From an uncultured Desulfobacter sp. (GTDB taxonomy: Bacteria > Desulfobacterota > Desulfobacteria > Desulfobacterales > Desulfobacteraceae), in NCBI RefSeq assembly GCF_963665355.1, contig NZ_OY762229.1, positions 5,022,001-5,086,000 on the forward strand: 64,000 nucleotides of DNA, written 5' to 3'. Under the pieces are notes generated by a model. That model made no database searches and had not been told where the DNA came from. It was given only the letters and a program-made list of their open reading frames with translations. Positions 1 through 64,000 of this stretch are shown here, piece after piece (the stretch's first letter is position 1; every line of letters starts with the position of its first letter). Made by a program: the position numbers and the translations under genes.

Positions 1-1598
1 TTAGGGCCGTACATGGTCAGATCCGGGATCTCGTTTTTATGAAATCCGTGCAACTCCAGCTCTTCGGGATTATAGCCGGTAACCACCTGCTTGCACTCCG
101 GGCAAAGCCTGCGGCCAAGGCGCTGGGACAAAACCATGGTTACGGATGAGGCAAGCATATAAGGTGGAATGCCGATATCCACAAGCCTTCCAATGGTGGA
201 CGGACAGTCGTTGGTATGCAGGGTGGCAAACACGAGATGGCCTGTCATGGCAGCCTTGATGGCGATTTCGGCGGTGTCCATATCACGAATCTCACCCACC
301 ATGATAATATCCGGATCCTGTCTGAGAAAGGCTTTCAGGGCGGCGGCAAAGGTCATGCCCACCTCTTCTTTCACCGGAACCTGGTTGATCCCCTTGAAGT
401 TGAACTCCACAGGATCTTCCGCAGTCAGAATTTTGATATCATCCTTGTTCAGGCGGTTCAGAATAGAATACAAGGTGGTGGTTTTTCCCGAACCCGTGGG
501 CCCTGTAACCAGGAGCAGGCCATAGGGCCTGGAAATACAGCGTTTGAGCATCTCAAAGGTGCCGGACTCAAAACCCAGGCGGGTCAGGTCAATGCTTAAT
601 GCGCTCTGGTCCAGGATACGCATAACAATGCTTTCGCCAAACAGAGTGGGCAGAGTGGAGACGCGAAAGTCCACGGATTTTTTCTTGCCTATCCGAAGTT
701 TGATACGACCGTCCTGGGGCACCCGCCGCTCGGCAATATCCAGGGATGCCAGAATCTTTATCCTTGAAATCACAGCGTTTTTAATTGAGAGCGGCAGATT
801 CATGGCCTTGTACATGCTGCCGTCCAGGCGATAGCGAACCTGAAAGGTTTTTTCAAAGGGTTCAATGTGGATATCAGAGACGCCGTCATTGATTGCTTTG
901 GTCAAAATCCCGTTTACCAATTTTATAATGGGTGCATCCGAGGCCATGAATTCATCCTGGCCGACACTTGAATCGGCTGCGACCCCCACCTCAAGCTCTT
1001 CGGCAGCCTCGGCAACCAGGGAACCGAAATCCTCAACAGAGGTTACCTGTTCCTCCTCTTCTCCCTCGTCTTCAAAATGCAGAAAACTTTTGTACTCTGC
1101 ATCGGAAATCTTATAAAAATCACGATACGCCTGGATGATATCATTTTCCGTGGATACAAAGGCCCGGATGTTTTTCCCTGTTTTTTTCCCAAGATCTGCG
1201 ACCACATCCGTGTCCGTAGGTTCGGCCATACAGACCTGTAAATCGTCTCCCGCAAGTTTTAATGGAAAAACCAAATTGTTTTTGGCTTCTTCATAGGGAA
1301 GAAGCTTTAAGGCCTGGGGATCAGATTTTATCTCGGAAAATGCAACAACCCTGTAGTTGTATATCCGCCCCAGCACATTAATAATGGTATCTGGATCAAT
1401 ATATCCTTTTTGAAGCAGAATACTTGAAAGCCGCTCGTTGGTTTTTTTCTGAATCGCCAGAGCCTCGTTGAGCATAATAGAGGTAATCTGCCCTTCTTTG
1501 GAAAGGATTTCACCGATTTTAATTTTCCCTGCACCAGACTGATCTTTAATTGTAGATTTAAGGCTGGAACCGGATTTTAAAACAGTGCTGCCCACCAT
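1..1598 (-). CDS. pilB: Type IV pilus assembly / type II secretion ATPase PilB (GspE family), 3' end outside window
   Basis: Hexameric cytoplasmic ATPase that powers pilus extension or type II secretion. The reading frame opens at ATG 1598 behind AAAAAGGA and stays open to base 1, giving 532 residues; the family is usually about 570, so roughly the last 40 are missing. The N-terminal MshEN-like part (about residues 20-150) precedes the ATPase core. Visible motifs: Walker A GPTGSGKTTT near residue 365, Walker B region IIMVGEIRD near 430 with the following Asp/His boxes, and the first half of the zinc site, CPEC, near 497; the second Cys pair would lie beyond the window. The short acidic insert around residue 175 (EDEGEEEEQ) is a linker. 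It could be GspE rather than PilB; the neighbours do not decide this. Confidence 0.9.
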   Translation of the reverse strand, partial: MVGSTVLKSGSSLKSTIKDQSGAGKIKIGEILSKEGQITSIMLNEALAIQKKTNERLSSILLQKGYIDPDTIINVLGRIYNYRVVAFSEIKSDPQALKLLPYEEAKNNLVFPLKLAGDDLQVCMAEPTDTDVVADLGKKTGKNIRAFVSTENDIIQAYRDFYKISDAEYKSFLHFEDEGEEEEQVTSVEDFGSLVAEAAEELEVGVAADSSVGQDEFMASDAPIIKLVNGILTKAINDGVSDIHIEPFEKTFQVRYRLDGSMYKAMNLPLSIKNAVISRIKILASLDIAERRVPQDGRIKLRIGKKKSVDFRVSTLPTLFGESIVMRILDQSALSIDLTRLGFESGTFEMLKRCISRPYGLLLVTGPTGSGKTTTLYSILNRLNKDDIKILTAEDPVEFNFKGINQVPVKEEVGMTFAAALKAFLRQDPDIIMVGEIRDMDTAEIAIKAAMTGHLVFATLHTNDCPSTIGRLVDIGIPPYMLASSVTMVLSQRLGRRLCPECKQVVTGYNPEELELHGFHKNEIPDLTMYGP

Positions 1599-1623
1599 AC
1601 GACATCCTTTTTAAAAAAAACTG

Positions 1624-1839
1624 TTACGGTTTTTTATAATTTTTGAACACCCGGATGCCGCCGGCCAGCACCAGAAGAAAGCCCAGAAAATAGAGACAAA
1701 ACCTTATAATTCCAATTTTATTTTTAAAAAACTCAATGGTCTCAATCTGGGGGATCACCTGGGGCACTCTGATGAAAACCGCTATGCCGACGACTATCAA
1801 AATTATACCATAATAAAATGTAAAGTTGCGTTTGTCCAT
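1624..1839 (-). CDS. Small two-helix inner-membrane protein, unknown function
   Basis: A 71-residue protein with two predicted membrane helices (about residues 8-24 and 45-64) joined by a loop containing EFFKNK and ending in a basic tail (KNYKKP). Its ATG directly follows the TAA stop of the ABC-F gene with no gap, so the two are translationally coupled and probably cotranscribed. I do not recognise a family. It could be a small accessory membrane protein; no function is inferred. Confidence 0.7.
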   Translation of the reverse strand: MDKRNFTFYYGIILIVVGIAVFIRVPQVIPQIETIEFFKNKIGIIRFCLYFLGFLLVLAGGIRVFKNYKKP

Positions 1840-3684
1840 TTAATCCATACCTTCGAGATCGGATAATTCCCGGTCAAATTTCTGTTTTATCTTGTCTGCC
1901 CTTTCGGTTATTTCCGTAAGGCTGTCAAACAGGACTTCAATGTCGGATTCCAGTTTAGCATGTTCTTTGGACAAAGTGACAATTTTTAATCCGTCCTGGT
2001 CCCGGGATGCGTCGAGCAGTTCTTTGTTTACCCGGGCCATCTTGGTTTCCTTTGCCTCTATGTCGTTTTCAAGTTTGCTGATCTTTTTATTCAACGGGGT
2101 TAACTGCTTTGACCTGTCGGCAACAAGTTCTGATTTTTTCTTGCGCAGCTCTTTTTTAGGCAGTTGTGCGACTTTTTTTTTCTTCACAGGGATCAGCTCT
2201 TCATCCTCCCAGCCCTGTTTTTCGAGAAACTCCTGATACGTGCCGTCAAAGATGTCAATGCCGCCGGAAGTAAAGATCACCAGACGATTTGCCAGGGCAT
2301 GCAGGAACATCTCATTGTGGGTAACCAGAACCACCGCGCCGTCAAAGGCATTCAAAGCCTCCACAAAGGCATCACTGGCTTCAATGTCCAGGTGATTTGA
2401 CGGCTCATCCAAAAGCACAAGATTCAAAGGCCGGATCAAAAGCTTGCCCAGCATGACCCGGGCTTTTTCGCCGCCCGACAGCACACTGATTTTTTTTAAG
2501 GCGGCATCCTGTTCAAACATCATGGCGCCGCAGATGTTTCTGGCGGTCTGGCGGTCTGTTTCAGGATAGGCGTGCAAAATTTCCTCTTCCACGGTGAACT
2601 CGGGATTCAGCGTCTGGATGTTGGTCTGCTCGAAATATCCGGTCTCCACACCCGGATTGGATTTCACCCAGCCTGAATCCGGCTCCATGTTCTGACTGAT
2701 CAGTTTGAGCAGCGTTGTTTTACCTTTGCCGTTTTTACCGATCACGGCCACGCGGTCACCAGGGTAGACGGTCAGGGAAAAATCTTTTATCAAAGGATTG
2801 TTTTTTTCATATCCGAAACTTAAATCTTCGACGGTCAGGACCTGCTTTCCGGCAAAAGGAAGATAGTTAAAGGAAAAATCCAGATTTTTAAGTTCTGCCA
2901 GTTTATCCTTTGTGTCAAGTTTGGCCAGGGTCTTGATCCTGGACTGCACCATGTTGGCAAGGCGTGCCTTGGCACGGAACCGTGAGATGAACAGTTCAAT
3001 CTCTTTTTTTCTCTTTTCCTCATTTACCCGGGTTTTCTCATAGATCTCTTCATCCTGGGCCACCTGCAGATAGTATTTTGCGGTGTCTCCCTGTATCTTT
3101 TTCATCTTGCGACGGTGAATGCCCACAATATGGGTGACCACATTATCCATGAAGCCGCGGTCATGGGTCACCAGAAGCATTTCCCTTGGCCAGGAAACAA
3201 GAAACCCGGTAATCCAGCGGATGGATGTAATATCCAGATAATTGGTGGGCTCATCAAGGATTAACAGATCAGGTTCGGACACCAGCACCTTGGCAAGGTT
3301 TAAACGCACCTGATAGCCGCCGGAAAACTGCATGGGATCCTTTTGCATGTCTGTTTCTGAAAATCCAAGACCTGACAGAATTTTTTCAGCTTTCCAGAAA
3401 TGATCATGCTCATGAGCCAAAAGACCCAGCATGGCCTCTTCAAGAACAGTGGGTTTGCTGAATTTTATATGCTGGGACAGCACACCGATCCGATATCCGC
3501 TGGGAATGATAACGCGCCCTTCATCGGGGTGGTCCATGCCTGCAATTATATTTAAAAGTGTGGTTTTTCCATGGCCGTTTCTTCCCACCAGCCCCACCCG
3601 TTCACCGGAATTGATCTGAATGCCGGCATTCTCCAGCAGCACCTGATCTGCGAATCCTTTGGTTATGGATTCAATATTGAGCAT
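1840..3684 (-). CDS. ABC-F family ATP-binding protein (Uup/YheS/EttA-like)
   Basis: Soluble tandem-ABC protein of 614 residues. ABC-F proteins bind the ribosomal E site and act on translation or antibiotic resistance. Two complete nucleotide-binding domains are visible: Walker A GRNGHGKTT (35-43), signature FSGGYQVRL (120-128) and LLILDEPTNYLD (140-151); then GKNGKGKTT (316-324), LSGGEKARV (402-410) and LVLLDEPSNHLD (422-433). A lysine-rich linker (about 220-260) separates them as in the family, and residues 530-612 form a charged coiled coil like that of Uup/YheS. No transmembrane segments are present. The start is supported by a strong AGGAGGAG ribosome site. Which ABC-F subgroup it belongs to cannot be settled by eye. 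Confidence 0.92.
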   Translation of the reverse strand: MLNIESITKGFADQVLLENAGIQINSGERVGLVGRNGHGKTTLLNIIAGMDHPDEGRVIIPSGYRIGVLSQHIKFSKPTVLEEAMLGLLAHEHDHFWKAEKILSGLGFSETDMQKDPMQFSGGYQVRLNLAKVLVSEPDLLILDEPTNYLDITSIRWITGFLVSWPREMLLVTHDRGFMDNVVTHIVGIHRRKMKKIQGDTAKYYLQVAQDEEIYEKTRVNEEKRKKEIELFISRFRAKARLANMVQSRIKTLAKLDTKDKLAELKNLDFSFNYLPFAGKQVLTVEDLSFGYEKNNPLIKDFSLTVYPGDRVAVIGKNGKGKTTLLKLISQNMEPDSGWVKSNPGVETGYFEQTNIQTLNPEFTVEEEILHAYPETDRQTARNICGAMMFEQDAALKKISVLSGGEKARVMLGKLLIRPLNLVLLDEPSNHLDIEASDAFVEALNAFDGAVVLVTHNEMFLHALANRLVIFTSGGIDIFDGTYQEFLEKQGWEDEELIPVKKKKVAQLPKKELRKKKSELVADRSKQLTPLNKKISKLENDIEAKETKMARVNKELLDASRDQDGLKIVTLSKEHAKLESDIEVLFDSLTEITERADKIKQKFDRELSDLEGMD

Positions 3685-3793
3685 TTACTCCTCCTGTTGT
3701 ACCTGCCAAACGGCGATAACGTGCCAATCATACTTAATTACAAAAAAAGTGATATTATCATCGAAGCAGTGATTTATAAACATTAGATTTTAT

Positions 3794-3822
3794 TTGACTT
3801 GATTTTTCCAACGCATTAATAG
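3794..3822 (+). promoter_or_regulatory. Weak candidate sigma-70 promoter upstream of ppdK
   Basis: TTGACT at 3794-3799 is followed after 17 bases by TAATAG at 3817-3822. The -35 box is good but the -10 matches only half the consensus. It lies in the 250-bp divergent gap between the ABC-F gene and ppdK, about 110 bp before the ppdK start. Offered only as a candidate. Confidence 0.25.
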
Positions 3823-3934
3823 TAAACGTTAACTTTTGGCAGGCTTTAAAGAAAATCGGATTCCGGCTGATTCCACAGCTTGGGCAGGCTAAATATCAAC
3901 ATTAAGACTGAAACCATATAAGCGGTGATCTAAA

Positions 3935-6655
3935 ATGACCAAATACATCTATGAGTTCGGCCCTGATAAAACAGATGGGGATGCAAGTCAGAAAAACCTT
4001 TTGGGCGGCAAAGGCGCCAACCTTGCAGAGATGGCAAAGCTGAAACTGCCTGTTCCGCCAGGGTTTACCATATCCACGGAATGCTGCAATCATTATTTCG
4101 ATCTAAATGGGCGCTTCCCCGATACCCTTGAAGAAGAAATTCTCAAAGCCATGGCCAATATAGAATCCCAAACCGGCATGGTCTTTGGTGATCCCGACAA
4201 CCCACTTCTGGTGTCCTGCCGATCCGGTGCAAGAAGTTCAATGCCCGGAATGATGGAGACCATATTGAATGTCGGCCTGTGCTCAACCACCATCCCGGGA
4301 CTGGTCAAAAAAACCGGCAATGAATGGTTTGTCTATGATGCCTACCGCCGCCTGATCATGATGTATTCAGATGTGGTCATGGAAAAAGCGGAACAGATCC
4401 ATCCCAGGGACGGCATGGGTATCCGTCTGAATCTTGAGATGATGATGAACAACCTGAAAAATGACAAGGGCTATGACAATGACACGGATATTTCAACCCA
4501 GGATTTAAAGGCTCTTTGCGAACGGTTCAAGAAAAAAATCCGTGAGGACCTGGGTGCTGATTTCCCCGATGATCCCAAAACTCAGCTCATGGGAGCCATT
4601 GGTGCCGTATTTAAAAGCTGGAATGGCAAGCGGGCCGTATCTTACCGCCGCATTGAACATATCCCGGACAACTGGGGCACGGCCGTCAATGTCCAGACCA
4701 TGGTTTTCGGGAACATGGGCAATACCTCTGCCACAGGCGTCGCCTTTACCAGGGATCCTGCCACAGGGAGCAATAAATTCTATGGCGAGTGGCTGGTCAA
4801 TGCCCAGGGCGAGGATGTGGTGGCAGGCACCAGAACCCCCAATCCGTTGAATAACGACACCAAAAATTCCCAGAACCAGCATCTTCCCTCTCTGGAAGAG
4901 TCCATGCCTGAACTTTACAAACAGCTCTTTGAGATCCGCAACCTTCTAGAAGCCCATTACAAGGATATGCAGGACATCGAATTCACCATCCAGGAAGGCC
5001 GGCTATACATGCTCCAGTGCCGGGTGGGTAAACGTACGGCGACGGCTTCCCTGAACATGGCCATGGATATGCTGGAGGAAGGCACCATTGATGAAAAAAC
5101 CATGGTATGCCGTCTTGATCCTAAAATTTTAGATGACATGCTTCACCCCATTGTGGACCCGGATGCGGAAAAAGCAGCCGTTAAGGTGGCAGAAGGCCTG
5201 CCGGCCGGCCCTGGCGGTGCATGGGGCCAGATTGTGTTCTCCTCGGAAGATGCGGTGCAATGGGCCAAATTAGATAAAAAGGCTATCCTGGTCCGGGAAG
5301 AGACCAATCCCGAAGACATTGAAGGCATGCGCGCGGCAGCCGCCATTCTCACGGCACGGGGCGGCATGACCTCCCATGCGGCCCTGGTGGCCAGGGGATG
5401 GGGGAAATGCTGTATTGTTGGCGCCGGCGCACTGAAAATCAACGTTGAAACCAAAGAACTTCGTGTGGGTACCCGGGTGTTCAAGGAGGGAGAGACATTC
5501 ACCCTTAACGGCACCAAAGGCATGGTTTACCAGGGGCAGCTTAAGATGAAGGACGCATCGGAAAATGTCCGATTCAAAGCGTTCATGGAAATTGCGGATA
5601 AATACCGGGCCATGCAGGTCCGCACCAATGCGGACACCCCGGAAGATGCCAGGACAGCCCTTGATTTTGGTGCCCAGGGGATCGGGCTTTTCAGAACAGA
5701 GCACATGTTCTACGGCGCCGACTCGGATAAGCCCTTGTTCCTTTTGCGTAAAATGATCCTAAGCAAGACCTATGAAGAGAGAACAGCAGCCCTGGAAGAA
5801 CTGTTTCCCTTTGTCAAGGAGGAGATCAAGGCGACCCTGGAAGTCATGGACAATCGGCCCGTGACCCTGCGCCTTCTGGATCCTCCCCTGCATGAATTTG
5901 TTCCCCAGGCCCTGGAAAACCAGCAGGAAATCGCCGATGCCCTGCATATTGACATAGAAGAGGTGCACAAGCGCAGCGAACAGCTTTTAGAATCCAATCC
6001 CATGATCGGCCACAGGGGCGTGAGACTTGGCATCACCTATCCTGAAATCTCCGAGATGCAGGTGAAAGCCATATTTGAGGCCAGCGCAGAACTGATCAAA
6101 GCAGGAAAACATCCCATGCCGGAAATCATGGTGCCTGTAACCTGCAATGAAAAAGAGCTGGCCTTTGTCCAGAAAATTGTGACCAAGTGCCATGAACAGG
6201 TGCTTAAAGCTTACGGGTTAGAGACCCTTGACTACCTGTACGGAACTATGATCGAAATCCCGAGGGCGGCGTTGATCGCAGATAAGATGGCAGACTATGC
6301 CCAATTTTTCTCCTTTGGCACCAATGATTTAACCCAGATGACATTTGGGTTTTCCAGGGACGATATAGGATCTTTCATGAACGACTATATTGACAATGCG
6401 ATTCTTAGCTCAGACCCCTTTGAGACCCTGGACCAGGAAGCGGTTGGAAGTCTGGTTACAACAGCGGTGGAACGTGGACGCAGGACCCGGCCGGACATTA
6501 AGCTGGGCATCTGCGGAGAACACGGCGGTGACCCCGAATCTGTCCTGTTTTGCCATAAGGCTGGGCTGAACTATGTATCGTGTTCACCCTACCGGGTCCC
6601 CATTGCCCGGCTGGCTGCCGCCCAGGCTGCCATTATGTATCCTGACCGCCGGTAA
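3935..6655 (+). CDS. ppdK: Pyruvate, phosphate dikinase
   Basis: Interconverts pyruvate, ATP and Pi with PEP, AMP and PPi; in anaerobes it works in gluconeogenesis or PPi-linked glycolysis. At 906 residues it is full length. Visible in order: the ATP-grasp start GGKGANLAEM near residue 28, the swivelling phosphohistidine segment GGMTSHAALVARG near 476-488 with the catalytic His, and the C-terminal PEP/pyruvate barrel ending in LGICGEHGGDP near 857-867 with the catalytic Cys. PEP made here would feed the NeuB- and KdsA-like enzymes downstream. Its likely post-translational regulator, the DUF299 kinase-pyrophosphorylase, is in the same window at 59531-60382. The phosphorylatable Thr of the GGMTSHAA motif, the target in the PPDK family, is present. 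Confidence 0.97.
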   Translation: MTKYIYEFGPDKTDGDASQKNLLGGKGANLAEMAKLKLPVPPGFTISTECCNHYFDLNGRFPDTLEEEILKAMANIESQTGMVFGDPDNPLLVSCRSGARSSMPGMMETILNVGLCSTTIPGLVKKTGNEWFVYDAYRRLIMMYSDVVMEKAEQIHPRDGMGIRLNLEMMMNNLKNDKGYDNDTDISTQDLKALCERFKKKIREDLGADFPDDPKTQLMGAIGAVFKSWNGKRAVSYRRIEHIPDNWGTAVNVQTMVFGNMGNTSATGVAFTRDPATGSNKFYGEWLVNAQGEDVVAGTRTPNPLNNDTKNSQNQHLPSLEESMPELYKQLFEIRNLLEAHYKDMQDIEFTIQEGRLYMLQCRVGKRTATASLNMAMDMLEEGTIDEKTMVCRLDPKILDDMLHPIVDPDAEKAAVKVAEGLPAGPGGAWGQIVFSSEDAVQWAKLDKKAILVREETNPEDIEGMRAAAAILTARGGMTSHAALVARGWGKCCIVGAGALKINVETKELRVGTRVFKEGETFTLNGTKGMVYQGQLKMKDASENVRFKAFMEIADKYRAMQVRTNADTPEDARTALDFGAQGIGLFRTEHMFYGADSDKPLFLLRKMILSKTYEERTAALEELFPFVKEEIKATLEVMDNRPVTLRLLDPPLHEFVPQALENQQEIADALHIDIEEVHKRSEQLLESNPMIGHRGVRLGITYPEISEMQVKAIFEASAELIKAGKHPMPEIMVPVTCNEKELAFVQKIVTKCHEQVLKAYGLETLDYLYGTMIEIPRAALIADKMADYAQFFSFGTNDLTQMTFGFSRDDIGSFMNDYIDNAILSSDPFETLDQEAVGSLVTTAVERGRRTRPDIKLGICGEHGGDPESVLFCHKAGLNYVSCSPYRVPIARLAAAQAAIMYPDRR

Positions 6656-6677
6656 GCTGACCTTCAATAAATTTAAA

Positions 6678-6708
6678 CAAGCCTGGTTACGCCAAGTGAC
6701 CAGGCTTG
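6678..6708 (+). terminator. Hairpin after ppdK, possible transcription terminator
   Basis: A perfect 10-bp stem, CAAGCCTGGT (6678-6687) with ACCAGGCTTG (6699-6708), and an 11-base loop lie 22 bp after the ppdK stop. No T-run follows, so it is not a textbook intrinsic terminator; it could act with Rho or protect the 3' end of the mRNA. Confidence 0.5.
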
Positions 6709-6813
6709 CCCTTCAGGGTAAGCCTGCTTCTGCCCGCAGTTTAATCCAAACTTGCAAGACTCACATACGGATTGTAACAGAGTATAGCTGCACATCTTCT
6801 CGCAAATTTTTTT

Positions 6814-6846
6814 AACCATTTAATGCATGGATAGTTCTTGACGATA
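6814..6846 (+). repeat. 33-bp direct repeat, copy 1
   Basis: Identical at 29 of 33 positions to 8185-8217. Both copies follow a run of seven to nine T and begin AACCATTTAAT. Together they bracket the UDP-glucuronate decarboxylase gene. Confidence 0.7.
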
Positions 6847-6866
6847 GTACAATGCGATGGTATAGG
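6838..6866 (+). promoter_or_regulatory. Candidate sigma-70 promoter for the glycan locus
   Basis: TTGACG (6838-6843), a 17-base spacer and TATAGG (6861-6866). The -35 box overlaps the 3' end of the 33-bp repeat. It lies about 350 bp upstream of the first gene, which would leave a long untranslated leader. Confidence 0.4.
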
Positions 6867-7212
6867 TTAACTTAACGTATTAACAATTCGTTCATTTTAT
6901 TGTTTAGTGTCTGAACGGGAACTCGTTGTTTGGACGGCTCGAATAAGGGCGAATGCCCACAAAGTTGCCTGACTGCAACGTGCTTAAAAATTTAAAACAA
7001 AAGCGACCTCGTGGTTGCAAGGCTCGATTTTAACAAATTGGCAAATTTTTCTGCAACGTCGCAGGCGGATAATTTTTCGTTCAAACGCTAACATATCGCA
7101 TTTAAAAGACCAAGACGCCAATGGAATCGAAGGAGCGGAGCTATGCATAAAAAAAAGGATGAGCCTTCATTGTCTTTCCCTCCTAAAATGGAAATAAAAA
7201 GGTGACAAGCAA

Positions 7213-8160
7213 ATGAAACACGTACGAAAAAGAATTCTGGTGACCGGGGGCGCGGGATTTTTAGGTTCCCATCTATGCGAACGACTGGTTGAATACGGCG
7301 ATGATATTCTATGTGTGGACAACTATTTCACCGGCCAGAAAAAAAATGTGGAGCATCTTTTAGGTGAATCCAATTTTGAGCTGTTAAGGCATGACATTAC
7401 TTTTCCATTATACGTTGAAGTTGATGAAATTTATAATCTTGCATGCCCTGCATCGCCTATTCATTACCAGTATGATCCGGTACAAACCACAAAAACAAGT
7501 GTTCACGGGGCCATAAACATGCTTGGCCTGGCGAAGCGAACAAAGGCCAAAATTCTGCAGGCGTCCACCAGTGAGGTTTACGGAGACCCTCAGGTTCATC
7601 CACAAACCGAAGATTATTGGGGACATGTCAATCCAATCGGGCTTCGCTCCTGCTATGACGAAGGGAAACGATGCGCCGAGACCCTGTTTTTTGATTATCA
7701 TCGCCAACATCACCTGAACATAAAAGTAGCCAGGATATTCAACACCTACGGCCCCAGAATGCATCCGAATGATGGACGCGTAGTATCCAATTTTATTGTT
7801 CAGGCCCTCAGGGGCGAACCTATAACCGTCTATGGAGACGGCAGCCAAACAAGATCATTTTGCTATGTGGATGACATGATCAATGCCTTTATTGATTTTA
7901 TGGCAACACCAGATACTGTTACCGGTCCTTTTAATTTGGGAAATCCTTTGGAATTCAGTATGCTTGAATTGGCTGAAACCATCATCAAGCTTACGAAAAC
8001 CACATCTCAAATCGTATTTAAACCATTGCCGGCAGATGATCCGACCCAACGCAAACCCGATATTTCCATGGCCAAAGAGCACCTGGGGTGGGAACCCAAG
8101 GTCAACCTTGAAGAAGGCCTAATCAATACCATAAATTTCTTTAAAAAAATCGCCGTGTAA
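7213..8160 (+). CDS. UDP-glucuronate decarboxylase (UDP-xylose synthase) family SDR
   Basis: Predicted cytoplasmic short-chain dehydrogenase that oxidises and decarboxylates UDP-glucuronate to UDP-xylose. The 315 residues show the NAD-binding GGAGFLGS at 12-19, the family-specific [12 protein letters not shown] stretch near 75-86, the catalytic Ser/Thr segment STSEVYGDP, and YDEGK near 147-151 with the catalytic Tyr and Lys. [11 protein letters not shown] and [16 protein letters not shown] further match the UXS family closely. It is the first gene of the glycan locus and is bracketed by two copies of a 33-bp repeat. Its product would supply a pentose donor. A UDP-4-keto-pentose product is an alternative, but the sequence is typical of the decarboxylase. 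Confidence 0.9.
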
Positions 8161-8184
8161 CGTTAATTTTTATTTTTTTTTTAA

Positions 8185-8217
8185 AACCATTTAATTCATG
8201 AATGGTTCTTGCCGATA
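8185..8217 (+). repeat. 33-bp direct repeat, copy 2
   Basis: Second copy of the repeat at 6814-6846, with four mismatches, beginning 24 bp after the UXS stop. In this copy AACCATT and AATGGTT form an inverted repeat, so the element could also be an operator or, with the T-run on its left, a terminator for the opposite strand. Confidence 0.7.
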
Positions 8218-8331
8218 ATTCACTCAGAAGAAATTAACCCGAAAGTGTTGAACGAATTTCTTGGCCAGAAAAGAATCTTAAAGATTGGTTACAGCAGTAT
8301 GAAGATGTAATCAAAAAAGCGGAGCTATATT

Positions 8332-9051
8332 TTGATCGTCCCTTACACCACAACTTATTTTTCGCCAAGCAAAGAATACAGAAGGCTTTCCATATTGATG
8401 CTGATCAAGGAGATGCCCCATTCCAGCCAGCACCTTATAGCCGAAAAAAGCCATTTGAGCAGTTCAATGGTCAACATATACATAAAAGAGTTAAAACAGG
8501 CAGGCCTGATCACTGTCTCGGGAAGTACAAATCGCACCACAGAGTATCATCTGACCCCAACAGGACAAAAAAAATTATTTCAGGATTTTATCTCTTTTTC
8601 ATCTGAGGCCGTACAGATTTATGCCTCTGTAAAACGAAAAATCATCCGGTTGCTTAAGCGATATGAAACCAACGGCATTCGAACCGTAGTTCTTTACGGG
8701 GCATCTGATACGGCAGAAATCGTCACATCGGCCATCCCCCATACAAGGCTTGTGGTTATAGGCATTGTAGATGGAGATCCTGCCAAACAAGGCCAACTTT
8801 TTAACGGTACATTGATTCAGACCCCGGAAGCCATCTCCCAGATTGATCCGGACGCCGTATTGATCACCTCTTTTGCCCGCCAGGATGAAATTTACAGTAA
8901 TATTGAAGCTATCGTGGGAGACAACATAAAAGTGATAACACTGACGGATCTTGAACATCTTCAAGAGCCACCACTTCAAGAGTTCGCCCGCAAAACCAAT
9001 AAGAAAGCCACCACCAACCCAATCAAGCAAAACGCTACGATAAAACTATGA
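8332..9051 (+). CDS. Winged-helix transcription regulator fused to a sugar-nucleotide-type Rossmann domain
   Basis: A 239-residue two-domain protein. Residues about 12-80 resemble a MarR/ArsR-like winged helix (a helix-turn-helix around HSSQHLIAEKSHLSSSMVN and a wing ending in TTEYHLTPTGQKKL). Residues about 110-205 form a Rossmann-like half-domain of the PglD N-terminal/CoA-binding type, with VVLYGASDTAEIV, then VIGIVDGDPAKQG and a TPEAISQ helix. The chosen start is TTG 8332, about ten bases after GGAG; no ATG is suitably placed. The stop overlaps the next start by four bases (ATGA), so it is in one operon with the neuB-like gene. Inference: a local regulator that senses a sugar-nucleotide or acyl-CoA ligand of this locus. 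Confidence 0.75.
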   Translation: MIVPYTTTYFSPSKEYRRLSILMLIKEMPHSSQHLIAEKSHLSSSMVNIYIKELKQAGLITVSGSTNRTTEYHLTPTGQKKLFQDFISFSSEAVQIYASVKRKIIRLLKRYETNGIRTVVLYGASDTAEIVTSAIPHTRLVVIGIVDGDPAKQGQLFNGTLIQTPEAISQIDPDAVLITSFARQDEIYSNIEAIVGDNIKVITLTDLEHLQEPPLQEFARKTNKKATTNPIKQNATIKL

Positions 9052-10919
9052 TTATCGGCAAAAAAAAAATTGGAGAAGAGCATCCCACGTACATTATCGC
9101 CGAAGCCGGAATCAATCATAATGGCAGTCTTAAATTAGCAAAAGAATTGGTAGATGCAGCTGTTGACGCAGGTGCCCACGCCGTCAAATTTCAAAAACGG
9201 GACCTTGTAAGCCTCTATCCAGAAGATATGCTCAATCACCCTGAAAAGTACGAACAAAATTTTCAGTATATCATTCCTCTTCTTAAAAAATTCGAATTAT
9301 CCAACAACGATTACCTTGAACTTAGAAGATATGCTGAGGATAAGCCCATTGACTTCATCTGTACCCCGTTTGACATAAACAGTGCAAAATTGATCTACAA
9401 CGCCGGTATTTCTGCATTTAAAGTAGCCTCGGCGGACCTTACAAATTATCCCCTTTTAGAATACATTGCTTCCAAAGATCTTCCCATTATTATCTCCACG
9501 GGAATGGCATACAGGCATGAAATTCAGCAAACCGTCCGTTTCCTGAACGAACGGACCGCAGAATACGCCATTCTCCATTGCCGCAGTGCTTACCCGGTCT
9601 GGCCAAGGGATGTGAATCTTAAAATGATCAACTGGCTGAAGCAATTTGATAAACCTGTGGGATATTCGGGGCATGATATCGGCATTGTTATTCCCCTTGT
9701 CGCCGCTTCCATGGGGGCCTGCATCATTGAAAAGCATCTGACCCTTGATCCAACCATGGAAGGCAATGACCACAAAGTCAGCCTTGACCCCTACTCATTC
9801 AAACGGCTGGTCAGGGATATCGAAATTGCGGATCAGGCCATGGGCAGTCGTAAGCGCTTTCTTCTTCGCGGTGAAGTTCTCAATCGTGAAGTTTTTGCCA
9901 AAAGCCTTGCCGCCGCGAAAGATCTTGCCAAAGGCAGTGTTATCAATGAATCCCACATTAAAGTAATGGGACCCGGAAAAGGCCTGCATACTTCCAGAAA
10001 AGACGACCTGATTGGAAAGTCCATTCACCGCGATATCCCTAAAGACACATTTTTCTTTGAAGAGGATTTGGAAACAAACAGTAATGGTGGACCACCCCAC
10101 CCTTCGGTATACTCTTTTCAGAGTAAATGGGGATTGATTGCACGGTTCAATGATTTTTATAACATCATCTCCTTTGATCCTGAGGTTATTGAAATACATC
10201 TGGCCGAAAAGGATTTTGCCACCGCCTTTATCCCGGAACGTTCTCATCGGCAGGAGTTGATCATTCATGCCCCGGAATTTATTGATGGTGAGATCATAAA
10301 CCTATGCCATTCAGATCATGCCGTAAGGTCCAAATCAGTGGATCTTGTCCAAAGAACCATTGCGCTGGCCAATGAAATGAGTCCTTTTTTTCAGGGAACC
10401 CCCAAAATTGTGGTTCATCCGGATGCTGTAAGCCTGAAAGAAAAGCTTCCCAAAGGACCTCTTCGAAAAGCCTTAATGCAATCATTGTTTGAAATAGATA
10501 CCACCGGCGTTGAACTGCTTCTGGAAAATCTGCCCCCCTACCCCTGGCTTTTTGGCGGGGAATGGAAGGGCAATTTTTTCATGGACGCAGACGAAGTCGT
10601 TTCCGTCTGCAATGAGGCAGGCCTGAATATAGTTTTTGACCTTTCCCATGCAGCCCTTTACTGCAACGCCAAGGGGACAGACCTCAAAGATTATATTCTA
10701 AAAGTGTACCCCTTGATCAGACACCTTCATTTAGCCGATGCCTATGGTGTAGACGGAGAAGGTGTTCAGTTCGGAGAGGGAGACATTGATCTGAACCGTA
10801 TCATGCCGCTTTTTTCAGATTACAGAGAATCATGGGTTCCTGAAATCTGGCGGGGACATCTCAACAACGGCAAGGCTTTTTTCAAGGCGATCTCCTTAAT
10901 TTCCAAATATATGGGATAA
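9048..10919 (+). CDS. NeuB-family nonulosonate synthase fused to a xylose-isomerase-like TIM barrel
   Basis: Residues 1-340 are a complete NeuB-type synthase (PEP plus an N-acylhexosamine to a sialic-acid-like 9-carbon acid): AEAGINHNG near 18-26, VKFQKRD near 47, STGMA near 150, GYSGHD near 205, IIEKHLTLD near 225, and a C-terminal SAF antifreeze-like domain (about 275-340). Residues about 350-623 form a second domain resembling AP-endonuclease-2/xylose-isomerase barrels (ELLLENLPP, IVFDLSHAALYCN, RHLHLADAYG, with candidate metal ligands). Normal NeuB is 340-360 residues, so this is a fusion. The second domain might isomerise or epimerise the substrate, since no NeuC-type epimerase is nearby. 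Starts within the stop codon of the regulator gene. Confidence 0.88.
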   Translation: MIIGKKKIGEEHPTYIIAEAGINHNGSLKLAKELVDAAVDAGAHAVKFQKRDLVSLYPEDMLNHPEKYEQNFQYIIPLLKKFELSNNDYLELRRYAEDKPIDFICTPFDINSAKLIYNAGISAFKVASADLTNYPLLEYIASKDLPIIISTGMAYRHEIQQTVRFLNERTAEYAILHCRSAYPVWPRDVNLKMINWLKQFDKPVGYSGHDIGIVIPLVAASMGACIIEKHLTLDPTMEGNDHKVSLDPYSFKRLVRDIEIADQAMGSRKRFLLRGEVLNREVFAKSLAAAKDLAKGSVINESHIKVMGPGKGLHTSRKDDLIGKSIHRDIPKDTFFFEEDLETNSNGGPPHPSVYSFQSKWGLIARFNDFYNIISFDPEVIEIHLAEKDFATAFIPERSHRQELIIHAPEFIDGEIINLCHSDHAVRSKSVDLVQRTIALANEMSPFFQGTPKIVVHPDAVSLKEKLPKGPLRKALMQSLFEIDTTGVELLLENLPPYPWLFGGEWKGNFFMDADEVVSVCNEAGLNIVFDLSHAALYCNAKGTDLKDYILKVYPLIRHLHLADAYGVDGEGVQFGEGDIDLNRIMPLFSDYRESWVPEIWRGHLNNGKAFFKAISLISKYMG

Positions 10920-10930
10920 ACCAGACCTCA

Positions 10931-12028
10931 GTGTTTGAACGATTTATAATTTTTTCTCACAAAGAGAATGCTTTTTACCACGTTCCTTCAATTGTGACGG
11001 CACCGGATGGCTCCATTCTGGCCTTTTGCGAACAACGGTGGCAATCGCCATGCGACAATGTGGGCGAATGCCATATTGTGATGAAAAAAAGCAAGGACAA
11101 CGGCCAGACATGGCAAGATCTGACTGAACTGCGGCGAAAACAAGGGGCAAAATGGCATATGGGTTCCGCAGTCACGGACAATGAAACCGGCAAGGTTCTT
11201 CTCATGTGCGGCGGTGGCTGGCTTCAAAGTGCAGACTCTGGAGATACGTGGATGGATTGGCAACCTGCGCATAACATACAGGCCCCTGGCGGATTAGGCG
11301 GAACCCATGGCAGCGGGCCGGGAATTCAGCTCCAATTCGGCAGGCATAAAGGCCGTCTGATTTGGCCAGCCAGAGTGATCATTAGCACAAACGGGTACAA
11401 TGACCAATCAATCCGTGACAGAAGAGAAAAGTGCTTCAGTACCGCCATCTTCAGCGATGACCACGGCAAAACCCTCTATCGGTCAAATGCATTCCACCAG
11501 GGAACAGGTGAGGCCTGTCTTGTGGAAAGAAGCAATGGCGACATCTACTTCAATGCCCGGGCCTATTTTGATGACTTCAAGCGAAAAACCGCAATAAGTT
11601 GTGATTGTGGTAACAGGTTTACCGAAACCAAAGATGATGCAATCCTAAAAGAACTATCCCAGGGGTGCAATGCCAGCTTGATCCGTTACCCCAAAGATCT
11701 GCTCAAAAAAATAGGTCTGTCAGACCGTGTTGGCGATGATGTTATCCTGTTTGCCAACCCCGACAGTGATGGTCCTTACCGGGAGCATGGCGTAGCCCGT
11801 CTAAGCACAGATGGTGGAAAGACCTGGCAATACTCCAAGGCTGTAACAGATTTCGGGGAGTGGTTTGACTACTCAAGCATGACCGTGGCCACAGACGGCA
11901 CCATTCTTTTAATGTACAAAACAACTCTTACCATGACCGGATTACCGACATCCAGTGACCAATGTTGTTCCATGGCCCTTACTCGCTTTGATCTCAATTG
12001 GCTCTTGAAAGAAGAGATAAAAAAATAA
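10931..12028 (+). CDS. Cytoplasmic sialidase-like six-bladed beta-propeller (BNR repeats)
   Basis: A 365-residue protein with four Asp-boxes: SKDNGQTW (54-61), SADSGDTW (100-107), SDDHGKTL (175-182) and STDGGKTW (292-299), typical of the sialidase/neuraminidase propeller. FDYSSM (312-317) fits the position of the nucleophilic Tyr, and GTGEACLVE (191-199) could hold the catalytic Glu. The FRIP motif reads YHVPS (16-20), so the usual first Arg of the carboxylate triad is His. There is no signal peptide. It starts with GTG, 11 bp after the neuB-like gene. Location suggests a role in making or proofreading the nonulosonate or its CMP form rather than scavenging host sialic acid. Hydrolase activity is uncertain. 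Confidence 0.8.
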   Translation: MFERFIIFSHKENAFYHVPSIVTAPDGSILAFCEQRWQSPCDNVGECHIVMKKSKDNGQTWQDLTELRRKQGAKWHMGSAVTDNETGKVLLMCGGGWLQSADSGDTWMDWQPAHNIQAPGGLGGTHGSGPGIQLQFGRHKGRLIWPARVIISTNGYNDQSIRDRREKCFSTAIFSDDHGKTLYRSNAFHQGTGEACLVERSNGDIYFNARAYFDDFKRKTAISCDCGNRFTETKDDAILKELSQGCNASLIRYPKDLLKKIGLSDRVGDDVILFANPDSDGPYREHGVARLSTDGGKTWQYSKAVTDFGEWFDYSSMTVATDGTILLMYKTTLTMTGLPTSSDQCCSMALTRFDLNWLLKEEIKK

Positions 12029-12029
12029 T

Positions 12030-12887
12030 ATGGATGTCAGCTATCCCAGTCAACTTTCCGTTATTGTGACGAACCGATGCAATCTTCGGTGCAAACTGTG
12101 CCTTCAGCCCCAAAATGATTTGGACATAGATCCGAAGCTTTTGGACAAAATGAACCATGTCTTTCCCCAGCTTGAATGGTTTCACCCCATCGGGGGAGAG
12201 CCGATGCTGTATGATCTTCACCGCTTGTTCAACCTCCCCTTTGGTGATCACTGCAAAATGAAACTCATTACCAATGGCACGTTACTGACCGATAAAAATG
12301 TCAATGGTATCGTTAAAAAGGTTGGCCGGCTGATGATCAGCGTTGACGGAGGAACACAGGAGGCTTACCGAGCTATGCGTGGATACGATCTAACCAAAAT
12401 ACTTAAAGGGGTGCAGCGGGTTCAAGCCTCAAAAGCGGCTTCAGGCAGTCTGACGCCATCTTTAGAATTTAATTTTCTGTTAACTAAAACCACCATTAAC
12501 TCTTTACCGACGCTTGCTGAATATGCCGGGGCCTATGGGATTGACTGCATCAACACCTTTTATCCCCAATTCATAGAACCTTCCCTGGAAAAGGCAGAAA
12601 AAATAAACAGAGACGAAGCCTTACCCTATATAGAAGCTGCCAAAAAACATATTTCCATAATTGAACCTGAAAACAGAGGCGGCAAGATCTGTCGCAGGCC
12701 CTGGAACACCTGTTTTGTTAACTTAAATGGAGACGTAACCCTGTGCTGTTTTGGCAGTCCTGTGGTCGGCAATTTAAACAAAAAAAGTTTTAATGACATC
12801 TGGTTTGGAAAAGCGGCGACCCAAATACGGGAAACAGTCAATACTGACAAAGAGATACCTGCATGCAGAAACTGCACAGTAAAATAA
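12030..12887 (+). CDS. Radical SAM protein with SPASM-type C-terminal cysteines
   Basis: 285 residues. CNLRCKLC gives C17, C21 and C24, the CxxxCxxC site for the SAM-binding [4Fe-4S] cluster; GGEP near 55 and SVDG near 105 are further family motifs. The C-terminal region has ICRRPWNTC, LCCFG and ACRNC, consistent with an auxiliary-cluster SPASM domain, which helps classify it with sugar- or peptide-modifying enzymes. It begins two bases after the sialidase-like gene. The substrate is unknown; position suggests oxidation or epimerisation of a sugar intermediate. Confidence 0.85.
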   Translation: MDVSYPSQLSVIVTNRCNLRCKLCLQPQNDLDIDPKLLDKMNHVFPQLEWFHPIGGEPMLYDLHRLFNLPFGDHCKMKLITNGTLLTDKNVNGIVKKVGRLMISVDGGTQEAYRAMRGYDLTKILKGVQRVQASKAASGSLTPSLEFNFLLTKTTINSLPTLAEYAGAYGIDCINTFYPQFIEPSLEKAEKINRDEALPYIEAAKKHISIIEPENRGGKICRRPWNTCFVNLNGDVTLCCFGSPVVGNLNKKSFNDIWFGKAATQIRETVNTDKEIPACRNCTVK

Positions 12888-12894
12888 CTTCATT

Positions 12895-13998
12895 ATGGTA
12901 ACAAAAGCAAAACCAATTCGCGTTGTCCACTTTTCCGTAACCCCCCTTGCCGGTGCCCCGATCCGTCTGGTCCAGGCCTTGAACCGGTTAACAGATGTCA
13001 ATGCACGGCTTGTGGATTTGGAAAGCTTCGGACTTTACGACCACGATCTGATCTTCTCCGAAAACCCCGGAGAAGCCCAGCGCCTTGCCAACGAGGCAGA
13101 TATCCTACATCTGCACAACTACCTGGATTGTGAATCCAGGCAGTTTACTCCAATTGATTTTAGAGTGTTGCTAAAGGCCGGCAAACGTATCATACGCCAC
13201 TTTCACTCCACATCCGATTGGATAGCCGAGCAGATGGGCATCACGGAAGAAAAACTGCTCGGATGCCCCCTGCCCTCTCTGGTCATCGCCCAGTACCCAG
13301 AACGGTTCTTTCCCAAATCCCGCGTGGTGCCCAACCTGATTCCGCATTCCGATCCACTTTATTCACCGCGCTTGAATCATGAACCTGAATTCGACATTTT
13401 TTTCAGCCCAACAAAAACTGCAGGGGCGTTTGAGCGGCGTTGGGACACCAAGGCCGCTCCGGAAGTGACCGAGCTGATCCACCAAGTCGCAGCTCGCACC
13501 GGATGTACCTTTAAGATCATGTCTGGCCGGCCTCTCAAGGAAGTTCTCAAGGCAAAACAACAATCTCGGATCGTCATCGATGATCTGGCCACCGGGAGCT
13601 ATCATTTAACCGGCCTTGAAGGCCTATCTCAGGGTAAGCCGGTATTAAGTTTTATTGATGAACGCAACCTTTCTTTGCTTCGGTTCGTTTCGGGCTCGGA
13701 CCACTGCCCCTTTATAAATGTACGCCTGGAAGATGCCAAAACAGTTCTACTCCATTTGCTTGAGAATCCAGCCGAATGTGAAGAGATCGGACAATCCGGC
13801 CGCAACTGGCTTCTAAAACACTGGAACGAGGCCGATTTAATCCAAGCCTTCCAGCAAGTCTACACTGATCTTATCAACGAGCCTTCTACAGTTAAACGAC
13901 AGCCGGAACTTAATTTGACAGAGAAAGACAGGCGGTTTCACAATCTGATTCTTCCGGATTTAATCTTTAAAGCACGAAGAAGTAATATACGACATTAA
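12895..13998 (+). CDS. Glycosyltransferase-like protein (GT4-like, GT-B fold)
   Basis: 367 residues. The N-terminal half starts with a VVHFSVTPLAGAPIRL segment like GT4 enzymes (a glycine-rich loop after the first strand), followed by DILHLHNYLD. The C-terminal half carries GLEGLSQGKPVLSF near 240, which corresponds to the donor-binding E-x7-E region, and a helix of the GQSGRNWLLKHW type. Membrane segments are absent. It follows the radical SAM gene by seven bases. Acceptor and donor cannot be predicted. GC content is like the upstream genes and higher than in the genes after 15.9 kb. Confidence 0.65.
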   Translation: MVTKAKPIRVVHFSVTPLAGAPIRLVQALNRLTDVNARLVDLESFGLYDHDLIFSENPGEAQRLANEADILHLHNYLDCESRQFTPIDFRVLLKAGKRIIRHFHSTSDWIAEQMGITEEKLLGCPLPSLVIAQYPERFFPKSRVVPNLIPHSDPLYSPRLNHEPEFDIFFSPTKTAGAFERRWDTKAAPEVTELIHQVAARTGCTFKIMSGRPLKEVLKAKQQSRIVIDDLATGSYHLTGLEGLSQGKPVLSFIDERNLSLLRFVSGSDHCPFINVRLEDAKTVLLHLLENPAECEEIGQSGRNWLLKHWNEADLIQAFQQVYTDLINEPSTVKRQPELNLTEKDRRFHNLILPDLIFKARRSNIRH

Positions 13999-14109
13999 TA
14001 CCTTTTGAATTACCTCGCCATAGTGACTATTGACGACAATGATTTAAATACTTAATTACACGTTTGAATATGATAACTTAAAATCTGATTTCTGATAAAG
14101 AGATGTGAA

Positions 14110-15042
14110 ATGGAAAGATATAATTACGATGAATTAAGACGCAGAATATCCGGCCCTGTATATCCTGTTCCACCAGCGTTTACATCTGATGGTAATTTAG
14201 ACTTGGACGCAGTTGGTGAATATGTAAAATTTCTTTGCAGAGAAGGAGCCAATGCACTCATGGTGACCGCAGGTACCAGTCGCCTTAATCTTCTCTCGCC
14301 AGAAGAAATCATAGCACTAAATCGAAAGGTCACGGAAGAATCCAAAGAGAATATCTTAGTTATTGCCGGAACGCCACCTTATGGATCAATTCAAGTGGCA
14401 TTGGAAATTATTGACGCTGCCCAACAAGATAATTGTGATGGCGCTCTGGTCTATTTCCCTGATAGGCACTACTCGGACGACTCTGTTTTTTCATATTATT
14501 TGAAGATATCAGAGATGACGGATATGCCGTTACTTGCCCACGGCCACCTGTTGCCCCGGGGGTGTGGCGGTGGTTCGGTGCCATATTCATTTGATTTGTG
14601 TTCCAAATTGACCACGATAGATTCCCTTGTGGGCATGAAGGAAGAGCTGGAAGATGAAAGCCTGCGTTATTCGATTGCGTCCCGGCTCTCAGACAGGATG
14701 CCGCTGATCGTGGCGGGGGGGAGCATGCGCAAATTTTTAGCCTGCGCCAATTTTGGTGTCAAATCCTGGCTAACCGGTATTGGAAACTTTGTACCCATGA
14801 TTGAAGAGAAATTCTGGGAAGCCTGGCAAAATAAAGACCATGAATCTTGCTTAGATATCATTGATAATACCGAAACCCCCTTTTTTAATATCGCGTTTGA
14901 ATTGGGATGGCATCGTGCTATGCGGGCTGCTTTGGAGATCATGGGGTTGATGCCGGGTCATGAACGCGTTCCACTTAGTCGAATAGATGAGGAAGGCAAA
15001 CAAAAACTTATGCTTGTAATGAAGGACCTTGGCTGGTTGTGA
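14110..15042 (+). CDS. DHDPS/N-acetylneuraminate-lyase superfamily protein
   Basis: A 310-residue (beta/alpha)8 class I aldolase relative. K177 in VGMKEE is the Schiff-base lysine position, and TAGTSRL (53-59) replaces the usual GTTGE loop. Where DHDPS and NanA have YNxPxR with the catalytic Tyr, this protein has HGHLLPRG (144-151), so the Tyr is missing and chemistry may differ. It lies between the neuB-like and neuA-like genes, with gaps of about 110 and 75 bp. It might make a keto-acid precursor or cleave one. Start ATG 14110 follows AGAGATG. Confidence 0.8.
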   Translation: MERYNYDELRRRISGPVYPVPPAFTSDGNLDLDAVGEYVKFLCREGANALMVTAGTSRLNLLSPEEIIALNRKVTEESKENILVIAGTPPYGSIQVALEIIDAAQQDNCDGALVYFPDRHYSDDSVFSYYLKISEMTDMPLLAHGHLLPRGCGGGSVPYSFDLCSKLTTIDSLVGMKEELEDESLRYSIASRLSDRMPLIVAGGSMRKFLACANFGVKSWLTGIGNFVPMIEEKFWEAWQNKDHESCLDIIDNTETPFFNIAFELGWHRAMRAALEIMGLMPGHERVPLSRIDEEGKQKLMLVMKDLGWL

Positions 15043-15117
15043 TTCTGCTTCTTACGGTTTACGAATAAGCAAGAAATCAGATTTGTATATTTTAAATGAA
15101 ACGCTTCTGAAAGAAGG

Positions 15118-15822
15118 TTGACTGTTAAATTGGAAGAAAAACCAGAAATAATAGCAATTATTCCGGCGCGTGGTGGTTCTAAGGGCTTGTATAAAAAAAA
15201 CATTCGTCTTCTAAATGGCAAACCGCTTATTGCTTATACCATTGCTTCCGCGTTAAAATGTAAAAATATAACAAAAACGTTAGTAAGCACGGAAGACAAT
15301 GAAATTGCTGAAATATCCAAAGCCTTTAATGCTGAGGTTCCGTTTTTACGACCCCGTGAATTGGCGATGGATAAGTCTTCGATTGGGTTGAGTATGGAAT
15401 ACACACTAAAGCGGTTGGAAGATGAATATAGTTATGTTCCTGATATTCTGGTTGAACTCTATCCGACTAGTCCATTTAGAACCGCCAGTATGATGAACAA
15501 ACTGACAAATATTCTTTTGGATGGTGTAAGCTCCGTAAAAACAGTAGTCTCAGTACCGGCAGACTTGCAATACTACTATCAGAGTAATAAGAATAAATTG
15601 CGGCGGTTAAAATCGACAAATTGTTTTCCAGATGAGATAATGAATTCATACTTTTTTAGAATGATCAGTCTGTTTTATGGGCGGAGACTGCGTGGTGGAA
15701 AACAGGTGATGCATATGGAGACCATAGAAAATCCAATCATGAAACTTGATATTGACTATCTTTCGGATTTCGAGATAGCTGAAAAGATAATAGAAGATGA
15801 TTTGTTTAACTTTGATGAATGA
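15118..15822 (+). CDS. CMP-N-acylneuraminate synthetase family cytidylyltransferase
   Basis: Activates a sialic-acid-like sugar with CTP. The 234 residues start with the signature IIPARGGSKGLYKKN (14-28) and contain LYPTSPFR near 117 and a C-terminal LDIDYLSDFEIAE segment, all typical of NeuA/PtmB/LegF. Start is uncertain: TTG 15118 touches the AGAAGG ribosome site, so TTG 15130 may be used, giving four fewer residues. It completes the first nonulosonate module (with 9048 and 14110). GC content falls here and stays low through 22 kb. Confidence 0.85.
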   Translation: MTVKLEEKPEIIAIIPARGGSKGLYKKNIRLLNGKPLIAYTIASALKCKNITKTLVSTEDNEIAEISKAFNAEVPFLRPRELAMDKSSIGLSMEYTLKRLEDEYSYVPDILVELYPTSPFRTASMMNKLTNILLDGVSSVKTVVSVPADLQYYYQSNKNKLRRLKSTNCFPDEIMNSYFFRMISLFYGRRLRGGKQVMHMETIENPIMKLDIDYLSDFEIAEKIIEDDLFNFDE

Positions 15823-15942
15823 TCCTTCCTGATTTAGCTTTTGGGAGCCCTTAAACGCGATATAACTTTTATTATAAAATATTTCTATATGGTTTATACT
15901 TTGTTCAATAAAAGCTTTTTTATTTCATCTTCATGTTAAATA

Positions 15943-18900
15943 ATGAAAATAGTTATTCCTGCATTTCATAATAACAAGCAAAGCAATCCTTGGGCTACAG
16001 ACAGCTTGTTTTTAAAACTTATTGAAAAAGCAGTTGGAATGGTACGTTCATCATGTGCCCATGAATTGGTAATTGTAACGAATATAGTACACCTTGAAAA
16101 TGCGTTTCATGGGTGTTCTGTCTGCCTGATAGAGGATATAGACTATGATTCAAACAATATAATGATGTCCGGCCTACAGTCCTCATTAAATCATTTTTCA
16201 AGAAATGAAAAACTACTCGTTATAAATCCGACGAATATTTATTTGTCTAAGGGTTACATCAAACTTGTATTGCAGGAATTTTACCACCAACAACAGACGC
16301 TTGCATTTTCGTTTTCTGAGGTGCGTAATCATCCCATTCAATTGGTTAAACCTGTTTCAATAATGGATGTTGGTCTTATTTTTATTTTCGATCAAAAGGC
16401 AGCACAATCACAGGAGAACTATGTTGTGTCTAAACCGTTTCCTTTGGAATGGCGTCGACTTGATCTGGTAAAGATAAATGAGGAAGTTTTTAAATGGAAT
16501 ATAGAACAGGACATCGTTGTAAAAAGTGAAACTAAAAGCAACAAGGAATCCGATGATATCCTGTTAAAAAAGGATAATGACGGGTTTGCAAGATTATTGA
16601 TTTCCAAAAAACATCCGCTCATTCGATTGGGAACCGAGGTTGAAGAGAGGACTGAACTAACGTTTCATGGATTCTCTTTTGGAAAAGAGAGTTTATATCA
16701 ACTGGGTGTGTTTAAGGGGGAACAGTCTGTTTATGTAAAACAATTTTCCAAAGAAATAAAAAACGCAACCCTTGCTGTTACAGTATTTAATAAGGAGCAG
16801 GGAACGTGCAGTGAAAGCAATATATCTGTGTTGGGGGATAATTTAAGCCGTACGGACTTGAATTTGCGTGGCGACTTTCTTTTTTATTCAATCCTGCAGG
16901 ATAAAATTATTGAAGATGGTAATAATTACGATCTAGAAGAAGCTTTCACTCCATCACCTTCCTTGTGGAAGAGACCCAGATATTTTTCCGGTCTGGCTAT
17001 GTTGGACGATGGGACCCAGTGTACAGGGCGCCAACAATTTCCATCACTATTGGCACCTGATTTCAATATCGTAATGGGAACAACCGAACGATTGTCGAAC
17101 TGGAGAGAGTTAATTCAAGCACATCAATTCACAGGGTTCATATTGAGTGAAAAAGAAGGGGATGCTGACAATAGCGTTGCAAACATTGATTTTATGACAG
17201 CTGCTTTGCCTTTAGACGGCTGTGATGAGCATTTCCAAATTAAAGATAATAAAGCAAAGTTTGAGTGTGGAAACGTTTTCATAAAAGAATCCGGAAAGAG
17301 CCGCAAGAATAATTTGTTTTTATTAAATATCATCCTTTCAATAATAACTTATATCGAAATTAAACTTGATACCGAACAAAATTTAATCAGCCTGGACCAC
17401 ATCAAAAAAGCGGTGATTCGTATAGAGGAGGAAGTTATAGGCCCATATTTGGAAAACGCGGTACATTACTTAAATAAAGGAGATATCGGAACGGCAATAA
17501 CCTTTTATGAAAAAATGATATCAATTTCCCCGTTTACCCCCATAGTAAATGAAGAAATGAGATCATTAGCAAAAACCGCGCGGATTAAAAATGGATTCCT
17601 TCAAATCTCTCAGTTTAAAAAAGAAATACCAATAATCGATATTCCAATACATTTTATCTTGATGACAGGACTTTTTCTTAAAGGTAAAACCGGATTTGCA
17701 AATCAACCATTGGATGGAAGCAAACTCGAATTCAATAAAATAAAACCGTTTTCTTTATTGATGCAAAGCCTTAAAATGATGCCTGAATTAGCAGGTAAGA
17801 TGAAAAAGAATGATGCATGTTTTGAGCGGTTAAACAACTATCAGATGTCAGTGTTGTCAGAGAAAATCAATGAACTTTCAGGCTCAACAGTTTTTGATAA
17901 ACAAAATACATCAAGCACGAATTCTTTACACGATCTTTTGCAGGTAATTAAAAATAATATAAAAACAGGAGATTATCCAGGGGCAACGAATTGTCTTGCT
18001 CGGGCTTTGACTAAAAAAGCAAAGATAGCTTGTGGATTTGAAGTCAATAATATCGAAGACTATCATAAATTAATTGCTGAAAATAATAACTTTTTATTTC
18101 AAGAAGAAGCAGTAAACAGCCTAATTGAAGATCTCTGCCAGGCGGATGATTGCAGTTTGGGGGGCATCAATGAATTTAAAGAAAAGTTTGATTTGTTTGT
18201 TCAGATACCCAATATTGCATCATACGAAAAATGGTCTTTGTACTGGGAAAAAATAAAAGAGAAGTTAAAATATTCAGAATTTCATTTAAAAAGCATCCTT
18301 CCAGTGCTGTGGGAAGCAAGAAGGTATGAAGAGGGGTATTGGTGCATTCAATGTATAGAAAAACTGAAAATATATGATGGCGCTTTTCTGGGGGCAAAAT
18401 TTCATTTTAGCTATTGGTTAGGTGATTTTAAGGTTGCATTGAGCACCTTAAGGTTGTTACCTGAAGATAAGAGAAATAAGGAAATGCAGGCTCTGTTGTT
18501 GTTAAATCTTGGATGCTTTGACGAATGCATTGATTTTTGTTTCAAGGAAATAAAAGAAGACAATGAAGACGAATTTATTAAATCCATATTGAGTATAGTG
18601 CTTTTCTGCAACGGGAAGCTTGAAGAATCAAAAATGCATTTTTCTGAAGTTCATGTAACGCTACACAACCCAGTCTCCTGTCTCGCGAAAATGATGATCG
18701 ACAGTAAAATAACTAATAATTATGATCTAAATGTTGGAAACATCCTTGGAGCTAATTTACCAAGAGTGATTTGCCTTGCGCCAAGTATAATTATTTATTA
18801 CTGGGCAGGGCTTTTAAAACAACACAAAATGGATTTGATAGAAGACACGTATAGACAATTTCTTTTTCACCCGATTAATTATGTGCTAAATCAAAAAATC

Positions 18901-19038
18901 AGACAGGAATTAATTGCTTCGTATCTTTCCTCTAAGGGAGATGAAACCTCTTTAGACCCCAGAGAAATAGTTAAATACATTATGAGAACGACAACGCATA
19001 CTGTTCTCCTACCAAAAGAATTTTCTGTTTTTCATTAG
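15943..19038 (+). CDS. Large multidomain protein: NTP-transferase-like N-terminus, unknown core, TPR-like C-terminus
   Basis: 1031 residues, not recognised as a whole. The first 200 residues resemble a degenerate nucleotidyltransferase fold (IVIPAF, ELVIVTN, LLVINPTNIYLSKGY, then VGLIFIFD) without the RGGSK loop. Residues about 210-480 are unassigned and include a possible beta-rich segment. From about 500 on there are alternating helices with a TPR-like start (LENAVHYLNKGDIGTAITFY, 506-525) and further pairs to the end. No signal peptide. Strikingly AT-rich, unlike 9-14 kb, which suggests separate origin. Possibly a scaffold or a glycosyltransferase partner; no function is claimed. Confidence 0.6.
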   Translation: MKIVIPAFHNNKQSNPWATDSLFLKLIEKAVGMVRSSCAHELVIVTNIVHLENAFHGCSVCLIEDIDYDSNNIMMSGLQSSLNHFSRNEKLLVINPTNIYLSKGYIKLVLQEFYHQQQTLAFSFSEVRNHPIQLVKPVSIMDVGLIFIFDQKAAQSQENYVVSKPFPLEWRRLDLVKINEEVFKWNIEQDIVVKSETKSNKESDDILLKKDNDGFARLLISKKHPLIRLGTEVEERTELTFHGFSFGKESLYQLGVFKGEQSVYVKQFSKEIKNATLAVTVFNKEQGTCSESNISVLGDNLSRTDLNLRGDFLFYSILQDKIIEDGNNYDLEEAFTPSPSLWKRPRYFSGLAMLDDGTQCTGRQQFPSLLAPDFNIVMGTTERLSNWRELIQAHQFTGFILSEKEGDADNSVANIDFMTAALPLDGCDEHFQIKDNKAKFECGNVFIKESGKSRKNNLFLLNIILSIITYIEIKLDTEQNLISLDHIKKAVIRIEEEVIGPYLENAVHYLNKGDIGTAITFYEKMISISPFTPIVNEEMRSLAKTARIKNGFLQISQFKKEIPIIDIPIHFILMTGLFLKGKTGFANQPLDGSKLEFNKIKPFSLLMQSLKMMPELAGKMKKNDACFERLNNYQMSVLSEKINELSGSTVFDKQNTSSTNSLHDLLQVIKNNIKTGDYPGATNCLARALTKKAKIACGFEVNNIEDYHKLIAENNNFLFQEEAVNSLIEDLCQADDCSLGGINEFKEKFDLFVQIPNIASYEKWSLYWEKIKEKLKYSEFHLKSILPVLWEARRYEEGYWCIQCIEKLKIYDGAFLGAKFHFSYWLGDFKVALSTLRLLPEDKRNKEMQALLLLNLGCFDECIDFCFKEIKEDNEDEFIKSILSIVLFCNGKLEESKMHFSEVHVTLHNPVSCLAKMMIDSKITNNYDLNVGNILGANLPRVICLAPSIIIYYWAGLLKQHKMDLIEDTYRQFLFHPINYVLNQKIRQELIASYLSSKGDETSLDPREIVKYIMRTTTHTVLLPKEFSVFH

Positions 19039-19181
19039 ATTTAGAATTAGTACCAGATTAAAAAAAATTAATATTTGATATATATCAATCAAAAGCAAAT
19101 AAGATTTTCAAATTTTTGAAGGCAGGTAATGCCGTAATGGCATAAGAAGGTTTTCTGGAAAAAAATGATGTAAACCTCGTT

Positions 19182-19997
19182 TTGAAAGATTTCAAATATC
19201 CTCAACAATACTATTCGCCATATCATATCGGCCTACATGCTGATTTAAAAAATGCAGAACGATATCCTTTTGTAAAAAGAACCGTTCTCAATAAATATTC
19301 CACACATTCTATGCTAAATGAGTTAGAAAGAATTTTTCAGCCGGAAAAATTTTCATTATCTGAACGTGGATTAATAGAAGTCGGTCCCGACGCTTGGCAA
19401 GATTGCCAAGCAAACCACTCTGCAGTTTTGTCAAAAAATGACGCAAATGCGGCAAGAGACATTTTGGACAAAGCGGCATATAAAATAAAAGAAGCAGACG
19501 TGGTAATTTTTACATTAGGTCTCACCGAAGTTTGGAAAGACAATGAAACGGGGTTAATTCTCAATCATCCTCCTAACAAGAGGTATATTGAAAAGATGCC
19601 AAAACGTTTTTCATTTTTTAATTCGACATTCAGTAAAACTAAAAAAGCTCTTTTAGACTGTATTCAATTGTTGGAAAATTTCGTGAAGCCGGATATCAAA
19701 ATTATATTGACAGTATCTCCTGTACCACTGGGTATGACTTTTAATCAGGAGGACATTATTGTCGCAAACAATTATTCAAAATCTCAACTTGTAACTGTCG
19801 CCAGAGAAATTTGTAGTGAATTTAAAAATGTTGATTATTATCCAAGCTATGAAATAGTTATGAACTCTCCGTTTCAATCCACTTGGAAAGAAGATCGATC
19901 TCATCCAAAATTGGATGTCATAGAAGCGGTAATTGAAAGATTTATAAAACTGTATTTTGATGATAATCAAAATACAGTTTTATACTCTGCTAAATAG
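19182..19997 (+). CDS. GSCFA-domain protein lacking its N-terminal motif
   Basis: 271 residues. The body matches GSCFA (SGNH-hydrolase-like) proteins of polysaccharide loci: ADVVIFTLGLTEVW near 106-119, ILTVSPVPLGMTF near 180, YSKSQLV near 200 and DYYPSYEIV near 220. The N-terminal block that gives the family its name (GSCFA, with the nucleophilic Ser) is absent. The start shown is TTG; the frame is open only back to a TAA at 19143-19145, and further in-frame codons before that stop (19060-19142) look protein-like. So the 5' end may have been lost by mutation. Probably inactive or altered as an esterase. Confidence 0.6.
   Translation: MKDFKYPQQYYSPYHIGLHADLKNAERYPFVKRTVLNKYSTHSMLNELERIFQPEKFSLSERGLIEVGPDAWQDCQANHSAVLSKNDANAARDILDKAAYKIKEADVVIFTLGLTEVWKDNETGLILNHPPNKRYIEKMPKRFSFFNSTFSKTKKALLDCIQLLENFVKPDIKIILTVSPVPLGMTFNQEDIIVANNYSKSQLVTVAREICSEFKNVDYYPSYEIVMNSPFQSTWKEDRSHPKLDVIEAVIERFIKLYFDDNQNTVLYSAK
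19946..19981 (+). terminator. Perfect 16-bp hairpin overlapping the end of the GSCFA gene
   Basis: The arms 19946-19961 and 19966-19981 are exact reverse complements around a GATA loop. The right arm ends TTTT, so it could act as an intrinsic terminator even though the stem is AT-rich. It lies inside the last codons of the GSCFA-like frame (stop 19995-19997). It could instead stabilise mRNA or be a protein-binding palindrome. Confidence 0.6.
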
Positions 19998-20282
19998 TTG
20001 AATGGTTCGTGACCAAGTGGTCAAAAAAGAAGACAATAAAAGTCTGCTCGTTGTTTTCTACAAATGAAAATTTCTGTCTTTTTTATGACACTTATTTAAT
20101 GGATACTTTGTACTGGATATGTTGCGATCAAATTACTGGCCGAATGATGACAATCAAATAATTTATAAATTATTAAAAAATACCATCCAATCGTGATTTT
20201 TGTTTAGTTAACAAGCACTAAGACTCTAAGTACAAGCTATAAACGTAAAAAGAATATATTCATAAGTAATACGGAGGTTACC
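19998..20282 (+). other. Gap with possible coding remnant
   Basis: AT-rich, with no complete gene. A frame without stops runs about 20091-20194 and reads protein-like (…YWPNDDNQIIYKLL…) but lacks a start, so it may be the tail of a lost gene or chance. A GGAGG site at its end belongs to the next gene. Confidence 0.3.
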
Positions 20283-21044
20283 TTGCGAATTTCATTGTGC
20301 CTGTTTGGCCTTTTGGGAGGCATGGGGGGCAGAGATGGCGCCGGAGGCACCATAGCTCCAGAAGAAGGGTATAAATACTATAAAACGGCATTTTTCGATC
20401 ACTACAATGTTGATGTGTTTATTCATACTTGGTCTAAGGATTATAAGGATCGTATTCTCAGCGTGTATAAACCCCAAAAGGCTCTTTTCGAAGAAAAAAG
20501 AGCCTTTGAAGACGTTAAGCTGATAAACTATGGCATAAAGGATGTCGCTGAGTTGAAAAACGATATTCGATATATCCCCATTGTAAACTCACAACCGGAG
20601 AATGAACTGGAATCCTATCTTACCAGTTTAGCGCGAAGAAGCCACAGCAGATGGTTAAGTACAAAAAAAGTGCTTGAATTAAAAGACGCATATGAACAAG
20701 CGCATCAGTTTAAATATGATTTTACGTTTCTCGGACGCTTTGACATGTGGTTTAAAGAAAAGTTTGTATTTGATGAAAAACGCAAAGATATAATACTGGC
20801 GTCACCCAGAAACTTTGATAAGACATACAGGGATGATGAGCCATTAGCCATTCAGGATCTGTGGCTTTTCGGTTCATCTGAAAATATATCTAAAGTTGGA
20901 AAGTTGTACGATTCCATTTATCAATACTGCATAAGGCCACCCTATGCCATTCGTGAACATATTAAAACAAAGATCGGGGATGAACACTTGAAGTATTATC
21001 TATGGCAGGGATTGGATTATGGTTTGATACGGCTATTACAATGA
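20283..21044 (+). CDS. Unknown polysaccharide-locus protein, possibly glycosyltransferase-like
   Basis: 253 residues starting at TTG, supported by GGAGG seven bases upstream. It opens with a hydrophobic strand and glycine-rich loop (LCLFGLLGGMGGRDG), then VDVFIHTWSKDYKD, FTFLGRFDMWF and a DLWLFGSSENI segment; the GRFDMW stretch could be a DxD-like donor site. There are no membrane helices or signal peptide. I recall similar short proteins in capsule and O-antigen loci without known activity. AT-rich like its neighbours. Confidence 0.55.
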   Translation: MRISLCLFGLLGGMGGRDGAGGTIAPEEGYKYYKTAFFDHYNVDVFIHTWSKDYKDRILSVYKPQKALFEEKRAFEDVKLINYGIKDVAELKNDIRYIPIVNSQPENELESYLTSLARRSHSRWLSTKKVLELKDAYEQAHQFKYDFTFLGRFDMWFKEKFVFDEKRKDIILASPRNFDKTYRDDEPLAIQDLWLFGSSENISKVGKLYDSIYQYCIRPPYAIREHIKTKIGDEHLKYYLWQGLDYGLIRLLQ

Positions 21045-21129
21045 TCGTGTTAATGAAGAAAGAATAACATTTCAGTCACTAAAATATAAGAATATGGCAG
21101 GATTAAAAGCTTTGTTTTGAGGTGTGAAA

Positions 21130-21708
21130 ATGGCGCTGTGCAAAAATCAGATTAAATTTATCAGGGACAATAAAAAAGCAATAAAACTGTTTGTGGAAAC
21201 AGGATTTTTAAGGGGAGATGGTGTTAAAATAGCATTGGATCTTGATTTTGAAAGAATAATTTCAATCGAAATAAACAAGGATTACATCAATAAATCCAAG
21301 TCAATGTTCACGAAAGAGATAACTGAAGGAAAGGTTACCATCGTTCATGGTAATTCAGCAGAAAAATTACGTGAAGTGTTGGAAACTATAGATGAAGCGG
21401 CTGTTTTTTATTTGGATGCACATGCACATGGTCATGGCTGCCCGTTAATTGATGAACTGAATGCTATTAAAAATCATTATATAAAAGGCCATGTGATTGT
21501 TGTTGACGACGTATGGTTTATAGAAAACAGTGTGAATAATTCAGATCGCGCACCTTGGGCAAATAATCTGACCTTTGATAGATTTATGGGTATCGTACAA
21601 AATATTTTTGATGATACCAAAGTTGAAAAAATTGAATATGGTCAATCTGCATATAGTGATGGTGGGAATAACTATGCTTTGGCAGTGTTGAACAATAATA
21701 AGTCTTAA
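21130..21708 (+). CDS. Class I SAM-dependent methyltransferase-like protein
   Basis: About 192 residues. The motif FVETGFLRGDG near 24-34 matches the SAM-binding strand and loop, followed by IISIEINKDY, then FYLDAHAHGHGCPL near 96 and VIVVDDVW near 125, typical of a sugar- or macrocin-type methyltransferase group. ATG 21130 is preferred to GTG 21124, because TGAGG lies only a base from the GTG. The substrate is unknown; likely methylates a glycan or sugar nucleotide. Confidence 0.65.
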   Translation: MALCKNQIKFIRDNKKAIKLFVETGFLRGDGVKIALDLDFERIISIEINKDYINKSKSMFTKEITEGKVTIVHGNSAEKLREVLETIDEAAVFYLDAHAHGHGCPLIDELNAIKNHYIKGHVIVVDDVWFIENSVNNSDRAPWANNLTFDRFMGIVQNIFDDTKVEKIEYGQSAYSDGGNNYALAVLNNNKS

Positions 21709-21725
21709 AGAGTATTCTTTATAAA

Positions 21726-23030
21726 ATGAGTGATGACAGAAAACCAATAAAGCCACCAACTCTACTCATAATGGATGTCGATGGCGTAATGACAACAGGC
21801 CAGTTTTTTTACACTGAGAAAGGTAAAATAGGTAAAGTCTTCGGCCCTCATGATAGTGACGGTTTGAAATTGATTCGGGATGAATTAAAAATCCTATTTA
21901 TTACCGCTGACAAACGTGGCTATGAAATATCTAAAAAACGGCTTGTTGACGATATGGGGTATTCACTCGAATTGATACTGGAACAAGATCGGTATCACTA
22001 TCTTAATGATCGATATGGAATGGAAAATTTTTTTTATATCGGCGATGGGATTTATGATGCTCCGGTTCTTCGCGATTGTTTCTATGGCATTGCACCATGC
22101 AATGCCAGAAAAGAAGCCATCGCCCAAGCCGATTATATAACCGAAAGCCGTTCCGGAGAAGGGGCTGTCTTGGACGCCTGCCTGCAAATTCAGAAAATTA
22201 TTCATCCTGACAGAAAGATAGAAGCAGAGCCGGCGAATCGATTTGATGCGGACACACTCAAGTTTGTTTCCATGGCGAAGTTGCCAAGTAAATTCGGGAT
22301 TCATTTTCATAACGCCGGATATTCGGCACATAAAATTAATGCTGTTTATATCCCCTTAAAAGTGGACAGCGAAGATTTAACGACGGCGATCGAATTACTT
22401 CGGAAAAATTTTCATGGGGCAGGAATTTCCATGCCCCATAAAACCAGAATTATAAAGTACCTGGATCAGATCGACGATAACGCCAAGAACATTGGTGCGG
22501 TTAACACCGTGGTCAAACAAGAAGGACGGCTTGCTGGCTATAACACGGATTATCATGGCGCCCGAAAAGCGATCAATGACACACTTGACATTTCAGGCAA
22601 GCGGGTGGTTCTGCTCGGAGCCGGAGGGGCCGCAAGGGCAATCGCCTGTGCCGTCAAGGATCTGGATGGTGAAATTTGCATTTGCAACAGAACCAGGGAA
22701 AAAGGTGAATTGATTGCAGAGATGACAGGTGGTTTATTTATCCCATGGGAACACAGAAATAAGCAGACGGGCCATTTGCTGATCAATGCTACAAATATCG
22801 GCATGGCCGCTGAGGATGACCGGTTGCCGGTTGACAAAGATACGATCAAACATTTTGATGCGGTCATGGATGTGGTGGTCGGCAAAAAGACGGGGTTGAT
22901 TCAATACGCCGAGAAATTAAAAAAAACATTCATCGCAGGCAGAACAATGACAGTGTTTCAGGCAGCGGAACAATTTCGCTTGTATACGAAACGCTGCCTG
23001 TCTGATTCTTTTCTGGCGAAATGGCTATAA
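21726..23030 (+). CDS. KdsC-type HAD phosphatase fused to a shikimate-dehydrogenase-like domain
   Basis: A 434-residue fusion. Residues 10-160: HAD phosphatase with DVDG (17-20, nucleophile D17 and D19), ITA (59-61) and GDGIYD (106-111), closest to KdsC/NeuA-type C0 phosphatases. Residues about 175-434: AroE fold with GAGISMPHKT (231-240; K239 corresponds to the catalytic Lys), NTDYHGA (273-279; D275), GAGGAARA (298-305) and NATNIGM (354-360). The SxSP segment before HN, which binds the shikimate carboxylate in AroE, is replaced by KFGIHFHN, so the substrate is probably not shikimate. AroE is not known to be fused like this. It opens the second ulosonate module. Confidence 0.85.
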   Translation: MSDDRKPIKPPTLLIMDVDGVMTTGQFFYTEKGKIGKVFGPHDSDGLKLIRDELKILFITADKRGYEISKKRLVDDMGYSLELILEQDRYHYLNDRYGMENFFYIGDGIYDAPVLRDCFYGIAPCNARKEAIAQADYITESRSGEGAVLDACLQIQKIIHPDRKIEAEPANRFDADTLKFVSMAKLPSKFGIHFHNAGYSAHKINAVYIPLKVDSEDLTTAIELLRKNFHGAGISMPHKTRIIKYLDQIDDNAKNIGAVNTVVKQEGRLAGYNTDYHGARKAINDTLDISGKRVVLLGAGGAARAIACAVKDLDGEICICNRTREKGELIAEMTGGLFIPWEHRNKQTGHLLINATNIGMAAEDDRLPVDKDTIKHFDAVMDVVVGKKTGLIQYAEKLKKTFIAGRTMTVFQAAEQFRLYTKRCLSDSFLAKWL

Positions 23031-23064
23031 AGAACAGGGAAAAAATTTTAGGGGGAGAAAAAAA

Positions 23065-23838
23065 GTGGTATTCACAACAATCGATACAACTGAGAAATAC
23101 CGGTTTGAACGTTTGGTGGCCGATGGTTCAGATGAGACGGATATATTCCGGACTGAAGAGGGCCTAAGAACGTTTTATCTGCACCGTGGGAAGATTGAAC
23201 TGATAATCCAGAACCAAGACACAACAGATGTCCATTCCATAAATGAAGGTGAAGGTGCGGTATTACTTCCCGGAACGACATGGAAAATCAATGCAATTTC
23301 CGGGTTTGACTCATTTCATGTGGTATCTCACGAGATCTTTGAACCACCCGTTGAAATTATTGATGATGGCTATGGCAAAAAAGAGATCCCTTTGGAATCA
23401 AGCAAAATTCTTAAAAACATTAAAAAGGTGAAAAAACCCTGGGGGCATGAATTGTGGATAATATGGACAAAAAAACATCATGTTCTAAAACAGATCTATA
23501 TGGTTGCCGGGAAACAGTCCAGCCTACAATTGCACAAAGCAAAGCTGGAAACAAACTTTCTTGTTGAGGGGAAAGCGGATGTTATTGCAGGGCTGCATGT
23601 TGATCTAAATGACCCGGCTTACGGCGGCAATATACCGATGGACAATTTGGATGCTTTCCGCACGTCAATCCAGCCGGGTGAGTTCTGGACATGCATACCC
23701 GGAGAAGTACATCGGGTTATCTCCATGTCCGACTATCTTGCCTATGAGGTTTCGACCCCTGAACTGGATGATGTCATCCGTCTGGCTGATGACAGCGGCA
23801 GGTTGTCCGGAAGGATCGATACGGAGCACAGGGAATAA
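23065..23838 (+). CDS. Bicupin protein (mannose-6-phosphate isomerase-like)
   Basis: 257 residues with two cupin halves. Residues about 25-100 carry a first barrel (TFYLHRGKIELII, EGEGAVLLPGTTW). The second (about 120-240) has KKPWGHELW, SLQLHKAKLETNFLVEG and GEFWTCIPGEVHRV, matching the metal-binding core of type II phosphomannose isomerases, though the GxHxHxxxxE pattern is only partly kept. Starts with GTG after a GGGGGAG site and ends one base before the next ATG. Probably binds or isomerises a sugar phosphate. Confidence 0.7.
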   Translation: MVFTTIDTTEKYRFERLVADGSDETDIFRTEEGLRTFYLHRGKIELIIQNQDTTDVHSINEGEGAVLLPGTTWKINAISGFDSFHVVSHEIFEPPVEIIDDGYGKKEIPLESSKILKNIKKVKKPWGHELWIIWTKKHHVLKQIYMVAGKQSSLQLHKAKLETNFLVEGKADVIAGLHVDLNDPAYGGNIPMDNLDAFRTSIQPGEFWTCIPGEVHRVISMSDYLAYEVSTPELDDVIRLADDSGRLSGRIDTEHRE

Positions 23839-23839
23839 T

Positions 23840-25447
23840 ATGCGATTTAAGGTTTGCATATTAGCCGCCGGGGCCGGAACCAGATCCGGTTATGCCGATA
23901 TTATTCACAAGGCGTTGCTGCCCATAGGATATACTACGGTTTTGACCCGGATTATTGAAAAGTTTGAATCCTCGACGGAAATCGTAATCGCAGTCGGTGC
24001 CAAGGCCGAACAGATTGAGGATTATATTTCAATTGCACACCCCGATCGACCTGTTAAAACTGTACTGGTTGATAGATGGCAGGGAGAGGGAATCGGTCCT
24101 GGATATTCCCTGTTGCAATGCAGGCCTTATTTGGATTGCCCCTTTATTTTCACCTCTTGTGATACCATTGTGATGGAAGAGGTCCCTGAACCCGGTTATG
24201 ACTGGGTGGGCGTTGCTGGTGTTGAAGATCCGGAGCCCTATTGCATGGTAGAGGTCAATGATCGCAAGGTTTCAGGGTTTTGGGATAAGGTTGATCCGAC
24301 CACTTTTGAGCACGCGCATGTGGACGGCAAAAATATCTGCCTGGATCACGCGTTTATCGGTATGGCCGGTGTTTTTCATGTTGAGGCGTTTTTCTCCAGC
24401 CTGGAAAATGGAAATAAGATATTGCGAAATGAGGAGTGGCAGGTTGCAAGCGGGTTGGCAGGCTTACTTCCACACAACCTTACGCCCATTCCCTTTACCT
24501 GGCATGACACCGGTACAACATCCAATTACGAAAAAACCAGGGATGAACTAAGCAAATGTCAAGTCCTTCCAAAGATCAGTGAATTCACTTTCATTGAAAA
24601 CGGCAAGGTCATCAAGTTTTATAAAGACCCGGAAATTGTAACCCAGCGAGTAACCCGGGCAGAAAAACTGGCAGGACTTGTGCCCGAAATCAGTGATTTG
24701 AAAAAAAATTTCTATGCGTATCAATATGTTCCCGGAAAACTGCTGTCAGAGGTGACAGACAATCGCTCTTTTAAAAATATGCTTGAAACCTTTAAAAAAA
24801 ATTTATGGCGGCCACTTCATTTGGACCCGGAAGAACGGAATCATTTTTATGCCGTCTGCCGGAAATTCTATGAAGGCAAAACAAAAGACCGGGTAAAAAT
24901 GCTTCTCTCCATGAATGAAATAGATGACCACGATTCCTGGATCAATGGGGAGATGGTTCCATCGCTAGCCGATCTTATCAACCAGATACACTGGGATGAC
25001 CTTTGCCATGGGCAACCAGTTCTTTTTCACGGAGATTTTCAACCAGAAAATATTGTGTTCGGACACCAGGGTATGTGTTTGTTGATTGACTGGCGGCAGG
25101 CATTTGGGTCAATCACCAACTATGGGGATATATATTATGATTTTGCAAAATTGTACCATGCACTTATTGTAAATGGCGAAGTGGTCAGAAATAATCAATT
25201 TTCGACTTCAGTCGATAGTCATTCACATGCATTTTATAATTTTTTAGTACCATCCAACCTGATGGAGTTTCGTGAAATATTTAAAGAATTTATTGAAGAG
25301 AACGGCTACAGCTGGAAAAAAGTTGAAATTTTGGGGACATTGGTGTTTGCCAATATTGCCCCGCTTCATCATCAATCCTATTGTGAATTTCTTTATTTTT
25401 TATCCAGGCGTTTATTACATCGAATATTGAAGGAGTATGCCCAATGA
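23840..25447 (+). CDS. Sugar-1-phosphate nucleotidyltransferase fused to an APH/choline-kinase-like kinase
   Basis: 535 residues from ATG 23840; an upstream frame extension overlaps the cupin gene and is rejected. Residues 1-235: nucleotidyltransferase with CILAAGAGTRSG at 5-16 and FTSCDTIV near 100. Residues about 270-530: kinase with LFHGDFQPENIVF near 395-407 (catalytic loop HGD) and LIDWRQ near 414 (metal-binding Asp). A bifunctional enzyme of this type could phosphorylate a sugar and add the nucleotide, as in licC-like or heptose activation. It overlaps the SIS gene by four bases. Confidence 0.8.
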   Translation: MRFKVCILAAGAGTRSGYADIIHKALLPIGYTTVLTRIIEKFESSTEIVIAVGAKAEQIEDYISIAHPDRPVKTVLVDRWQGEGIGPGYSLLQCRPYLDCPFIFTSCDTIVMEEVPEPGYDWVGVAGVEDPEPYCMVEVNDRKVSGFWDKVDPTTFEHAHVDGKNICLDHAFIGMAGVFHVEAFFSSLENGNKILRNEEWQVASGLAGLLPHNLTPIPFTWHDTGTTSNYEKTRDELSKCQVLPKISEFTFIENGKVIKFYKDPEIVTQRVTRAEKLAGLVPEISDLKKNFYAYQYVPGKLLSEVTDNRSFKNMLETFKKNLWRPLHLDPEERNHFYAVCRKFYEGKTKDRVKMLLSMNEIDDHDSWINGEMVPSLADLINQIHWDDLCHGQPVLFHGDFQPENIVFGHQGMCLLIDWRQAFGSITNYGDIYYDFAKLYHALIVNGEVVRNNQFSTSVDSHSHAFYNFLVPSNLMEFREIFKEFIEENGYSWKKVEILGTLVFANIAPLHHQSYCEFLYFLSRRLLHRILKEYAQ

Positions 25448-26094
25448 ACGAGTCTGTGTTCAATCTGATTGAACTATATGTGAAAGAGAAACAAGGGTTT
25501 TTGGATCAGTTTCCGGTAAAGGATGTAGAACGGGCGATTGATTCAGTTTGGAGAGCGTATGAAGATCAGAAATGTATTTACGCTTTTGGAAACGGGGGAA
25601 ATGCAGCCTATGTATCAAACATGGTGACGGATCTATTTCTCCACCCCTTTGTTTCTGAAGACAAGGGCAAGCCGGTGTCAGAGGACATACCCCGGTTAAA
25701 AATATTAAATCTATCGGAAAGCCCCTCAACAATTACAGCGCTGGTGAACGATGTGGGGCCGGATTATATTTTTTCCCATCAATTAATAAACCATGGGGTT
25801 GATGCTGGAGATCTTGTCATAGGATTTTCAGGCAGTGGGAACTCAAAGAATATCATCACGGCCTTTGAGGCGGCAAAAAAAAGGGGTGCAACAACAATTG
25901 GCGTGGCACGTGATCCTGGCGGGAAGATGAAGGGCGTGACCGATATCCTGATTCTGATTCCCGGGGTTTCCACTTTTCCCGGGCAAACCGGGAACAACAA
26001 TTTTAACTTTCATTTTGAAGACGCTCTTTCATCTATTTCGCATATTATTACAGGTATCTTTAAAATGAAGATAATGGAAAAAAGCAATGGATAG
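25444..26094 (+). CDS. SIS-domain sugar isomerase, GmhA-like
   Basis: 216 residues with FGNGGNAAYVSNMV near 47-60 and VIGFSGSGNSKNIITA near 127-142, the two sugar-phosphate-binding loops of SIS proteins. Size and the N-terminal helix match sedoheptulose-7-phosphate isomerase (GmhA). It overlaps genes on both sides (ATGA with the nucleotidyltransferase, eight bases with the transketolase N half), so the module is tightly coupled. Function as an isomerase for a ketose phosphate produced by the adjacent transketolase is inferred. Confidence 0.82.
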   Translation: MNESVFNLIELYVKEKQGFLDQFPVKDVERAIDSVWRAYEDQKCIYAFGNGGNAAYVSNMVTDLFLHPFVSEDKGKPVSEDIPRLKILNLSESPSTITALVNDVGPDYIFSHQLINHGVDAGDLVIGFSGSGNSKNIITAFEAAKKRGATTIGVARDPGGKMKGVTDILILIPGVSTFPGQTGNNNFNFHFEDALSSISHIITGIFKMKIMEKSNG

Positions 26095-26875
26095 TTTAAA
26101 AAATATTTCGAATAACATCCGGAAAAATACATTGGACGCACTCTTTGGTGCCCAGTCCGGGCATCCGGGTGCATCCCTGTCGATTGCAGAAATTCTTGCT
26201 GTACTGTTTTTTTCTAAAATGCAGCTAAATGGTGAAGCGCGTGACCGTTTCATTCTTTCAAAAGGCCATGCAGCACCGGCACTTTATGGGGCCCTGGCAG
26301 AAATGGGGGCGTGCAGTAAAGATATGCTCCCCACATTGCGAAAGTTTGAAAGCCCTTTGCAGGGGCACCCTGTTCGGGGAACGCTCCCCTATATCGACGC
26401 AAGTACGGGGTCCTTGGGGCAAGGATTGTCCATGGGGATTGGATACGCTTTGGGGATAAAACTGAAAAAAAACAGGCACCGGGTTTATGTACTCATGGGG
26501 GATGGCGAAACCCAGGAAGGCCAGGTCTGGGAAGCGGCTATGTCCGCCCCAAAATTGGGTCTTGACAATCTGGTTGCCATCCTTGATCTCAACGGCTTTC
26601 AAAATGATGGTGCCGTTGCTGATACAATGCCCGTTGAACCGGTGGCAGACAAATGGCGGGCGTTCAACTGGCATGTCGTAACGGTGGATGGCCATGATGT
26701 TGAAGCACTGAGCAATGCGTTTGAGGATTGCAGAAAAGCGCTCAAACCTTCATTGATCATTGCCAAAACAGTAAAGGGAAAAGGAATTTCATTCATGGAA
26801 GGCAAGGTATCTTGGCATTGTCAGGCAATAAATAAGTTGGATTATGAAAAAGCAATCATGGAGCTGTCAAAATGA
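26087..26875 (+). CDS. Transketolase, N-terminal (ThDP-binding) subunit
   Basis: 262 residues. GHPGASLS near 24-31, SKGHAAPALYG near 63-73, GSLGQGLSMGIGYA near 107-120 and GDGETQEGQVWEAA near 136-149 (ThDP-Mg binding) are the standard N-half motifs. The C half is a separate gene with a four-base overlap, as in the split transketolases of many anaerobes and some polysaccharide loci. Two-carbon ketol transfer between sugar phosphates is expected; whether it serves central metabolism or only this pathway is unknown, but the packing argues for the latter. Confidence 0.9.
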   Translation: MDSLKNISNNIRKNTLDALFGAQSGHPGASLSIAEILAVLFFSKMQLNGEARDRFILSKGHAAPALYGALAEMGACSKDMLPTLRKFESPLQGHPVRGTLPYIDASTGSLGQGLSMGIGYALGIKLKKNRHRVYVLMGDGETQEGQVWEAAMSAPKLGLDNLVAILDLNGFQNDGAVADTMPVEPVADKWRAFNWHVVTVDGHDVEALSNAFEDCRKALKPSLIIAKTVKGKGISFMEGKVSWHCQAINKLDYEKAIMELSK

Positions 26876-27819
26876 CTTTAATTGCGACTAGGGATGCTTT
26901 TGGCCAGGCATTATGTACTTTGGGAGCGAATCGGTCTGATGTTGTGGTTGTCAGTTGCGATCTAAGTGGTGCAACCCGGACAAAACGATTTGCAGAAGAA
27001 TACCCCGATCGTTTTTTTGAATTTGGGATTGCAGAACAAAATGCCCTCTCCGCATCCGCTGGCTTGGCTTTGGAGGGATTAAGGCCGTTTATCAGTAGTT
27101 TCGGCGCCTTTATTGCTTCCAGAGTAGATCAGATACGTACCTCCTGTGCATTCAACGGTGCGGGTGTCGTCATTGTAGGTACCCATTCAGGCCTTGCAAT
27201 TGGAAAAGATGGGGCTACCCAGATGGGATTAGATGATTTGAGCTTAATGTCATCCATCCCCACAATGAACATCTATTCCCCGGCCGATGCATTCGAGACT
27301 GAACAGATCGTTGAATATTTGTGCCGGACAAAAGACTTGGCTTATTTAAGGATCAGTAGAAAACCGTTGCCAAAAGTTTTACCTGATACATACCGGTTTG
27401 AAGCGGGGAAGGGTTATCTTTTTTCCAAGGGCCGGGACTGTATGATCGTTGCAACAGGAGATATGGTTTACTACGGCCGGCAGGTCCGTGACAAACTTGC
27501 AGGGGAAGGAGTTGATGCGGGGTTAATGAATATTTCAACTCTCAAGCCGATAGATGCTCAACTTATCCTTGATTGTGCCGCCGGCACTTCTTTGATTATC
27601 ACGGTTGAAGACCACAGTGTCATCGGCGGACTTGGAAGCCGGGTGTGTGAAGTGATCGCAGGAGCCGGACTTCCGGTCCCGGTAAAAAGAATTGGCATAA
27701 AAGACACCTTCGGGGAGAGCGGCAGTCCGGAAAAGTTGTATAAAAAACACTTGTTGGATGAAGCTGGAATTTATACCCAGATTACCTCCTTTCTTGAGGC
27801 GCCAACTCAAACGGCTTAA
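26872..27819 (+). CDS. Transketolase, C-terminal (pyrimidine-binding) subunit
   Basis: 315 residues. FEFGIAEQNALSASAG near 50-65 contains the Glu that activates ThDP, followed by THSGLAIGKDGATQ near 104 and a C-terminal domain with IITVEDHSVIGGLGS near 240. It forms the partner of the upstream 262-residue subunit. About 105 bp separate it from the RidA-like gene. Confidence 0.9.
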   Translation: MTLIATRDAFGQALCTLGANRSDVVVVSCDLSGATRTKRFAEEYPDRFFEFGIAEQNALSASAGLALEGLRPFISSFGAFIASRVDQIRTSCAFNGAGVVIVGTHSGLAIGKDGATQMGLDDLSLMSSIPTMNIYSPADAFETEQIVEYLCRTKDLAYLRISRKPLPKVLPDTYRFEAGKGYLFSKGRDCMIVATGDMVYYGRQVRDKLAGEGVDAGLMNISTLKPIDAQLILDCAAGTSLIITVEDHSVIGGLGSRVCEVIAGAGLPVPVKRIGIKDTFGESGSPEKLYKKHLLDEAGIYTQITSFLEAPTQTA

Positions 27820-27924
27820 TCTTCCCTTTGGCAGAAAGAAGACATTGAGATAGGCGATTTAATTCAGTTCAACCATTTATGATTATACTATTGCGCTTTC
27901 AAGGCCTATTCGGAGAAAGCTCCC

Positions 27925-29061
27925 ATGAAAAATGACGTGAGAATTTCCGCATTTTCAAATCAGTATGCGGAGGAAGTCTTTTTAAGCTTAGAGATGCCCG
28001 AAGGAGTAGAATTATCCAGAGGCGTAAATCGGCTGAAGGATATCTATGACCAGACGATTCGCGACAACGGTCTTGACCATGGCACTGAAATTTTTCTTCG
28101 GTTTCGGGTGAGTGATGCCGTTAACCAGGCGAACGAGATCGCCAATCAATTTCACAGGGCAAAGCCCTCTTTTTTCTCCGTGGTGGGACAACCCCCCGCT
28201 TCGGGAAGTAAAATAGCCCTTGAAGCCTATCATATTAAGTCTAAGACCCCGGTTGAAAAAAAGATGATCCTTCCGGGAGAGGGTGTTGCCGTTAAACATG
28301 GCGATTATCGCTCCCTGTGGTTATCCTGCCGGCCGGAATTCAAAACGACTTCCTTTGAGCAGACCCATCAGATCTTCTGCCAATTGTCTGATATTTTGAC
28401 CCAAACGGGAACCGATCTTGAAAAAAGCCTTATTCGTACCTGGTTGTATGTCCGTGACATAGATAACAACTATCAGGGCCTGGTCAATGCACGGCGGGAG
28501 CTTTTTCGACTAATGGGCATGCATGAGCGGTCGCATTATGTAGCCAGTACCGGCATCGGCGGCAGTGGAGAAACTGTATCAGATCTTGTGGTTATGGATG
28601 CTTTGTCTATTATCGGGCTTGAGAAAGAACAAATCCACTATATGCAGGCGCTGGATTTCCTTAGCCCAACCCATGCCTATGGTGTCACCTTTGAGCGAGG
28701 GACCCGTTTGATATTCGGAGACCGTTCCCATTTTTATATTTCAGGAACGGCAAGTATTGATAAGGACGGGGAGATTATGCATTACGGTGATGTCGGAAAA
28801 CAATGTGAGCGCACATTATTAAATATTGAAGCGTTGTTGAAATCCGAAGGGGCTGGACTGACTGATTTGAAAATCCTTATTGTTTATCTGCGAGATATTG
28901 CTGATCGGAAAATCATTCAGGATTTTTGCAAGCAGCATCTGCCCTTGGGATTACCTTTAATTGTAGTCCTCGGATCGGTTTGCCGCCCTGGGTGGGTGGT
29001 AGAAATGGAGGGGGTTGCGGTCAATGACCAAGGGAATCACGCCTTTTCGCCATTTTGTTAA
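27925..29061 (+). CDS. RidA/chorismatase-fold protein
   Basis: 378 residues. The C-terminal 130 residues resemble the YjgF/RidA fold: FYISGTASIDKDGEI near 271-285, HYGDVGKQCERTLLNIEALL near 287-306 and VCRPGWVVEMEG near 352-363. The first half also has a related fold (IRTWLYVRDIDNNY near 170-183), so it is a tandem RidA-like protein of the length of chorismatases (FkbO/XanB2, 330-370 residues), which cleave chorismate. The Cys-Arg and Glu-Gly positions at the end fit both families. It may act on an enol or enamine intermediate, or on chorismate. Unusual in a glycan locus. Confidence 0.6.
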   Translation: MKNDVRISAFSNQYAEEVFLSLEMPEGVELSRGVNRLKDIYDQTIRDNGLDHGTEIFLRFRVSDAVNQANEIANQFHRAKPSFFSVVGQPPASGSKIALEAYHIKSKTPVEKKMILPGEGVAVKHGDYRSLWLSCRPEFKTTSFEQTHQIFCQLSDILTQTGTDLEKSLIRTWLYVRDIDNNYQGLVNARRELFRLMGMHERSHYVASTGIGGSGETVSDLVVMDALSIIGLEKEQIHYMQALDFLSPTHAYGVTFERGTRLIFGDRSHFYISGTASIDKDGEIMHYGDVGKQCERTLLNIEALLKSEGAGLTDLKILIVYLRDIADRKIIQDFCKQHLPLGLPLIVVLGSVCRPGWVVEMEGVAVNDQGNHAFSPFC

Positions 29062-29176
29062 AGAGGGTCAATAGCTTTAACTATTTGGAAACCGGCAAAA
29101 ATTACAAGGTCTGAAAAAGAATGGGACCTGAAGAAACAAGGACTGGCAAGGGAAAATAATTAAAATAGGAGGAGAT

Positions 29177-29989
29177 ATGTCTTGTGGCGAAAATACATTA
29201 TGGATTGTTGGCCCCTGCTCGGTCGAAAGCAGAGGCTACTTTCTAAAAGCCGCGGAATTTTTATACAAAACTTTCGAAGGCCGTGATTTTTTTCTTAAGG
29301 GATCGTTTGATAAAGCCAATCGGACATCTGTTTACGGTAAGAGGGGGCCTGGTCTTGAGGAATCCATAGATATTTTCCGGGAAACCAAAGAAGCGATGCC
29401 CGGCGTTAAAATAATAACGGATGTCCATGAAACTCACCAGGTCGAAAAACTGGCAGGTGTCGTAGACGCAATCCAAATTCCCGCGTTTCTTTGCCGGCAG
29501 ACAGACCTCTTGCAAGAGTGCGGGAAAAACTTCAAAGATGTAAATGTCAAGAAAGGGCAGTGGATAGATCCGCATCAAACTGCGTTTTTTGCTGAAAAAA
29601 TAAAAAGCAAGAACCCCGATACGCGTGTCTGGATCACTGAGCGCGGGACCTTTTTCGGATATGGAAACCTTATTGTGGATTTCAATGCGGCCGGCATCAT
29701 GAGAGAATACTGTGACCATCTTATCATTGATTGCACGCACTCCACCCAGCATAAAGAGGGTCAGTTCACCTCGGGAAGCAGGTCTCTGGCCGAAAAATAC
29801 CTGATGGCTTCGATTCCCTTCAGCTATACCGGCATTTTTATTGAAACCCATTTCGAACCAAGCAAAGCGACATCGGATGGGGATTGCATGGTATTGACCC
29901 AACGCATTCCTAAATTGCTCAAGGTGTACGACAAAATGTCGCAGATATATAAAAATGAAAACGGAGAAGGGGCAGATGATGAAAAGTAA
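29177..29989 (+). CDS. 3-deoxy-D-manno-octulosonate 8-phosphate synthase family
   Basis: 270 residues; condenses PEP with an aldose phosphate. IVGPCSVES near 8-16 (the Cys suggests the metal-dependent class), KGSFDKANRTS near 42-52, GPGLEESIDIF, IITDVHE near 77-83, IQIPAFLCRQTDLL near 95-108, VKKGQW near 118, and DCTHSTQ near 184 match KdsA. Differences from canonical KdsA include GTFFGYGN where it has GANFGYDN, and the altered THxxQ stretch. Good ribosome site GGAGGAG. With the SIS, phosphatase and cytidylyltransferase genes it completes a Kdo-like set, but a variant substrate is likely. Confidence 0.85.
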   Translation: MSCGENTLWIVGPCSVESRGYFLKAAEFLYKTFEGRDFFLKGSFDKANRTSVYGKRGPGLEESIDIFRETKEAMPGVKIITDVHETHQVEKLAGVVDAIQIPAFLCRQTDLLQECGKNFKDVNVKKGQWIDPHQTAFFAEKIKSKNPDTRVWITERGTFFGYGNLIVDFNAAGIMREYCDHLIIDCTHSTQHKEGQFTSGSRSLAEKYLMASIPFSYTGIFIETHFEPSKATSDGDCMVLTQRIPKLLKVYDKMSQIYKNENGEGADDEK

Positions 29990-30701
29990 TCTTGCAATAA
30001 TTCCTGCCAGGGGGGGCTCCAAACGGCTTAAAAATAAAAACACAAAATTACTGTGCGACCGGCCGTTGATTGTTTATTCCCTTGAAGCTGTCATTGAATC
30101 AAATCAGTTCGACAGTATCATTGTAACATCAGATTCAGATGAGATCCTTGAACTTTGTAAAGAATATGCAGGGGACCGGATTCGTCTTCATAAGCGTCCT
30201 GACCATTTAGCGACGGATACCTCTACAGTGCTGGAAACGGTCAAGGTTATAGCCGATGAAGAAAAAAATGCCGGGCGTGAATATGATGTGATTGGGTTGT
30301 TCCTTCCGACGGCCCCTTTACGTACAGCAAAAGATGTGAATGAGGCTATGGCGCTTCTGGACGAGAACACCGACAGTATCGTGTCGATCACGAACTATGA
30401 ATTTCCGCCACAATTGGGTCTTATTAAAGACAAAAATGAGTTGCTTTGTGCGTATCATGAATCCGACCCTTTCAGGAAAGAAAAAACACGCAGTCAGGAC
30501 TATGAAATGATATACAGGCCCAATGGCGCCATTTATATTTCCTGGTGGGAAAAATTTCTTACCAATAAAAATTTTTTTAAGGGAACGGTTGGGGGGTATT
30601 TCATGCCCCGGGAGGTTTCAGTAGATATCGATACGGAATTTGATCTGGTCATAGCCAGTAATATTGTTAAAAAATTCGATTTGCCTTTAAATACACCTTA
30701 A
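29976..30701 (+). CDS. Second CMP-sugar synthetase (NeuA/KdsB-type)
   Basis: About 241 residues from ATG 29976, preceded by GGAGAAGGGG; it overlaps the synthase gene by 14 bases. IIPARGGSKRLKNKN near 8-22, LFLPTAPLRTAKDV near 110-123 and DIDTEFDL near 221-228 are characteristic. It lies directly behind the KDO8P-synthase-like gene, so it presumably activates the product of that module. It is distinct from the cytidylyltransferase at 15118. Confidence 0.87.
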   Translation: MMKSNLAIIPARGGSKRLKNKNTKLLCDRPLIVYSLEAVIESNQFDSIIVTSDSDEILELCKEYAGDRIRLHKRPDHLATDTSTVLETVKVIADEEKNAGREYDVIGLFLPTAPLRTAKDVNEAMALLDENTDSIVSITNYEFPPQLGLIKDKNELLCAYHESDPFRKEKTRSQDYEMIYRPNGAIYISWWEKFLTNKNFFKGTVGGYFMPREVSVDIDTEFDLVIASNIVKKFDLPLNTP

Positions 30702-30804
30702 AATCAAAAAGAGCGGGCTGTTTCCAATTGAAATAACGATTGATCAGCCAATTTGTAACTATGTTTAGAGTCAAAATAGATGCATCTTTGCTGCAAAGGA
30801 GAAA

Positions 30805-32736
30805 ATGATGACGACCACAAGGCCCTTGACGAATTCTCTTGTCGTATCCGGAAGCAAGGTAGACAGTAGAGGTGAAGACTTTGTTAACAACCTCTTTGGT
30901 ATTCATAAAGTTAACAATTATTGTGTTTACGTTGATCATACCTCTCGTGAAGAAGATGTGCCGGAATTAAGTGCGCTTTCAAATAACGGCTATTTTACCT
31001 TTGATATCAACAAGGTGGGTAATATTTTCAAAGGTGATGAAATAATGCTTATACGCACAGATGGGGATGTGCCGGAATGCGACGGCTGGATTGTAGCGTC
31101 AACCAGTCGTGCATCTGCATTTTCACTGGCGGCAGCATTGAAGAATGCAGGCAAAGAAGATCAAATCATTTGTCGGCTTTACGACGGCCAAACTACGAAA
31201 ATAGGTGGGTATATGGATTTGTTTTCGGGCGAAACGGAAACCTTGATATACATCAACCACTATTTCGATCGAAAATACCGTATCAATTTCCCTATTGATC
31301 TTCGATATTCAGTTTGTTCATGTGACGGGGAAACTGTTTTGTCCGGCCAAAGAATTATACCGGCCGGCGGCATTACAGTGTTAGATTCCCGGGATATGGC
31401 ACTTGGCAAGTTTAAGGGATATTTACAGGTGGATCTGGAAGTGGAAAATTTGCAGTCCAGAATCCAGCCTTTTCTTCATTTCTGGGCAGATTATATCAGT
31501 GATGCCGGAATTTGCCGGAACCATCAGTCCGGCTGGGCCCCCCATCCACCGGGAGCAGTTTTTAACAGAGGGGTCTTCACATTGGACGATGATCTGGAAT
31601 CAATTGGATCTTTTTATAATGAAAATGACACTGCCGCCCAGGCGACCGTATTGCTGCATTATAATCAGAACGGGGTTGAAGAAAAATATGAAAAAACATT
31701 AACACCGATTCCGCCACGTTCCATGCGATACTACAATTTTTCTGACCTTTTTTCCGACGTTGCGCCGACCAAGGCAAATTCGGCATACCTTCTTATTAAA
31801 TGCGATACACCACTGCACAGGCCGAATCATTACATCGCAAAAAAGAATAAAGAACAATTTGTTGATACTTACCACCAAACCCGTGGTGCTGCACTTTACT
31901 GGGATAAACAAGGTACCTATGATGACGATAAAATCAATCGTATGAAACAGTTCAGAGCTTATCCTTGGATTGTTACCTTCCCAATTTTAGAACAACGATT
32001 TGGCATCGATACCTATTTGGGATTGTTGTCACAAACTGTGGCCGGGAATGGCGCTTTCACGTTTAAATTTTTAAATGCCAGGGGCGAAGAAATATTTTCA
32101 GAAGCAGGGATTTTAAACAGTCAGAGCGAACAATTTATAAATTTGAATCAATATGCAAGTCATAAAGGCATTGAAATTGATAAGGGAACATTTTGCCTGG
32201 TTCCGAATGAGAATGAGTCTCCTGTTCATGTTGGCCCCCCTCTTTTTTTCGGATTAAAACATAGAAAGTTCAAATATATTTCCACATCTTTCAGAGAAGG
32301 ACGAAAAGAGGCAAAATTACCCTTCTATGTCGATGAAGGAACGCCGATTGCAAGAGAGTATAACTATTCACCGCTACAGATCAGCGATCTCTTTTCTCCG
32401 GGATTCGTATCAGATGAATATGATTCAATAATTATCGTCGAGCACAAAAGTTTATTAAAATCCTACCGCGATTCTATAAAATATGAACTTGAAATAGCGG
32501 ATTCGACTGGAAGACGATATGTCCTGCATCATGAAATAGCGGCATTCTCTCATGATGCCTTCTGGCTTAGTGATATGTTAAAAGAAATGAGGTTGCCTAA
32601 TGGGTATTACACCGTATGGATTAAAAGTAATGAAGCATATCTTAAATCATTTCATGGACTATACCGAAAGAAGGATCATGCTTTAAGTTTTGATGATGGG
32701 TCAGAAGGAACACTGCAGAAAGAACCTCAAATATAG
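30805..32736 (+). CDS. Large beta-rich protein, unknown family
   Basis: 643 residues with no signal peptide or membrane helix. The middle (about residues 125-320) has repeated strand-turn patterns (INFPIDLRYSVCSC, GYLQVDLEVEN, FLHFWADYISDAG, PPRSMRYYNFSDLF). A segment CRNHQSGWAPHPPGAVFNRG near 235-255 is striking for its His and Pro residues. It follows an AAGGAG site. The last 30 codons recur in degenerate form at 33621-33710. Probably glycan-related by position; nothing more can be said. Confidence 0.55.
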   Translation: MMTTTRPLTNSLVVSGSKVDSRGEDFVNNLFGIHKVNNYCVYVDHTSREEDVPELSALSNNGYFTFDINKVGNIFKGDEIMLIRTDGDVPECDGWIVASTSRASAFSLAAALKNAGKEDQIICRLYDGQTTKIGGYMDLFSGETETLIYINHYFDRKYRINFPIDLRYSVCSCDGETVLSGQRIIPAGGITVLDSRDMALGKFKGYLQVDLEVENLQSRIQPFLHFWADYISDAGICRNHQSGWAPHPPGAVFNRGVFTLDDDLESIGSFYNENDTAAQATVLLHYNQNGVEEKYEKTLTPIPPRSMRYYNFSDLFSDVAPTKANSAYLLIKCDTPLHRPNHYIAKKNKEQFVDTYHQTRGAALYWDKQGTYDDDKINRMKQFRAYPWIVTFPILEQRFGIDTYLGLLSQTVAGNGAFTFKFLNARGEEIFSEAGILNSQSEQFINLNQYASHKGIEIDKGTFCLVPNENESPVHVGPPLFFGLKHRKFKYISTSFREGRKEAKLPFYVDEGTPIAREYNYSPLQISDLFSPGFVSDEYDSIIIVEHKSLLKSYRDSIKYELEIADSTGRRYVLHHEIAAFSHDAFWLSDMLKEMRLPNGYYTVWIKSNEAYLKSFHGLYRKKDHALSFDDGSEGTLQKEPQI

Positions 32737-32833
32737 CATTCCCAATCAACATTTGTGTGGGTGAATATTTTATAGAGCACCCAGACAATCTCAATCAGTT
32801 GGACGATCTTTTACTTTTAAAGGACTATTCAAA

Positions 32834-33502
32834 ATGATAGAATTTCCGGATTTTACAATTCCATTCGAACACGAAAATAATTATTATTTATCCTGCAAAA
32901 GCAATAGAATCAGTAAGTTTATAGCTCACTATGAATTATATAAACTTAGCCTCGGGTTGCCGGGGTAGATTGTTGAGTGTGGTGTTTTCAAGGGTGTCAG
33001 TTTTGTAAGGTGGGCGATGTTGCGTGAACTTTTTGAAAAAGCTTATAGTAGAAAAATTATCGGCTTTGATACCTTTTCAGAGTTTCCGGAGCCTGAATAC
33101 GAGCCTGATAAAGCCAAACTTGCTTCATGGTTGGAAGCTGCAGGAAATAAGTCCATTTCTCGTGAACAGCTCTTAAAAGTTCTGGCGCATAAAGGTATCT
33201 GTACAGGTATTGAACTGATTGAAGGAGATATAAGAGAAACTATCCCTGAATATTTGGAAAAGAATCCTGGTTTGAGAATTAGTTTGCTGAACCTGGATAC
33301 CGACATATACGAACCGGCAAAAGTTATTCTTGAACATCTATACCCGCGAATAGTGCCGGGGGAGATTCTTATTTTAGATGATTACGGCGTTTACCCGGGA
33401 GAAAATAAGGCAGTTGAAGAGTACTTCTCAGGCAAGAAAATAGATTTGCAGAAAATGCCTTTCGCCATGACGCCGTGCTATTTGATTAAGAATGATTTTT
33501 AA
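32834..33502 (+). pseudogene. TylF/macrocin-O-methyltransferase-like gene broken by an in-frame TAG
   Basis: The frame from ATG 32834 reads continuously as a methyltransferase except for TAG at 32966-32968, after codon 44. Before the stop it gives YELYKLSLGLPG; after it IVECGVFKGVSFVRWAMLRE, the SAM-binding motif of the TylF family, then IGFDTFSEFPEP and LDTDIYEP, with DDYG near the C-terminus. Upstream residues fit the family, so a single base change seems to have made the stop. The 161-residue frame from 33017 could only start inside the domain and would lack the SAM motif. Total about 222 codons. Readthrough of TAG cannot be excluded but other genes here use TAG as a normal stop. Confidence 0.8.
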
Positions 33503-33620
33503 TGGATTAACGGGATAGGTAGTGGGCAGGATTTGAGTTGCACGCCAGGAGATAACAAAGCCAACTAATTTGTTATCTCAATACTTGGATAAGTCCGACC
33601 TTTGTAGCGAAAACAACTAA

Positions 33621-33710
33621 AAAATTTTTCATGGTTTATGCGAAAAGAAAGGTCATGCTTTGAGTTTAGATAATGTTCAAAAGGGACTCTGCATAACGAA
33701 CAGCAAATAG
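33621..33710 (+). pseudogene. Degenerate remnant of the 3' end of the 643-residue protein gene
   Basis: From 33627 the codons read FHGLCEKKGHALSLDN and end at TAG 33708-33710, against FHGLYRKKDHALSFDD at the end of the 30805-32736 gene. The DNA is clearly related over about 65 bases, and it is preceded by an in-frame TAA at 33618-33620. It indicates a past duplication followed by deletion of most of the second copy. Confidence 0.65.
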
Positions 33711-33756
33711 AGATTTCAAAACAAAAGAATACATTAGAAGAATGTTTTAATATAGT

Positions 33757-34383
33757 ATGGATAAGACAATGAATTTTGAAAAATTATTGAGTAAAAAATA
33801 TATTTGCCTTTATGCTGGAGATATTCCAAGTCTTGAAATGTACAAAAAATTTATAGGATTATCTATATGTAAATCTGACGAACATCACATAAAACATAAT
33901 ATTGAAAATAGATACCCGATAAAAAGCAATTGTGTTCATATCTATCAGGCTGAAGATGTTTTGGAACATATTGAAATGGAAAAATTACCTGCAATCATAA
34001 ATGAAATATACCGCATATTGAAAACAAAAGGTGTTTTCAGATTATCGTTGCCAGATTACCAGTGTGATGTTTTATGTAAGCGGTCAATTAAAGATGAAAA
34101 GGGGCGGATTATATTTGATCCAGGCGGGGGCGGTGATTTTGTTAATGGCCGAGTCATCGGCGGCGGGCACTTATGGTTTCCAAAATTCGAAGAAGTAAAA
34201 AAACTTTTGCACAAAACATTATTTAAAAAAATACGATTCTATCACTATTACGATACCACCGGATATGGTGTTATAAACCCAATAAACTACGAAATTGGTG
34301 TAGTAAGAAGAACCCCAGATTTTGATTCAAGAGTTCAAAATCCTAGGAGACCCCTGTCGATTGTTGTTGATTGCACGAAATAG
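33757..34383 (+). CDS. SAM-dependent methyltransferase-like protein (type 11)
   Basis: 208 residues starting at ATG 33757 (a second ATG is four codons on). QAEDVLEHIEMEKLP near 66-80, EIYRILKTKGVFRLSLPD near 85-102 and the later strand match the second half of a Methyltransf_11 domain. The glycine-rich SAM loop is replaced by YICLYAGDIPSLEM, so the cofactor site is atypical. A glycine-rich stretch DPGGGGDF lies near 128. AT-rich, within the duplicated segment after the beta-rich gene. Confidence 0.6.
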   Translation: MDKTMNFEKLLSKKYICLYAGDIPSLEMYKKFIGLSICKSDEHHIKHNIENRYPIKSNCVHIYQAEDVLEHIEMEKLPAIINEIYRILKTKGVFRLSLPDYQCDVLCKRSIKDEKGRIIFDPGGGGDFVNGRVIGGGHLWFPKFEEVKKLLHKTLFKKIRFYHYYDTTGYGVINPINYEIGVVRRTPDFDSRVQNPRRPLSIVVDCTK

Positions 34384-34543
34384 ATTTCAAAACAATGGAT
34401 AAAACAGTATCCATTTGTATCTGACAATCATGGGGTGGCCTGGCTGGGGAATTTTTACAATGTGTAGTTTTTACATGTCGATGGGTGGTCAATGTGGGTA
34501 AGAGATTTGGGTTCAGTGAGAAAAAATGGTTAAACGGATTGAC

Positions 34544-34548
34544 GATAT
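34544..34548 (+). repeat. IS target-site duplication, left copy
   Basis: GATAT directly before the left inverted repeat; repeated at 35972-35976. Confidence 0.75.
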
Positions 34549-35971
34549 GAGACCTTTGCATGAAAAGCATCTGTTCCGATTTTAGTATTTGGGGCAATTT
34601 TTTTTACAGTCGGGTCGCTAAAGGACATCAGAACGTATCGTATTTAGCAGCCATCGGAAGGCCCCGCAACCTCGTTTTTCCTCTTTATGAGGCATTTTGT
34701 ACCGGATTTTGGAATCCGGGCGCACCTATTCTCATTAAACAGGTATGACATTGAGCAATTTAGCACCTTTTCTTAAATTGAAAGCAAACTGTCGAAACAT
34801 GATATCAATGGTATTCTTCATAATCTCCGGAAATCGAGCCCGTTGTCCATTATCGTGCTCGTGGCTGATGCCAAAATACTGTTCGACAATGTACCGGAGC
34901 TTTGAAATGGCTTTATTCCGTTTGATTTCAGTCTCAGTCAATTTAGCGGTTTTAGAGTCCTTTCTCATAATGCCGTCCCCAATATTGTTTAACGCAAGGA
35001 AGCTACGATTCGGAGCACCGGCATATCCTTTGTCAGCATAGACCTTTTGAATCTTATTATTGGTATGCATACTGGAAATAACAACCATAGGCAGATGAAT
35101 AGAATCATTTTGAGAAGACGGTGTCATATATGTGGAAAGGATAAAACCGTTATCGGTATCAACCGCCGTATGTTCCTTGAGTCCGAAATGAGGTTTGTCA
35201 TTTTTGATGCTCCAGTCGGAATCCAAATCCCTGGAGTATTTTTTCCTGCTGCCGTTTTTATCCAACTGGCCTTCCCTGGTAAGGCTTTTCTCTTTAAGCT
35301 CTTTCAACTGATCGTTGGAAACTGGTCTGCTGGCAGATTTCACCAGACGGGCATCAACTGCAATGCCTTCATTAATAGAGTATCCAAGCCGATGAAACTG
35401 ATTAAGCAACGCACTGTTTATTTTTATCATGGCATCTTTGGTCAAACGTTTACGGAAGCGGGAATAAGTCGAATGGTCAGGGCTGGCTTGTTCCAACGGC
35501 AGTCCCAGAAAGGATCTGAAGGAAACCCGATCATTGATTTGGCTTTCCAGTTCCGGGTCGGATTTTATCCGAAACCATTTTTGAAGCAGGAGGCATTTGA
35601 ATAAAAACAATGGCGGATAGGCAACCTCACCGAGTTTTGACTTCCCCGGTTCATAGTGCTTCAGCAGGAGCGCCTGAATTGGTTCCCAGTCTACGGTTTT
35701 GTCAATTTCTTGAAGGAATATATGGTTTCTATTCTTTCGGGAGTATTTCTGGATCGCCATATCAGCGAAGGAACAACCGTACTGGATCTTTTTGTATGCC
35801 ATAATAACTCCTGAATTTAAAATTTATTACTACCTATATAGCATAATATACCCATTATTTAAATTTGTTATATAAAATAAAGTAAAACTAAAATATGAAA
35901 TCTGATAGTAAAATTAATGACTGCGGAAGCGGAAGCGGCTCGCTGGCGTCGACGACCCGTGCAAAGGTCTC
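34549..35971 (-). mobile_element. Complete IS5-family insertion sequence (about 1.42 kb)
   Basis: Bounded by imperfect 14-bp terminal inverted repeats, GAGACCTTTGCATG at 34549-34562 and its complement CGTGCAAAGGTCTC at 35958-35971 (one mismatch), and by GATAT duplications on both sides. It encodes one transposase on the minus strand with about 170 bp of non-coding sequence at each end. The intact frame, repeats and target duplication suggest a recent insertion. It sits between AT-rich glycan genes and does not interrupt an evident frame. Confidence 0.85.
34735..35802 (-). CDS. IS5-family transposase
   Basis: 355 residues. The N-terminal domain has LLLKHYEPGKSKLGEVAYPPLF-like and SFRSFLGLPL segments typical of IS5; SPDHSTYSRFRKRL precedes the catalytic core. 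DDE residues: D in VDARLVKSAS near 148, D in VYADKGYAG near 258 and E in RYIVEQYFG near 311. The order and spacing look intact and no frameshift is seen. The gene runs antisense to the glycan operon. Confidence 0.93.
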   Translation of the reverse strand: MAYKKIQYGCSFADMAIQKYSRKNRNHIFLQEIDKTVDWEPIQALLLKHYEPGKSKLGEVAYPPLFLFKCLLLQKWFRIKSDPELESQINDRVSFRSFLGLPLEQASPDHSTYSRFRKRLTKDAMIKINSALLNQFHRLGYSINEGIAVDARLVKSASRPVSNDQLKELKEKSLTREGQLDKNGSRKKYSRDLDSDWSIKNDKPHFGLKEHTAVDTDNGFILSTYMTPSSQNDSIHLPMVVISSMHTNNKIQKVYADKGYAGAPNRSFLALNNIGDGIMRKDSKTAKLTETEIKRNKAISKLRYIVEQYFGISHEHDNGQRARFPEIMKNTIDIMFRQFAFNLRKGAKLLNVIPV

Positions 35972-35976
35972 GATAT
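35972..35976 (+). repeat. IS target-site duplication, right copy
   Basis: GATAT directly after the right inverted repeat, matching 34544-34548. Confidence 0.75.
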
Positions 35977-36106
35977 AAAATTATCGGTGGTTAATATTCT
36001 CTGTTACTTAAAGAGGAACATTTTTTTTCAATATGTTACAGAAATAAAGTAAGGAAATCAAAATTTTGAAGACCATTCTAATAGTTGGCAGAATTTGGTA
36101 TTAAGT

Positions 36107-37636
36107 ATGAAAAATCATGAAATTCAGAAAAAGCTTTTTGGCATTGAAAATGAATTTGACGTAGGAAAGTTAACTTATAATGGATATAAGATTTGGAATT
36201 TTTTAAGGGCTAAAGTAATAGCATCGTTGAATTCAAACACCGCATTCAAAGAATGCGACATTGCTTTTGATAAAGATATAGCAATTAAGGATGTGCTATT
36301 TCAAAAAAAAGAATATGAAAACGAAAAGAAATTGTGTGATAGTCAAAAAGAGAGATTCAGTAATAATAATGGTAAAATAAAAGATAAAAAGATTACATTT
36401 ATAGCGAATTCGGTATATCGCAGCGATACGATAGATGGAGGAAAATTTCATAAGTTTGCAGACGCTTTAGGATTGTTTGGTCCTGAAATAAATATCATGG
36501 AGTATACAATGGATTATTTCAGGCTTCCACCTTATGGGAACCCAACGTATATTTCAGACATCATAAAAAAATCAAAATACCAAGAAAGTGAAAAATATTT
36601 AAAGGATGGTCTGACCGGAGCTATCGATAGAACTGAAATAAAATATTATGATGAATTTTTACAGTTCATCGAAAGCAAGAAAATTTGTTTAATTCAAAAT
36701 GAGAATAGTTTGAAACGGTATTTAGATTACATTCTATTTTTGAGAAATAATTTTAAGGACCTTCTGTTAAAATTCGAAACAAAAATAATGTTTTGCAATA
36801 TATATTGGCATGAGGTCGAATCTGCGGCGATACAGGCATGTAGAGAGCTATCCATAAAAACAATTGATATGCAGCATGGATTCACGGGCAATGATCATGT
36901 GTGGTATGCAAACAGAGGAAAATATGTAATTCAGGATCATTTTACTCCTGATCTCTTTTGGGTCTGGGGCCAAAGAAACCAAAAGATGTTGTCTCAATGG
37001 TTAGACACAAGAAGAGTCATTGACGGAGGTAACATATGGTTGTCGTATGCCTTGGAGAAATATAAAACCTTATCTACGCCAAAACAAAGAAATAAGAAAC
37101 AATTTTTGTTTACAATTCAGCCTCATGATAATTGTCTGCCATCAGAACTGATAGAAATAATATATGAAACATCGGAAAAATTTGAGTGGCTATTTCGCTA
37201 TCACCCCACGCACCCCAATATGATAGCGTTTAAGGACGAATTGTTTCAAAAAATCAATCAAATTGACGCAAAAGGAATTGATTTGCATGTCGAGTACGCA
37301 TCTCAAGCCAACCTTTACGACTTACTTCCTGAAATAGATCTGCATTTCACATGCCATTCAACAGTGGCTTTTGAAGCAAGTGCATTTGATATCCCAACGG
37401 TCTTTATTTCTGAGGATGCCCCTCGCAGACTTGGTGATTGTATTGATGAACAGATGTTCTGCCTGGCGTTAAAAAGTAGCGAGATAAAAACTAAAATAGA
37501 ATGGTTATTAAGAAACAAACCTTGCAATGTCAAAAAACCACATGAAAGCATCACTAAAGAAACCGCGAAGATCAAGAGCATTCTTTTGTCTTTGGACCAG
37601 AAAAAAACTAATAAAAGGGGTATTTTGATTACATAA
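36107..37636 (+). CDS. Putative GT-B glycosyltransferase (capsule-synthesis type)
   Basis: 509 residues from ATG 36107; TTG 36095 would add four. The C-terminal half carries TIDMQHGFTGNDHVWY near 258-273, PDLFWVWGQRN near 287, FRYHPTHPN near 365 and HFTCHSTVAFEASAFDIPT near 415-433, like polysialyl- and glycerophosphate-transferase-type GT-B enzymes, where the His and Glu-Ala-Ser segments bind the donor. The N-terminal half is unassigned. AT-rich. Ends two bases before the next start. Confidence 0.6.
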   Translation: MKNHEIQKKLFGIENEFDVGKLTYNGYKIWNFLRAKVIASLNSNTAFKECDIAFDKDIAIKDVLFQKKEYENEKKLCDSQKERFSNNNGKIKDKKITFIANSVYRSDTIDGGKFHKFADALGLFGPEINIMEYTMDYFRLPPYGNPTYISDIIKKSKYQESEKYLKDGLTGAIDRTEIKYYDEFLQFIESKKICLIQNENSLKRYLDYILFLRNNFKDLLLKFETKIMFCNIYWHEVESAAIQACRELSIKTIDMQHGFTGNDHVWYANRGKYVIQDHFTPDLFWVWGQRNQKMLSQWLDTRRVIDGGNIWLSYALEKYKTLSTPKQRNKKQFLFTIQPHDNCLPSELIEIIYETSEKFEWLFRYHPTHPNMIAFKDELFQKINQIDAKGIDLHVEYASQANLYDLLPEIDLHFTCHSTVAFEASAFDIPTVFISEDAPRRLGDCIDEQMFCLALKSSEIKTKIEWLLRNKPCNVKKPHESITKETAKIKSILLSLDQKKTNKRGILIT

Positions 37637-37637
37637 T

Positions 37638-38540
37638 ATGAAAGAAACTATAGAAGATAGTTCCCCAAATAAATCAATTAGATTTTCCTTTGTAACTATA
37701 GTACTAAATGGCATGCCTTTTATCGAATATGCGTTGAAATCTGTTTACGATGAAGCGCATGAGATAATTATTGTTGAAGGCTCTGTTGAAAAATGTCGGT
37801 TTGCTGCAAATAAAGATGGTAGCTCAACAGATGGCACAGTTGAATGCATAAAGAATTTTTTTGATCCGGAAAAGAAAATTCGTTTAATCCAAGGCGATTG
37901 GCCTGAAAAATTGGAAATGCAGAATGAAGGCCTTAAACACGTCACCGGGGATTATGTTTGGTTGATGGATTCTGATGAAATCTACTCGTTTGATGCTTTG
38001 AAAAAAGCACGCTTACTAGTTGAATCCGATCCTGATATTACACAGGTGAACTTTATTCCAAATAATTTTTGGAAAGGCTTTGATTATATTTTTGTCAGCA
38101 ATGAATTCTTTGAAGAGTCATATCACTATCGGCGTTTGTTTAAAAATAAAGAGGGGGCAGTATTCAGCACCCATCGCCCACCCACATTGATTTATCCTGA
38201 CCGGAATTGCTCGAGTGAAGAAATTAAATGTATTGGCGGTGAAATAACACGTAAGATGGGAATAATCCCGTTCCACTACAGTTATGTTTATAACACCCAG
38301 GTAAAACAGAAGATTGAATTGTATCGTCGATATGGATGGGGTAAAGATTGGAATATCGACTTGGTGGAATGGTATCAAAATGGTTTTCTAAAGTGGAAGC
38401 CAGAAAATCGTATCCAAACTGAAAAATACTATGCCCCTTGGACTGGAAATCCCGAGAGCCGAACATGCAGATATGACGGCAACCATCCTGAAGTAATGCT
38501 CGATTATATTGAAAAATATAGAGAAGAACATGATGAATGA
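37638..38540 (+). CDS. GT2-type glycosyltransferase
   Basis: 300 residues. VTIVLNGMPFIEYALKSVY near 15-33, then DGSSTDGTVECI near 60 and VWLMDSDEIY near 112-121 give the GT-A core with the DxD metal site as DSDE. The C-terminal half has WTGNPESRTCRYDG. Two bases separate it from the previous gene, and it overlaps the next start. Confidence 0.8.
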   Translation: MKETIEDSSPNKSIRFSFVTIVLNGMPFIEYALKSVYDEAHEIIIVEGSVEKCRFAANKDGSSTDGTVECIKNFFDPEKKIRLIQGDWPEKLEMQNEGLKHVTGDYVWLMDSDEIYSFDALKKARLLVESDPDITQVNFIPNNFWKGFDYIFVSNEFFEESYHYRRLFKNKEGAVFSTHRPPTLIYPDRNCSSEEIKCIGGEITRKMGIIPFHYSYVYNTQVKQKIELYRRYGWGKDWNIDLVEWYQNGFLKWKPENRIQTEKYYAPWTGNPESRTCRYDGNHPEVMLDYIEKYREEHDE

Positions 38541-39963
38541 AAATTATGAAATAGCTGCAATGGAAGTGATCGGGCATCCCGATAATTTAAGAAAAGTTGT
38601 TGAAGTTTGGTCTTTCATAGAATTGGATAAGCCTCTTGCAAACCGCAGACAAAGGATGCTGGAAACCATAAAAAATGAAGATAGGTTTTGGAATATTCAC
38701 GCCGCACTGTCCTATGCAACATGGAAAATCAATCCAACATCCTACTTGGAAATAGGTACAAGAACCGGGGGATCAATGGTGCAGGCTCTGCAAAGCCCAA
38801 ACCTTAAGTCAGCCGTTTCTGTTGACCTTTGGAATGGAGAGTATGCAGGGATGACGAATACACTGAACTATTCAAAAAAACAGATTAGCGGATATCTTGA
38901 ACGTCAAAAAAAAAATTGTGAATATATACCGATCCAAGGTTCTTCTCATAAAATTCTCCCCCAGTTAATAGATCAACAAAAAAAATTTAATTTGATTTGT
39001 GTTGATGGGGATCACACCGAAGGAGGGGCGTGGTTGGACCTTGTGAATGCTGAAAGGCTTCTATCTAAAAAGGGGGTCATAATATTTGATGACTTGATTC
39101 ACCCAAGTTGCCCTTACATGATTAAAATCACAAAAAAATTTATGGATACCTATCCTGAGTTTAATATGATTAGTAATACTAAACAGGACAATGGGTGTGC
39201 TATTTTCTTAAAAGGTATTGATCCTTCAGATTTTTTACAGCCACCAAAACAAACAAAGATTGCTGAAGAACTCGATGCCAAATTTGATTTAACAGAAATA
39301 GGCGGTGAATTCCGTTCGGCTATAAGACGTGTGTTTAAAAAATATTGCCCCAGAAAAATTGTAGAATCCGGAACATATCATGGGACAGGTTCGACTAAAA
39401 CCATATGTGAGGCGATTCGAGATTCGGGCATAACAGAGATAAAGTTCTATACAATTGAAGTGAATCCGGAATGCTATCAAAAGGCATTGGTAAATTTAAA
39501 AAAGAATCGGCTTGAAACTTTTGTGACTCCAGTCTTAGGGTTGAGTGTCCCCACATCTTATTTGCCGAATCTTGAGCAGATAAATTTTAGTACAATAGAA
39601 GAAATAAGCTCGAGAGATATTTTTGTTGATCATAAAGAAATTTATCGCGTTGCCAACTATTATAACGAAACAAATTTCGATGGTGTCGAAGATGATATGA
39701 TCGGAAAAATCCTAAGCGAATTTGATGGCAAACCCGATTTCGTCTTGCTTGATAGCGCGGGACATTTGGGTTTTATAGAATTTGAATATGTTTTATCTAT
39801 GATACGTAAGCCTTGTTTAATTGCACTCGATGATATCTTTCATGTCAAACACTATAAAAGCTATGCCCTGATACAAAAAAGTCCAAGATTCAAAATGATC
39901 AAGTGCTCACAAGACAAATTTGGGTTTTGTATAGCACATTATAATCCCTCAGATAGTAATTAA
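38530..39963 (+). CDS. Tandem methyltransferase: two class I SAM domains in one protein
   Basis: About 477 residues from ATG 38530. The first domain has SYLEIGTRTGGSMVQAL near 75-91, AVSVDLWNGEYAG near 96 and CVDGDHTEGGAWLDL near 157-171. The second has IVESGTYHGTGSTKTI near 277-292, FYTIEVNPECYQKAL near 305 and LLDSAGHLGFIEFEYVL near 400-416. Both look like FkbM/TylF-type fold. An upstream TTG (38509) overlaps the GT2 gene and is rejected. Two domains could act on different hydroxyls of one glycan. Confidence 0.75.
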   Translation: MMNENYEIAAMEVIGHPDNLRKVVEVWSFIELDKPLANRRQRMLETIKNEDRFWNIHAALSYATWKINPTSYLEIGTRTGGSMVQALQSPNLKSAVSVDLWNGEYAGMTNTLNYSKKQISGYLERQKKNCEYIPIQGSSHKILPQLIDQQKKFNLICVDGDHTEGGAWLDLVNAERLLSKKGVIIFDDLIHPSCPYMIKITKKFMDTYPEFNMISNTKQDNGCAIFLKGIDPSDFLQPPKQTKIAEELDAKFDLTEIGGEFRSAIRRVFKKYCPRKIVESGTYHGTGSTKTICEAIRDSGITEIKFYTIEVNPECYQKALVNLKKNRLETFVTPVLGLSVPTSYLPNLEQINFSTIEEISSRDIFVDHKEIYRVANYYNETNFDGVEDDMIGKILSEFDGKPDFVLLDSAGHLGFIEFEYVLSMIRKPCLIALDDIFHVKHYKSYALIQKSPRFKMIKCSQDKFGFCIAHYNPSDSN

Positions 39964-39964
39964 A

Positions 39965-41185
39965 ATGAAACGTATTAAAATTGCCTGGATAAGGACCGAT
40001 TCAATCGGCGATACTGTTTTATCAATGGGGATGGTCAGGCCAGTTGTTGAGGACTTAAAAAAGCAGTTTGATGGCGATATCCAGTTGACAGTGGTTTGTC
40101 AGGAGCACATTGTACCGTTATACCAAGTGCTGCCAGAGGTAGATGAAATAATCGGATTTAACAGGACAGAACTATTTAATTCCGAAGAATATCGTCGTGA
40201 GATAAAAAATGTATTGACTCAATATGCATTTGACCAGTTAATAATCAGCCTTTATTCACCGGATGAGAACACAATATTTTTTACAGAACATGTTTATGCA
40301 AAGAAAAAAATTGGTCTTGACTGCGACCTGAGCAATATAACACCAGAAATTAAATTAAAATACTTAGGTCTTTTAACAAAGGTCATTCCAACGTCAGGTC
40401 ATCCCAAATGTGAACTTGATAGGGCGCAGGATTTGCTTGATGGGTTGAATGTTTCTGAAAAGCACCCAGGCGCATTTATTGAAATTCCGAACGAAATACG
40501 AAGTTGGGCCAAAAACTTTATTGATAAAAAAAAAAGTCAAAAAGAAAAATTGGTTATTTTATGTGCTGGAGCTCAATATGATAATCGGTTTTACTATAAC
40601 TATGGAAAAGCCATTGAAAAACTGGCTCAAAACGAGACAATTATTTTAGGGGCAATTGGTGGGGCGAAAGATTACGAGATCAATCAGCGGAATTTGATGC
40701 AAGTGAAATCTGCAAAGACAGTATATAATTGGAGTGGTGATTTTGGGTTGCTGCAATCGTCAGCAATCATTGAGCAATCTTGTCTGGTTGTGTGCTCTGA
40801 AAGCGCTCCGATGCATATTGCATGTGCTTTAAATACGCCAAATGTTGTTTTACTTGGCGGCGGGCATTTTGGGCGATTCGCGCCTTATCATTCTTCGACT
40901 ATTGCCGTGAGTTCCTTTAGGCCTTGTTATAATTGTAATTGGCTGTGTCAATACAACAATTTTCCATGTGTACAACAAATACCGCCGGACGCACTTAGTG
41001 ATGCGATCAACATAATTTGGAAACAAACGCAATCAAAACACCCTCGAATTTTAAGTGCAGAACAAAAACAAAGTTCAATAAAAAGGCTAAAACGACTGGT
41101 TCATCGGAAATGTGTATTTATTGAAAAAGAGGCTACCGATTTAAGCCGGGACACTTTTTGTAACGGGTCACGCTTTTTTGATTAA
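39965..41185 (+). CDS. Glycosyltransferase family 9 (heptosyltransferase-like)
   Basis: 406 residues. IKIAWIRTDSIGDTVLSMG near 4-22 is the GT9 N-terminal motif, and CLVVCSESAPMHIACALNTPNVVLLGG near 270-296 the donor-binding region (D/E, then PMH). PCYNCNWLCQYNNFPC near 318-333 holds four Cys and may bind metal; this is unusual in GT9. The C-terminal tail (about 350-406) is basic and unassigned. Likely adds a heptose or related sugar in the cytoplasm. Confidence 0.85.
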   Translation: MKRIKIAWIRTDSIGDTVLSMGMVRPVVEDLKKQFDGDIQLTVVCQEHIVPLYQVLPEVDEIIGFNRTELFNSEEYRREIKNVLTQYAFDQLIISLYSPDENTIFFTEHVYAKKKIGLDCDLSNITPEIKLKYLGLLTKVIPTSGHPKCELDRAQDLLDGLNVSEKHPGAFIEIPNEIRSWAKNFIDKKKSQKEKLVILCAGAQYDNRFYYNYGKAIEKLAQNETIILGAIGGAKDYEINQRNLMQVKSAKTVYNWSGDFGLLQSSAIIEQSCLVVCSESAPMHIACALNTPNVVLLGGGHFGRFAPYHSSTIAVSSFRPCYNCNWLCQYNNFPCVQQIPPDALSDAINIIWKQTQSKHPRILSAEQKQSSIKRLKRLVHRKCVFIEKEATDLSRDTFCNGSRFFD

Positions 41186-41217
41186 AAAACTGGACATTTG
41201 ATTCCGTCTATTAAATA

Positions 41218-41261
41218 GAACTCTCATCAGCAATTCTCAGTGAAGAGATGTGAGTTCTTTT
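41218..41261 (+). terminator. Possible transcription terminator after the GT9 gene
   Basis: GAACTCTCATC (41218-41228) and GATGTGAGTTC (41247-41257) pair at 10 of 11 positions around an 18-base loop, followed by TTTT. It is 32 bp after the stop codon. The loop is long, so strength is doubtful. The rest of the 260-bp gap to the next gene shows nothing recognisable. Confidence 0.4.
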
Positions 41262-41446
41262 GAAAGAGTTAACGAATTTAAGTACCACGGAAACTGGCTT
41301 CAGAACCTTTTAATTTCGGGTTCACTGGGAGGCTTACGGACGGGTCCCCCCAATCCGTTATAATCAGAATAAATTAACAACAGACCTGGAATAGAAAAAA
41401 GAAGAGACAAAAAAATGTTAGCTGCAAAAGGAAAGAGGCTGTCGAA

Positions 41447-42346
41447 TTGAAAAATCAAAACAATGCTCCTAAAATTTCAATAGTAACGCCATCTTTGAAC
41501 CAATCGTCTTTTCTTGAAGAGACGATTGAATCCGTTGTTTCCCAAAACTATCCAAACTTGGAATATGTGGTGATTGATGGGGGAAGTACCGATGGCTCAC
41601 TGGATATTATAAAAAAATATCAAAACCATCTGACGTATTGGGTAAGTGAAAAAGATCGTGGACATGCCCATGCCTTAAATAAAGGATTTTCTAAAACATC
41701 GGGGGAAATCATGGCATGGATCAACAGCGATGATAAGTATACACCGTGGGCGTTCGATACTGTTTCCAAAATTTTTACCAAATTTCCAAAGGTTATGTGG
41801 ATCGTTGGGTTTAATGCATGGTGGAATTCGGACGGAGCAATGACCCATGCAGAAAGAATAAAAAAAAATATCTATGATTTTTTAATCGGAAATCACTTAT
41901 GGATTCAACAGGAATCGGTTTTTTGGAGACGGTCGCTTTGGGAAAAAGCTGGCGGACACATTGAAGAGAACTATCAATTTATGATTGATGGTGAATTATG
42001 GACCCGTTTTTTTCTCCACGCCGAACTATATACCGTGGATTGTATTTTGAGCGGTTATCGTTTTCACGATACGAACAGGGTTAAATTAAATTATCAAACA
42101 TGTCTTCGGGAAATGGATAGCGCTGTTTCTGATTTGAAAAAAAATTGCGCTGAAGATGTTTTAAAAATGGCAAACAGGCTGAAAAAAGTAAAAAAAATAG
42201 TAAAAAATCCTGCAGCAAAAGCCCTGTCACTTGAAACACTATTTAGAAAGTCTCTATACAAAAAGGAGTACAGTGCCGCAAATTATAAAAATATCTTTTT
42301 TAAGGATGGCCAGTGGCATGAGCGAATTTTGCCTTTTCTTGTATGA
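41447..42346 (+). CDS. GT2-type glycosyltransferase
   Basis: 299 residues starting at TTG after an AGAGG site. ISIVTPSLNQSSFLEETIES near 10-29, VVIDGGSTDGS near 41-51, SEKDRGHAHALNKG near 69 and AWINSDDKYTP near 94-104 give a GT-A fold with the DxD site as NSDDK. FWRRSLWEKAGG marks the acceptor-side Arg and Glu. Typical of repeat-unit assembly in O-antigen or flagellar glycan clusters. Confidence 0.85.
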   Translation: MKNQNNAPKISIVTPSLNQSSFLEETIESVVSQNYPNLEYVVIDGGSTDGSLDIIKKYQNHLTYWVSEKDRGHAHALNKGFSKTSGEIMAWINSDDKYTPWAFDTVSKIFTKFPKVMWIVGFNAWWNSDGAMTHAERIKKNIYDFLIGNHLWIQQESVFWRRSLWEKAGGHIEENYQFMIDGELWTRFFLHAELYTVDCILSGYRFHDTNRVKLNYQTCLREMDSAVSDLKKNCAEDVLKMANRLKKVKKIVKNPAAKALSLETLFRKSLYKKEYSAANYKNIFFKDGQWHERILPFLV

Positions 42347-42425
42347 TATTGGAGTTCCTGTTTGAAATCAGCTATTTTTAGGTGTTGAAAATAAATCTGT
42401 AAGGAATAGATGGGCAACTTCTGAA

Positions 42426-43334
42426 ATGACAAAGGGGAAGGTGGGACATAGATTGCTTCAAATAACATTATACATACCGTGCTACAACGCTGAGGCGTTT
42501 TTAGACAGAGTAATCCCGGCCGTTATGGCCCAGACTTATGAAATCGCTGAAGTTTTAATTATTGATGACGGATCAACGGATCAAACGGCAGCAAAGGCTG
42601 AATCATATGTTTCAGATGCCCGGTATCCCATGCGGGTAATCCGGCAGCCAGAAAATCTGGGACTTGCAATTGCCAGGAATACGGCCGTAAAGGAGACATC
42701 TACCGAATTCATTGCCGCACTGGACTCCGACGTTCTACCGGACAAAAATTGGCTTGAGATGCTGGTTGCGGAAATGAAGGATGATGTTTCCGGTGTTGGG
42801 GGTGAGTTGCTTGAAATGTATCAGTCTACATTGCCGGATCAATGGCGGGCTATTCATATGGTGCAGCACCGAGGGCCACGGGTTATTCGGCGACCGCCTT
42901 TTATATGGGGATGTAACACACTGTTTCGTAAACGGGTGATAGAAGAAGCAGGACTATACAAAGAATATTGTAAAACGAATGCTGAAGACGTAAAGCTATG
43001 TGAAGCAATACGGGATAAGCACATCCTGATTTATACGCCTCATGCCAAGTGCAAGCATCTTCGGCGTGATACAATGACCTCCCTGAGAAAGAATTTCTGG
43101 AAATGGTATTATTACGGGTGTTATGAGCCCCCCAAGTTCCGAAAAACATTGACCTCCAATATTCGCCACATAAAACGAATTATTGAATTATCCAAACAAG
43201 ATATTTCAGATCGAAATATAAAAAACACGCTGGTGACGCTTTCAATGATGCCATATACGATAACCATGGATTGGATTGATTGGAGTCAAAATCAGAAATG
43301 TTGCAAGAAATGGGAAGAGGACATAACGATATGA
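42426..43334 (+). CDS. GT2-type glycosyltransferase
   Basis: 302 residues. ITLYIPCYNAEAFLDRVIP near 13-31, LIIDDGSTDQT near 44, ENLGLAIARNTAV near 76-88 and AALDSDVLPDKNWLE near 98-112 (DSD metal site). The C-terminal half has ARNE-type EDVKLCEAI near 188 and a YYYG segment. Overlaps the next start by four bases (ATGA), so the two are coupled. Confidence 0.85.
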   Translation: MTKGKVGHRLLQITLYIPCYNAEAFLDRVIPAVMAQTYEIAEVLIIDDGSTDQTAAKAESYVSDARYPMRVIRQPENLGLAIARNTAVKETSTEFIAALDSDVLPDKNWLEMLVAEMKDDVSGVGGELLEMYQSTLPDQWRAIHMVQHRGPRVIRRPPFIWGCNTLFRKRVIEEAGLYKEYCKTNAEDVKLCEAIRDKHILIYTPHAKCKHLRRDTMTSLRKNFWKWYYYGCYEPPKFRKTLTSNIRHIKRIIELSKQDISDRNIKNTLVTLSMMPYTITMDWIDWSQNQKCCKKWEEDITI

Positions 43335-44743
43335 AAAAAAAAATATGTTTATGGGGTAAGGGATACGGGGTCGAACGTATCATTGAGTTGTGCATAAATG
43401 CGGGTGTCGCGATCTCAGCCATTTTAGATAATGATCCTTCAAAATGGGGGCACAAGGTATTAGGTGTAATAGTAGTTCCGCCAGACCAACTGATGGAACT
43501 AAAACCCAATTATATATTAGTTCTCAGCCAAGCCATTGACGCCATAACTAAGCAGGCGACAGGAATGGGATTTCCCGAAGAGTCAATACTTCATTTTAAT
43601 AGGAACCCATGGGAGGCTTTGAAACGAATCGGGGCCGAATACGCAATTTATCATTACAAATATGAATGGGATGGAGAACGACTCCAGAAATTTTTTTATG
43701 AGCATGCAGTGATTGGAAAACATATAAAAAGGGTATCTCCCAAGATATCAAAAGAACAGCAAATAGAAATTGTAAGTAAGCTTATAAAGGCTTTTAACAT
43801 TGTTCGTAATGATGCCAAAACAGTGCCTGAAATCTATAGGGTTGGAGAAAATTGGGGTAACGTTTTGAAAGGAACTTGGGGCAATTTCTATGAACTATCT
43901 GAAAAGAATGATATCGTTAACATATCTGAAATGTTGTCAAATTTCTGCAGAAACCCTTTAAGTCATTCTATAATGGGCGGCGAAGGTGTTTTTAATAAAT
44001 TTATTAATCACCCTGGCCAGGAATCTTGGCTGCAACACAATTTAGAGGTCTGGATGGCTCTTGTAGATGGGAAAGCCTCTTTAGATGAGGTTGGTATGCC
44101 TCCCATTGGAAATCCCTACGGCTACAATGTGGATGGACAAATTATTAATTGGAATTCATTTGTGAACCATGGGCGTGCATTTCGGACCCTTAGACTCCTG
44201 TCTGAAGAGGATCATCCGGTAGTGGCGGAAATCGGCGGGGGATTCGGGGGGTATGCTTATAATTTACTTCGGAATAAAAGAAAACTAACCTATATCGATT
44301 TTGATTTGCCTGAAAATTTGCTGATCGCCTCATATTATCTTTCTATGGCTTATCCTGAAAAAAATATCCTTATTTATGACTCTGAATCGATGATCATGGA
44401 TATTGCCCATCTAAAAAAATATGATGCGGTAATGATGCCTAATTTTATGCTGCCAAAACTTCAAGATGCTTCTGTCGATCTTTTTATTAATACTATCAGT
44501 TTTTCTGAGATGGAGTATAAAACGATCTGTGAGTATTTTAATCAGATTGACCGTATTGGTTCTAAATATTTTTATCATGAAAATTTAGCATGCCATCCTG
44601 AATATAAGGGATACCCGTCTGCAATCTTCCCACAATTGAATAATTTCACGCAGATTTTCTCGTCTATTTCCCCGTGGCAGGGTTTTGATGCCTATGCTCT
44701 GGGTCATACCTACATTGAGAGGCTTTTTTTACACTCACGGTGA
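43331..44743 (+). CDS. Putative sugar O-methyltransferase with N-terminal Rossmann module
   Basis: 470 residues from ATG 43331. Residues about 1-95 resemble a PglD-type half-domain (KICLWGKGYGVERIIELC, AILDNDPSKWGHK, YILVLSQ). The rest matches the family called putative sugar O-methyltransferase, with PPIGNPYGYNVDG near 257 and VVAEIGGGFGGYAYNLLR near 295-312 as the SAM site, then LTYIDFDLPENLLIASYYL. This fold combination is repeated in other genes of the locus. Acts on a glycan or sugar nucleotide by inference. Confidence 0.75.
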   Translation: MKKKICLWGKGYGVERIIELCINAGVAISAILDNDPSKWGHKVLGVIVVPPDQLMELKPNYILVLSQAIDAITKQATGMGFPEESILHFNRNPWEALKRIGAEYAIYHYKYEWDGERLQKFFYEHAVIGKHIKRVSPKISKEQQIEIVSKLIKAFNIVRNDAKTVPEIYRVGENWGNVLKGTWGNFYELSEKNDIVNISEMLSNFCRNPLSHSIMGGEGVFNKFINHPGQESWLQHNLEVWMALVDGKASLDEVGMPPIGNPYGYNVDGQIINWNSFVNHGRAFRTLRLLSEEDHPVVAEIGGGFGGYAYNLLRNKRKLTYIDFDLPENLLIASYYLSMAYPEKNILIYDSESMIMDIAHLKKYDAVMMPNFMLPKLQDASVDLFINTISFSEMEYKTICEYFNQIDRIGSKYFYHENLACHPEYKGYPSAIFPQLNNFTQIFSSISPWQGFDAYALGHTYIERLFLHSR

Positions 44744-44770
44744 TTTAAAAATGGAGGCTTTCTAAAAGAA

Positions 44771-46060
44771 ATGATTATGCGGAAATTTACTCCGTTACAG
44801 AAAAAATTTTTATTTTTATTTGATGAACTCCTTTCATTGGCTTGTAACCTTTTTTTGTTATTAGTTGTTTTATTGGGGGCTGTTGTTCGGCACGTTTTAA
44901 CTCATTTAATTCGGGAAAAGAATCCGGCTCCAAAACAAATTGTTTTCCTTTCAAGTGAAGGGATAAAGGTGGCACCAACAAGGGTTAGAAGTTATCACTT
45001 CGCAAAAACCATTCAGCGTTTGGGAAATGAAAACGCATTCGTGTTCGCCTACTGGGATCTGTTTAAGCCATTGTCCCATTTCCCGTTTCCTTTCCGCCGC
45101 ATATGGGAGATGGAAAAATTTTTTGTTAATCTTGCCACTTTGATACGCCTGTTGTGTTACGGCCCTTTGATTATCATTGAGCAACGTCCCAATTACGGAT
45201 TTATTGTTCCTTTGTATTTAAAATTGCTCAACGGTTCACGCGTTTTCATGGACATAGATGACTGGACCCTTGATTACCTTACCTTGAAGCCCCTGATTCG
45301 ATTTGAGGTGAGGCACCTTCTCTCTTTTTTTGGCACCTATTGCGATACATGTATCGTGTCGAGTCGAAGGCTCCAGAAAAGATTAAGTCGGCATTTCAAA
45401 AAAACGCACCTGCTTCCCACCTACGTGGATCACCACCGATTTACCCCTGCAAAAACGAAAAAGAGTGATGGAACTGTTGTTTTTTCGTGGATCGGAACCA
45501 TATTCCAAGATTTCACCAGGGATAATGTACTTTTCTTGATAGAGGCTTTTGCCGGCGCTTGCGACCTTCTGGATAAATTCGAAGGAATTCGCTTGGATAT
45601 TGTGGGGGGCGGGGACTATTTCACTGCAGTTGAAGAACAGGTGAAGAATAGATTTTCGGACTATCCAATTAAAATGACCCCATGGCTTGATCCTGAAAAA
45701 ATGCCCGCATACCTGCAGTCCATAGATGTCGGTCTATATTGCCTGCTGGAGCCATCCTTGTTTCAGGAAAGCAAAAGTCCGACAAAAATTTTTGAATACT
45801 ATGCCTGTGCAAGACCTGTGATTTCAACCTCTCTTGGTGAAGCAAAATATTTTGTAAAAACTGACAAAACAGGAATTCTGGCGGATTCCTTGGATGCGTA
45901 TACCAACGCTATAGTCCGCTTGTTTAAAGATCCTGAAATGCGTGTCTCCATGGGACGCGAGGGACTTTCAATGGTGGAACGGAAATGGAATATGGATACA
46001 GCGTGTGCCGATCTGAAACAAATAGTAATGGCACCGATGAAAAAAAAAGGAAAAGTGTAA
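44771..46060 (+). CDS. GT4-type glycosyltransferase with N-terminal membrane anchor
   Basis: 429 residues. A hydrophobic helix spans about 17-43. The GT4 core follows: KVAPTRVRSYHFAKTI near 67, VFMDIDDWTLDYLTLKP near 160, VVFSWIGTIFQDFTRDN near 235 and SPTKIFEYYACARPVISTSLGEA near 335-357 (the E-x7-E donor site is FEYYACAR). Two Met codons (44771, 44777) could start it. Likely membrane-associated on the cytoplasmic side. Confidence 0.83.
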   Translation: MIMRKFTPLQKKFLFLFDELLSLACNLFLLLVVLLGAVVRHVLTHLIREKNPAPKQIVFLSSEGIKVAPTRVRSYHFAKTIQRLGNENAFVFAYWDLFKPLSHFPFPFRRIWEMEKFFVNLATLIRLLCYGPLIIIEQRPNYGFIVPLYLKLLNGSRVFMDIDDWTLDYLTLKPLIRFEVRHLLSFFGTYCDTCIVSSRRLQKRLSRHFKKTHLLPTYVDHHRFTPAKTKKSDGTVVFSWIGTIFQDFTRDNVLFLIEAFAGACDLLDKFEGIRLDIVGGGDYFTAVEEQVKNRFSDYPIKMTPWLDPEKMPAYLQSIDVGLYCLLEPSLFQESKSPTKIFEYYACARPVISTSLGEAKYFVKTDKTGILADSLDAYTNAIVRLFKDPEMRVSMGREGLSMVERKWNMDTACADLKQIVMAPMKKKGKV

Positions 46061-46064
46061 AAAG

Positions 46065-47441
46065 ATGAAAGTTTTTCTTGGCAATGCGCCCTGGAAAAAA
46101 CCGGGGTTTTATGGAGTCAGGGCTGGATCCAGGTGGCCCCATTTTGAAGCGGATGGTTGTACATATATGCCGTTTCCATTTTTTTTAGCCTATGCCACCT
46201 CTCTTATAGAGAAAGACGGCTTTACGCCCCTTCTGGTGGATGCCATTGCAGAAGGGATGGATGATGAGACATTTTTTGATCGTATCACATCCTTCGGCCC
46301 TGATATTATTTTTTTTGAAATTTCTTCAGCCTCCCTGAATACAGATCTCAGGATACTTCACCATGTACGGAAGCTGGTGGGAGAGGATGTTAAAATTATC
46401 TTTGCCGGAGCCCATCAGGATCTTGGAACTTCAAATTTTCTTTCCGATAAGCCGGAACTTGATTTTACACTGGGGGGCGAATACGAGTTTCCTTTGCTAA
46501 GTCTGATCCAGGCCATCAGAGACCGATCGCCCATGGAAAGCGTACCGGGACTTGTCTGGCGAGACAACAAAGGAGATGTTCATACCAACCCCCGTGGCGC
46601 ACTTCACGCGAATCTGGATGATTTCCCCTGGCCGTCCCGGGATATGCTTCCCATGGTCCGGTATAATGACCGGCCGGGGGGCATCCCTGCGCCATCCCTA
46701 CAAGTATTGGCCTCCCGTGGATGTCCGTTTGGATGCGTCTTCTGCGCATGGCCCCAGCTTATGTATGGGGGCAACAGCTATCGAACCCGAAGCCCCAAGG
46801 ATATTGTTGATGAAATTGAGGATTGTGTAAAAAAGTTCGGGTTCCGATCATTCTATTTTGATGACGATACATTCAATGTCGGAAAAAAGCGGATCATGGC
46901 GTTATGCCAAGAAATCAAGGCCAGAAGTCTGAATCTTCCCTGGGCCATCATGGCCCGGGCAGACCATATGGATCGTGAGCTTTTGGAAACGCTTAAGGAC
47001 GCCGGTCTTCACGCATTGAAATACGGTGTTGAATCCGGTGCTCAACAGATACTGGATTCGGCCTGTAAAGGACTTGATCTTGACAAAGTTGCCGAAACGA
47101 TCAGAATCACCAGAGAGTTGGGAATCCAATATCACCTTACATTTATGTTCGGACTTCCGGGAGAAACCGAAGAAACGGCCAGACAGACCATGGCTCTGGC
47201 CCTGGATCTGGATCCGGACAGTCTTCAGTTCTCAATTGCAACGCCCTTTCCAGGCAGTCGATTCTATGACATGCTGGTTAATAAAGGACATCTGCTGTCA
47301 ACCAACCCGGATGAGTATGATGGATACCATAACGCGGTGGTTCGAACAGACGCCTTGACCCATACAGACCTTGTGGCCCTGCGCAATGAGGCCGAAAGCA
47401 TGTGGAAAGAACATTGCCGCCAGAGAAGGGCCAGGGGGTAG
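46065..47441 (+). CDS. B12-binding-type radical SAM protein
   Basis: 458 residues. The N-terminal ~150 residues have the Rossmann-like layout of B12-binding domains (FEISSASLNTDLRILHHVR, IIFAGAHQDLG) but no DxHxxG was seen, so cobalamin may be bound base-off. RGCPFGCVFCAW near 218-229 supplies C220, C224 and C227 for the [4Fe-4S] cluster. YFDDDTFNVGKKR and LKYGVESGAQQILD follow the BchE/Elp3-type pattern. Such enzymes methylate or rearrange unactivated carbons. It heads a block of radical SAM and epimerase genes. Confidence 0.85.
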   Translation: MKVFLGNAPWKKPGFYGVRAGSRWPHFEADGCTYMPFPFFLAYATSLIEKDGFTPLLVDAIAEGMDDETFFDRITSFGPDIIFFEISSASLNTDLRILHHVRKLVGEDVKIIFAGAHQDLGTSNFLSDKPELDFTLGGEYEFPLLSLIQAIRDRSPMESVPGLVWRDNKGDVHTNPRGALHANLDDFPWPSRDMLPMVRYNDRPGGIPAPSLQVLASRGCPFGCVFCAWPQLMYGGNSYRTRSPKDIVDEIEDCVKKFGFRSFYFDDDTFNVGKKRIMALCQEIKARSLNLPWAIMARADHMDRELLETLKDAGLHALKYGVESGAQQILDSACKGLDLDKVAETIRITRELGIQYHLTFMFGLPGETEETARQTMALALDLDPDSLQFSIATPFPGSRFYDMLVNKGHLLSTNPDEYDGYHNAVVRTDALTHTDLVALRNEAESMWKEHCRQRRARG

Positions 47442-47446
47442 AGACG

Positions 47447-48508
47447 ATGCAAACCATTTTGATTACAGGCGGTGCTGGCTTCGTGGGGGCGTCACTGGCG
47501 CTTGAGTTCAAAGCCCGGTATCCTCAAAACAAAGTCCTTTGTCTGGACAATCTTAAACGCAGGGGTTCAGAACTCAATCTTCCCAGGCTCAAGGCTGCCG
47601 GAATTGAATTTATCCACGGAGACATCCGTATACAGACAGACATTGAAGCTGCCGGTCCTTTCGATCTTATGGTGGAGTGCAGTGCCGAACCATCCGCCCT
47701 TGCCGGTTACGGCGGATCGCCGGATTACCTGCTCGCAACCAATGTAACGGGCACCATGCATTGCCTTGAAGCCTGTCGCCGACACAGAGCTGCGCTCATA
47801 TTTTTATCCACCAGTCGGGTCTATCCCTGGAATCCCATTCGAAATCTGCCCTACAAGGAGACCAAGACCCGGTTTGAACCAAATGATTTCCAGAATATTC
47901 CAGGAATCTCTTCCACAGGAATCAGCGAAACCTTTCCCCTGAACGGACCGCGAACCCTTTATGGTGCCACCAAGCTGGCTTCGGAGTTACTGATAACAGA
48001 ATATGCGGATATGTATGGAATTAAGGCAATAGTAAATCGCTGCGGAGTGTTGACAGGTCCATGGCAGATGGGCAAGGTGGATCAGGGATTCATGGCATTA
48101 TGGGTGGCCAGCCATTTCTTTGGCAGAACGCTTTCATACATTGGTTTTGGCGGAAATGGCAGGCAGGTGAGGGATGTACTTCATGTCAAGGATCTGTTCG
48201 AACTGCTTGACAGGCAAATTTCAGATCTCTCAACTCATTCCGGAGCCGTTTACAATGTGGGCGGCGGCGAAGTCTTAAGCCTTTCTCTGATGGAATTGAC
48301 GGCTTTGGTTCAAGAAGCCACCGGCCGCAAGATTCTGTTCAAAAGTGATCCTGAAACCCGTCCCGGAGATATTCCATGGTATATCACGGATATCCGGGCG
48401 GTGACATCTGCAACCGGGTGGCAACCCCGCATGACCCCCGACGAAATCGTCGGTGAGATCACTTCCTGGATTGATCAGAACCAGGAAAGTTTAAAACACA
48501 TTTTATAG
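47447..48508 (+). CDS. NAD-dependent sugar-nucleotide epimerase/dehydratase (SDR)
   Basis: 353 residues from ATG 47447; the upstream frame overlaps the radical SAM gene by 40 bases and is rejected. GGAGFVGA near 8-15 binds [11 protein letters not shown] near 120 gives the Ser/Thr, and [10 protein letters not shown] near 163-172 provides Tyr and Lys. [10 protein letters not shown] and YNVGGGE match CDP-paratose 2-epimerase-like enzymes. It is clustered with a second, different SDR of the same class. Confidence 0.85.
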
Positions 48509-48531
48509 TACACGCAAGAGAGAGGACGCAA

Positions 48532-49611
48532 ATGTCTATTGTTATTATAACCGGTTCGGCCGGTTTAATCGGATCGCAAACAGCCACTTTTTTCCACGAA
48601 AAGGGCTTTGATGTAGTCGGTGTGGATAATAACCTGCGCAAGACCTTTTTCGGAGAGGAGGCTTGCACACTTTGGAACCGTTCTCGTCTGGAACGTGATC
48701 TTTCACGGTATCGGCATATCACTGCTGATATCCGGGATGCCGATGCGATCAACTCTGTTTTTTCCGATTACGGGAAAGATATTTCCTGTGTCGTGCATTG
48801 TGCAGCCCAACCGTCCCATGACTGGGCTGCCAATGATCCGTTTACTGATTTTTCTGTCAATGCAAACGGAACTATAGTCCTGCTGGAAGCCACCCGGAAA
48901 TATTGTCCGGAAGCGGCGTTTATCTTCACCTCAACAAACAAGGTTTATGGCGATACGCCCAACCGCCTGCCGCTGGTTGAGTTGGAGTCAAGATGGGAAT
49001 TGGATACAAAACACCCATGGCATGCCCAAGGTATTGATGAAACCATGAGCATTGATATGACAAAACACAGTCTGTTTGGCGCGTCCAAGGTTGCTGCCGA
49101 TGTGTTGGTTCAGGAGTATGGGCGCTATTTTGGAATGAATACGGTCTGCTTTAGAGGTGGCTGCCTGACAGGCCCAGCCCATAGTGGCGCCCAGCTTCAT
49201 GGTTTTTTAAACTACCTGATGCGATGCTGTGTCAGCGGAAAACCCTACTTTGTATTCGGCTACAAGGGCAAACAGGTACGCGATAATATCCATGCCTTTG
49301 ATCTGGTAAACATGTTCTGGCATTACGTCCAGAAGCCAAGGCCGGGAGCAGTATACAATGCCGGCGGCGGTCGTCATTCCAATTGTTCCATGCTTGAAGC
49401 CATTGCAATGTGCGAAAAAATAAGTGGAAAAAAACTTCAATGGGAATATCAGGAAGACAACCGGATTGGGGATCATATCTGGTGGATCAGTGATGTCTCC
49501 AAGTTCCAAAAGGATTATCCGGAATGGCATTATACCTATTCCATCAAGGATATCTTCCAAGGAATGTATGACGTTCTTTCCTCTGATAAGTCCGCTCTGA
49601 AAATGGTTTGA
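48532..49611 (+). CDS. CDP-paratose/tyvelose-type 2-epimerase family SDR with Phe at the Tyr position
   Basis: 359 residues. GSAGLIGS near 8-15 binds [23 protein letters not shown] near 91-110 and [17 protein letters not shown] near 242 identify the CDP-tyvelose-epimerase group. The YxxxK motif reads [11 protein letters not shown] near 181-191, so the catalytic Tyr is Phe; Lys is kept. This substitution seems to be a feature of this subfamily rather than a decay sign, because the rest is well conserved. With its neighbour it may make a deoxysugar nucleotide. Confidence 0.8.
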
Positions 49612-49614
49612 TTT

Positions 49615-51219
49615 ATGACGAGTCCGAGATATTTACATTTTCAAATTACGGAACGCTGTAATCTCAATTGCCCGGGGTGTTATCTGCCGGTCAGGGATGG
49701 GTCACAGTGGACATCTTGCCGGGAAATTGAGGAAAGGGTTTTTAAACCCCTTGCCGCAGAAGGTGTTCGTTATGTGACGCTGACAGGTGGAGAACCGCTT
49801 TTACATCCGGACTGTGTTGCCATATGTGAAACCGCATGTTGTTATTTCAATAATGTTCAACTGGTTTGTAATGGTACACTTCTCGATATTCCCACCTACA
49901 AAGCTCTTCGGCGTGCAGGCATTATGGAGATCAAGGTATCGCTTGACGGCCTGACACCCGATGTCCATGATCTTCTGCGTGGCCGGGAAGGAACTTTTGA
50001 GAAGGTTATCGGAAATTTGAAGGCCATCATGGACCTGCCTCAGAAAGATCGGGGAGAAATAAATCTGGGATGCATTTGTACCATTAATCTGGAAAATGTA
50101 GCCATATTGAAGGATATAGCAACCTTTGTAAAAGAACTTGGTATGGACAGTATGCTGTTCCAACCGTTTCATCCCTACGGTACGCTTTACCCGCCAGGAA
50201 AGAAGGCCGTGGAAACACATCCACATGCCCGGGAAAATTTTCTTGCTGTTTTAGACAAACAGGTGAATGCGTTAAAGGTTTTCCGAAACAACTATCCCGG
50301 ATTTTTAGATAACACGCTGACCATGCTGGATAAGTTCACATCTTTTTATACAGATCCGGATGGACCTGAGCAGGTTTGCGGAGCTGATCGTTATGTATTT
50401 ATTAATTCAAAATTTGATGTTAGAGGATGTTTGTTTAGCAATCCCCTGGAATCATTAAAAGACCAGACAATAACAAAGTTCAGGAAAAAAGATGCATGGA
50501 AAAAATTTGACAGCTTCCGGCTTAAATGCCGACGTTGTCTGATGGGGTGCCAGTTTGTAGACAAAAGCAAGGACTATGTGGAAGAGGGATTCACGATGTT
50601 GGAGGCCGAAAAACCTGCTTTGGCCCGGGAGCTTTTTGATACCGCCTTAGAACTGGAGCACTCCGCAGAGGCAGCACATGGTGCTGGACTGGCACGTTTT
50701 AGAATGGGAGAGATAGATTCGGCTGGGGTTTTGCTTGAAGATGCGTTGGAGCACAGACCCCGGAATCTTTTTATCTTGGGGGATTTCGGAGCCGTCCTTC
50801 TTCAGCAGGGACAATGGATCCGGTTGGCGGATATTGCCCGCCGCATTTTTACTATATCTCCGGAACATACGTTAGGGTATCGCTTCAGTGGGCTGATTGC
50901 TCGGCATAAAGGAGAGCTTGATGAAGCTGTAAGGCTATTGCAAAGAGCAATGGAAACCGACCCAACGAATGATAAATGGCGCCTCTTTGAATATGGTTTG
51001 GTCTGCCTGGAGGCAAAGCTCTATACGACGGCAGAAAAATATATTCGAATGGCCACTGAAAAAGATCCTGAATTTCCATGGTATCATTATCGTCTGGCAA
51101 TGGCCCTTCAGGGGTTGGACAGAAAAAATGAAGCCATTGATGCCTGCAAAGAAGCGATCCGGTTAGATCCGAATCAAGAACCTTTCCAAAAATTTCTGTC
51201 GGAACTTAACGACATGTAG
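49615..51219 (+). CDS. Radical SAM/SPASM protein with C-terminal TPR repeats
   Basis: 534 residues. ERCNLNCPGC gives C15, C19 and C22; LTGGEPLLHPDC near 56-67, SLDGLTP near 108-114 and the C-terminal CRRCLMGC plus VCGADRY, with RGCLFSNP, form a SPASM-like auxiliary-cluster region (about 250-320). Residues about 325-534 are helical repeats of the TPR type (AAHGAGLARFRMGEIDSAG, GLIARHKGELDEAVRLLQRA, EAIDACKEAIRLDPNQ). The TPRs may recruit a glycan-assembly partner. Starts four bases after the SDR stop. Confidence 0.83.
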   Translation: MTSPRYLHFQITERCNLNCPGCYLPVRDGSQWTSCREIEERVFKPLAAEGVRYVTLTGGEPLLHPDCVAICETACCYFNNVQLVCNGTLLDIPTYKALRRAGIMEIKVSLDGLTPDVHDLLRGREGTFEKVIGNLKAIMDLPQKDRGEINLGCICTINLENVAILKDIATFVKELGMDSMLFQPFHPYGTLYPPGKKAVETHPHARENFLAVLDKQVNALKVFRNNYPGFLDNTLTMLDKFTSFYTDPDGPEQVCGADRYVFINSKFDVRGCLFSNPLESLKDQTITKFRKKDAWKKFDSFRLKCRRCLMGCQFVDKSKDYVEEGFTMLEAEKPALARELFDTALELEHSAEAAHGAGLARFRMGEIDSAGVLLEDALEHRPRNLFILGDFGAVLLQQGQWIRLADIARRIFTISPEHTLGYRFSGLIARHKGELDEAVRLLQRAMETDPTNDKWRLFEYGLVCLEAKLYTTAEKYIRMATEKDPEFPWYHYRLAMALQGLDRKNEAIDACKEAIRLDPNQEPFQKFLSELNDM

Positions 51220-51266
51220 ACAAAACCTGTGCCAATGTTTTGGCAGGCAGATAATCAGGAGAAAAT

Positions 51267-52055
51267 ATGCCCGTATCAATTATAGTTCCAACCTTTAATC
51301 AAGCCTGCTATTTGAGACCCTGTCTGGACTCCATTTGGTTCCAGGATTACCCGGAAATTGAAATTATTCTCGTGAATGACGGGGCCACAGACGAAACAGC
51401 TGATGTTATTACCGATTTTGTTCGAGACATAGACTCTGCTCAGGTTTCCTATGCCTCAGTGTATGATCAGGAACAGAACCAAATTAAGCGTGTTTACCAT
51501 CCCCGGTATCCGGCAAAAGGGCGTCAGCTTCACATTCTCACCCATGACACAAATAAAGGACTTGCAACAGCCTTAAATACCGGTTTCAAAGCCTGTACCG
51601 GAGAGATGTGCACCTATGTACCATCGGACAATATTTGCCTGCCCACCATGGTATCGTCATTGGTGAAACCCCTTTATGACGGAGCTGATTTCTCATACGC
51701 TGACATGTTTATCGTGGATGATAACATGAACATCAACCGTAAATTCGAACTTCCGGATTATTCCTTTGAGCGATGCTTCGGGGACTGGTACCTGTGCGGG
51801 GTGGCCAAGATGTACCGACGCAACCTCCATGATAGGTTCGGCTATTACGACGAAGGCCTTCTTGCTCATGACCATGATTTGTTTCAACGATTTGCCATGA
51901 GCGGAGCTCGCTTCGTTCACGTGGCCGCCCCCCTTATGTATGTCCGCGCCCATGACAATGATCGGGAGGTGGATATACATTCCCCCACAAACTGGAACCG
52001 GCTTTTGGATGAGTCCAAGGAAATTGTGATAAAAGCAAGGCAATTTATCCGCTGA
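51267..52055 (+). CDS. GT2-type glycosyltransferase
   Basis: 262 residues. VSIIVPTFNQACYLRPCLDS near 3-22, EIILVNDGATDETADVI near 32-48 and YVPSDNICLP near 116-125 (SDN metal site). The Glu/Asp-rich end ALAHDHDLFQRF near 200 contains the catalytic-side Asp-His-Asp. Good site GGAG. Sits between two radical SAM genes. Confidence 0.85.
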   Translation: MPVSIIVPTFNQACYLRPCLDSIWFQDYPEIEIILVNDGATDETADVITDFVRDIDSAQVSYASVYDQEQNQIKRVYHPRYPAKGRQLHILTHDTNKGLATALNTGFKACTGEMCTYVPSDNICLPTMVSSLVKPLYDGADFSYADMFIVDDNMNINRKFELPDYSFERCFGDWYLCGVAKMYRRNLHDRFGYYDEGLLAHDHDLFQRFAMSGARFVHVAAPLMYVRAHDNDREVDIHSPTNWNRLLDESKEIVIKARQFIR

Positions 52056-52089
52056 TAAAAAAGTCTAAAACCAATATAGAAAGCATTTC

Positions 52090-53286
52090 ATGTCTAATAC
52101 AGATTATTATTTTCATAAACCGGGAACTCCCGGATCCGGTGCTGTTCTTGACGTGGGACTCAGGTGCCCCCATTCCTGCAAATTTTGTTATTATAGTTTC
52201 TATACATCCCCGGAAGATCAGTTCAAGGCCTTGAGGCAAAGTCAATTTCGGCCCGTGGACGAATGTTTGGAAATCCTGTCACACATTGCAGATTACGGGT
52301 TGAAACATGTAGACGTTACCGGAGGTGAACCAACTATGCATCCGGACATTGTAAAAATTACCCGTTATGCTGCAAAACTTGGGCTGGGTTTGCGCATCAT
52401 TACCCTGGGGCAATTTTTAATGCGTAAACAATCCCGGGAGCAAACCCTTTTAGAAGAACTGCTGGATGCCGGCGTTGCTGATTTTCTTTTTTCGGTTCAT
52501 GCAGTGAACCAAACCCAATTCCGGGAATTTACAGGCGGGGCATGGGGTAAGCTGTACTCCGCTATGCAGTATTTACAACGTATTGGATTTCAATACGGAG
52601 TCAATACCGTTGTGTTCCGTGACAATATAGAGTTATTGCCGAAAATTGCCAATGTATCAGCAGGCCTGGGTGCCTATATTCATAATTTTATTCTTTTTAA
52701 TGCCTATCACAGATGGGCAAAAGTTCCTCAAATTGCTGAAATGCAGCCCCTCTACCAGGATATCGAAAATCCGCTTAAGGAAGCTGTAAAAATTCTGGTA
52801 TCACGAGGGGTTGCCGTAAACATCCGTTATGCCCCCATGTGTGCAGTCAAAGGTCTTACCCGTCATGTAGTCGGTGTAACCGGTGTTGCCCTTGATCCCT
52901 ACGAATGGCGTAATCGGGCATGCAATTATGACCGGGAACCGGCATACTGTGCCCAACCCATCTCTTTAAACGCCGATGGTGTTCTCGTAAATCACGAATT
53001 AGCGTATAAAAACGGCGTGACAAAGGGGGGGTTTTCATATTTTGCGGTCCGGGGGGAAGATTTCAAAATTTTCCCGGAAATCTGTAGAACCTGTGCTGCA
53101 CTTTCCGTCTGTGACGGTATTGATCCGCGTTATGCCGACCGACACGGTCTTTCAGCATTCTCTCCATATGCATCTTTTAAAACCTGTGCGGCCTTGGCCC
53201 ATGAGCGCGTATCCTACCGGGCTCCCTTTTTTGTTAAGATGGGCCAGAGGCCTGACATGAAATCCATCATGAATTTTGGAAGCTGA
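52090..53286 (+). CDS. Radical SAM protein
   Basis: 398 residues. RCPHSCKFCYYSF gives C26, C30 and C33. HVDVTGGEPTMHPD near 77-90, LRIITLGQFLMRK and a Cys-rich tail (NRACNYDREPAYCAQP; CRTCAALSVCDG; TCAALAH) suggest an additional cluster. The third radical SAM gene of this block. The glycan substrate is unknown. Confidence 0.85.
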   Translation: MSNTDYYFHKPGTPGSGAVLDVGLRCPHSCKFCYYSFYTSPEDQFKALRQSQFRPVDECLEILSHIADYGLKHVDVTGGEPTMHPDIVKITRYAAKLGLGLRIITLGQFLMRKQSREQTLLEELLDAGVADFLFSVHAVNQTQFREFTGGAWGKLYSAMQYLQRIGFQYGVNTVVFRDNIELLPKIANVSAGLGAYIHNFILFNAYHRWAKVPQIAEMQPLYQDIENPLKEAVKILVSRGVAVNIRYAPMCAVKGLTRHVVGVTGVALDPYEWRNRACNYDREPAYCAQPISLNADGVLVNHELAYKNGVTKGGFSYFAVRGEDFKIFPEICRTCAALSVCDGIDPRYADRHGLSAFSPYASFKTCAALAHERVSYRAPFFVKMGQRPDMKSIMNFGS

Positions 53287-53411
53287 AGCCCCCCCAAAAA
53301 AAATGTCTAAAAATTAAATTTTATGATTTTATATTCTGTCGCTTAAAAAAACATCAAATCTGAATTATCGGTTTGTATCTGAAAGGCAGATGCGGCAAGA
53401 AAGGAATCTCA

Positions 53412-54518
53412 ATGGAAAAATCTTTATCAGGTGATCCTGGTATCCCCCCCAAAATAAAATCCATATTTCCACTGCTTTGTTCACGCTACTTAACCCCTGC
53501 TTATATTCACACTAATGGACTTCCTTTCAAAGCCTGTATCATTTGGGGTGCTGGACATCGAGGTGCTCTACTTAAAAGCTACTTTGAAGAACTTGGGGTG
53601 GTGGTTCACGCTTTTATTGATAATGATACGCGCAAGCAAGAAAATTTTTTTGCTGGGATTCCTGTTCACGGCGTTACCGTGTTACAGGAAAGGTATCCTG
53701 ATATGCCAGTATTTGTTGCATCAAGATATTACGAGGCGATTCTAAGACAGTTGATAGGCATTGGCCATGAACGTTGTTTTGCCATGCCAGTTTGCTCCTT
53801 CTATTACGATCCGATGATATTAAAAAAAAATGGTCCGAATATTGATCAGGTCTTTTCATGGTTAAGCGACGATGAATCAAGGCTGAATTACGCCGCTATT
53901 GTAAAGGCATATTTGACGGGCGATGATGGATTCCTGCCTATTTCTAGCTACGGGCAGTATCTTCACCCTATGGTGAAGCCCGTAAAAGGAGATATCGTCA
54001 TTGATGGCGGTGCTTATACCGGTGACACCTGTCGCCTGTTCTGCGGGAAATGTGGGTGTGATTATATCATCGCCTTTGAGCCCTCCATCACACAGTACAA
54101 TATCCTCTCTGAAACTGCGTCAAAATTAGATTGCAAGGTAACATGTATCAATAAAGGGCTCTGGAACAAGCCCGATAGACTTTCTTTTCTAACTTTTAAA
54201 GCTGGACAAGGCGATCACATATCGGAAAACGGCGACATCAGTATTGATGTGACATCCATTGATAGGTCCGTGTCAGAACTATCGATTCCTGTAGTGAATG
54301 TGATTAAACTGGACGTAGAAGGGGCGGAGATGGCGGCGTTGCAGGGTGCCGTTCACACTATTCGTCAGCACAAACCAAAGTTGCAGATCAGTATTTATCA
54401 TCGGATTAATGACTTATGGGAAATCCCGACACAAATAAAAACCATTCTTCCAGACTATCGGTTTCTGATCGGTCACCACAGTATAGACCCTCACGAAACG
54501 ATCCTTTATGCCTATTGA
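53412..54518 (+). CDS. FkbM-family methyltransferase with N-terminal Rossmann module
   Basis: 368 residues from ATG 53412, behind AAGGAA. Residues about 30-110 are a PglD-type half-domain (ACIIWGAGHRGALLKSYF, AFIDNDTRKQENF, MPVFVASRY). Residues about 190-368 are a FkbM-type methyltransferase: IVIDGGAYTGDTCRLF near 195-210, IIAFEPSITQYN, INKGLWN, and IKLDVEGAEMAALQGA near 300-315. Probably methylates a sugar hydroxyl. Ends the plus-strand glycan run, 166 bp before the convergent Maf gene. Confidence 0.8.
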   Translation: MEKSLSGDPGIPPKIKSIFPLLCSRYLTPAYIHTNGLPFKACIIWGAGHRGALLKSYFEELGVVVHAFIDNDTRKQENFFAGIPVHGVTVLQERYPDMPVFVASRYYEAILRQLIGIGHERCFAMPVCSFYYDPMILKKNGPNIDQVFSWLSDDESRLNYAAIVKAYLTGDDGFLPISSYGQYLHPMVKPVKGDIVIDGGAYTGDTCRLFCGKCGCDYIIAFEPSITQYNILSETASKLDCKVTCINKGLWNKPDRLSFLTFKAGQGDHISENGDISIDVTSIDRSVSELSIPVVNVIKLDVEGAEMAALQGAVHTIRQHKPKLQISIYHRINDLWEIPTQIKTILPDYRFLIGHHSIDPHETILYAY

Positions 54519-54684
54519 AATCAAAGAGGTCACGTACGGTCTTTGGGTGATGTGGTCAATAAAAATGGACATTTCTTCCGATCTTTATTTTTTATGTTTC
54601 CAACATTTCTATATCCATAACTCGGTGCATAGGCTTATTCGTATGATGTTGAAATCTCTTTGCAAAAAGGAAAGTCATAACTTA

Positions 54685-57528
54685 TTATTTTTGTTTTAAT
54701 TTTTGCAGCGCAGATTGAGCCGGCTCATTAACCGGGTCTTTTTGAATCACTGCCTGGTAGGCTGTTTCTGCCGCTTCAATGAAGCCTTGTTTTAAATAAC
54801 AATCGCCGAATTTTTTTAGGACATGAATCTTTCCAGGTAAAGCGATGAAGCACTTTTCATAGGCTACAGCGGCTGATGCAAAGTCATCATGTTCAAAAAA
54901 AGTATCCCCAAGTTCTTCCCAGAGTACAGCCTGATTGGCGTCTAACGCCACAGCTTGTGTCAGTTTTCGAATACCTTGGTCAAATCGGTCAGTTTCCATT
55001 AATAATCTGGCTAAAAAAGCAAGCCATGCCGGATATGAAGGCTCATTTGAATGGTAGAGATGATCCGATCCAAGCAAATGATTTTCAAGATAAACTGACG
55101 CTGCGAATTTATCATCCCTTTCGGCCATACATCTTGCTTTCCAATAATGCCATTCAGGGGTTTCTTCACAGACAGGTATCCACAAATTTAAGAACTCTTC
55201 TGTAACGTCTGCATTCTTCTCTTTCTCTATCCAATAGGAAAACCATTGAACTGCAATTTCCCAATTTTCCTGCTTGACTTTAACAACAAATTCTTTTTCC
55301 TGGCATGACCGAAGTGCCCATTCCAAATATCGAGGAAGCGCTAACTCGGTAAGTCTTGTTAACCAGTACTCTCCCATTTCCCGCCGCTGTTCCCTTAATA
55401 AATTCAGTATCACGGGCTTGTCTTGGACCATATCTATCGTCCACCATTTCTCAGCAGATTCAAAATCCAGCAATTGTGTCTTTGCAACACCCATAAACAA
55501 TTTGGCTTTATCCATATCCGGCGATACTTTTTCTGCCGTTGAAAGAATCAACTCCAAAACACGGATCGCTTTTATGGGACACATCTCCTTCAAGCAAAGT
55601 TCAGTAAGTGCCAGTGCATTTTTGATTGAAAATGACGAATCGGCATTCAAATCTGAAAGAAGCTGATCTTCCTGTTCCAAAAACGAAACAAGTCTTACAA
55701 CCTCCTCACAAAAAGTCATCAATCCTTTTTGATGCCCCCCCATTTCAAGGGTAATGATTTTTGCCTCCTTTCTTAAAGCTTCCAAGTAGGTATCGGGTTT
55801 TTCAATTTCCTGGACGATCCGGGCCTCATTGATCATTTTAGCCGCCACTTCCTCAATGGGCAGAAATGATTTTAATCTATTTCGTGCTTTCAAAATATTT
55901 TGTTTATAATTTTGGATCTGCTTAGGAAGCTTGGCAAAGGAATCTATCTTTATAGATAACGGATCGCTTAAATTCTCTATAAACCGGACGACCTTTTCGT
56001 TGCTTGATAGAATCGAATTAACTTGTTTGAGTCGTGATTGTGCTTCACGGAGTTGATGATTGGCTGCTTTAAGCAATTTTGAAAGGGCAACACAAGGCCT
56101 TTTTTCCAATGCAGACTTGATAGTCGCATCCACATTGATCTCTTGCATTAAATCATTTTTAAGCACATGTTCAAAATTTTGAACAATTGTACCCTCGATA
56201 TGAGCGCCTTCAGCTGTCGCATTGATATAACGACAGGGATAATGATGCATAATTTCTTCAAAAGTCTGCTTAAACTCTAAAAGGAAATCCTGGGTTTTAA
56301 CCATGTTCCCATCAACACCTTGAACAGTAATCAAATTTTTCCCTTGATGCCAGTTATGATTGAACACAGTTCCTTTTACATGATCGGCATGTTCCGAAAC
56401 CAGTGCAAAATCATGCCCTATCATTATAATTGGATCAGCTTCAATCATCTGGGCAAATGAAAGAGACAAAGACGCCACCGTGCCGGCAGGTTTCATAAGG
56501 TTTTGTACTTTTAGGGCGTCAATCAACCACGTCTGAGTATCATTATCCTGGAAACAGTAAAAAAGATGGTCCAGGGGCAGCCTTCTGGCCGTTGGAACCG
56601 ATGTCGAAATAACAGCAACAAGGGAGAATGGTGCCTTTTTTATTAGATGTGGGGACAGTTTATCAGAATTGTGATCCCGAAAATCAAGGGTTGTGACAAA
56701 ATCCGGGGTAATTCCGTTATTCAACAAAGGAACCGCAGCAGAATCCACCGCAATAATAACACATTTCCCAACGGCTTTTTTTAAATCGGCCATACTTTTA
56801 TCCAGAGAGGGGCCGGCAGAAACCAGGATAGCCGGTTTATCGCGAAATGCCCCTTTCAGGACATCAACGTTGCGGGCCTCCCGGAATAGTGCCATGTTTC
56901 GGATTCTGTTTACAAACAGTTGCTCACCGCATTTATCAAATACGCCCTTGGCTGAAATAGCCTTGGCTGCATAGGCCCTTGCCTTATTGAAGGCTTCGGT
57001 GTACAGCGTTTTACTCCAATCAAACTGGACCATATAACTACTAAAAAAGATATCTACGGAGATGGGAAATCCCACTAAAGTTTGGTCAAACTGTTGCCAG
57101 TCGATATCTCCTACAAAAAATGTTACTTTTTCAGACAGGAAGAGCGGACGCAAATCCACATATGTTAGTGCGGTGCAAAAGATATCCAGAGAAGGTTCAA
57201 TAACCATCATCCGATACATATCCTGACGCGTTTCCAGAGCGGCCAAAGGCCTATATCCAAGCCCCATTCCTATAAGGAGACACACGGTCTTGTTTAAAGT
57301 TTCCTCTTTTTTCAGCATGGGGAAATTTTGCTGAAGCGCCCCCAATACATCATTTTCATCGCATAGGAAGTTAAACTTTTCTCCTGGCTGATGAAATTTT
57401 AATGTCGGGCCGGTTTTAGTCGGAAGAATTGTTCCAATTTCCACCGGCGTATGTTTAACGACTTGCTGATAAAGCTTTTGATTGGTTGATTTCAGGCAGA
57501 CCAGGTTTTCCTCACGATAGTTTTGCAC
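54685..57528 (-). CDS. Maf/DUF115 flagellin-glycosyltransferase-like protein with TPR C-terminus
   Basis: 947 residues starting at GTG 57528, seven bases after AAGGAG. The central MAF_flag10/DUF115 domain (about residues 205-440) contains ILVSAGPSLDKSM, VITPDFVTTLD-like, PADPIIMIGHDFALVSEHADH with the Asp-Phe-Ala-Leu motif. The C-terminal third (about 640-945) has TPR repeats, some with the GDCYLKQGFIEAAETAYQAV pattern. In other bacteria Maf proteins transfer CMP-pseudaminic or related acids to flagellin. The locus upstream makes two CMP-ulosonate candidates, so this is a plausible final transferase. Confidence 0.85.
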   Translation of the reverse strand: MQNYREENLVCLKSTNQKLYQQVVKHTPVEIGTILPTKTGPTLKFHQPGEKFNFLCDENDVLGALQQNFPMLKKEETLNKTVCLLIGMGLGYRPLAALETRQDMYRMMVIEPSLDIFCTALTYVDLRPLFLSEKVTFFVGDIDWQQFDQTLVGFPISVDIFFSSYMVQFDWSKTLYTEAFNKARAYAAKAISAKGVFDKCGEQLFVNRIRNMALFREARNVDVLKGAFRDKPAILVSAGPSLDKSMADLKKAVGKCVIIAVDSAAVPLLNNGITPDFVTTLDFRDHNSDKLSPHLIKKAPFSLVAVISTSVPTARRLPLDHLFYCFQDNDTQTWLIDALKVQNLMKPAGTVASLSLSFAQMIEADPIIMIGHDFALVSEHADHVKGTVFNHNWHQGKNLITVQGVDGNMVKTQDFLLEFKQTFEEIMHHYPCRYINATAEGAHIEGTIVQNFEHVLKNDLMQEINVDATIKSALEKRPCVALSKLLKAANHQLREAQSRLKQVNSILSSNEKVVRFIENLSDPLSIKIDSFAKLPKQIQNYKQNILKARNRLKSFLPIEEVAAKMINEARIVQEIEKPDTYLEALRKEAKIITLEMGGHQKGLMTFCEEVVRLVSFLEQEDQLLSDLNADSSFSIKNALALTELCLKEMCPIKAIRVLELILSTAEKVSPDMDKAKLFMGVAKTQLLDFESAEKWWTIDMVQDKPVILNLLREQRREMGEYWLTRLTELALPRYLEWALRSCQEKEFVVKVKQENWEIAVQWFSYWIEKEKNADVTEEFLNLWIPVCEETPEWHYWKARCMAERDDKFAASVYLENHLLGSDHLYHSNEPSYPAWLAFLARLLMETDRFDQGIRKLTQAVALDANQAVLWEELGDTFFEHDDFASAAVAYEKCFIALPGKIHVLKKFGDCYLKQGFIEAAETAYQAVIQKDPVNEPAQSALQKLKQK

Positions 57529-57704
57529 CCATCACTCCTTTTCCCTCTGAACTACAGGCATGAACTGGTTATCCAACGACTTAGCCCACAACGAAATAGT
57601 AACCGTTTTTTTTTAATGTTTTGATGAGATAGTCTTACTAAATAAAACTGGATTTGTAACTATTTGATTGGGAAAAAACGCTGAATCTTGCGAATGAACC
57701 AAAA

Positions 57705-58148
57705 TTAGTCCTGATGAATCCAATATCGGGCCCACGGACATCGTTCTTTGTATGGATAGCGGATCAGTTCCGTGGCAAGAATGCGAAAATCCTTATCCCT
57801 TACGGTATAATAGGAGACCACTTTTTTCCCTGATAAATCTGTCACCCCCATGGCAACATATAAGGTCTGGTACTTTCCTTGTACATCGCACATAACCGTC
57901 CCGGTAAGGATGGTGATATCCAATTCCCTGGTCACATTAAAAAGTTTCACCATGGACACGGAAAAATCTTTTCCCTTAAAATGATTTTCAGCATCTGTCC
58001 GGGTCAGCTCGCATTGAATGAAATTTTTAAATCCAGCCTCCAGGTCATAAAAATCCTGGTCTGCCCCATGGCTGGTCCCGGGTATCGTGAGACAACGTAC
58101 CAGTATCAATAAAAATATAGCATTGAAGATGCTTATTCTCTTATTCAT
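57705..58148 (-). CDS. Small exported protein, unknown family
   Basis: 147 residues from ATG 58148; ATG 58166 or 58172 would add 6-8 residues but overlap the upstream gene. A signal peptide is visible (MNKRISIFNAIFLLILV, cleavage near SHG-ADQ). The mature part has TDAENHFKGKDF and CDVQGKYQTLYVAMGVTDLSGKKVVSYY. It forms an operon with the exported receiver-like protein. No family recognised. Confidence 0.6.
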   Translation of the reverse strand: MNKRISIFNAIFLLILVRCLTIPGTSHGADQDFYDLEAGFKNFIQCELTRTDAENHFKGKDFSVSMVKLFNVTRELDITILTGTVMCDVQGKYQTLYVAMGVTDLSGKKVVSYYTVRDKDFRILATELIRYPYKERCPWARYWIHQD

Positions 58149-58158
58149 TTTGTCAACT

Positions 58159-58980
58159 TTATCCATTGGCACGCTGTGTCCCAGTTTCCGTTCCAGATTT
58201 GATCAGACTTTTTATTGTCTGTTGAAGGCGGTTCAACACCACAGGTGTCACCGTCACTGATCCTGCCCCTGAAAATTTTGACAGATATTGGCGCTGGACC
58301 TTTTCGTTATTATAGCCGGTCTCCACAACTATTGGAATTTTATGATCAATCTTGAGTAATTTATCAACAAATGCCTGGGACCCCATACCAGGCATATCGT
58401 AATTGACAATAACCATTTTAAATTTTTCAGGCTGATTTCTAAATATCCCCAAAGCGACATTGGGATCAGCAGATATCATGCCGACATAACCCATTCGCTT
58501 GATTACAGTATCAATGAGTTCACTGCGTTTGTTGTTTTGATCCAGCACCAGAATATGTCCCTGTCCGCCTACAATCTGGACTTGTGCTTCCGACACATCA
58601 CTGGTATTAAAAACCCGGCTGTTTTCCATGGACCAATTTACAGGATTGTAAGGATGGACATTTGTCACATCTGTTTCATAGACTTTAGACGCAACAAACA
58701 AATCGTTTTCTTCATCAGGCACCTTGACAATGAAGCCTTTATCCTGGGCAACATACCGACGCAACCACCTGCGGTATTCTGGATGATCCCCGGTGAGCAC
58801 CAGCATCTTTAAACCGGCATGGGAGCGTACCTGGAAAGAGTGGTAAATCATGGGACTTTTGGCATCGTTATCCTGGCTTTCCATGTAGTTTTCTTCAACA
58901 TATTCAACCATGAAATCCCTGGCCTGACAGGGCAGGGCCGTGGCGATCAAGACAAATATCAGGATAAAATAAGGTGCCAT
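58159..58980 (-). CDS. Exported protein with a degenerate response-regulator receiver domain
   Basis: 273 residues. An N-terminal signal peptide (about 1-20, ending LPCQA) is followed by a novel segment (21-135) and then a CheY-like fold from about 141 (GHILVLDQNNKRSELI). The phosphorylation Asp aligns with N193 in IVNYDMPGM, the acidic pair is reduced to D147, and the Lys position is T245, so it cannot be phosphorylated in the usual way. A receiver outside the cytoplasm would be unusual. ATG has GGAAAAG upstream. Confidence 0.75.
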   Translation of the reverse strand: MAPYFILIFVLIATALPCQARDFMVEYVEENYMESQDNDAKSPMIYHSFQVRSHAGLKMLVLTGDHPEYRRWLRRYVAQDKGFIVKVPDEENDLFVASKVYETDVTNVHPYNPVNWSMENSRVFNTSDVSEAQVQIVGGQGHILVLDQNNKRSELIDTVIKRMGYVGMISADPNVALGIFRNQPEKFKMVIVNYDMPGMGSQAFVDKLLKIDHKIPIVVETGYNNEKVQRQYLSKFSGAGSVTVTPVVLNRLQQTIKSLIKSGTETGTQRANG

Positions 58981-59088
58981 AGGTGCTTTTCCTATTTTTT
59001 TTGTGAGTCACGATAATAACACTATCGGCATGCCAACCTCACTAACTTAAGCGTTGGTGGTAAGAAACCGGAAAAACCGGGACAAATT

Positions 59089-59451
59089 TTACAACAGAGT
59101 CCTGGACACAACGAACAGCAGGCCGTAAAGAATGGTTAAAAACAGTACAAGCTTTCTGCGATCTGTTCTGCGCCGACCCCGGTATCGTGAAAGCAAAAGC
59201 CCTGCAGCATTGATCACGGTCCCTGCACCAAGAATATCAACAAGGAAGCGGACATAGTGCAGGTCCCAGTAACGCCTTAAATGCAGATGGTAGAATCGGT
59301 CAAAAAAGGTTTCAAATTCGGGCTTGGCCCTGTGAAAAATAAGAATGGCCGCAATCAATCCTGCACAGGCAGCAATATTCATCCAGATAAAAACTGACCC
59401 AAAAAAATCTGTGGACTTTCGCCTGTCTGGTTGTTCATTCATTTCTGCCAT
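59089..59451 (-). CDS. Small membrane protein, unknown
   Basis: 120 residues with three predicted helices (about 17-38, 68-87, 97-118) and a basic turn RYRGRRRTDRRK near 89-100. The N-terminus is charged (DRRKSTD). No family recognised. Its stop lies about 110 bp from the exported-receiver gene start; its start is about 80 bp beyond the end of the PPDK-regulator gene. Confidence 0.7.
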   Translation of the reverse strand: MAEMNEQPDRRKSTDFFGSVFIWMNIAACAGLIAAILIFHRAKPEFETFFDRFYHLHLRRYWDLHYVRFLVDILGAGTVINAAGLLLSRYRGRRRTDRRKLVLFLTILYGLLFVVSRTLL

Positions 59452-59530
59452 TTAAAAACCTGTCAATGACGCTGTTGATAATTATGAACTGATACATCGC
59501 TTCAACTAGTACCTGGCAGAAAATAACAGA

Positions 59531-60382
59531 TCAGCCCTTTATGTGGGCATTGGCTTTGAACCTGCGTGTGATCATTTCAATGACCTCTTCGGCACTGGTC
59601 TCTATGGGTTTATTGCTCACATTGATCATGGAAAAGCCTTTGGTAATATAATATCTCTGGGCGTTTTCGATCTCCTTTTCGATCTCCTCCCTGCCGGAAT
59701 AGGCATAGATATCCTTTGCCCCAAGGCTCTCCTGACGCATTTTCCTGTGCGCCTGAAGCTGTTCCGGGTTGATGTTCAATGCAAACACCCGGCGCCGGTC
59801 CACAAGGCCCAGGCTCTGGGGCATGGGAACACCCGGAACAAAAGGAATGTTGGCCACTTTCCACCCCAAAACGCTCATGTACATTGACAACGGTGTTTTC
59901 CCGGCCCTGGACAGACCTATCAATACAATTTCAGCCTCGTTTAAACTCTCGGGATTCAAACCGTCATCATGGGCAAGAGCAAAATCAATGGCAGAAACCT
60001 GTTCTAAATTCACCAGGTGAATCTCTCTGTAAAGCCCTGGGATCTCCAGGGGCGGACGGTCAAGAAACGTTTCTATTTTTGAAATAATGGGGCCCATCAG
60101 ATCAATGGTGACAATATGATTCTCCATGCCTTTGCGTGTAAGATACCGGCGAAGATTCGAATCAACAATGGTATGAACAATGATGCTTTCGATATCCTTG
60201 ACCTTGTCGATGAGATCATCGACCTGGCTTTCCGTGCGTATCCGTGGAACTTTTACAACGCTGATATCGGCATCAGGAAACTGAACAAGGGTGGATTCCA
60301 CAAGGTGAAACGCATTGACCCCCTCGCCGCAGGAGGCGATGTATATCATCTGAAATTTGCCGGTGGCAAGTGTGGCTTTCAT
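59531..60382 (-). CDS. PPDK/PEP-synthase regulatory kinase-pyrophosphorylase (DUF299)
   Basis: 283 residues. The fold starts with IYIASCGEGVNAFHLVESTL near 15-34; AIDFALAHDDGLNPESLNEA near 135-154 and IVLIGLSRAGKTPLSMYMS near 157-175 (P-loop-like) are the PpsR/PDRP signatures. It phosphorylates a Thr of PPDK or PEP synthase with ADP and removes it with Pi, switching activity. The likely partner is ppdK at 3935-6655 in this window, 53 kb away. No PEP synthase gene is seen here. Confidence 0.9.
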   Translation of the reverse strand: MKATLATGKFQMIYIASCGEGVNAFHLVESTLVQFPDADISVVKVPRIRTESQVDDLIDKVKDIESIIVHTIVDSNLRRYLTRKGMENHIVTIDLMGPIISKIETFLDRPPLEIPGLYREIHLVNLEQVSAIDFALAHDDGLNPESLNEAEIVLIGLSRAGKTPLSMYMSVLGWKVANIPFVPGVPMPQSLGLVDRRRVFALNINPEQLQAHRKMRQESLGAKDIYAYSGREEIEKEIENAQRYYITKGFSMINVSNKPIETSAEEVIEMITRRFKANAHIKG

Positions 60383-60441
60383 ATCATAAGGCCTTTATAT
60401 TTTAAGTTATAACTCTGCAATACATAAACCTGGGACAAGAG

Positions 60442-60795
60442 TCAATTCTCCACTTTGTTAAGTGCCTTTTTTCTTCTACGCTGTTTTTGCTTTTTCATCC
60501 GGGCTATTTTCAGGGCCTTGGCATCGGGCACTCCGGATTTTAGCTGTTCGATTTTCTCCACCAGATATCTCAGAGCCATAAACCGGTTCAAATGCTGGGA
60601 TCTGTGTTTCCCGAATTTTACGCTTACACTGGTGGGCAGATGGGTTAAAAATACGGCAGATGCGGATTTATTGAGCTTTTGGCCGCCACGGCCCGAGGAT
60701 TTTATAAATTTCTCCAGGATATCTTTTTTATAAATCCCCAACTCATTCATTTTCTTTTCAAGAGCTCTTATTTTTTCTATATCAGGACCAGGCAT
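60442..60795 (-). CDS. Release-factor-like peptidyl-tRNA hydrolase domain protein (GGQ)
   Basis: 117 residues. SGRGGQKLNKSASAVFLTHL near 30-49 contains the GGQ tripeptide that hydrolyses peptidyl-tRNA, and the basic tail (ARMKKQKQRRRKKAL) is typical of ribosome-rescue proteins. It lacks the codon-recognition domain of RF1/RF2, so ArfB/ICT1-like or a RF1-domain orphan. Starts at ATG 60795 without a clear ribosome site. Confidence 0.8.
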   Translation of the reverse strand: MPGPDIEKIRALEKKMNELGIYKKDILEKFIKSSGRGGQKLNKSASAVFLTHLPTSVSVKFGKHRSQHLNRFMALRYLVEKIEQLKSGVPDAKALKIARMKKQKQRRRKKALNKVEN

Positions 60796-60819
60796 CGGGG
60801 CTCAACAGCTCATTTTGGT

Positions 60820-62835
60820 TTAAATAACAGAATGTGCAGGTTTTAGAATGCGTTGAATTTTATCAGAAATCTCTTTTATGGAAAGCGGCTTGGACAACAC
60901 GGCCTTTATACCGATTCTTTTCATCATATCCAAAGTAATGTCATTGCTGAAACCTGTGCAAAAAAATATTGGAATATCCCGGTGAATTGCCCTTATATGT
61001 TTCGCCAGACAATCGCCATTCATGGGCGGCATATACATATCCGTAATCACAAGGTCATAGGCCGTTGATTCTTTTTCAAAATGAGCCAGGGCAGTCAAAG
61101 GATCAGCCATGAGCGTGGCGTGACACCCCAGGCGGTCCAGCATGGATTTTGCCACTTTGAGAATAAGCTCCTCATCATCCACAAAAAGAACATTGATGCG
61201 CTCTTCACTATCGGTAACCTCATTGCCCGCCAGCGTATGAATCTTTGGGGTGCAGCATTTTTGTGAATGATATGGGAAATATATTCTGAATTCACTTCCC
61301 TTGCCCAACCGGCTGCTCACCCGGATGCTGCCCCTCATCTCCTTGACAGCACCATAAACAACAGCCAGTCCCATGCCGGTTCCCTTTTCACTGCCCTTGG
61401 TGGTAAAAAACGGTTCAAAGATATGCTTCATCACCTGGGTTGACATGCCGGCACCTGTGTCTGAGACACTTAAGCAAATATAATTTCCCGGCTTGACACC
61501 GTCGTTGGTATCGGCGTCATGGACATGTACAGGCATCAAAGAAATCTTTATTACGCCGTGTGTTTTGCCCACAGCATGTATGCCATTGCTGACCAGGTTC
61601 AATATAATCTGGTGTATTTGGGTTGAATCCCCAAGAATGGAAGGACAATTTGGGTCCACAACTTTTTTTATGGAAATATTGCTCGGAATACCGTACCTCA
61701 TCAGTTTGAGAACAGTGTCTATACTATTTTGTATCTGTAACGGATGTCTTTCGATTTTCTTGTGGCGGTAAAAGCTCTGGACCTGATGCACAAGGTCCTT
61801 GGCCTGAAGGGCGCTTTCATAAATCTGTTCAAGCATCTCTATTGTTGCATCACTATGAACCGATCTGCCAAGAAGCATAAGTTCCGTATTCCCCAGGATG
61901 GGAAGCAGCATATTATTAAGATCATGAACCATGCCGCCTGTCAGGGTACCAAGGGATTCGACTTTCTGGATCCGGGCAATTTTTTCATTAATCTTAATTT
62001 CATTGGAAATATCACGCTGCACACACACATAATTGGTAATGTCACCATTTTCATCTTTGACTGACGAGATGGTCATGTCCGCAGTATATAATGCACCATC
62101 TCTTTTTTTGTTGACCATACTGCCGCTCCACATGCGTCCGGAACTTATGGCGGCCCACAGGTTAATATAAAACTGCCTGTCGTGTTTATGGCTCCTGAGC
62201 ATGCGCAGATCCATACCGATGCAGTCCGGCCGGCAATACCCGGTCTGATGCTCAAATGCCAAGTTAACATACTCAATGATCCCCTCGGAATTTGTAATAA
62301 AAATTGCCTGGGGGGACTGTTCCATGGCAGCAAGAAGCAGCTCTCTCTCTTTTTGAGATTGTTCTTTTTCTGCAACATTTCTTTTCTGGGTGGTGATATC
62401 CTGAACGGTGACGGTCCTGCCTTTTGAAAAATCAATTTCATCAATGAGGCCATAGGTAAGGCTGACGTCAATCATTCGGCCGTCTTTGGTCCGCCACTTG
62501 GCTTCAATGCTTTTACGGCCATACAGGACATCATGGTGGGCTTTCTGGCTTATAATGTCCCGGTACGACACCTCATCAGGAAAAAACATTCTTGTATCAG
62601 AGCCTGTCAACTCCGCCATGGAGTAGCCGGTTATTTCACATAAGCACCTGTTTGCACGGACAATCTTCTGATCAATCAATACGGCTAAGCCTATGGGCGC
62701 GGTTTTAAAAATACATTCAATGTTACGGAAATCTTTAAGTTTGGCAATGTCTTGTTTTAAAGTGACATTTTCAAACTCAAGCGCTTGAATTTTTTCTTCT
62801 AAATTTCTATATGACTCTCTTTGAGACATACGCAT
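60820..62835 (-). CDS. Hybrid sensor histidine kinase (two PAS domains, receiver)
   Basis: 671 residues, soluble. A coiled coil (about 1-35) precedes PAS domains near 45-155 (IVRANRCLCEITGYSMAELTGS) and 170-280 (IIEYVNLAFEHQTGY). A HisKA_2-like GGMVHDLNNMLLPILG near 299-314 carries the phosphorylated His; HATPase motifs NLVSNGIHAVGK, DTGAGM and GSEKGTGMGLAVV follow. The C-terminal receiver (about 545-665) has VDDEE, the phospho-Asp in VITDMYMP and LSKPLS. No membrane helices. A cytoplasmic signal, possibly redox or small-molecule. Confidence 0.9.
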   Translation of the reverse strand: MRMSQRESYRNLEEKIQALEFENVTLKQDIAKLKDFRNIECIFKTAPIGLAVLIDQKIVRANRCLCEITGYSMAELTGSDTRMFFPDEVSYRDIISQKAHHDVLYGRKSIEAKWRTKDGRMIDVSLTYGLIDEIDFSKGRTVTVQDITTQKRNVAEKEQSQKERELLLAAMEQSPQAIFITNSEGIIEYVNLAFEHQTGYCRPDCIGMDLRMLRSHKHDRQFYINLWAAISSGRMWSGSMVNKKRDGALYTADMTISSVKDENGDITNYVCVQRDISNEIKINEKIARIQKVESLGTLTGGMVHDLNNMLLPILGNTELMLLGRSVHSDATIEMLEQIYESALQAKDLVHQVQSFYRHKKIERHPLQIQNSIDTVLKLMRYGIPSNISIKKVVDPNCPSILGDSTQIHQIILNLVSNGIHAVGKTHGVIKISLMPVHVHDADTNDGVKPGNYICLSVSDTGAGMSTQVMKHIFEPFFTTKGSEKGTGMGLAVVYGAVKEMRGSIRVSSRLGKGSEFRIYFPYHSQKCCTPKIHTLAGNEVTDSEERINVLFVDDEELILKVAKSMLDRLGCHATLMADPLTALAHFEKESTAYDLVITDMYMPPMNGDCLAKHIRAIHRDIPIFFCTGFSNDITLDMMKRIGIKAVLSKPLSIKEISDKIQRILKPAHSVI

Positions 62836-62975
62836 CCTGAAAAAGCAGCCGTTGTTATAAATTTATCTAAATATTAAATATATTTTTATACTATTATCTG
62901 AAAATAGAATTAATTGACAAGAAAAATTTTTTACACAATTTCGCATTAAAGAGATCCAAAGAGTTGTGTTAAAGA

Positions 62976-63005
62976 TTGATATGACCACAATGAATGGTAT
63001 ATAAT
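62976..63005 (+). promoter_or_regulatory. Strong sigma-70 promoter with palindrome over the -10 box
   Basis: TTGATA (62976-62981), 18 bases, TATAAT (63000-63005). The -10 lies inside GGTAT-ATA-ATACC (62996-63008), a perfect inverted repeat that could be an operator. It is 92 bp upstream of the ferredoxin start. Confidence 0.7.
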
Positions 63006-63096
63006 ACCAAATTCGGTTGCATCCGGAAGGTGTACGGATTTGATGTCAAAAAACACTTTTGCTTGCAACCCAACAAAAGATATGGAGGTTATTGCG

Positions 63097-63528
63097 TTGT
63101 ATTCAAAAATTGTAATTTTAGATTTCCCGCCCCAAGAGGCCCAAAAGCCCATCGTCTGTCAGCTCGTAAAAAAGTATGACCTGATGTTTAATATCCTGAA
63201 AGCACAAATATCTTCAAAAAGTGAAGGGCATATGGTGCTTGAGATCTCTTCTGCCGGAAAATCCGCGTTTAACAAAGGGATCGCTTATCTAAAAGAACAG
63301 GGTGTCCATGTATCCACCCCTGAACATAAAATCTACAAGGACGAAGAGATATGCACCCATTGCGGCGCATGTATTGCGGTCTGCCCCACAGACGCCCTGT
63401 ACATTAAACGTCCTGAAATGGAAGTGATATTTGACCAGGAAAAATGCAGTCTGTGTGAGCGCTGTCTTCTGACATGCCCCACCCGGGCCATGGGACTGTT
63501 CAGCAAAGATATAAAAGAAACCGCCTGA
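63097..63528 (+). CDS. NIL-domain ferredoxin (2 x [4Fe-4S])
   Basis: 143 residues from TTG 63097, eight bases after GGAGG. ATG 63043 would extend the frame, but the sequence before 63097 is not protein-like and the TTG start gives the expected NIL-domain beginning (MYSKIVILDF). NIL domain 1-75, then CTHCGACIAVCPTDAL near 89-104 and CSLCERCLLTCPTRAM near 119-134. Overlaps mnmA by one base (TGATG). Such ferredoxins next to mnmA are thought to feed tRNA thiolation in anaerobes. Confidence 0.88.
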   Translation: MYSKIVILDFPPQEAQKPIVCQLVKKYDLMFNILKAQISSKSEGHMVLEISSAGKSAFNKGIAYLKEQGVHVSTPEHKIYKDEEICTHCGACIAVCPTDALYIKRPEMEVIFDQEKCSLCERCLLTCPTRAMGLFSKDIKETA

Positions 63529-64000
63529 TGTCTGACCCACCGGTTGTGGCCGTGGCACTGAGCGGCGGAATAGATTCCCTGGCAGCAGGGTTTCTGATCA
63601 AACAGCGTTTTGAGAAGGTTTTCGGCATTCATTTCACCACAGGCTATGAAAAGAGAATACCAAACGTATCAGCCCTGGCTTCTGTTCTTGGCTTTCCCGT
63701 GCATACCATAGATCTGTCCAGCCAGTTTCAAACCAGTGTGGTTGATTATTTTGTGTCAACTTACATGGCCGGGAAAACACCCAATCCATGCCTTGTCTGC
63801 AACATGCAGATAAAATTTAAGGCGTTGTTTGACCATGCACGAAAGCTTGGGGCGGATCTGATGGCAACCGGACATTATGCCACAGTGGTCAACAGATACA
63901 CCCCAGACACAGAAGAAAACCATCAGGCATGGCTTGAAAAGGGCGCAGACCTTAATAAGGACCAGTCTTATTTTCTATCCATGCTTTCCCATAAAATTTT
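63528..64000 (+). CDS. mnmA: tRNA 2-thiouridylase MnmA, 3' end outside window
   Basis: 157 residues seen of about 350. SGGIDS near 11-16 is the PP-loop, PNPCLVCNMQIKF near 85-97 carries the catalytic Cys, ATGHYA near 117-122 and KDQSYFLSML near 145-154 are typical. It forms s2U34 in tRNA Lys/Glu/Gln. Its partner may be the NIL-ferredoxin immediately before it, which overlaps its start. Confidence 0.93.
   Translation, partial: MSDPPVVAVALSGGIDSLAAGFLIKQRFEKVFGIHFTTGYEKRIPNVSALASVLGFPVHTIDLSSQFQTSVVDYFVSTYMAGKTPNPCLVCNMQIKFKALFDHARKLGADLMATGHYATVVNRYTPDTEENHQAWLEKGADLNKDQSYFLSMLSHKI

What the first reader, a model, noticed from the sequence alone, without database searches (positions are those of the whole stretch)
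21726..30701. Candidate undescribed ulosonic-acid pathway with a split transketolase
Ten genes mostly overlapping by 1-14 bases: phosphatase/AroE-like fusion, cupin, nucleotidyltransferase-kinase, SIS isomerase, transketolase N and C, RidA-like, KDO8P-synthase-like, CMP-sugar synthetase. Kdo synthesis needs an isomerase (KdsD), synthase (KdsA), phosphatase (KdsC) and CMP-synthetase (KdsB); all four roles have a candidate here. The transketolase, nucleotidyltransferase-kinase and RidA-like enzyme are extra and could make a non-standard aldose phosphate and modify the product.
Basis: partly seen in the sequence, partly recalled or inferred. Interest (0 to 1): 0.88.

Follow-up and report, generated by a model that had tools for sequence, protein, structure and literature searches.

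The report
Two sugar pathways in one cluster
A bacterial surface-sugar gene cluster that looked like one unusual acid-sugar pathway seems to hold a recurring, apparently undescribed kit for an unusual activated sugar, beside a separate acid-sugar gene pair and a relative of chorismate-splitting enzymes.

Summary
The genes are real: nine (not ten) co-directional genes; four of eight junctions overlap. The 'RidA-like' gene is a chorismatase-family relative with all four known Hyg5 active-site positions. The 'AroE-like' half lacks the AroE substrate motif. The genome has a canonical KdsA/KdsC operon and another transketolase elsewhere, so these copies are dedicated extras.

Comparison separates the cluster. 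In ten other loci with the nucleotidyltransferase-kinase, phosphatase and cupin lie within about 6 kb in 10/10; a weakly KbaZ-like protein in 9/10; split transketolase plus isomerase in 2/10; KdsA-like, CMP-synthetase and chorismatase in 0/10 (stretches of about 20 kb or less). Phosphatase, AroE-like, cupin, kinase-transferase, isomerase and transketolase pair recur complete in two Alphaproteobacteria.

Best reading: a nucleotide-activated sugar pathway (transketolase, isomerase, phosphatase, kinase, transferase) joined in this genome to a divergent KdsA-like/CMP-synthetase pair making a non-Kdo ulosonic acid. A single joint ulosonic pathway is not excluded. Substrates and products are inferred. 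My literature searches found no description. New variant of a known kind; interest 0.55.

The parts
21726..23030 (+). Fusion: KdsC-like HAD phosphatase (about residues 1-160) and shikimate-dehydrogenase-family oxidoreductase lacking the AroE substrate motif (about 172-434)
   Evidence: separate genes in L030, L031, L035, L101
23065..23838 (+). Bicupin; C-terminal half weakly resembles the mannose-6-phosphate isomerase cupin (isomerase or epimerase, inferred)
   Evidence: full-length relative in L031 (38.7%)
23840..25447 (+). Nucleotidyltransferase (N half, sugar-1-phosphate type by fold) and APH-family kinase (C half)
25444..26094 (+). SIS-fold, GmhA-like protein (ketose-phosphate/aldose-phosphate isomerase, inferred)
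   Evidence: relatives in L031 and L101
26087..26875 (+). Transketolase N-terminal (TPP-binding) subunit
   Evidence: another transketolase in a 677-aa frame elsewhere in the genome
26872..27819 (+). Transketolase C-terminal (pyrimidine-binding) subunit
27925..29061 (+). Chorismatase-family relative (called RidA-like); four Hyg5 active-site positions kept; hydroxybenzoate synthase inferred
29177..29989 (+). Divergent KdsA-like 3-deoxy-ulosonate-phosphate synthase
29976..30701 (+). CMP-ulosonate (PseF-like) cytidylyltransferase, overlapping the KdsA-like gene by 14 bases

Best explanation
The stretch holds two sugar-nucleotide modules plus one aromatic-acid gene, probably all serving one surface glycan. 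Module 1 (21726-27819) makes a nucleotide-activated aldose. The dedicated split transketolase builds a ketose phosphate, the GmhA-like SIS protein isomerises it to an aldose phosphate, the KdsC-like HAD removes the phosphate, and the fused APH-family kinase and nucleotidyltransferase convert the free sugar to sugar-1-phosphate and then NDP-sugar. The cupin isomerises or epimerises, and the SDH-family half reduces or oxidises one carbon. In most other loci a KbaZ-like protein, perhaps an aldolase, stands where transketolase and isomerase stand here. Module 2 (29177-30701) condenses phosphoenolpyruvate with an aldose phosphate other than arabinose 5-phosphate and activates the product as CMP-ulosonate, borrowing the HAD or another phosphatase. 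The gene between them (27925-29061) probably turns chorismate into a hydroxybenzoate. Shown: gene content, kept catalytic residues, recurrence of module 1 without module 2 in the stretches held. Inferred: every substrate, product and reaction order, and that the units serve one glycan.
For: Recurrence (tblastn E<=1e-3): of 10 non-window loci with the kinase-transferase, HAD 10, cupin 10, GatZ/KbaZ-like 9, TK pair 2, full-length SIS 2 (the same two), AroE-like 4, KdsA-like, CMP-synthetase and chorismatase 0. All seven module-1 functions are in L031 and L101. The one locus without the KbaZ-like protein (L101) has the TK pair. Nucleotidyltransferase half: the 50 best fold matches shown are led by sugar-1-phosphate nucleotidyltransferases RmlA/GalU; by profile GalU, LicC and two '6-deoxy-D-mannoheptose pathway' proteins. 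Positions G11, G13, R15, K24, D108, D223, H397, D399, N404, D417 are invariant in 7 of 7 rows (catalytic roles recalled). SDH-family half: a 100/98 branch splits six rows from ten AroE rows, and the six lack the H-S-L-S-P motif. KdsA-like: metal and phosphate motifs kept, 18 of 83 near-invariant columns changed. Chorismatase relative: G210, G274, C353, E360 match Hyg5 G173, G240, C327, E334 and are kept in 13 of 13 rows.
Against: Only two loci besides the window carry the complete set, both from one order of Alphaproteobacteria. The two modules are contiguous and co-directional here, which favours a joint pathway. On Solidesulfovibrio pDCAR1 a split TK lies near NeuB/PseF genes without kinase-transferase, HAD or cupin matches in the stretch. 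L031 carries both TK and KbaZ-like genes, and L030/L035 have the AroE-like gene with the KbaZ-like one and no TK, so exchange of the two is an inference. The KbaZ-like match is weak (29.2-36.3 bits, and in L031 22.6 against a cut-off of 26.7). L103's contig is 4,244 bases, so its absences mean little. The window's SDH half scores higher with an AroE model (PRK00258.3-3, 202 bits) than with PRK12550 (185.5), L030's relative passes TIGR00507 (213.8 against 200.2), and its tree branch is long. The kinase half has no significant solved relative, so 1-kinase is a guess. The cupin model matched general bicupins.
Confidence: 0.55

Rival explanations
1. One joint ulosonic-acid pathway: transketolase and SIS make an unusual aldose phosphate, the KdsA-like enzyme condenses it with phosphoenolpyruvate, the HAD dephosphorylates, the oxidoreductase half modifies, and P0009 makes the CMP-sugar; the kinase-transferase and cupin are a side branch.
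For: All nine genes are contiguous and co-directional; the KdsA-like enzyme departs from canonical KdsA at 18 of 83 near-invariant columns, several in stretches that I place near the acceptor sugar from recall; the HAD half is of the KdsC kind; a split TK occurs near NeuB/PseF genes in Solidesulfovibrio.
Against: TK, SIS, HAD, AroE-like, cupin and kinase-transferase recur together without KdsA-like or CMP-synthetase genes in the stretches L031 and L101; the one KdsA found in L031's genome lies next to CTP synthase and enolase genes. L101's genome was not searched for KdsA.
Confidence: 0.27
2. Aminoshikimate-like logic: TK, a DAHP/KDO8P-type synthase, an SDH-family reductase and a chorismate-using enzyme build a cyclic carboxylic acid, as in rifamycin AHBA biosynthesis.
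For: The rif cluster also uses a transketolase (orf15; orf15A and 15B in its gene list), aminoDAHP synthase and RifI dehydrogenase (passages of PMC8788734). Chorismatase relatives in two same-genus genomes sit beside DAHP synthases.
Against: No DHQ-synthase match among the nine; P0008 carries KANRTS and scores 259 with a KDO8P model against 92 with the best DAHP model; the AroE-like half lacks the AroE substrate motif; CMP activation is unexplained.
Confidence: 0.06
3. Chance neighbours: a glycan island of independently acquired genes with no shared product.
For: The window carries a transposase at 34735-35802; module 2 and the chorismatase relative are not linked to module 1 in the ten other loci.
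Against: Tight overlaps inside each module, and recurrence of module 1 in other bacteria.
Confidence: 0.12

Closest known systems
Kdo pathway (KdsD, KdsA, KdsC, KdsB)
   Same: A KdsA-family synthase beside a CMP-transferase, with a KdsC-family phosphatase in the cluster
   Different: KdsA is divergent, the CMP-transferase is PseF-like, the isomerase GmhA-like; the genome has its own KdsA and KdsC elsewhere
GDP/ADP-heptose pathway (GmhA, HddA, GmhB, HddC) and lincomycin GDP-octose pathway (both recalled)
   Same: Same logic: ketose phosphate, SIS isomerase, kinase, phosphatase, nucleotidyltransferase
   Different: APH-family kinase fused to the transferase, KdsC-type phosphatase, dedicated split transketolase, extra cupin and SDH-family enzyme
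FkbO/Hyg5/XanB2 chorismatases
   Same: C-terminal RidA-type domain and the four Hyg5 active-site positions
   Different: 40-66 bits against TIGR04444's cut-off of 325 in the 4 members scanned; N-terminal domain match below cut-off (16.5 against 27); activity untested
Rifamycin aminoshikimate pathway
   Same: Transketolase, DAHP-type synthase, SDH-family dehydrogenase
   Different: No DHQ synthase; KDO8P-type synthase; CMP-transferase present
Nonulosonic acid (NeuB-type) pathways
   Same: PseF-like CMP-transferase; a split TK near such genes in Solidesulfovibrio pDCAR1
   Different: The synthase here is PF00793 (KdsA side), not PF03102 (NeuB)

Membership tests
KdsA (KDO8P synthase) | Passes curated KdsA models | tested here: inconclusive
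   NF003543 259 >= 242 met; TIGR01362 246.4 < 314 not met. The genome's other KdsA passes both (410.2, 385.8)
KdsA (KDO8P synthase) | Metal ligands and phosphate-binding KANR motif | tested here: met
   C, H, E, D aligned to positions 11, 185, 222, 233 of 1fwn, and KANRTS (ligand roles recalled)
KdsA (KDO8P synthase) | Near-invariant residues of canonical KdsA | tested here: not met
   18 of 83 columns differ; 33 canonical rows differ at 0-11
KdsA (KDO8P synthase) | Uses arabinose 5-phosphate | not testable with these tools
   Needs an assay
Complete Kdo pathway | KdsB, KdsC and KdsD orthologues | tested here: not met
   P0009 best is PseF 149.6 < 205.7, KdsB models 29-43 bits; HAD half KdsC model 58.3 < 106.95; SIS best is GmhA 71.5 < 209.45, no KdsD model listed
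AroE shikimate dehydrogenase | Substrate-binding H-S-L-S-P motif | tested here: not met
   Absent in the window half and in 5 of 5 other non-AroE rows; of 10 AroE rows 8 read HSLSP, one HTLSP, one HSKGP
AroE shikimate dehydrogenase | Curated aroE model | tested here: not met
   TIGR00507 191-193 < 200.2; but L030's relative passes at 213.8
SDH5 (PRK12550) | Curated model score | tested here: not met
   NF009202 183-186 < 306, although the match starts at profile position 4; the Pantoea protein passes at 451.6
Chorismatase | Hyg5 catalytic Glu-334 and CH-II residues (Gly, Gly, Cys) | tested here: met
   E360, G210, G274, C353
Chorismatase FkbO/Hyg5 subfamily | TIGR04444 cut-off | tested here: not met
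   66.2 < 325
Chorismatase | Converts chorismate | not testable with these tools
   Needs an assay
Heptose-type NDP-sugar pathway | GmhA equivalog and GHMP-type anomeric kinase | tested here: not met
   GmhA 71.5 < 209.45; kinase domain is APH
Heptose-type NDP-sugar pathway | Sugar-1-phosphate nucleotidyltransferase fold | tested here: met
   RmlA/GalU by fold, heptose-pathway proteins and LicC by profile

The most novel reading that the evidence does not exclude
All nine genes make one hybrid building block: transketolase and isomerase supply a new aldose phosphate, used both for an NDP-sugar and, through the KdsA-like enzyme, for a new CMP-activated 3-deoxy-ulosonic acid, reduced by an SDH-family enzyme and decorated with a chorismate-derived hydroxybenzoate.
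Probability: 0.2. Interest if true: 0.82.

Novelty: new variant of a known kind. Interest (0 to 1): 0.55.

Why it matters
If module 1 holds, it is a recurring NDP-sugar assembly line, with split transketolase plus isomerase or a KbaZ-like protein as the likely source of the carbon skeleton, seen in Desulfobacterota (window, Geobacter), Alphaproteobacteria, Gastranaerophilales and Yonathbacteria, with no description in the papers I could search. It would suggest functions for three orphan enzyme types (this SDH-family group, this KdsC-like HAD subfamily, the APH-fused nucleotidyltransferase) and warn against reading every KdsA- or KdsC-like gene as Kdo synthesis.

Tried and rejected
Rejected: standard LPS Kdo synthesis as the main role (separate canonical KdsA and KdsC); AroE proper; housekeeping transketolase; RidA imine deaminase as the likely role of P0007. 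An aminoshikimate-type route is kept only as a minor rival.

Led nowhere: three single-protein scans of viral contigs confirmed no relative. P0010 has no match in Pfam, NCBIfam or plasmids and no significant match to the partner of the Smac51 chorismatase relative. The cupin structure (mean pLDDT 77.7) matched general bicupins. The kinase half matched no solved chain usefully. Promoter-like sites were 34 against 26.3 +/- 5.8 in shuffles and terminator-like sites 11 against 12.1 +/- 3.4: not clearly above chance. Paper searches for the gene combination gave 0, 2, 3 and 1 papers; titles and abstract openings seen, none on the subject. Cupin and SIS hits on Sinorhizobium and Chloroflexota plasmids showed no related cluster in the annotation. 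Chorismatase relatives in G174 and G092 had no other window gene nearby.

The chorismatase tree warned of long branches, so no sister of P0007 is claimed. P0008's branch in the KdsA tree is very long (2.9) and its place unsure.
Full report
What is there. The window is G000:C2:5022001-5086000 of a 5.6 Mb genome. It shares a phylum with G153, whose contig length equals that of Geobacter sp. L1geo PJFB01000007, so I infer Desulfobacterota. The region 21726-30701 holds nine co-directional genes. Four junctions overlap by 4, 8, 4 and 14 bases, one is a 1-base gap, and gaps of 34, 105 and 115 bases follow the fusion gene, TK-C and the chorismatase relative. The 643-aa ORF after them has no family match.

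Dedicated copies. The genome has a canonical KdsA (NF003543 410 bits, TIGR01362 386 bits) near a KdsC (TIGR01670 162 bits), an LptB and an RpoN gene, a separate AroE above its cut-off (267 bits) and another transketolase in a 677-aa frame. The copies in the cluster are therefore additional.

The RidA-like gene. P0007 matches the chains 5ag3/5a3k, which I recall as Hyg5, over residues 145-365 (E 1.3e-10, 3.2e-9), and TIGR04444 at 66 bits, far below the cut-off of 325. [quoted passage not shown] its Glu-325/Glu-334 pair gives the offset of nine by which I mapped them to Hyg5 173, 240 and 327. All four positions are kept in P0007 and in 13 of 13 aligned rows. PMC3949708 (passages) says the product cannot be predicted accurately from alignment alone. 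On Acidiphilium and Acidithiobacillus plasmids, relatives sit directly after an SCP2 gene and two U32 genes; in L009 these pass the UbiT, UbiU and UbiV models, and 4-hydroxybenzoate is the precursor of that ubiquinone route (PMC6747719, passages). In two same-genus genomes, relatives are next to DAHP synthases. Relatives at the thresholds used were in 4 of 297 phylum genomes and 4 of 59 near relatives, own genome included in both. A chorismate-to-hydroxybenzoate role is likely but untested. How hydroxybenzoate would enter a glycan is unexplained; I noticed no activating ligase among the 40 window ORFs scanned against Pfam.

The fusion gene. The C-terminal half belongs to the shikimate dehydrogenase superfamily but lacks the H-S-L-S-P motif. 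In a 16-row tree, ten AroE rows stand on one side of a 100/98 branch and six rows, the window half among them, on the other. Pantoea and Klebsiella 'shikimate 5-dehydrogenases', the latter beside sorE, are in that set; the Pantoea protein passes PRK12550 (451.6). A 5-ketofructose reductase (7cok) is among its solved relatives, and a paper (PMC7954740, passages) relates such reductases to shikimate dehydrogenases but reports that one putative shikimate dehydrogenase was inactive with 5-ketofructose. Reduction of a keto-sugar is thus plausible, no more. Against a separate identity: the window half scores higher with one AroE model than with PRK12550, L030's relative passes TIGR00507, and the window and L031 branches are long. 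The N-terminal half is of the KdsC kind (58 bits against 107), in a subfamily found in the ten other loci at 36-56% identity to the window's (A5; the genome's canonical KdsC is 28%).

Comparative genomics. P0003 was found in 1 of 59 near relatives, the own genome, and in 2 of 395 phylum genomes, the own and G153. One alignment-based scan of genome contigs gave six loci, one of them G153 again; a search of 162 genomes in the order of G450 gave five genomes, G450 itself among them. Together these are ten distinct non-window loci. Presence by tblastn at E<=1e-3: HAD 10, cupin 10 (both within about 6 kb), GatZ/KbaZ-like 9, AroE-like 4 (L030, L031, L035, L101), TK-N and TK-C 2 (L031, L101), full-length SIS 2 (the same; L035 has a partial 28% SIS hit at its end), chorismatase 0, KdsA-like 0, CMP-synthetase 0. 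L103 is only 4,244 bases long, so its absences mean little, and the stretches are about 20 kb or less. L035's kinase-transferase is in two frames. L031 has cupin, kinase-transferase, SIS, TK-N, TK-C and AroE-like genes in one run, with a HAD, KbaZ-like, GT, cupin, kinase-transferase run just before it. L101 has AroE-like, SIS, kinase-transferase and cupin genes facing TK-N, TK-C and HAD. The KbaZ-like matches to Pfam are weak (29.2, 30.6 and 36.3 bits in L030, L032 and L026; 22.6, under the cut-off of 26.7, in L031). The one KdsA found in L031's genome lies between CTP synthase and enolase genes. The chorismatase relative was not found in 5 of 5 genomes searched. G599, the genome of L101, was not searched for KdsA.

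The kinase-transferase. A structure predicted from seven rows (mean pLDDT 87) matches sugar-1-phosphate nucleotidyltransferases such as RmlA and GalU. A profile search adds LicC and two 6-deoxy-mannoheptose pathway proteins. The kinase half has the APH domain but no significant solved relative by sequence, so an anomeric kinase is an inference by analogy with NahK-like APH kinases (recalled).

The KdsA-like enzyme. P0008 keeps the metal and phosphate motifs aligned to 1fwn but differs from canonical KdsA at 18 of 83 near-invariant columns, where the 33 canonical rows, each held against the others, differ at 0-11. Those rows are 29 of the 30 loci (the thirtieth is P0008 itself) plus four others, so close to P0008 by choice; L001 gave no match and was dropped, and three DAHP-like rows served as outgroup only. 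The 18 are scattered; some (canonical S to G at P0008 residue 54, P to K at 193 with a neighbouring deletion, N to C at 237, S to M at 238, L to T at 241) lie in stretches that I place near the acceptor sugar from recall. Among the listed hits in 395 phylum genomes, which are sorted by E-value and cut at the end, none but P0008 itself exceeded 48% identity. The synthase overlaps the PseF-like CMP-transferase by 14 bases.

Mechanism and standing. The recurrent set has the parts of a heptose-type route: ketose phosphate former, SIS isomerase, phosphatase, kinase, nucleotidyltransferase, plus a cupin and a reductase. The KbaZ-like protein may replace transketolase plus isomerase as the supplier of the carbon skeleton; one locus has only the latter, eight only the former, one both. 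The KdsA-like/CMP-transferase pair is added in this genome. Whether it draws on the same aldose phosphate cannot be told here; contiguity argues for it, the comparative table against an obligate link.

Literature. Searches for the gene combination gave 0, 2, 3 and 1 papers, none on the subject (listings and abstract openings seen). This library lacks most subscription journals, so absence of a description is provisional.

Noticed in passing
window 7213-15822: Separate upstream run with a NeuB protein that also carries SAF and xylose-isomerase-like domains, a BNR-repeat protein, a DHDPS-family protein and a CMP-transferase: looks like another ulosonic-acid set.
   Followed up: no
L088 8685-16303 (G398), L089 4963-16727 (G402), L012: Chorismatase relatives beside a DAHP synthase (class I in L088, class II in L089), with imelysin and thioredoxin-domain proteins nearby and a di-haem oxidoreductase in L088; imelysin, di-haem and porin genes also precede the relative in Parabacteroides. 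May mark an undescribed aromatic-metabolite system, perhaps tied to iron.
   Followed up: partly
L009 11315-16863, L010, L011: On acidophile plasmids a chorismatase relative sits between UbiT/UbiU/UbiV-type genes and PdxS/PdxT, perhaps supplying 4-hydroxybenzoate for oxygen-independent ubiquinone synthesis.
   Followed up: partly
L082 (Solidesulfovibrio carbinolicus pDCAR1): Split transketolase inside a cluster with NeuB-type, PseB, PseC, PseF, SIS, PfkB and APH-type genes, as annotated.
   Followed up: partly
L031 4657-14834: Two versions of the module in tandem, one with a KbaZ-like protein and one with transketolase and isomerase.
   Followed up: partly
window 34735-35802, minus strand: Transposase (DUF772 and DDE domains) inside the glycan region.
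   Followed up: no
window 30805-32736: 643-aa protein directly downstream with no Pfam, NCBIfam or plasmid match.
   Followed up: partly
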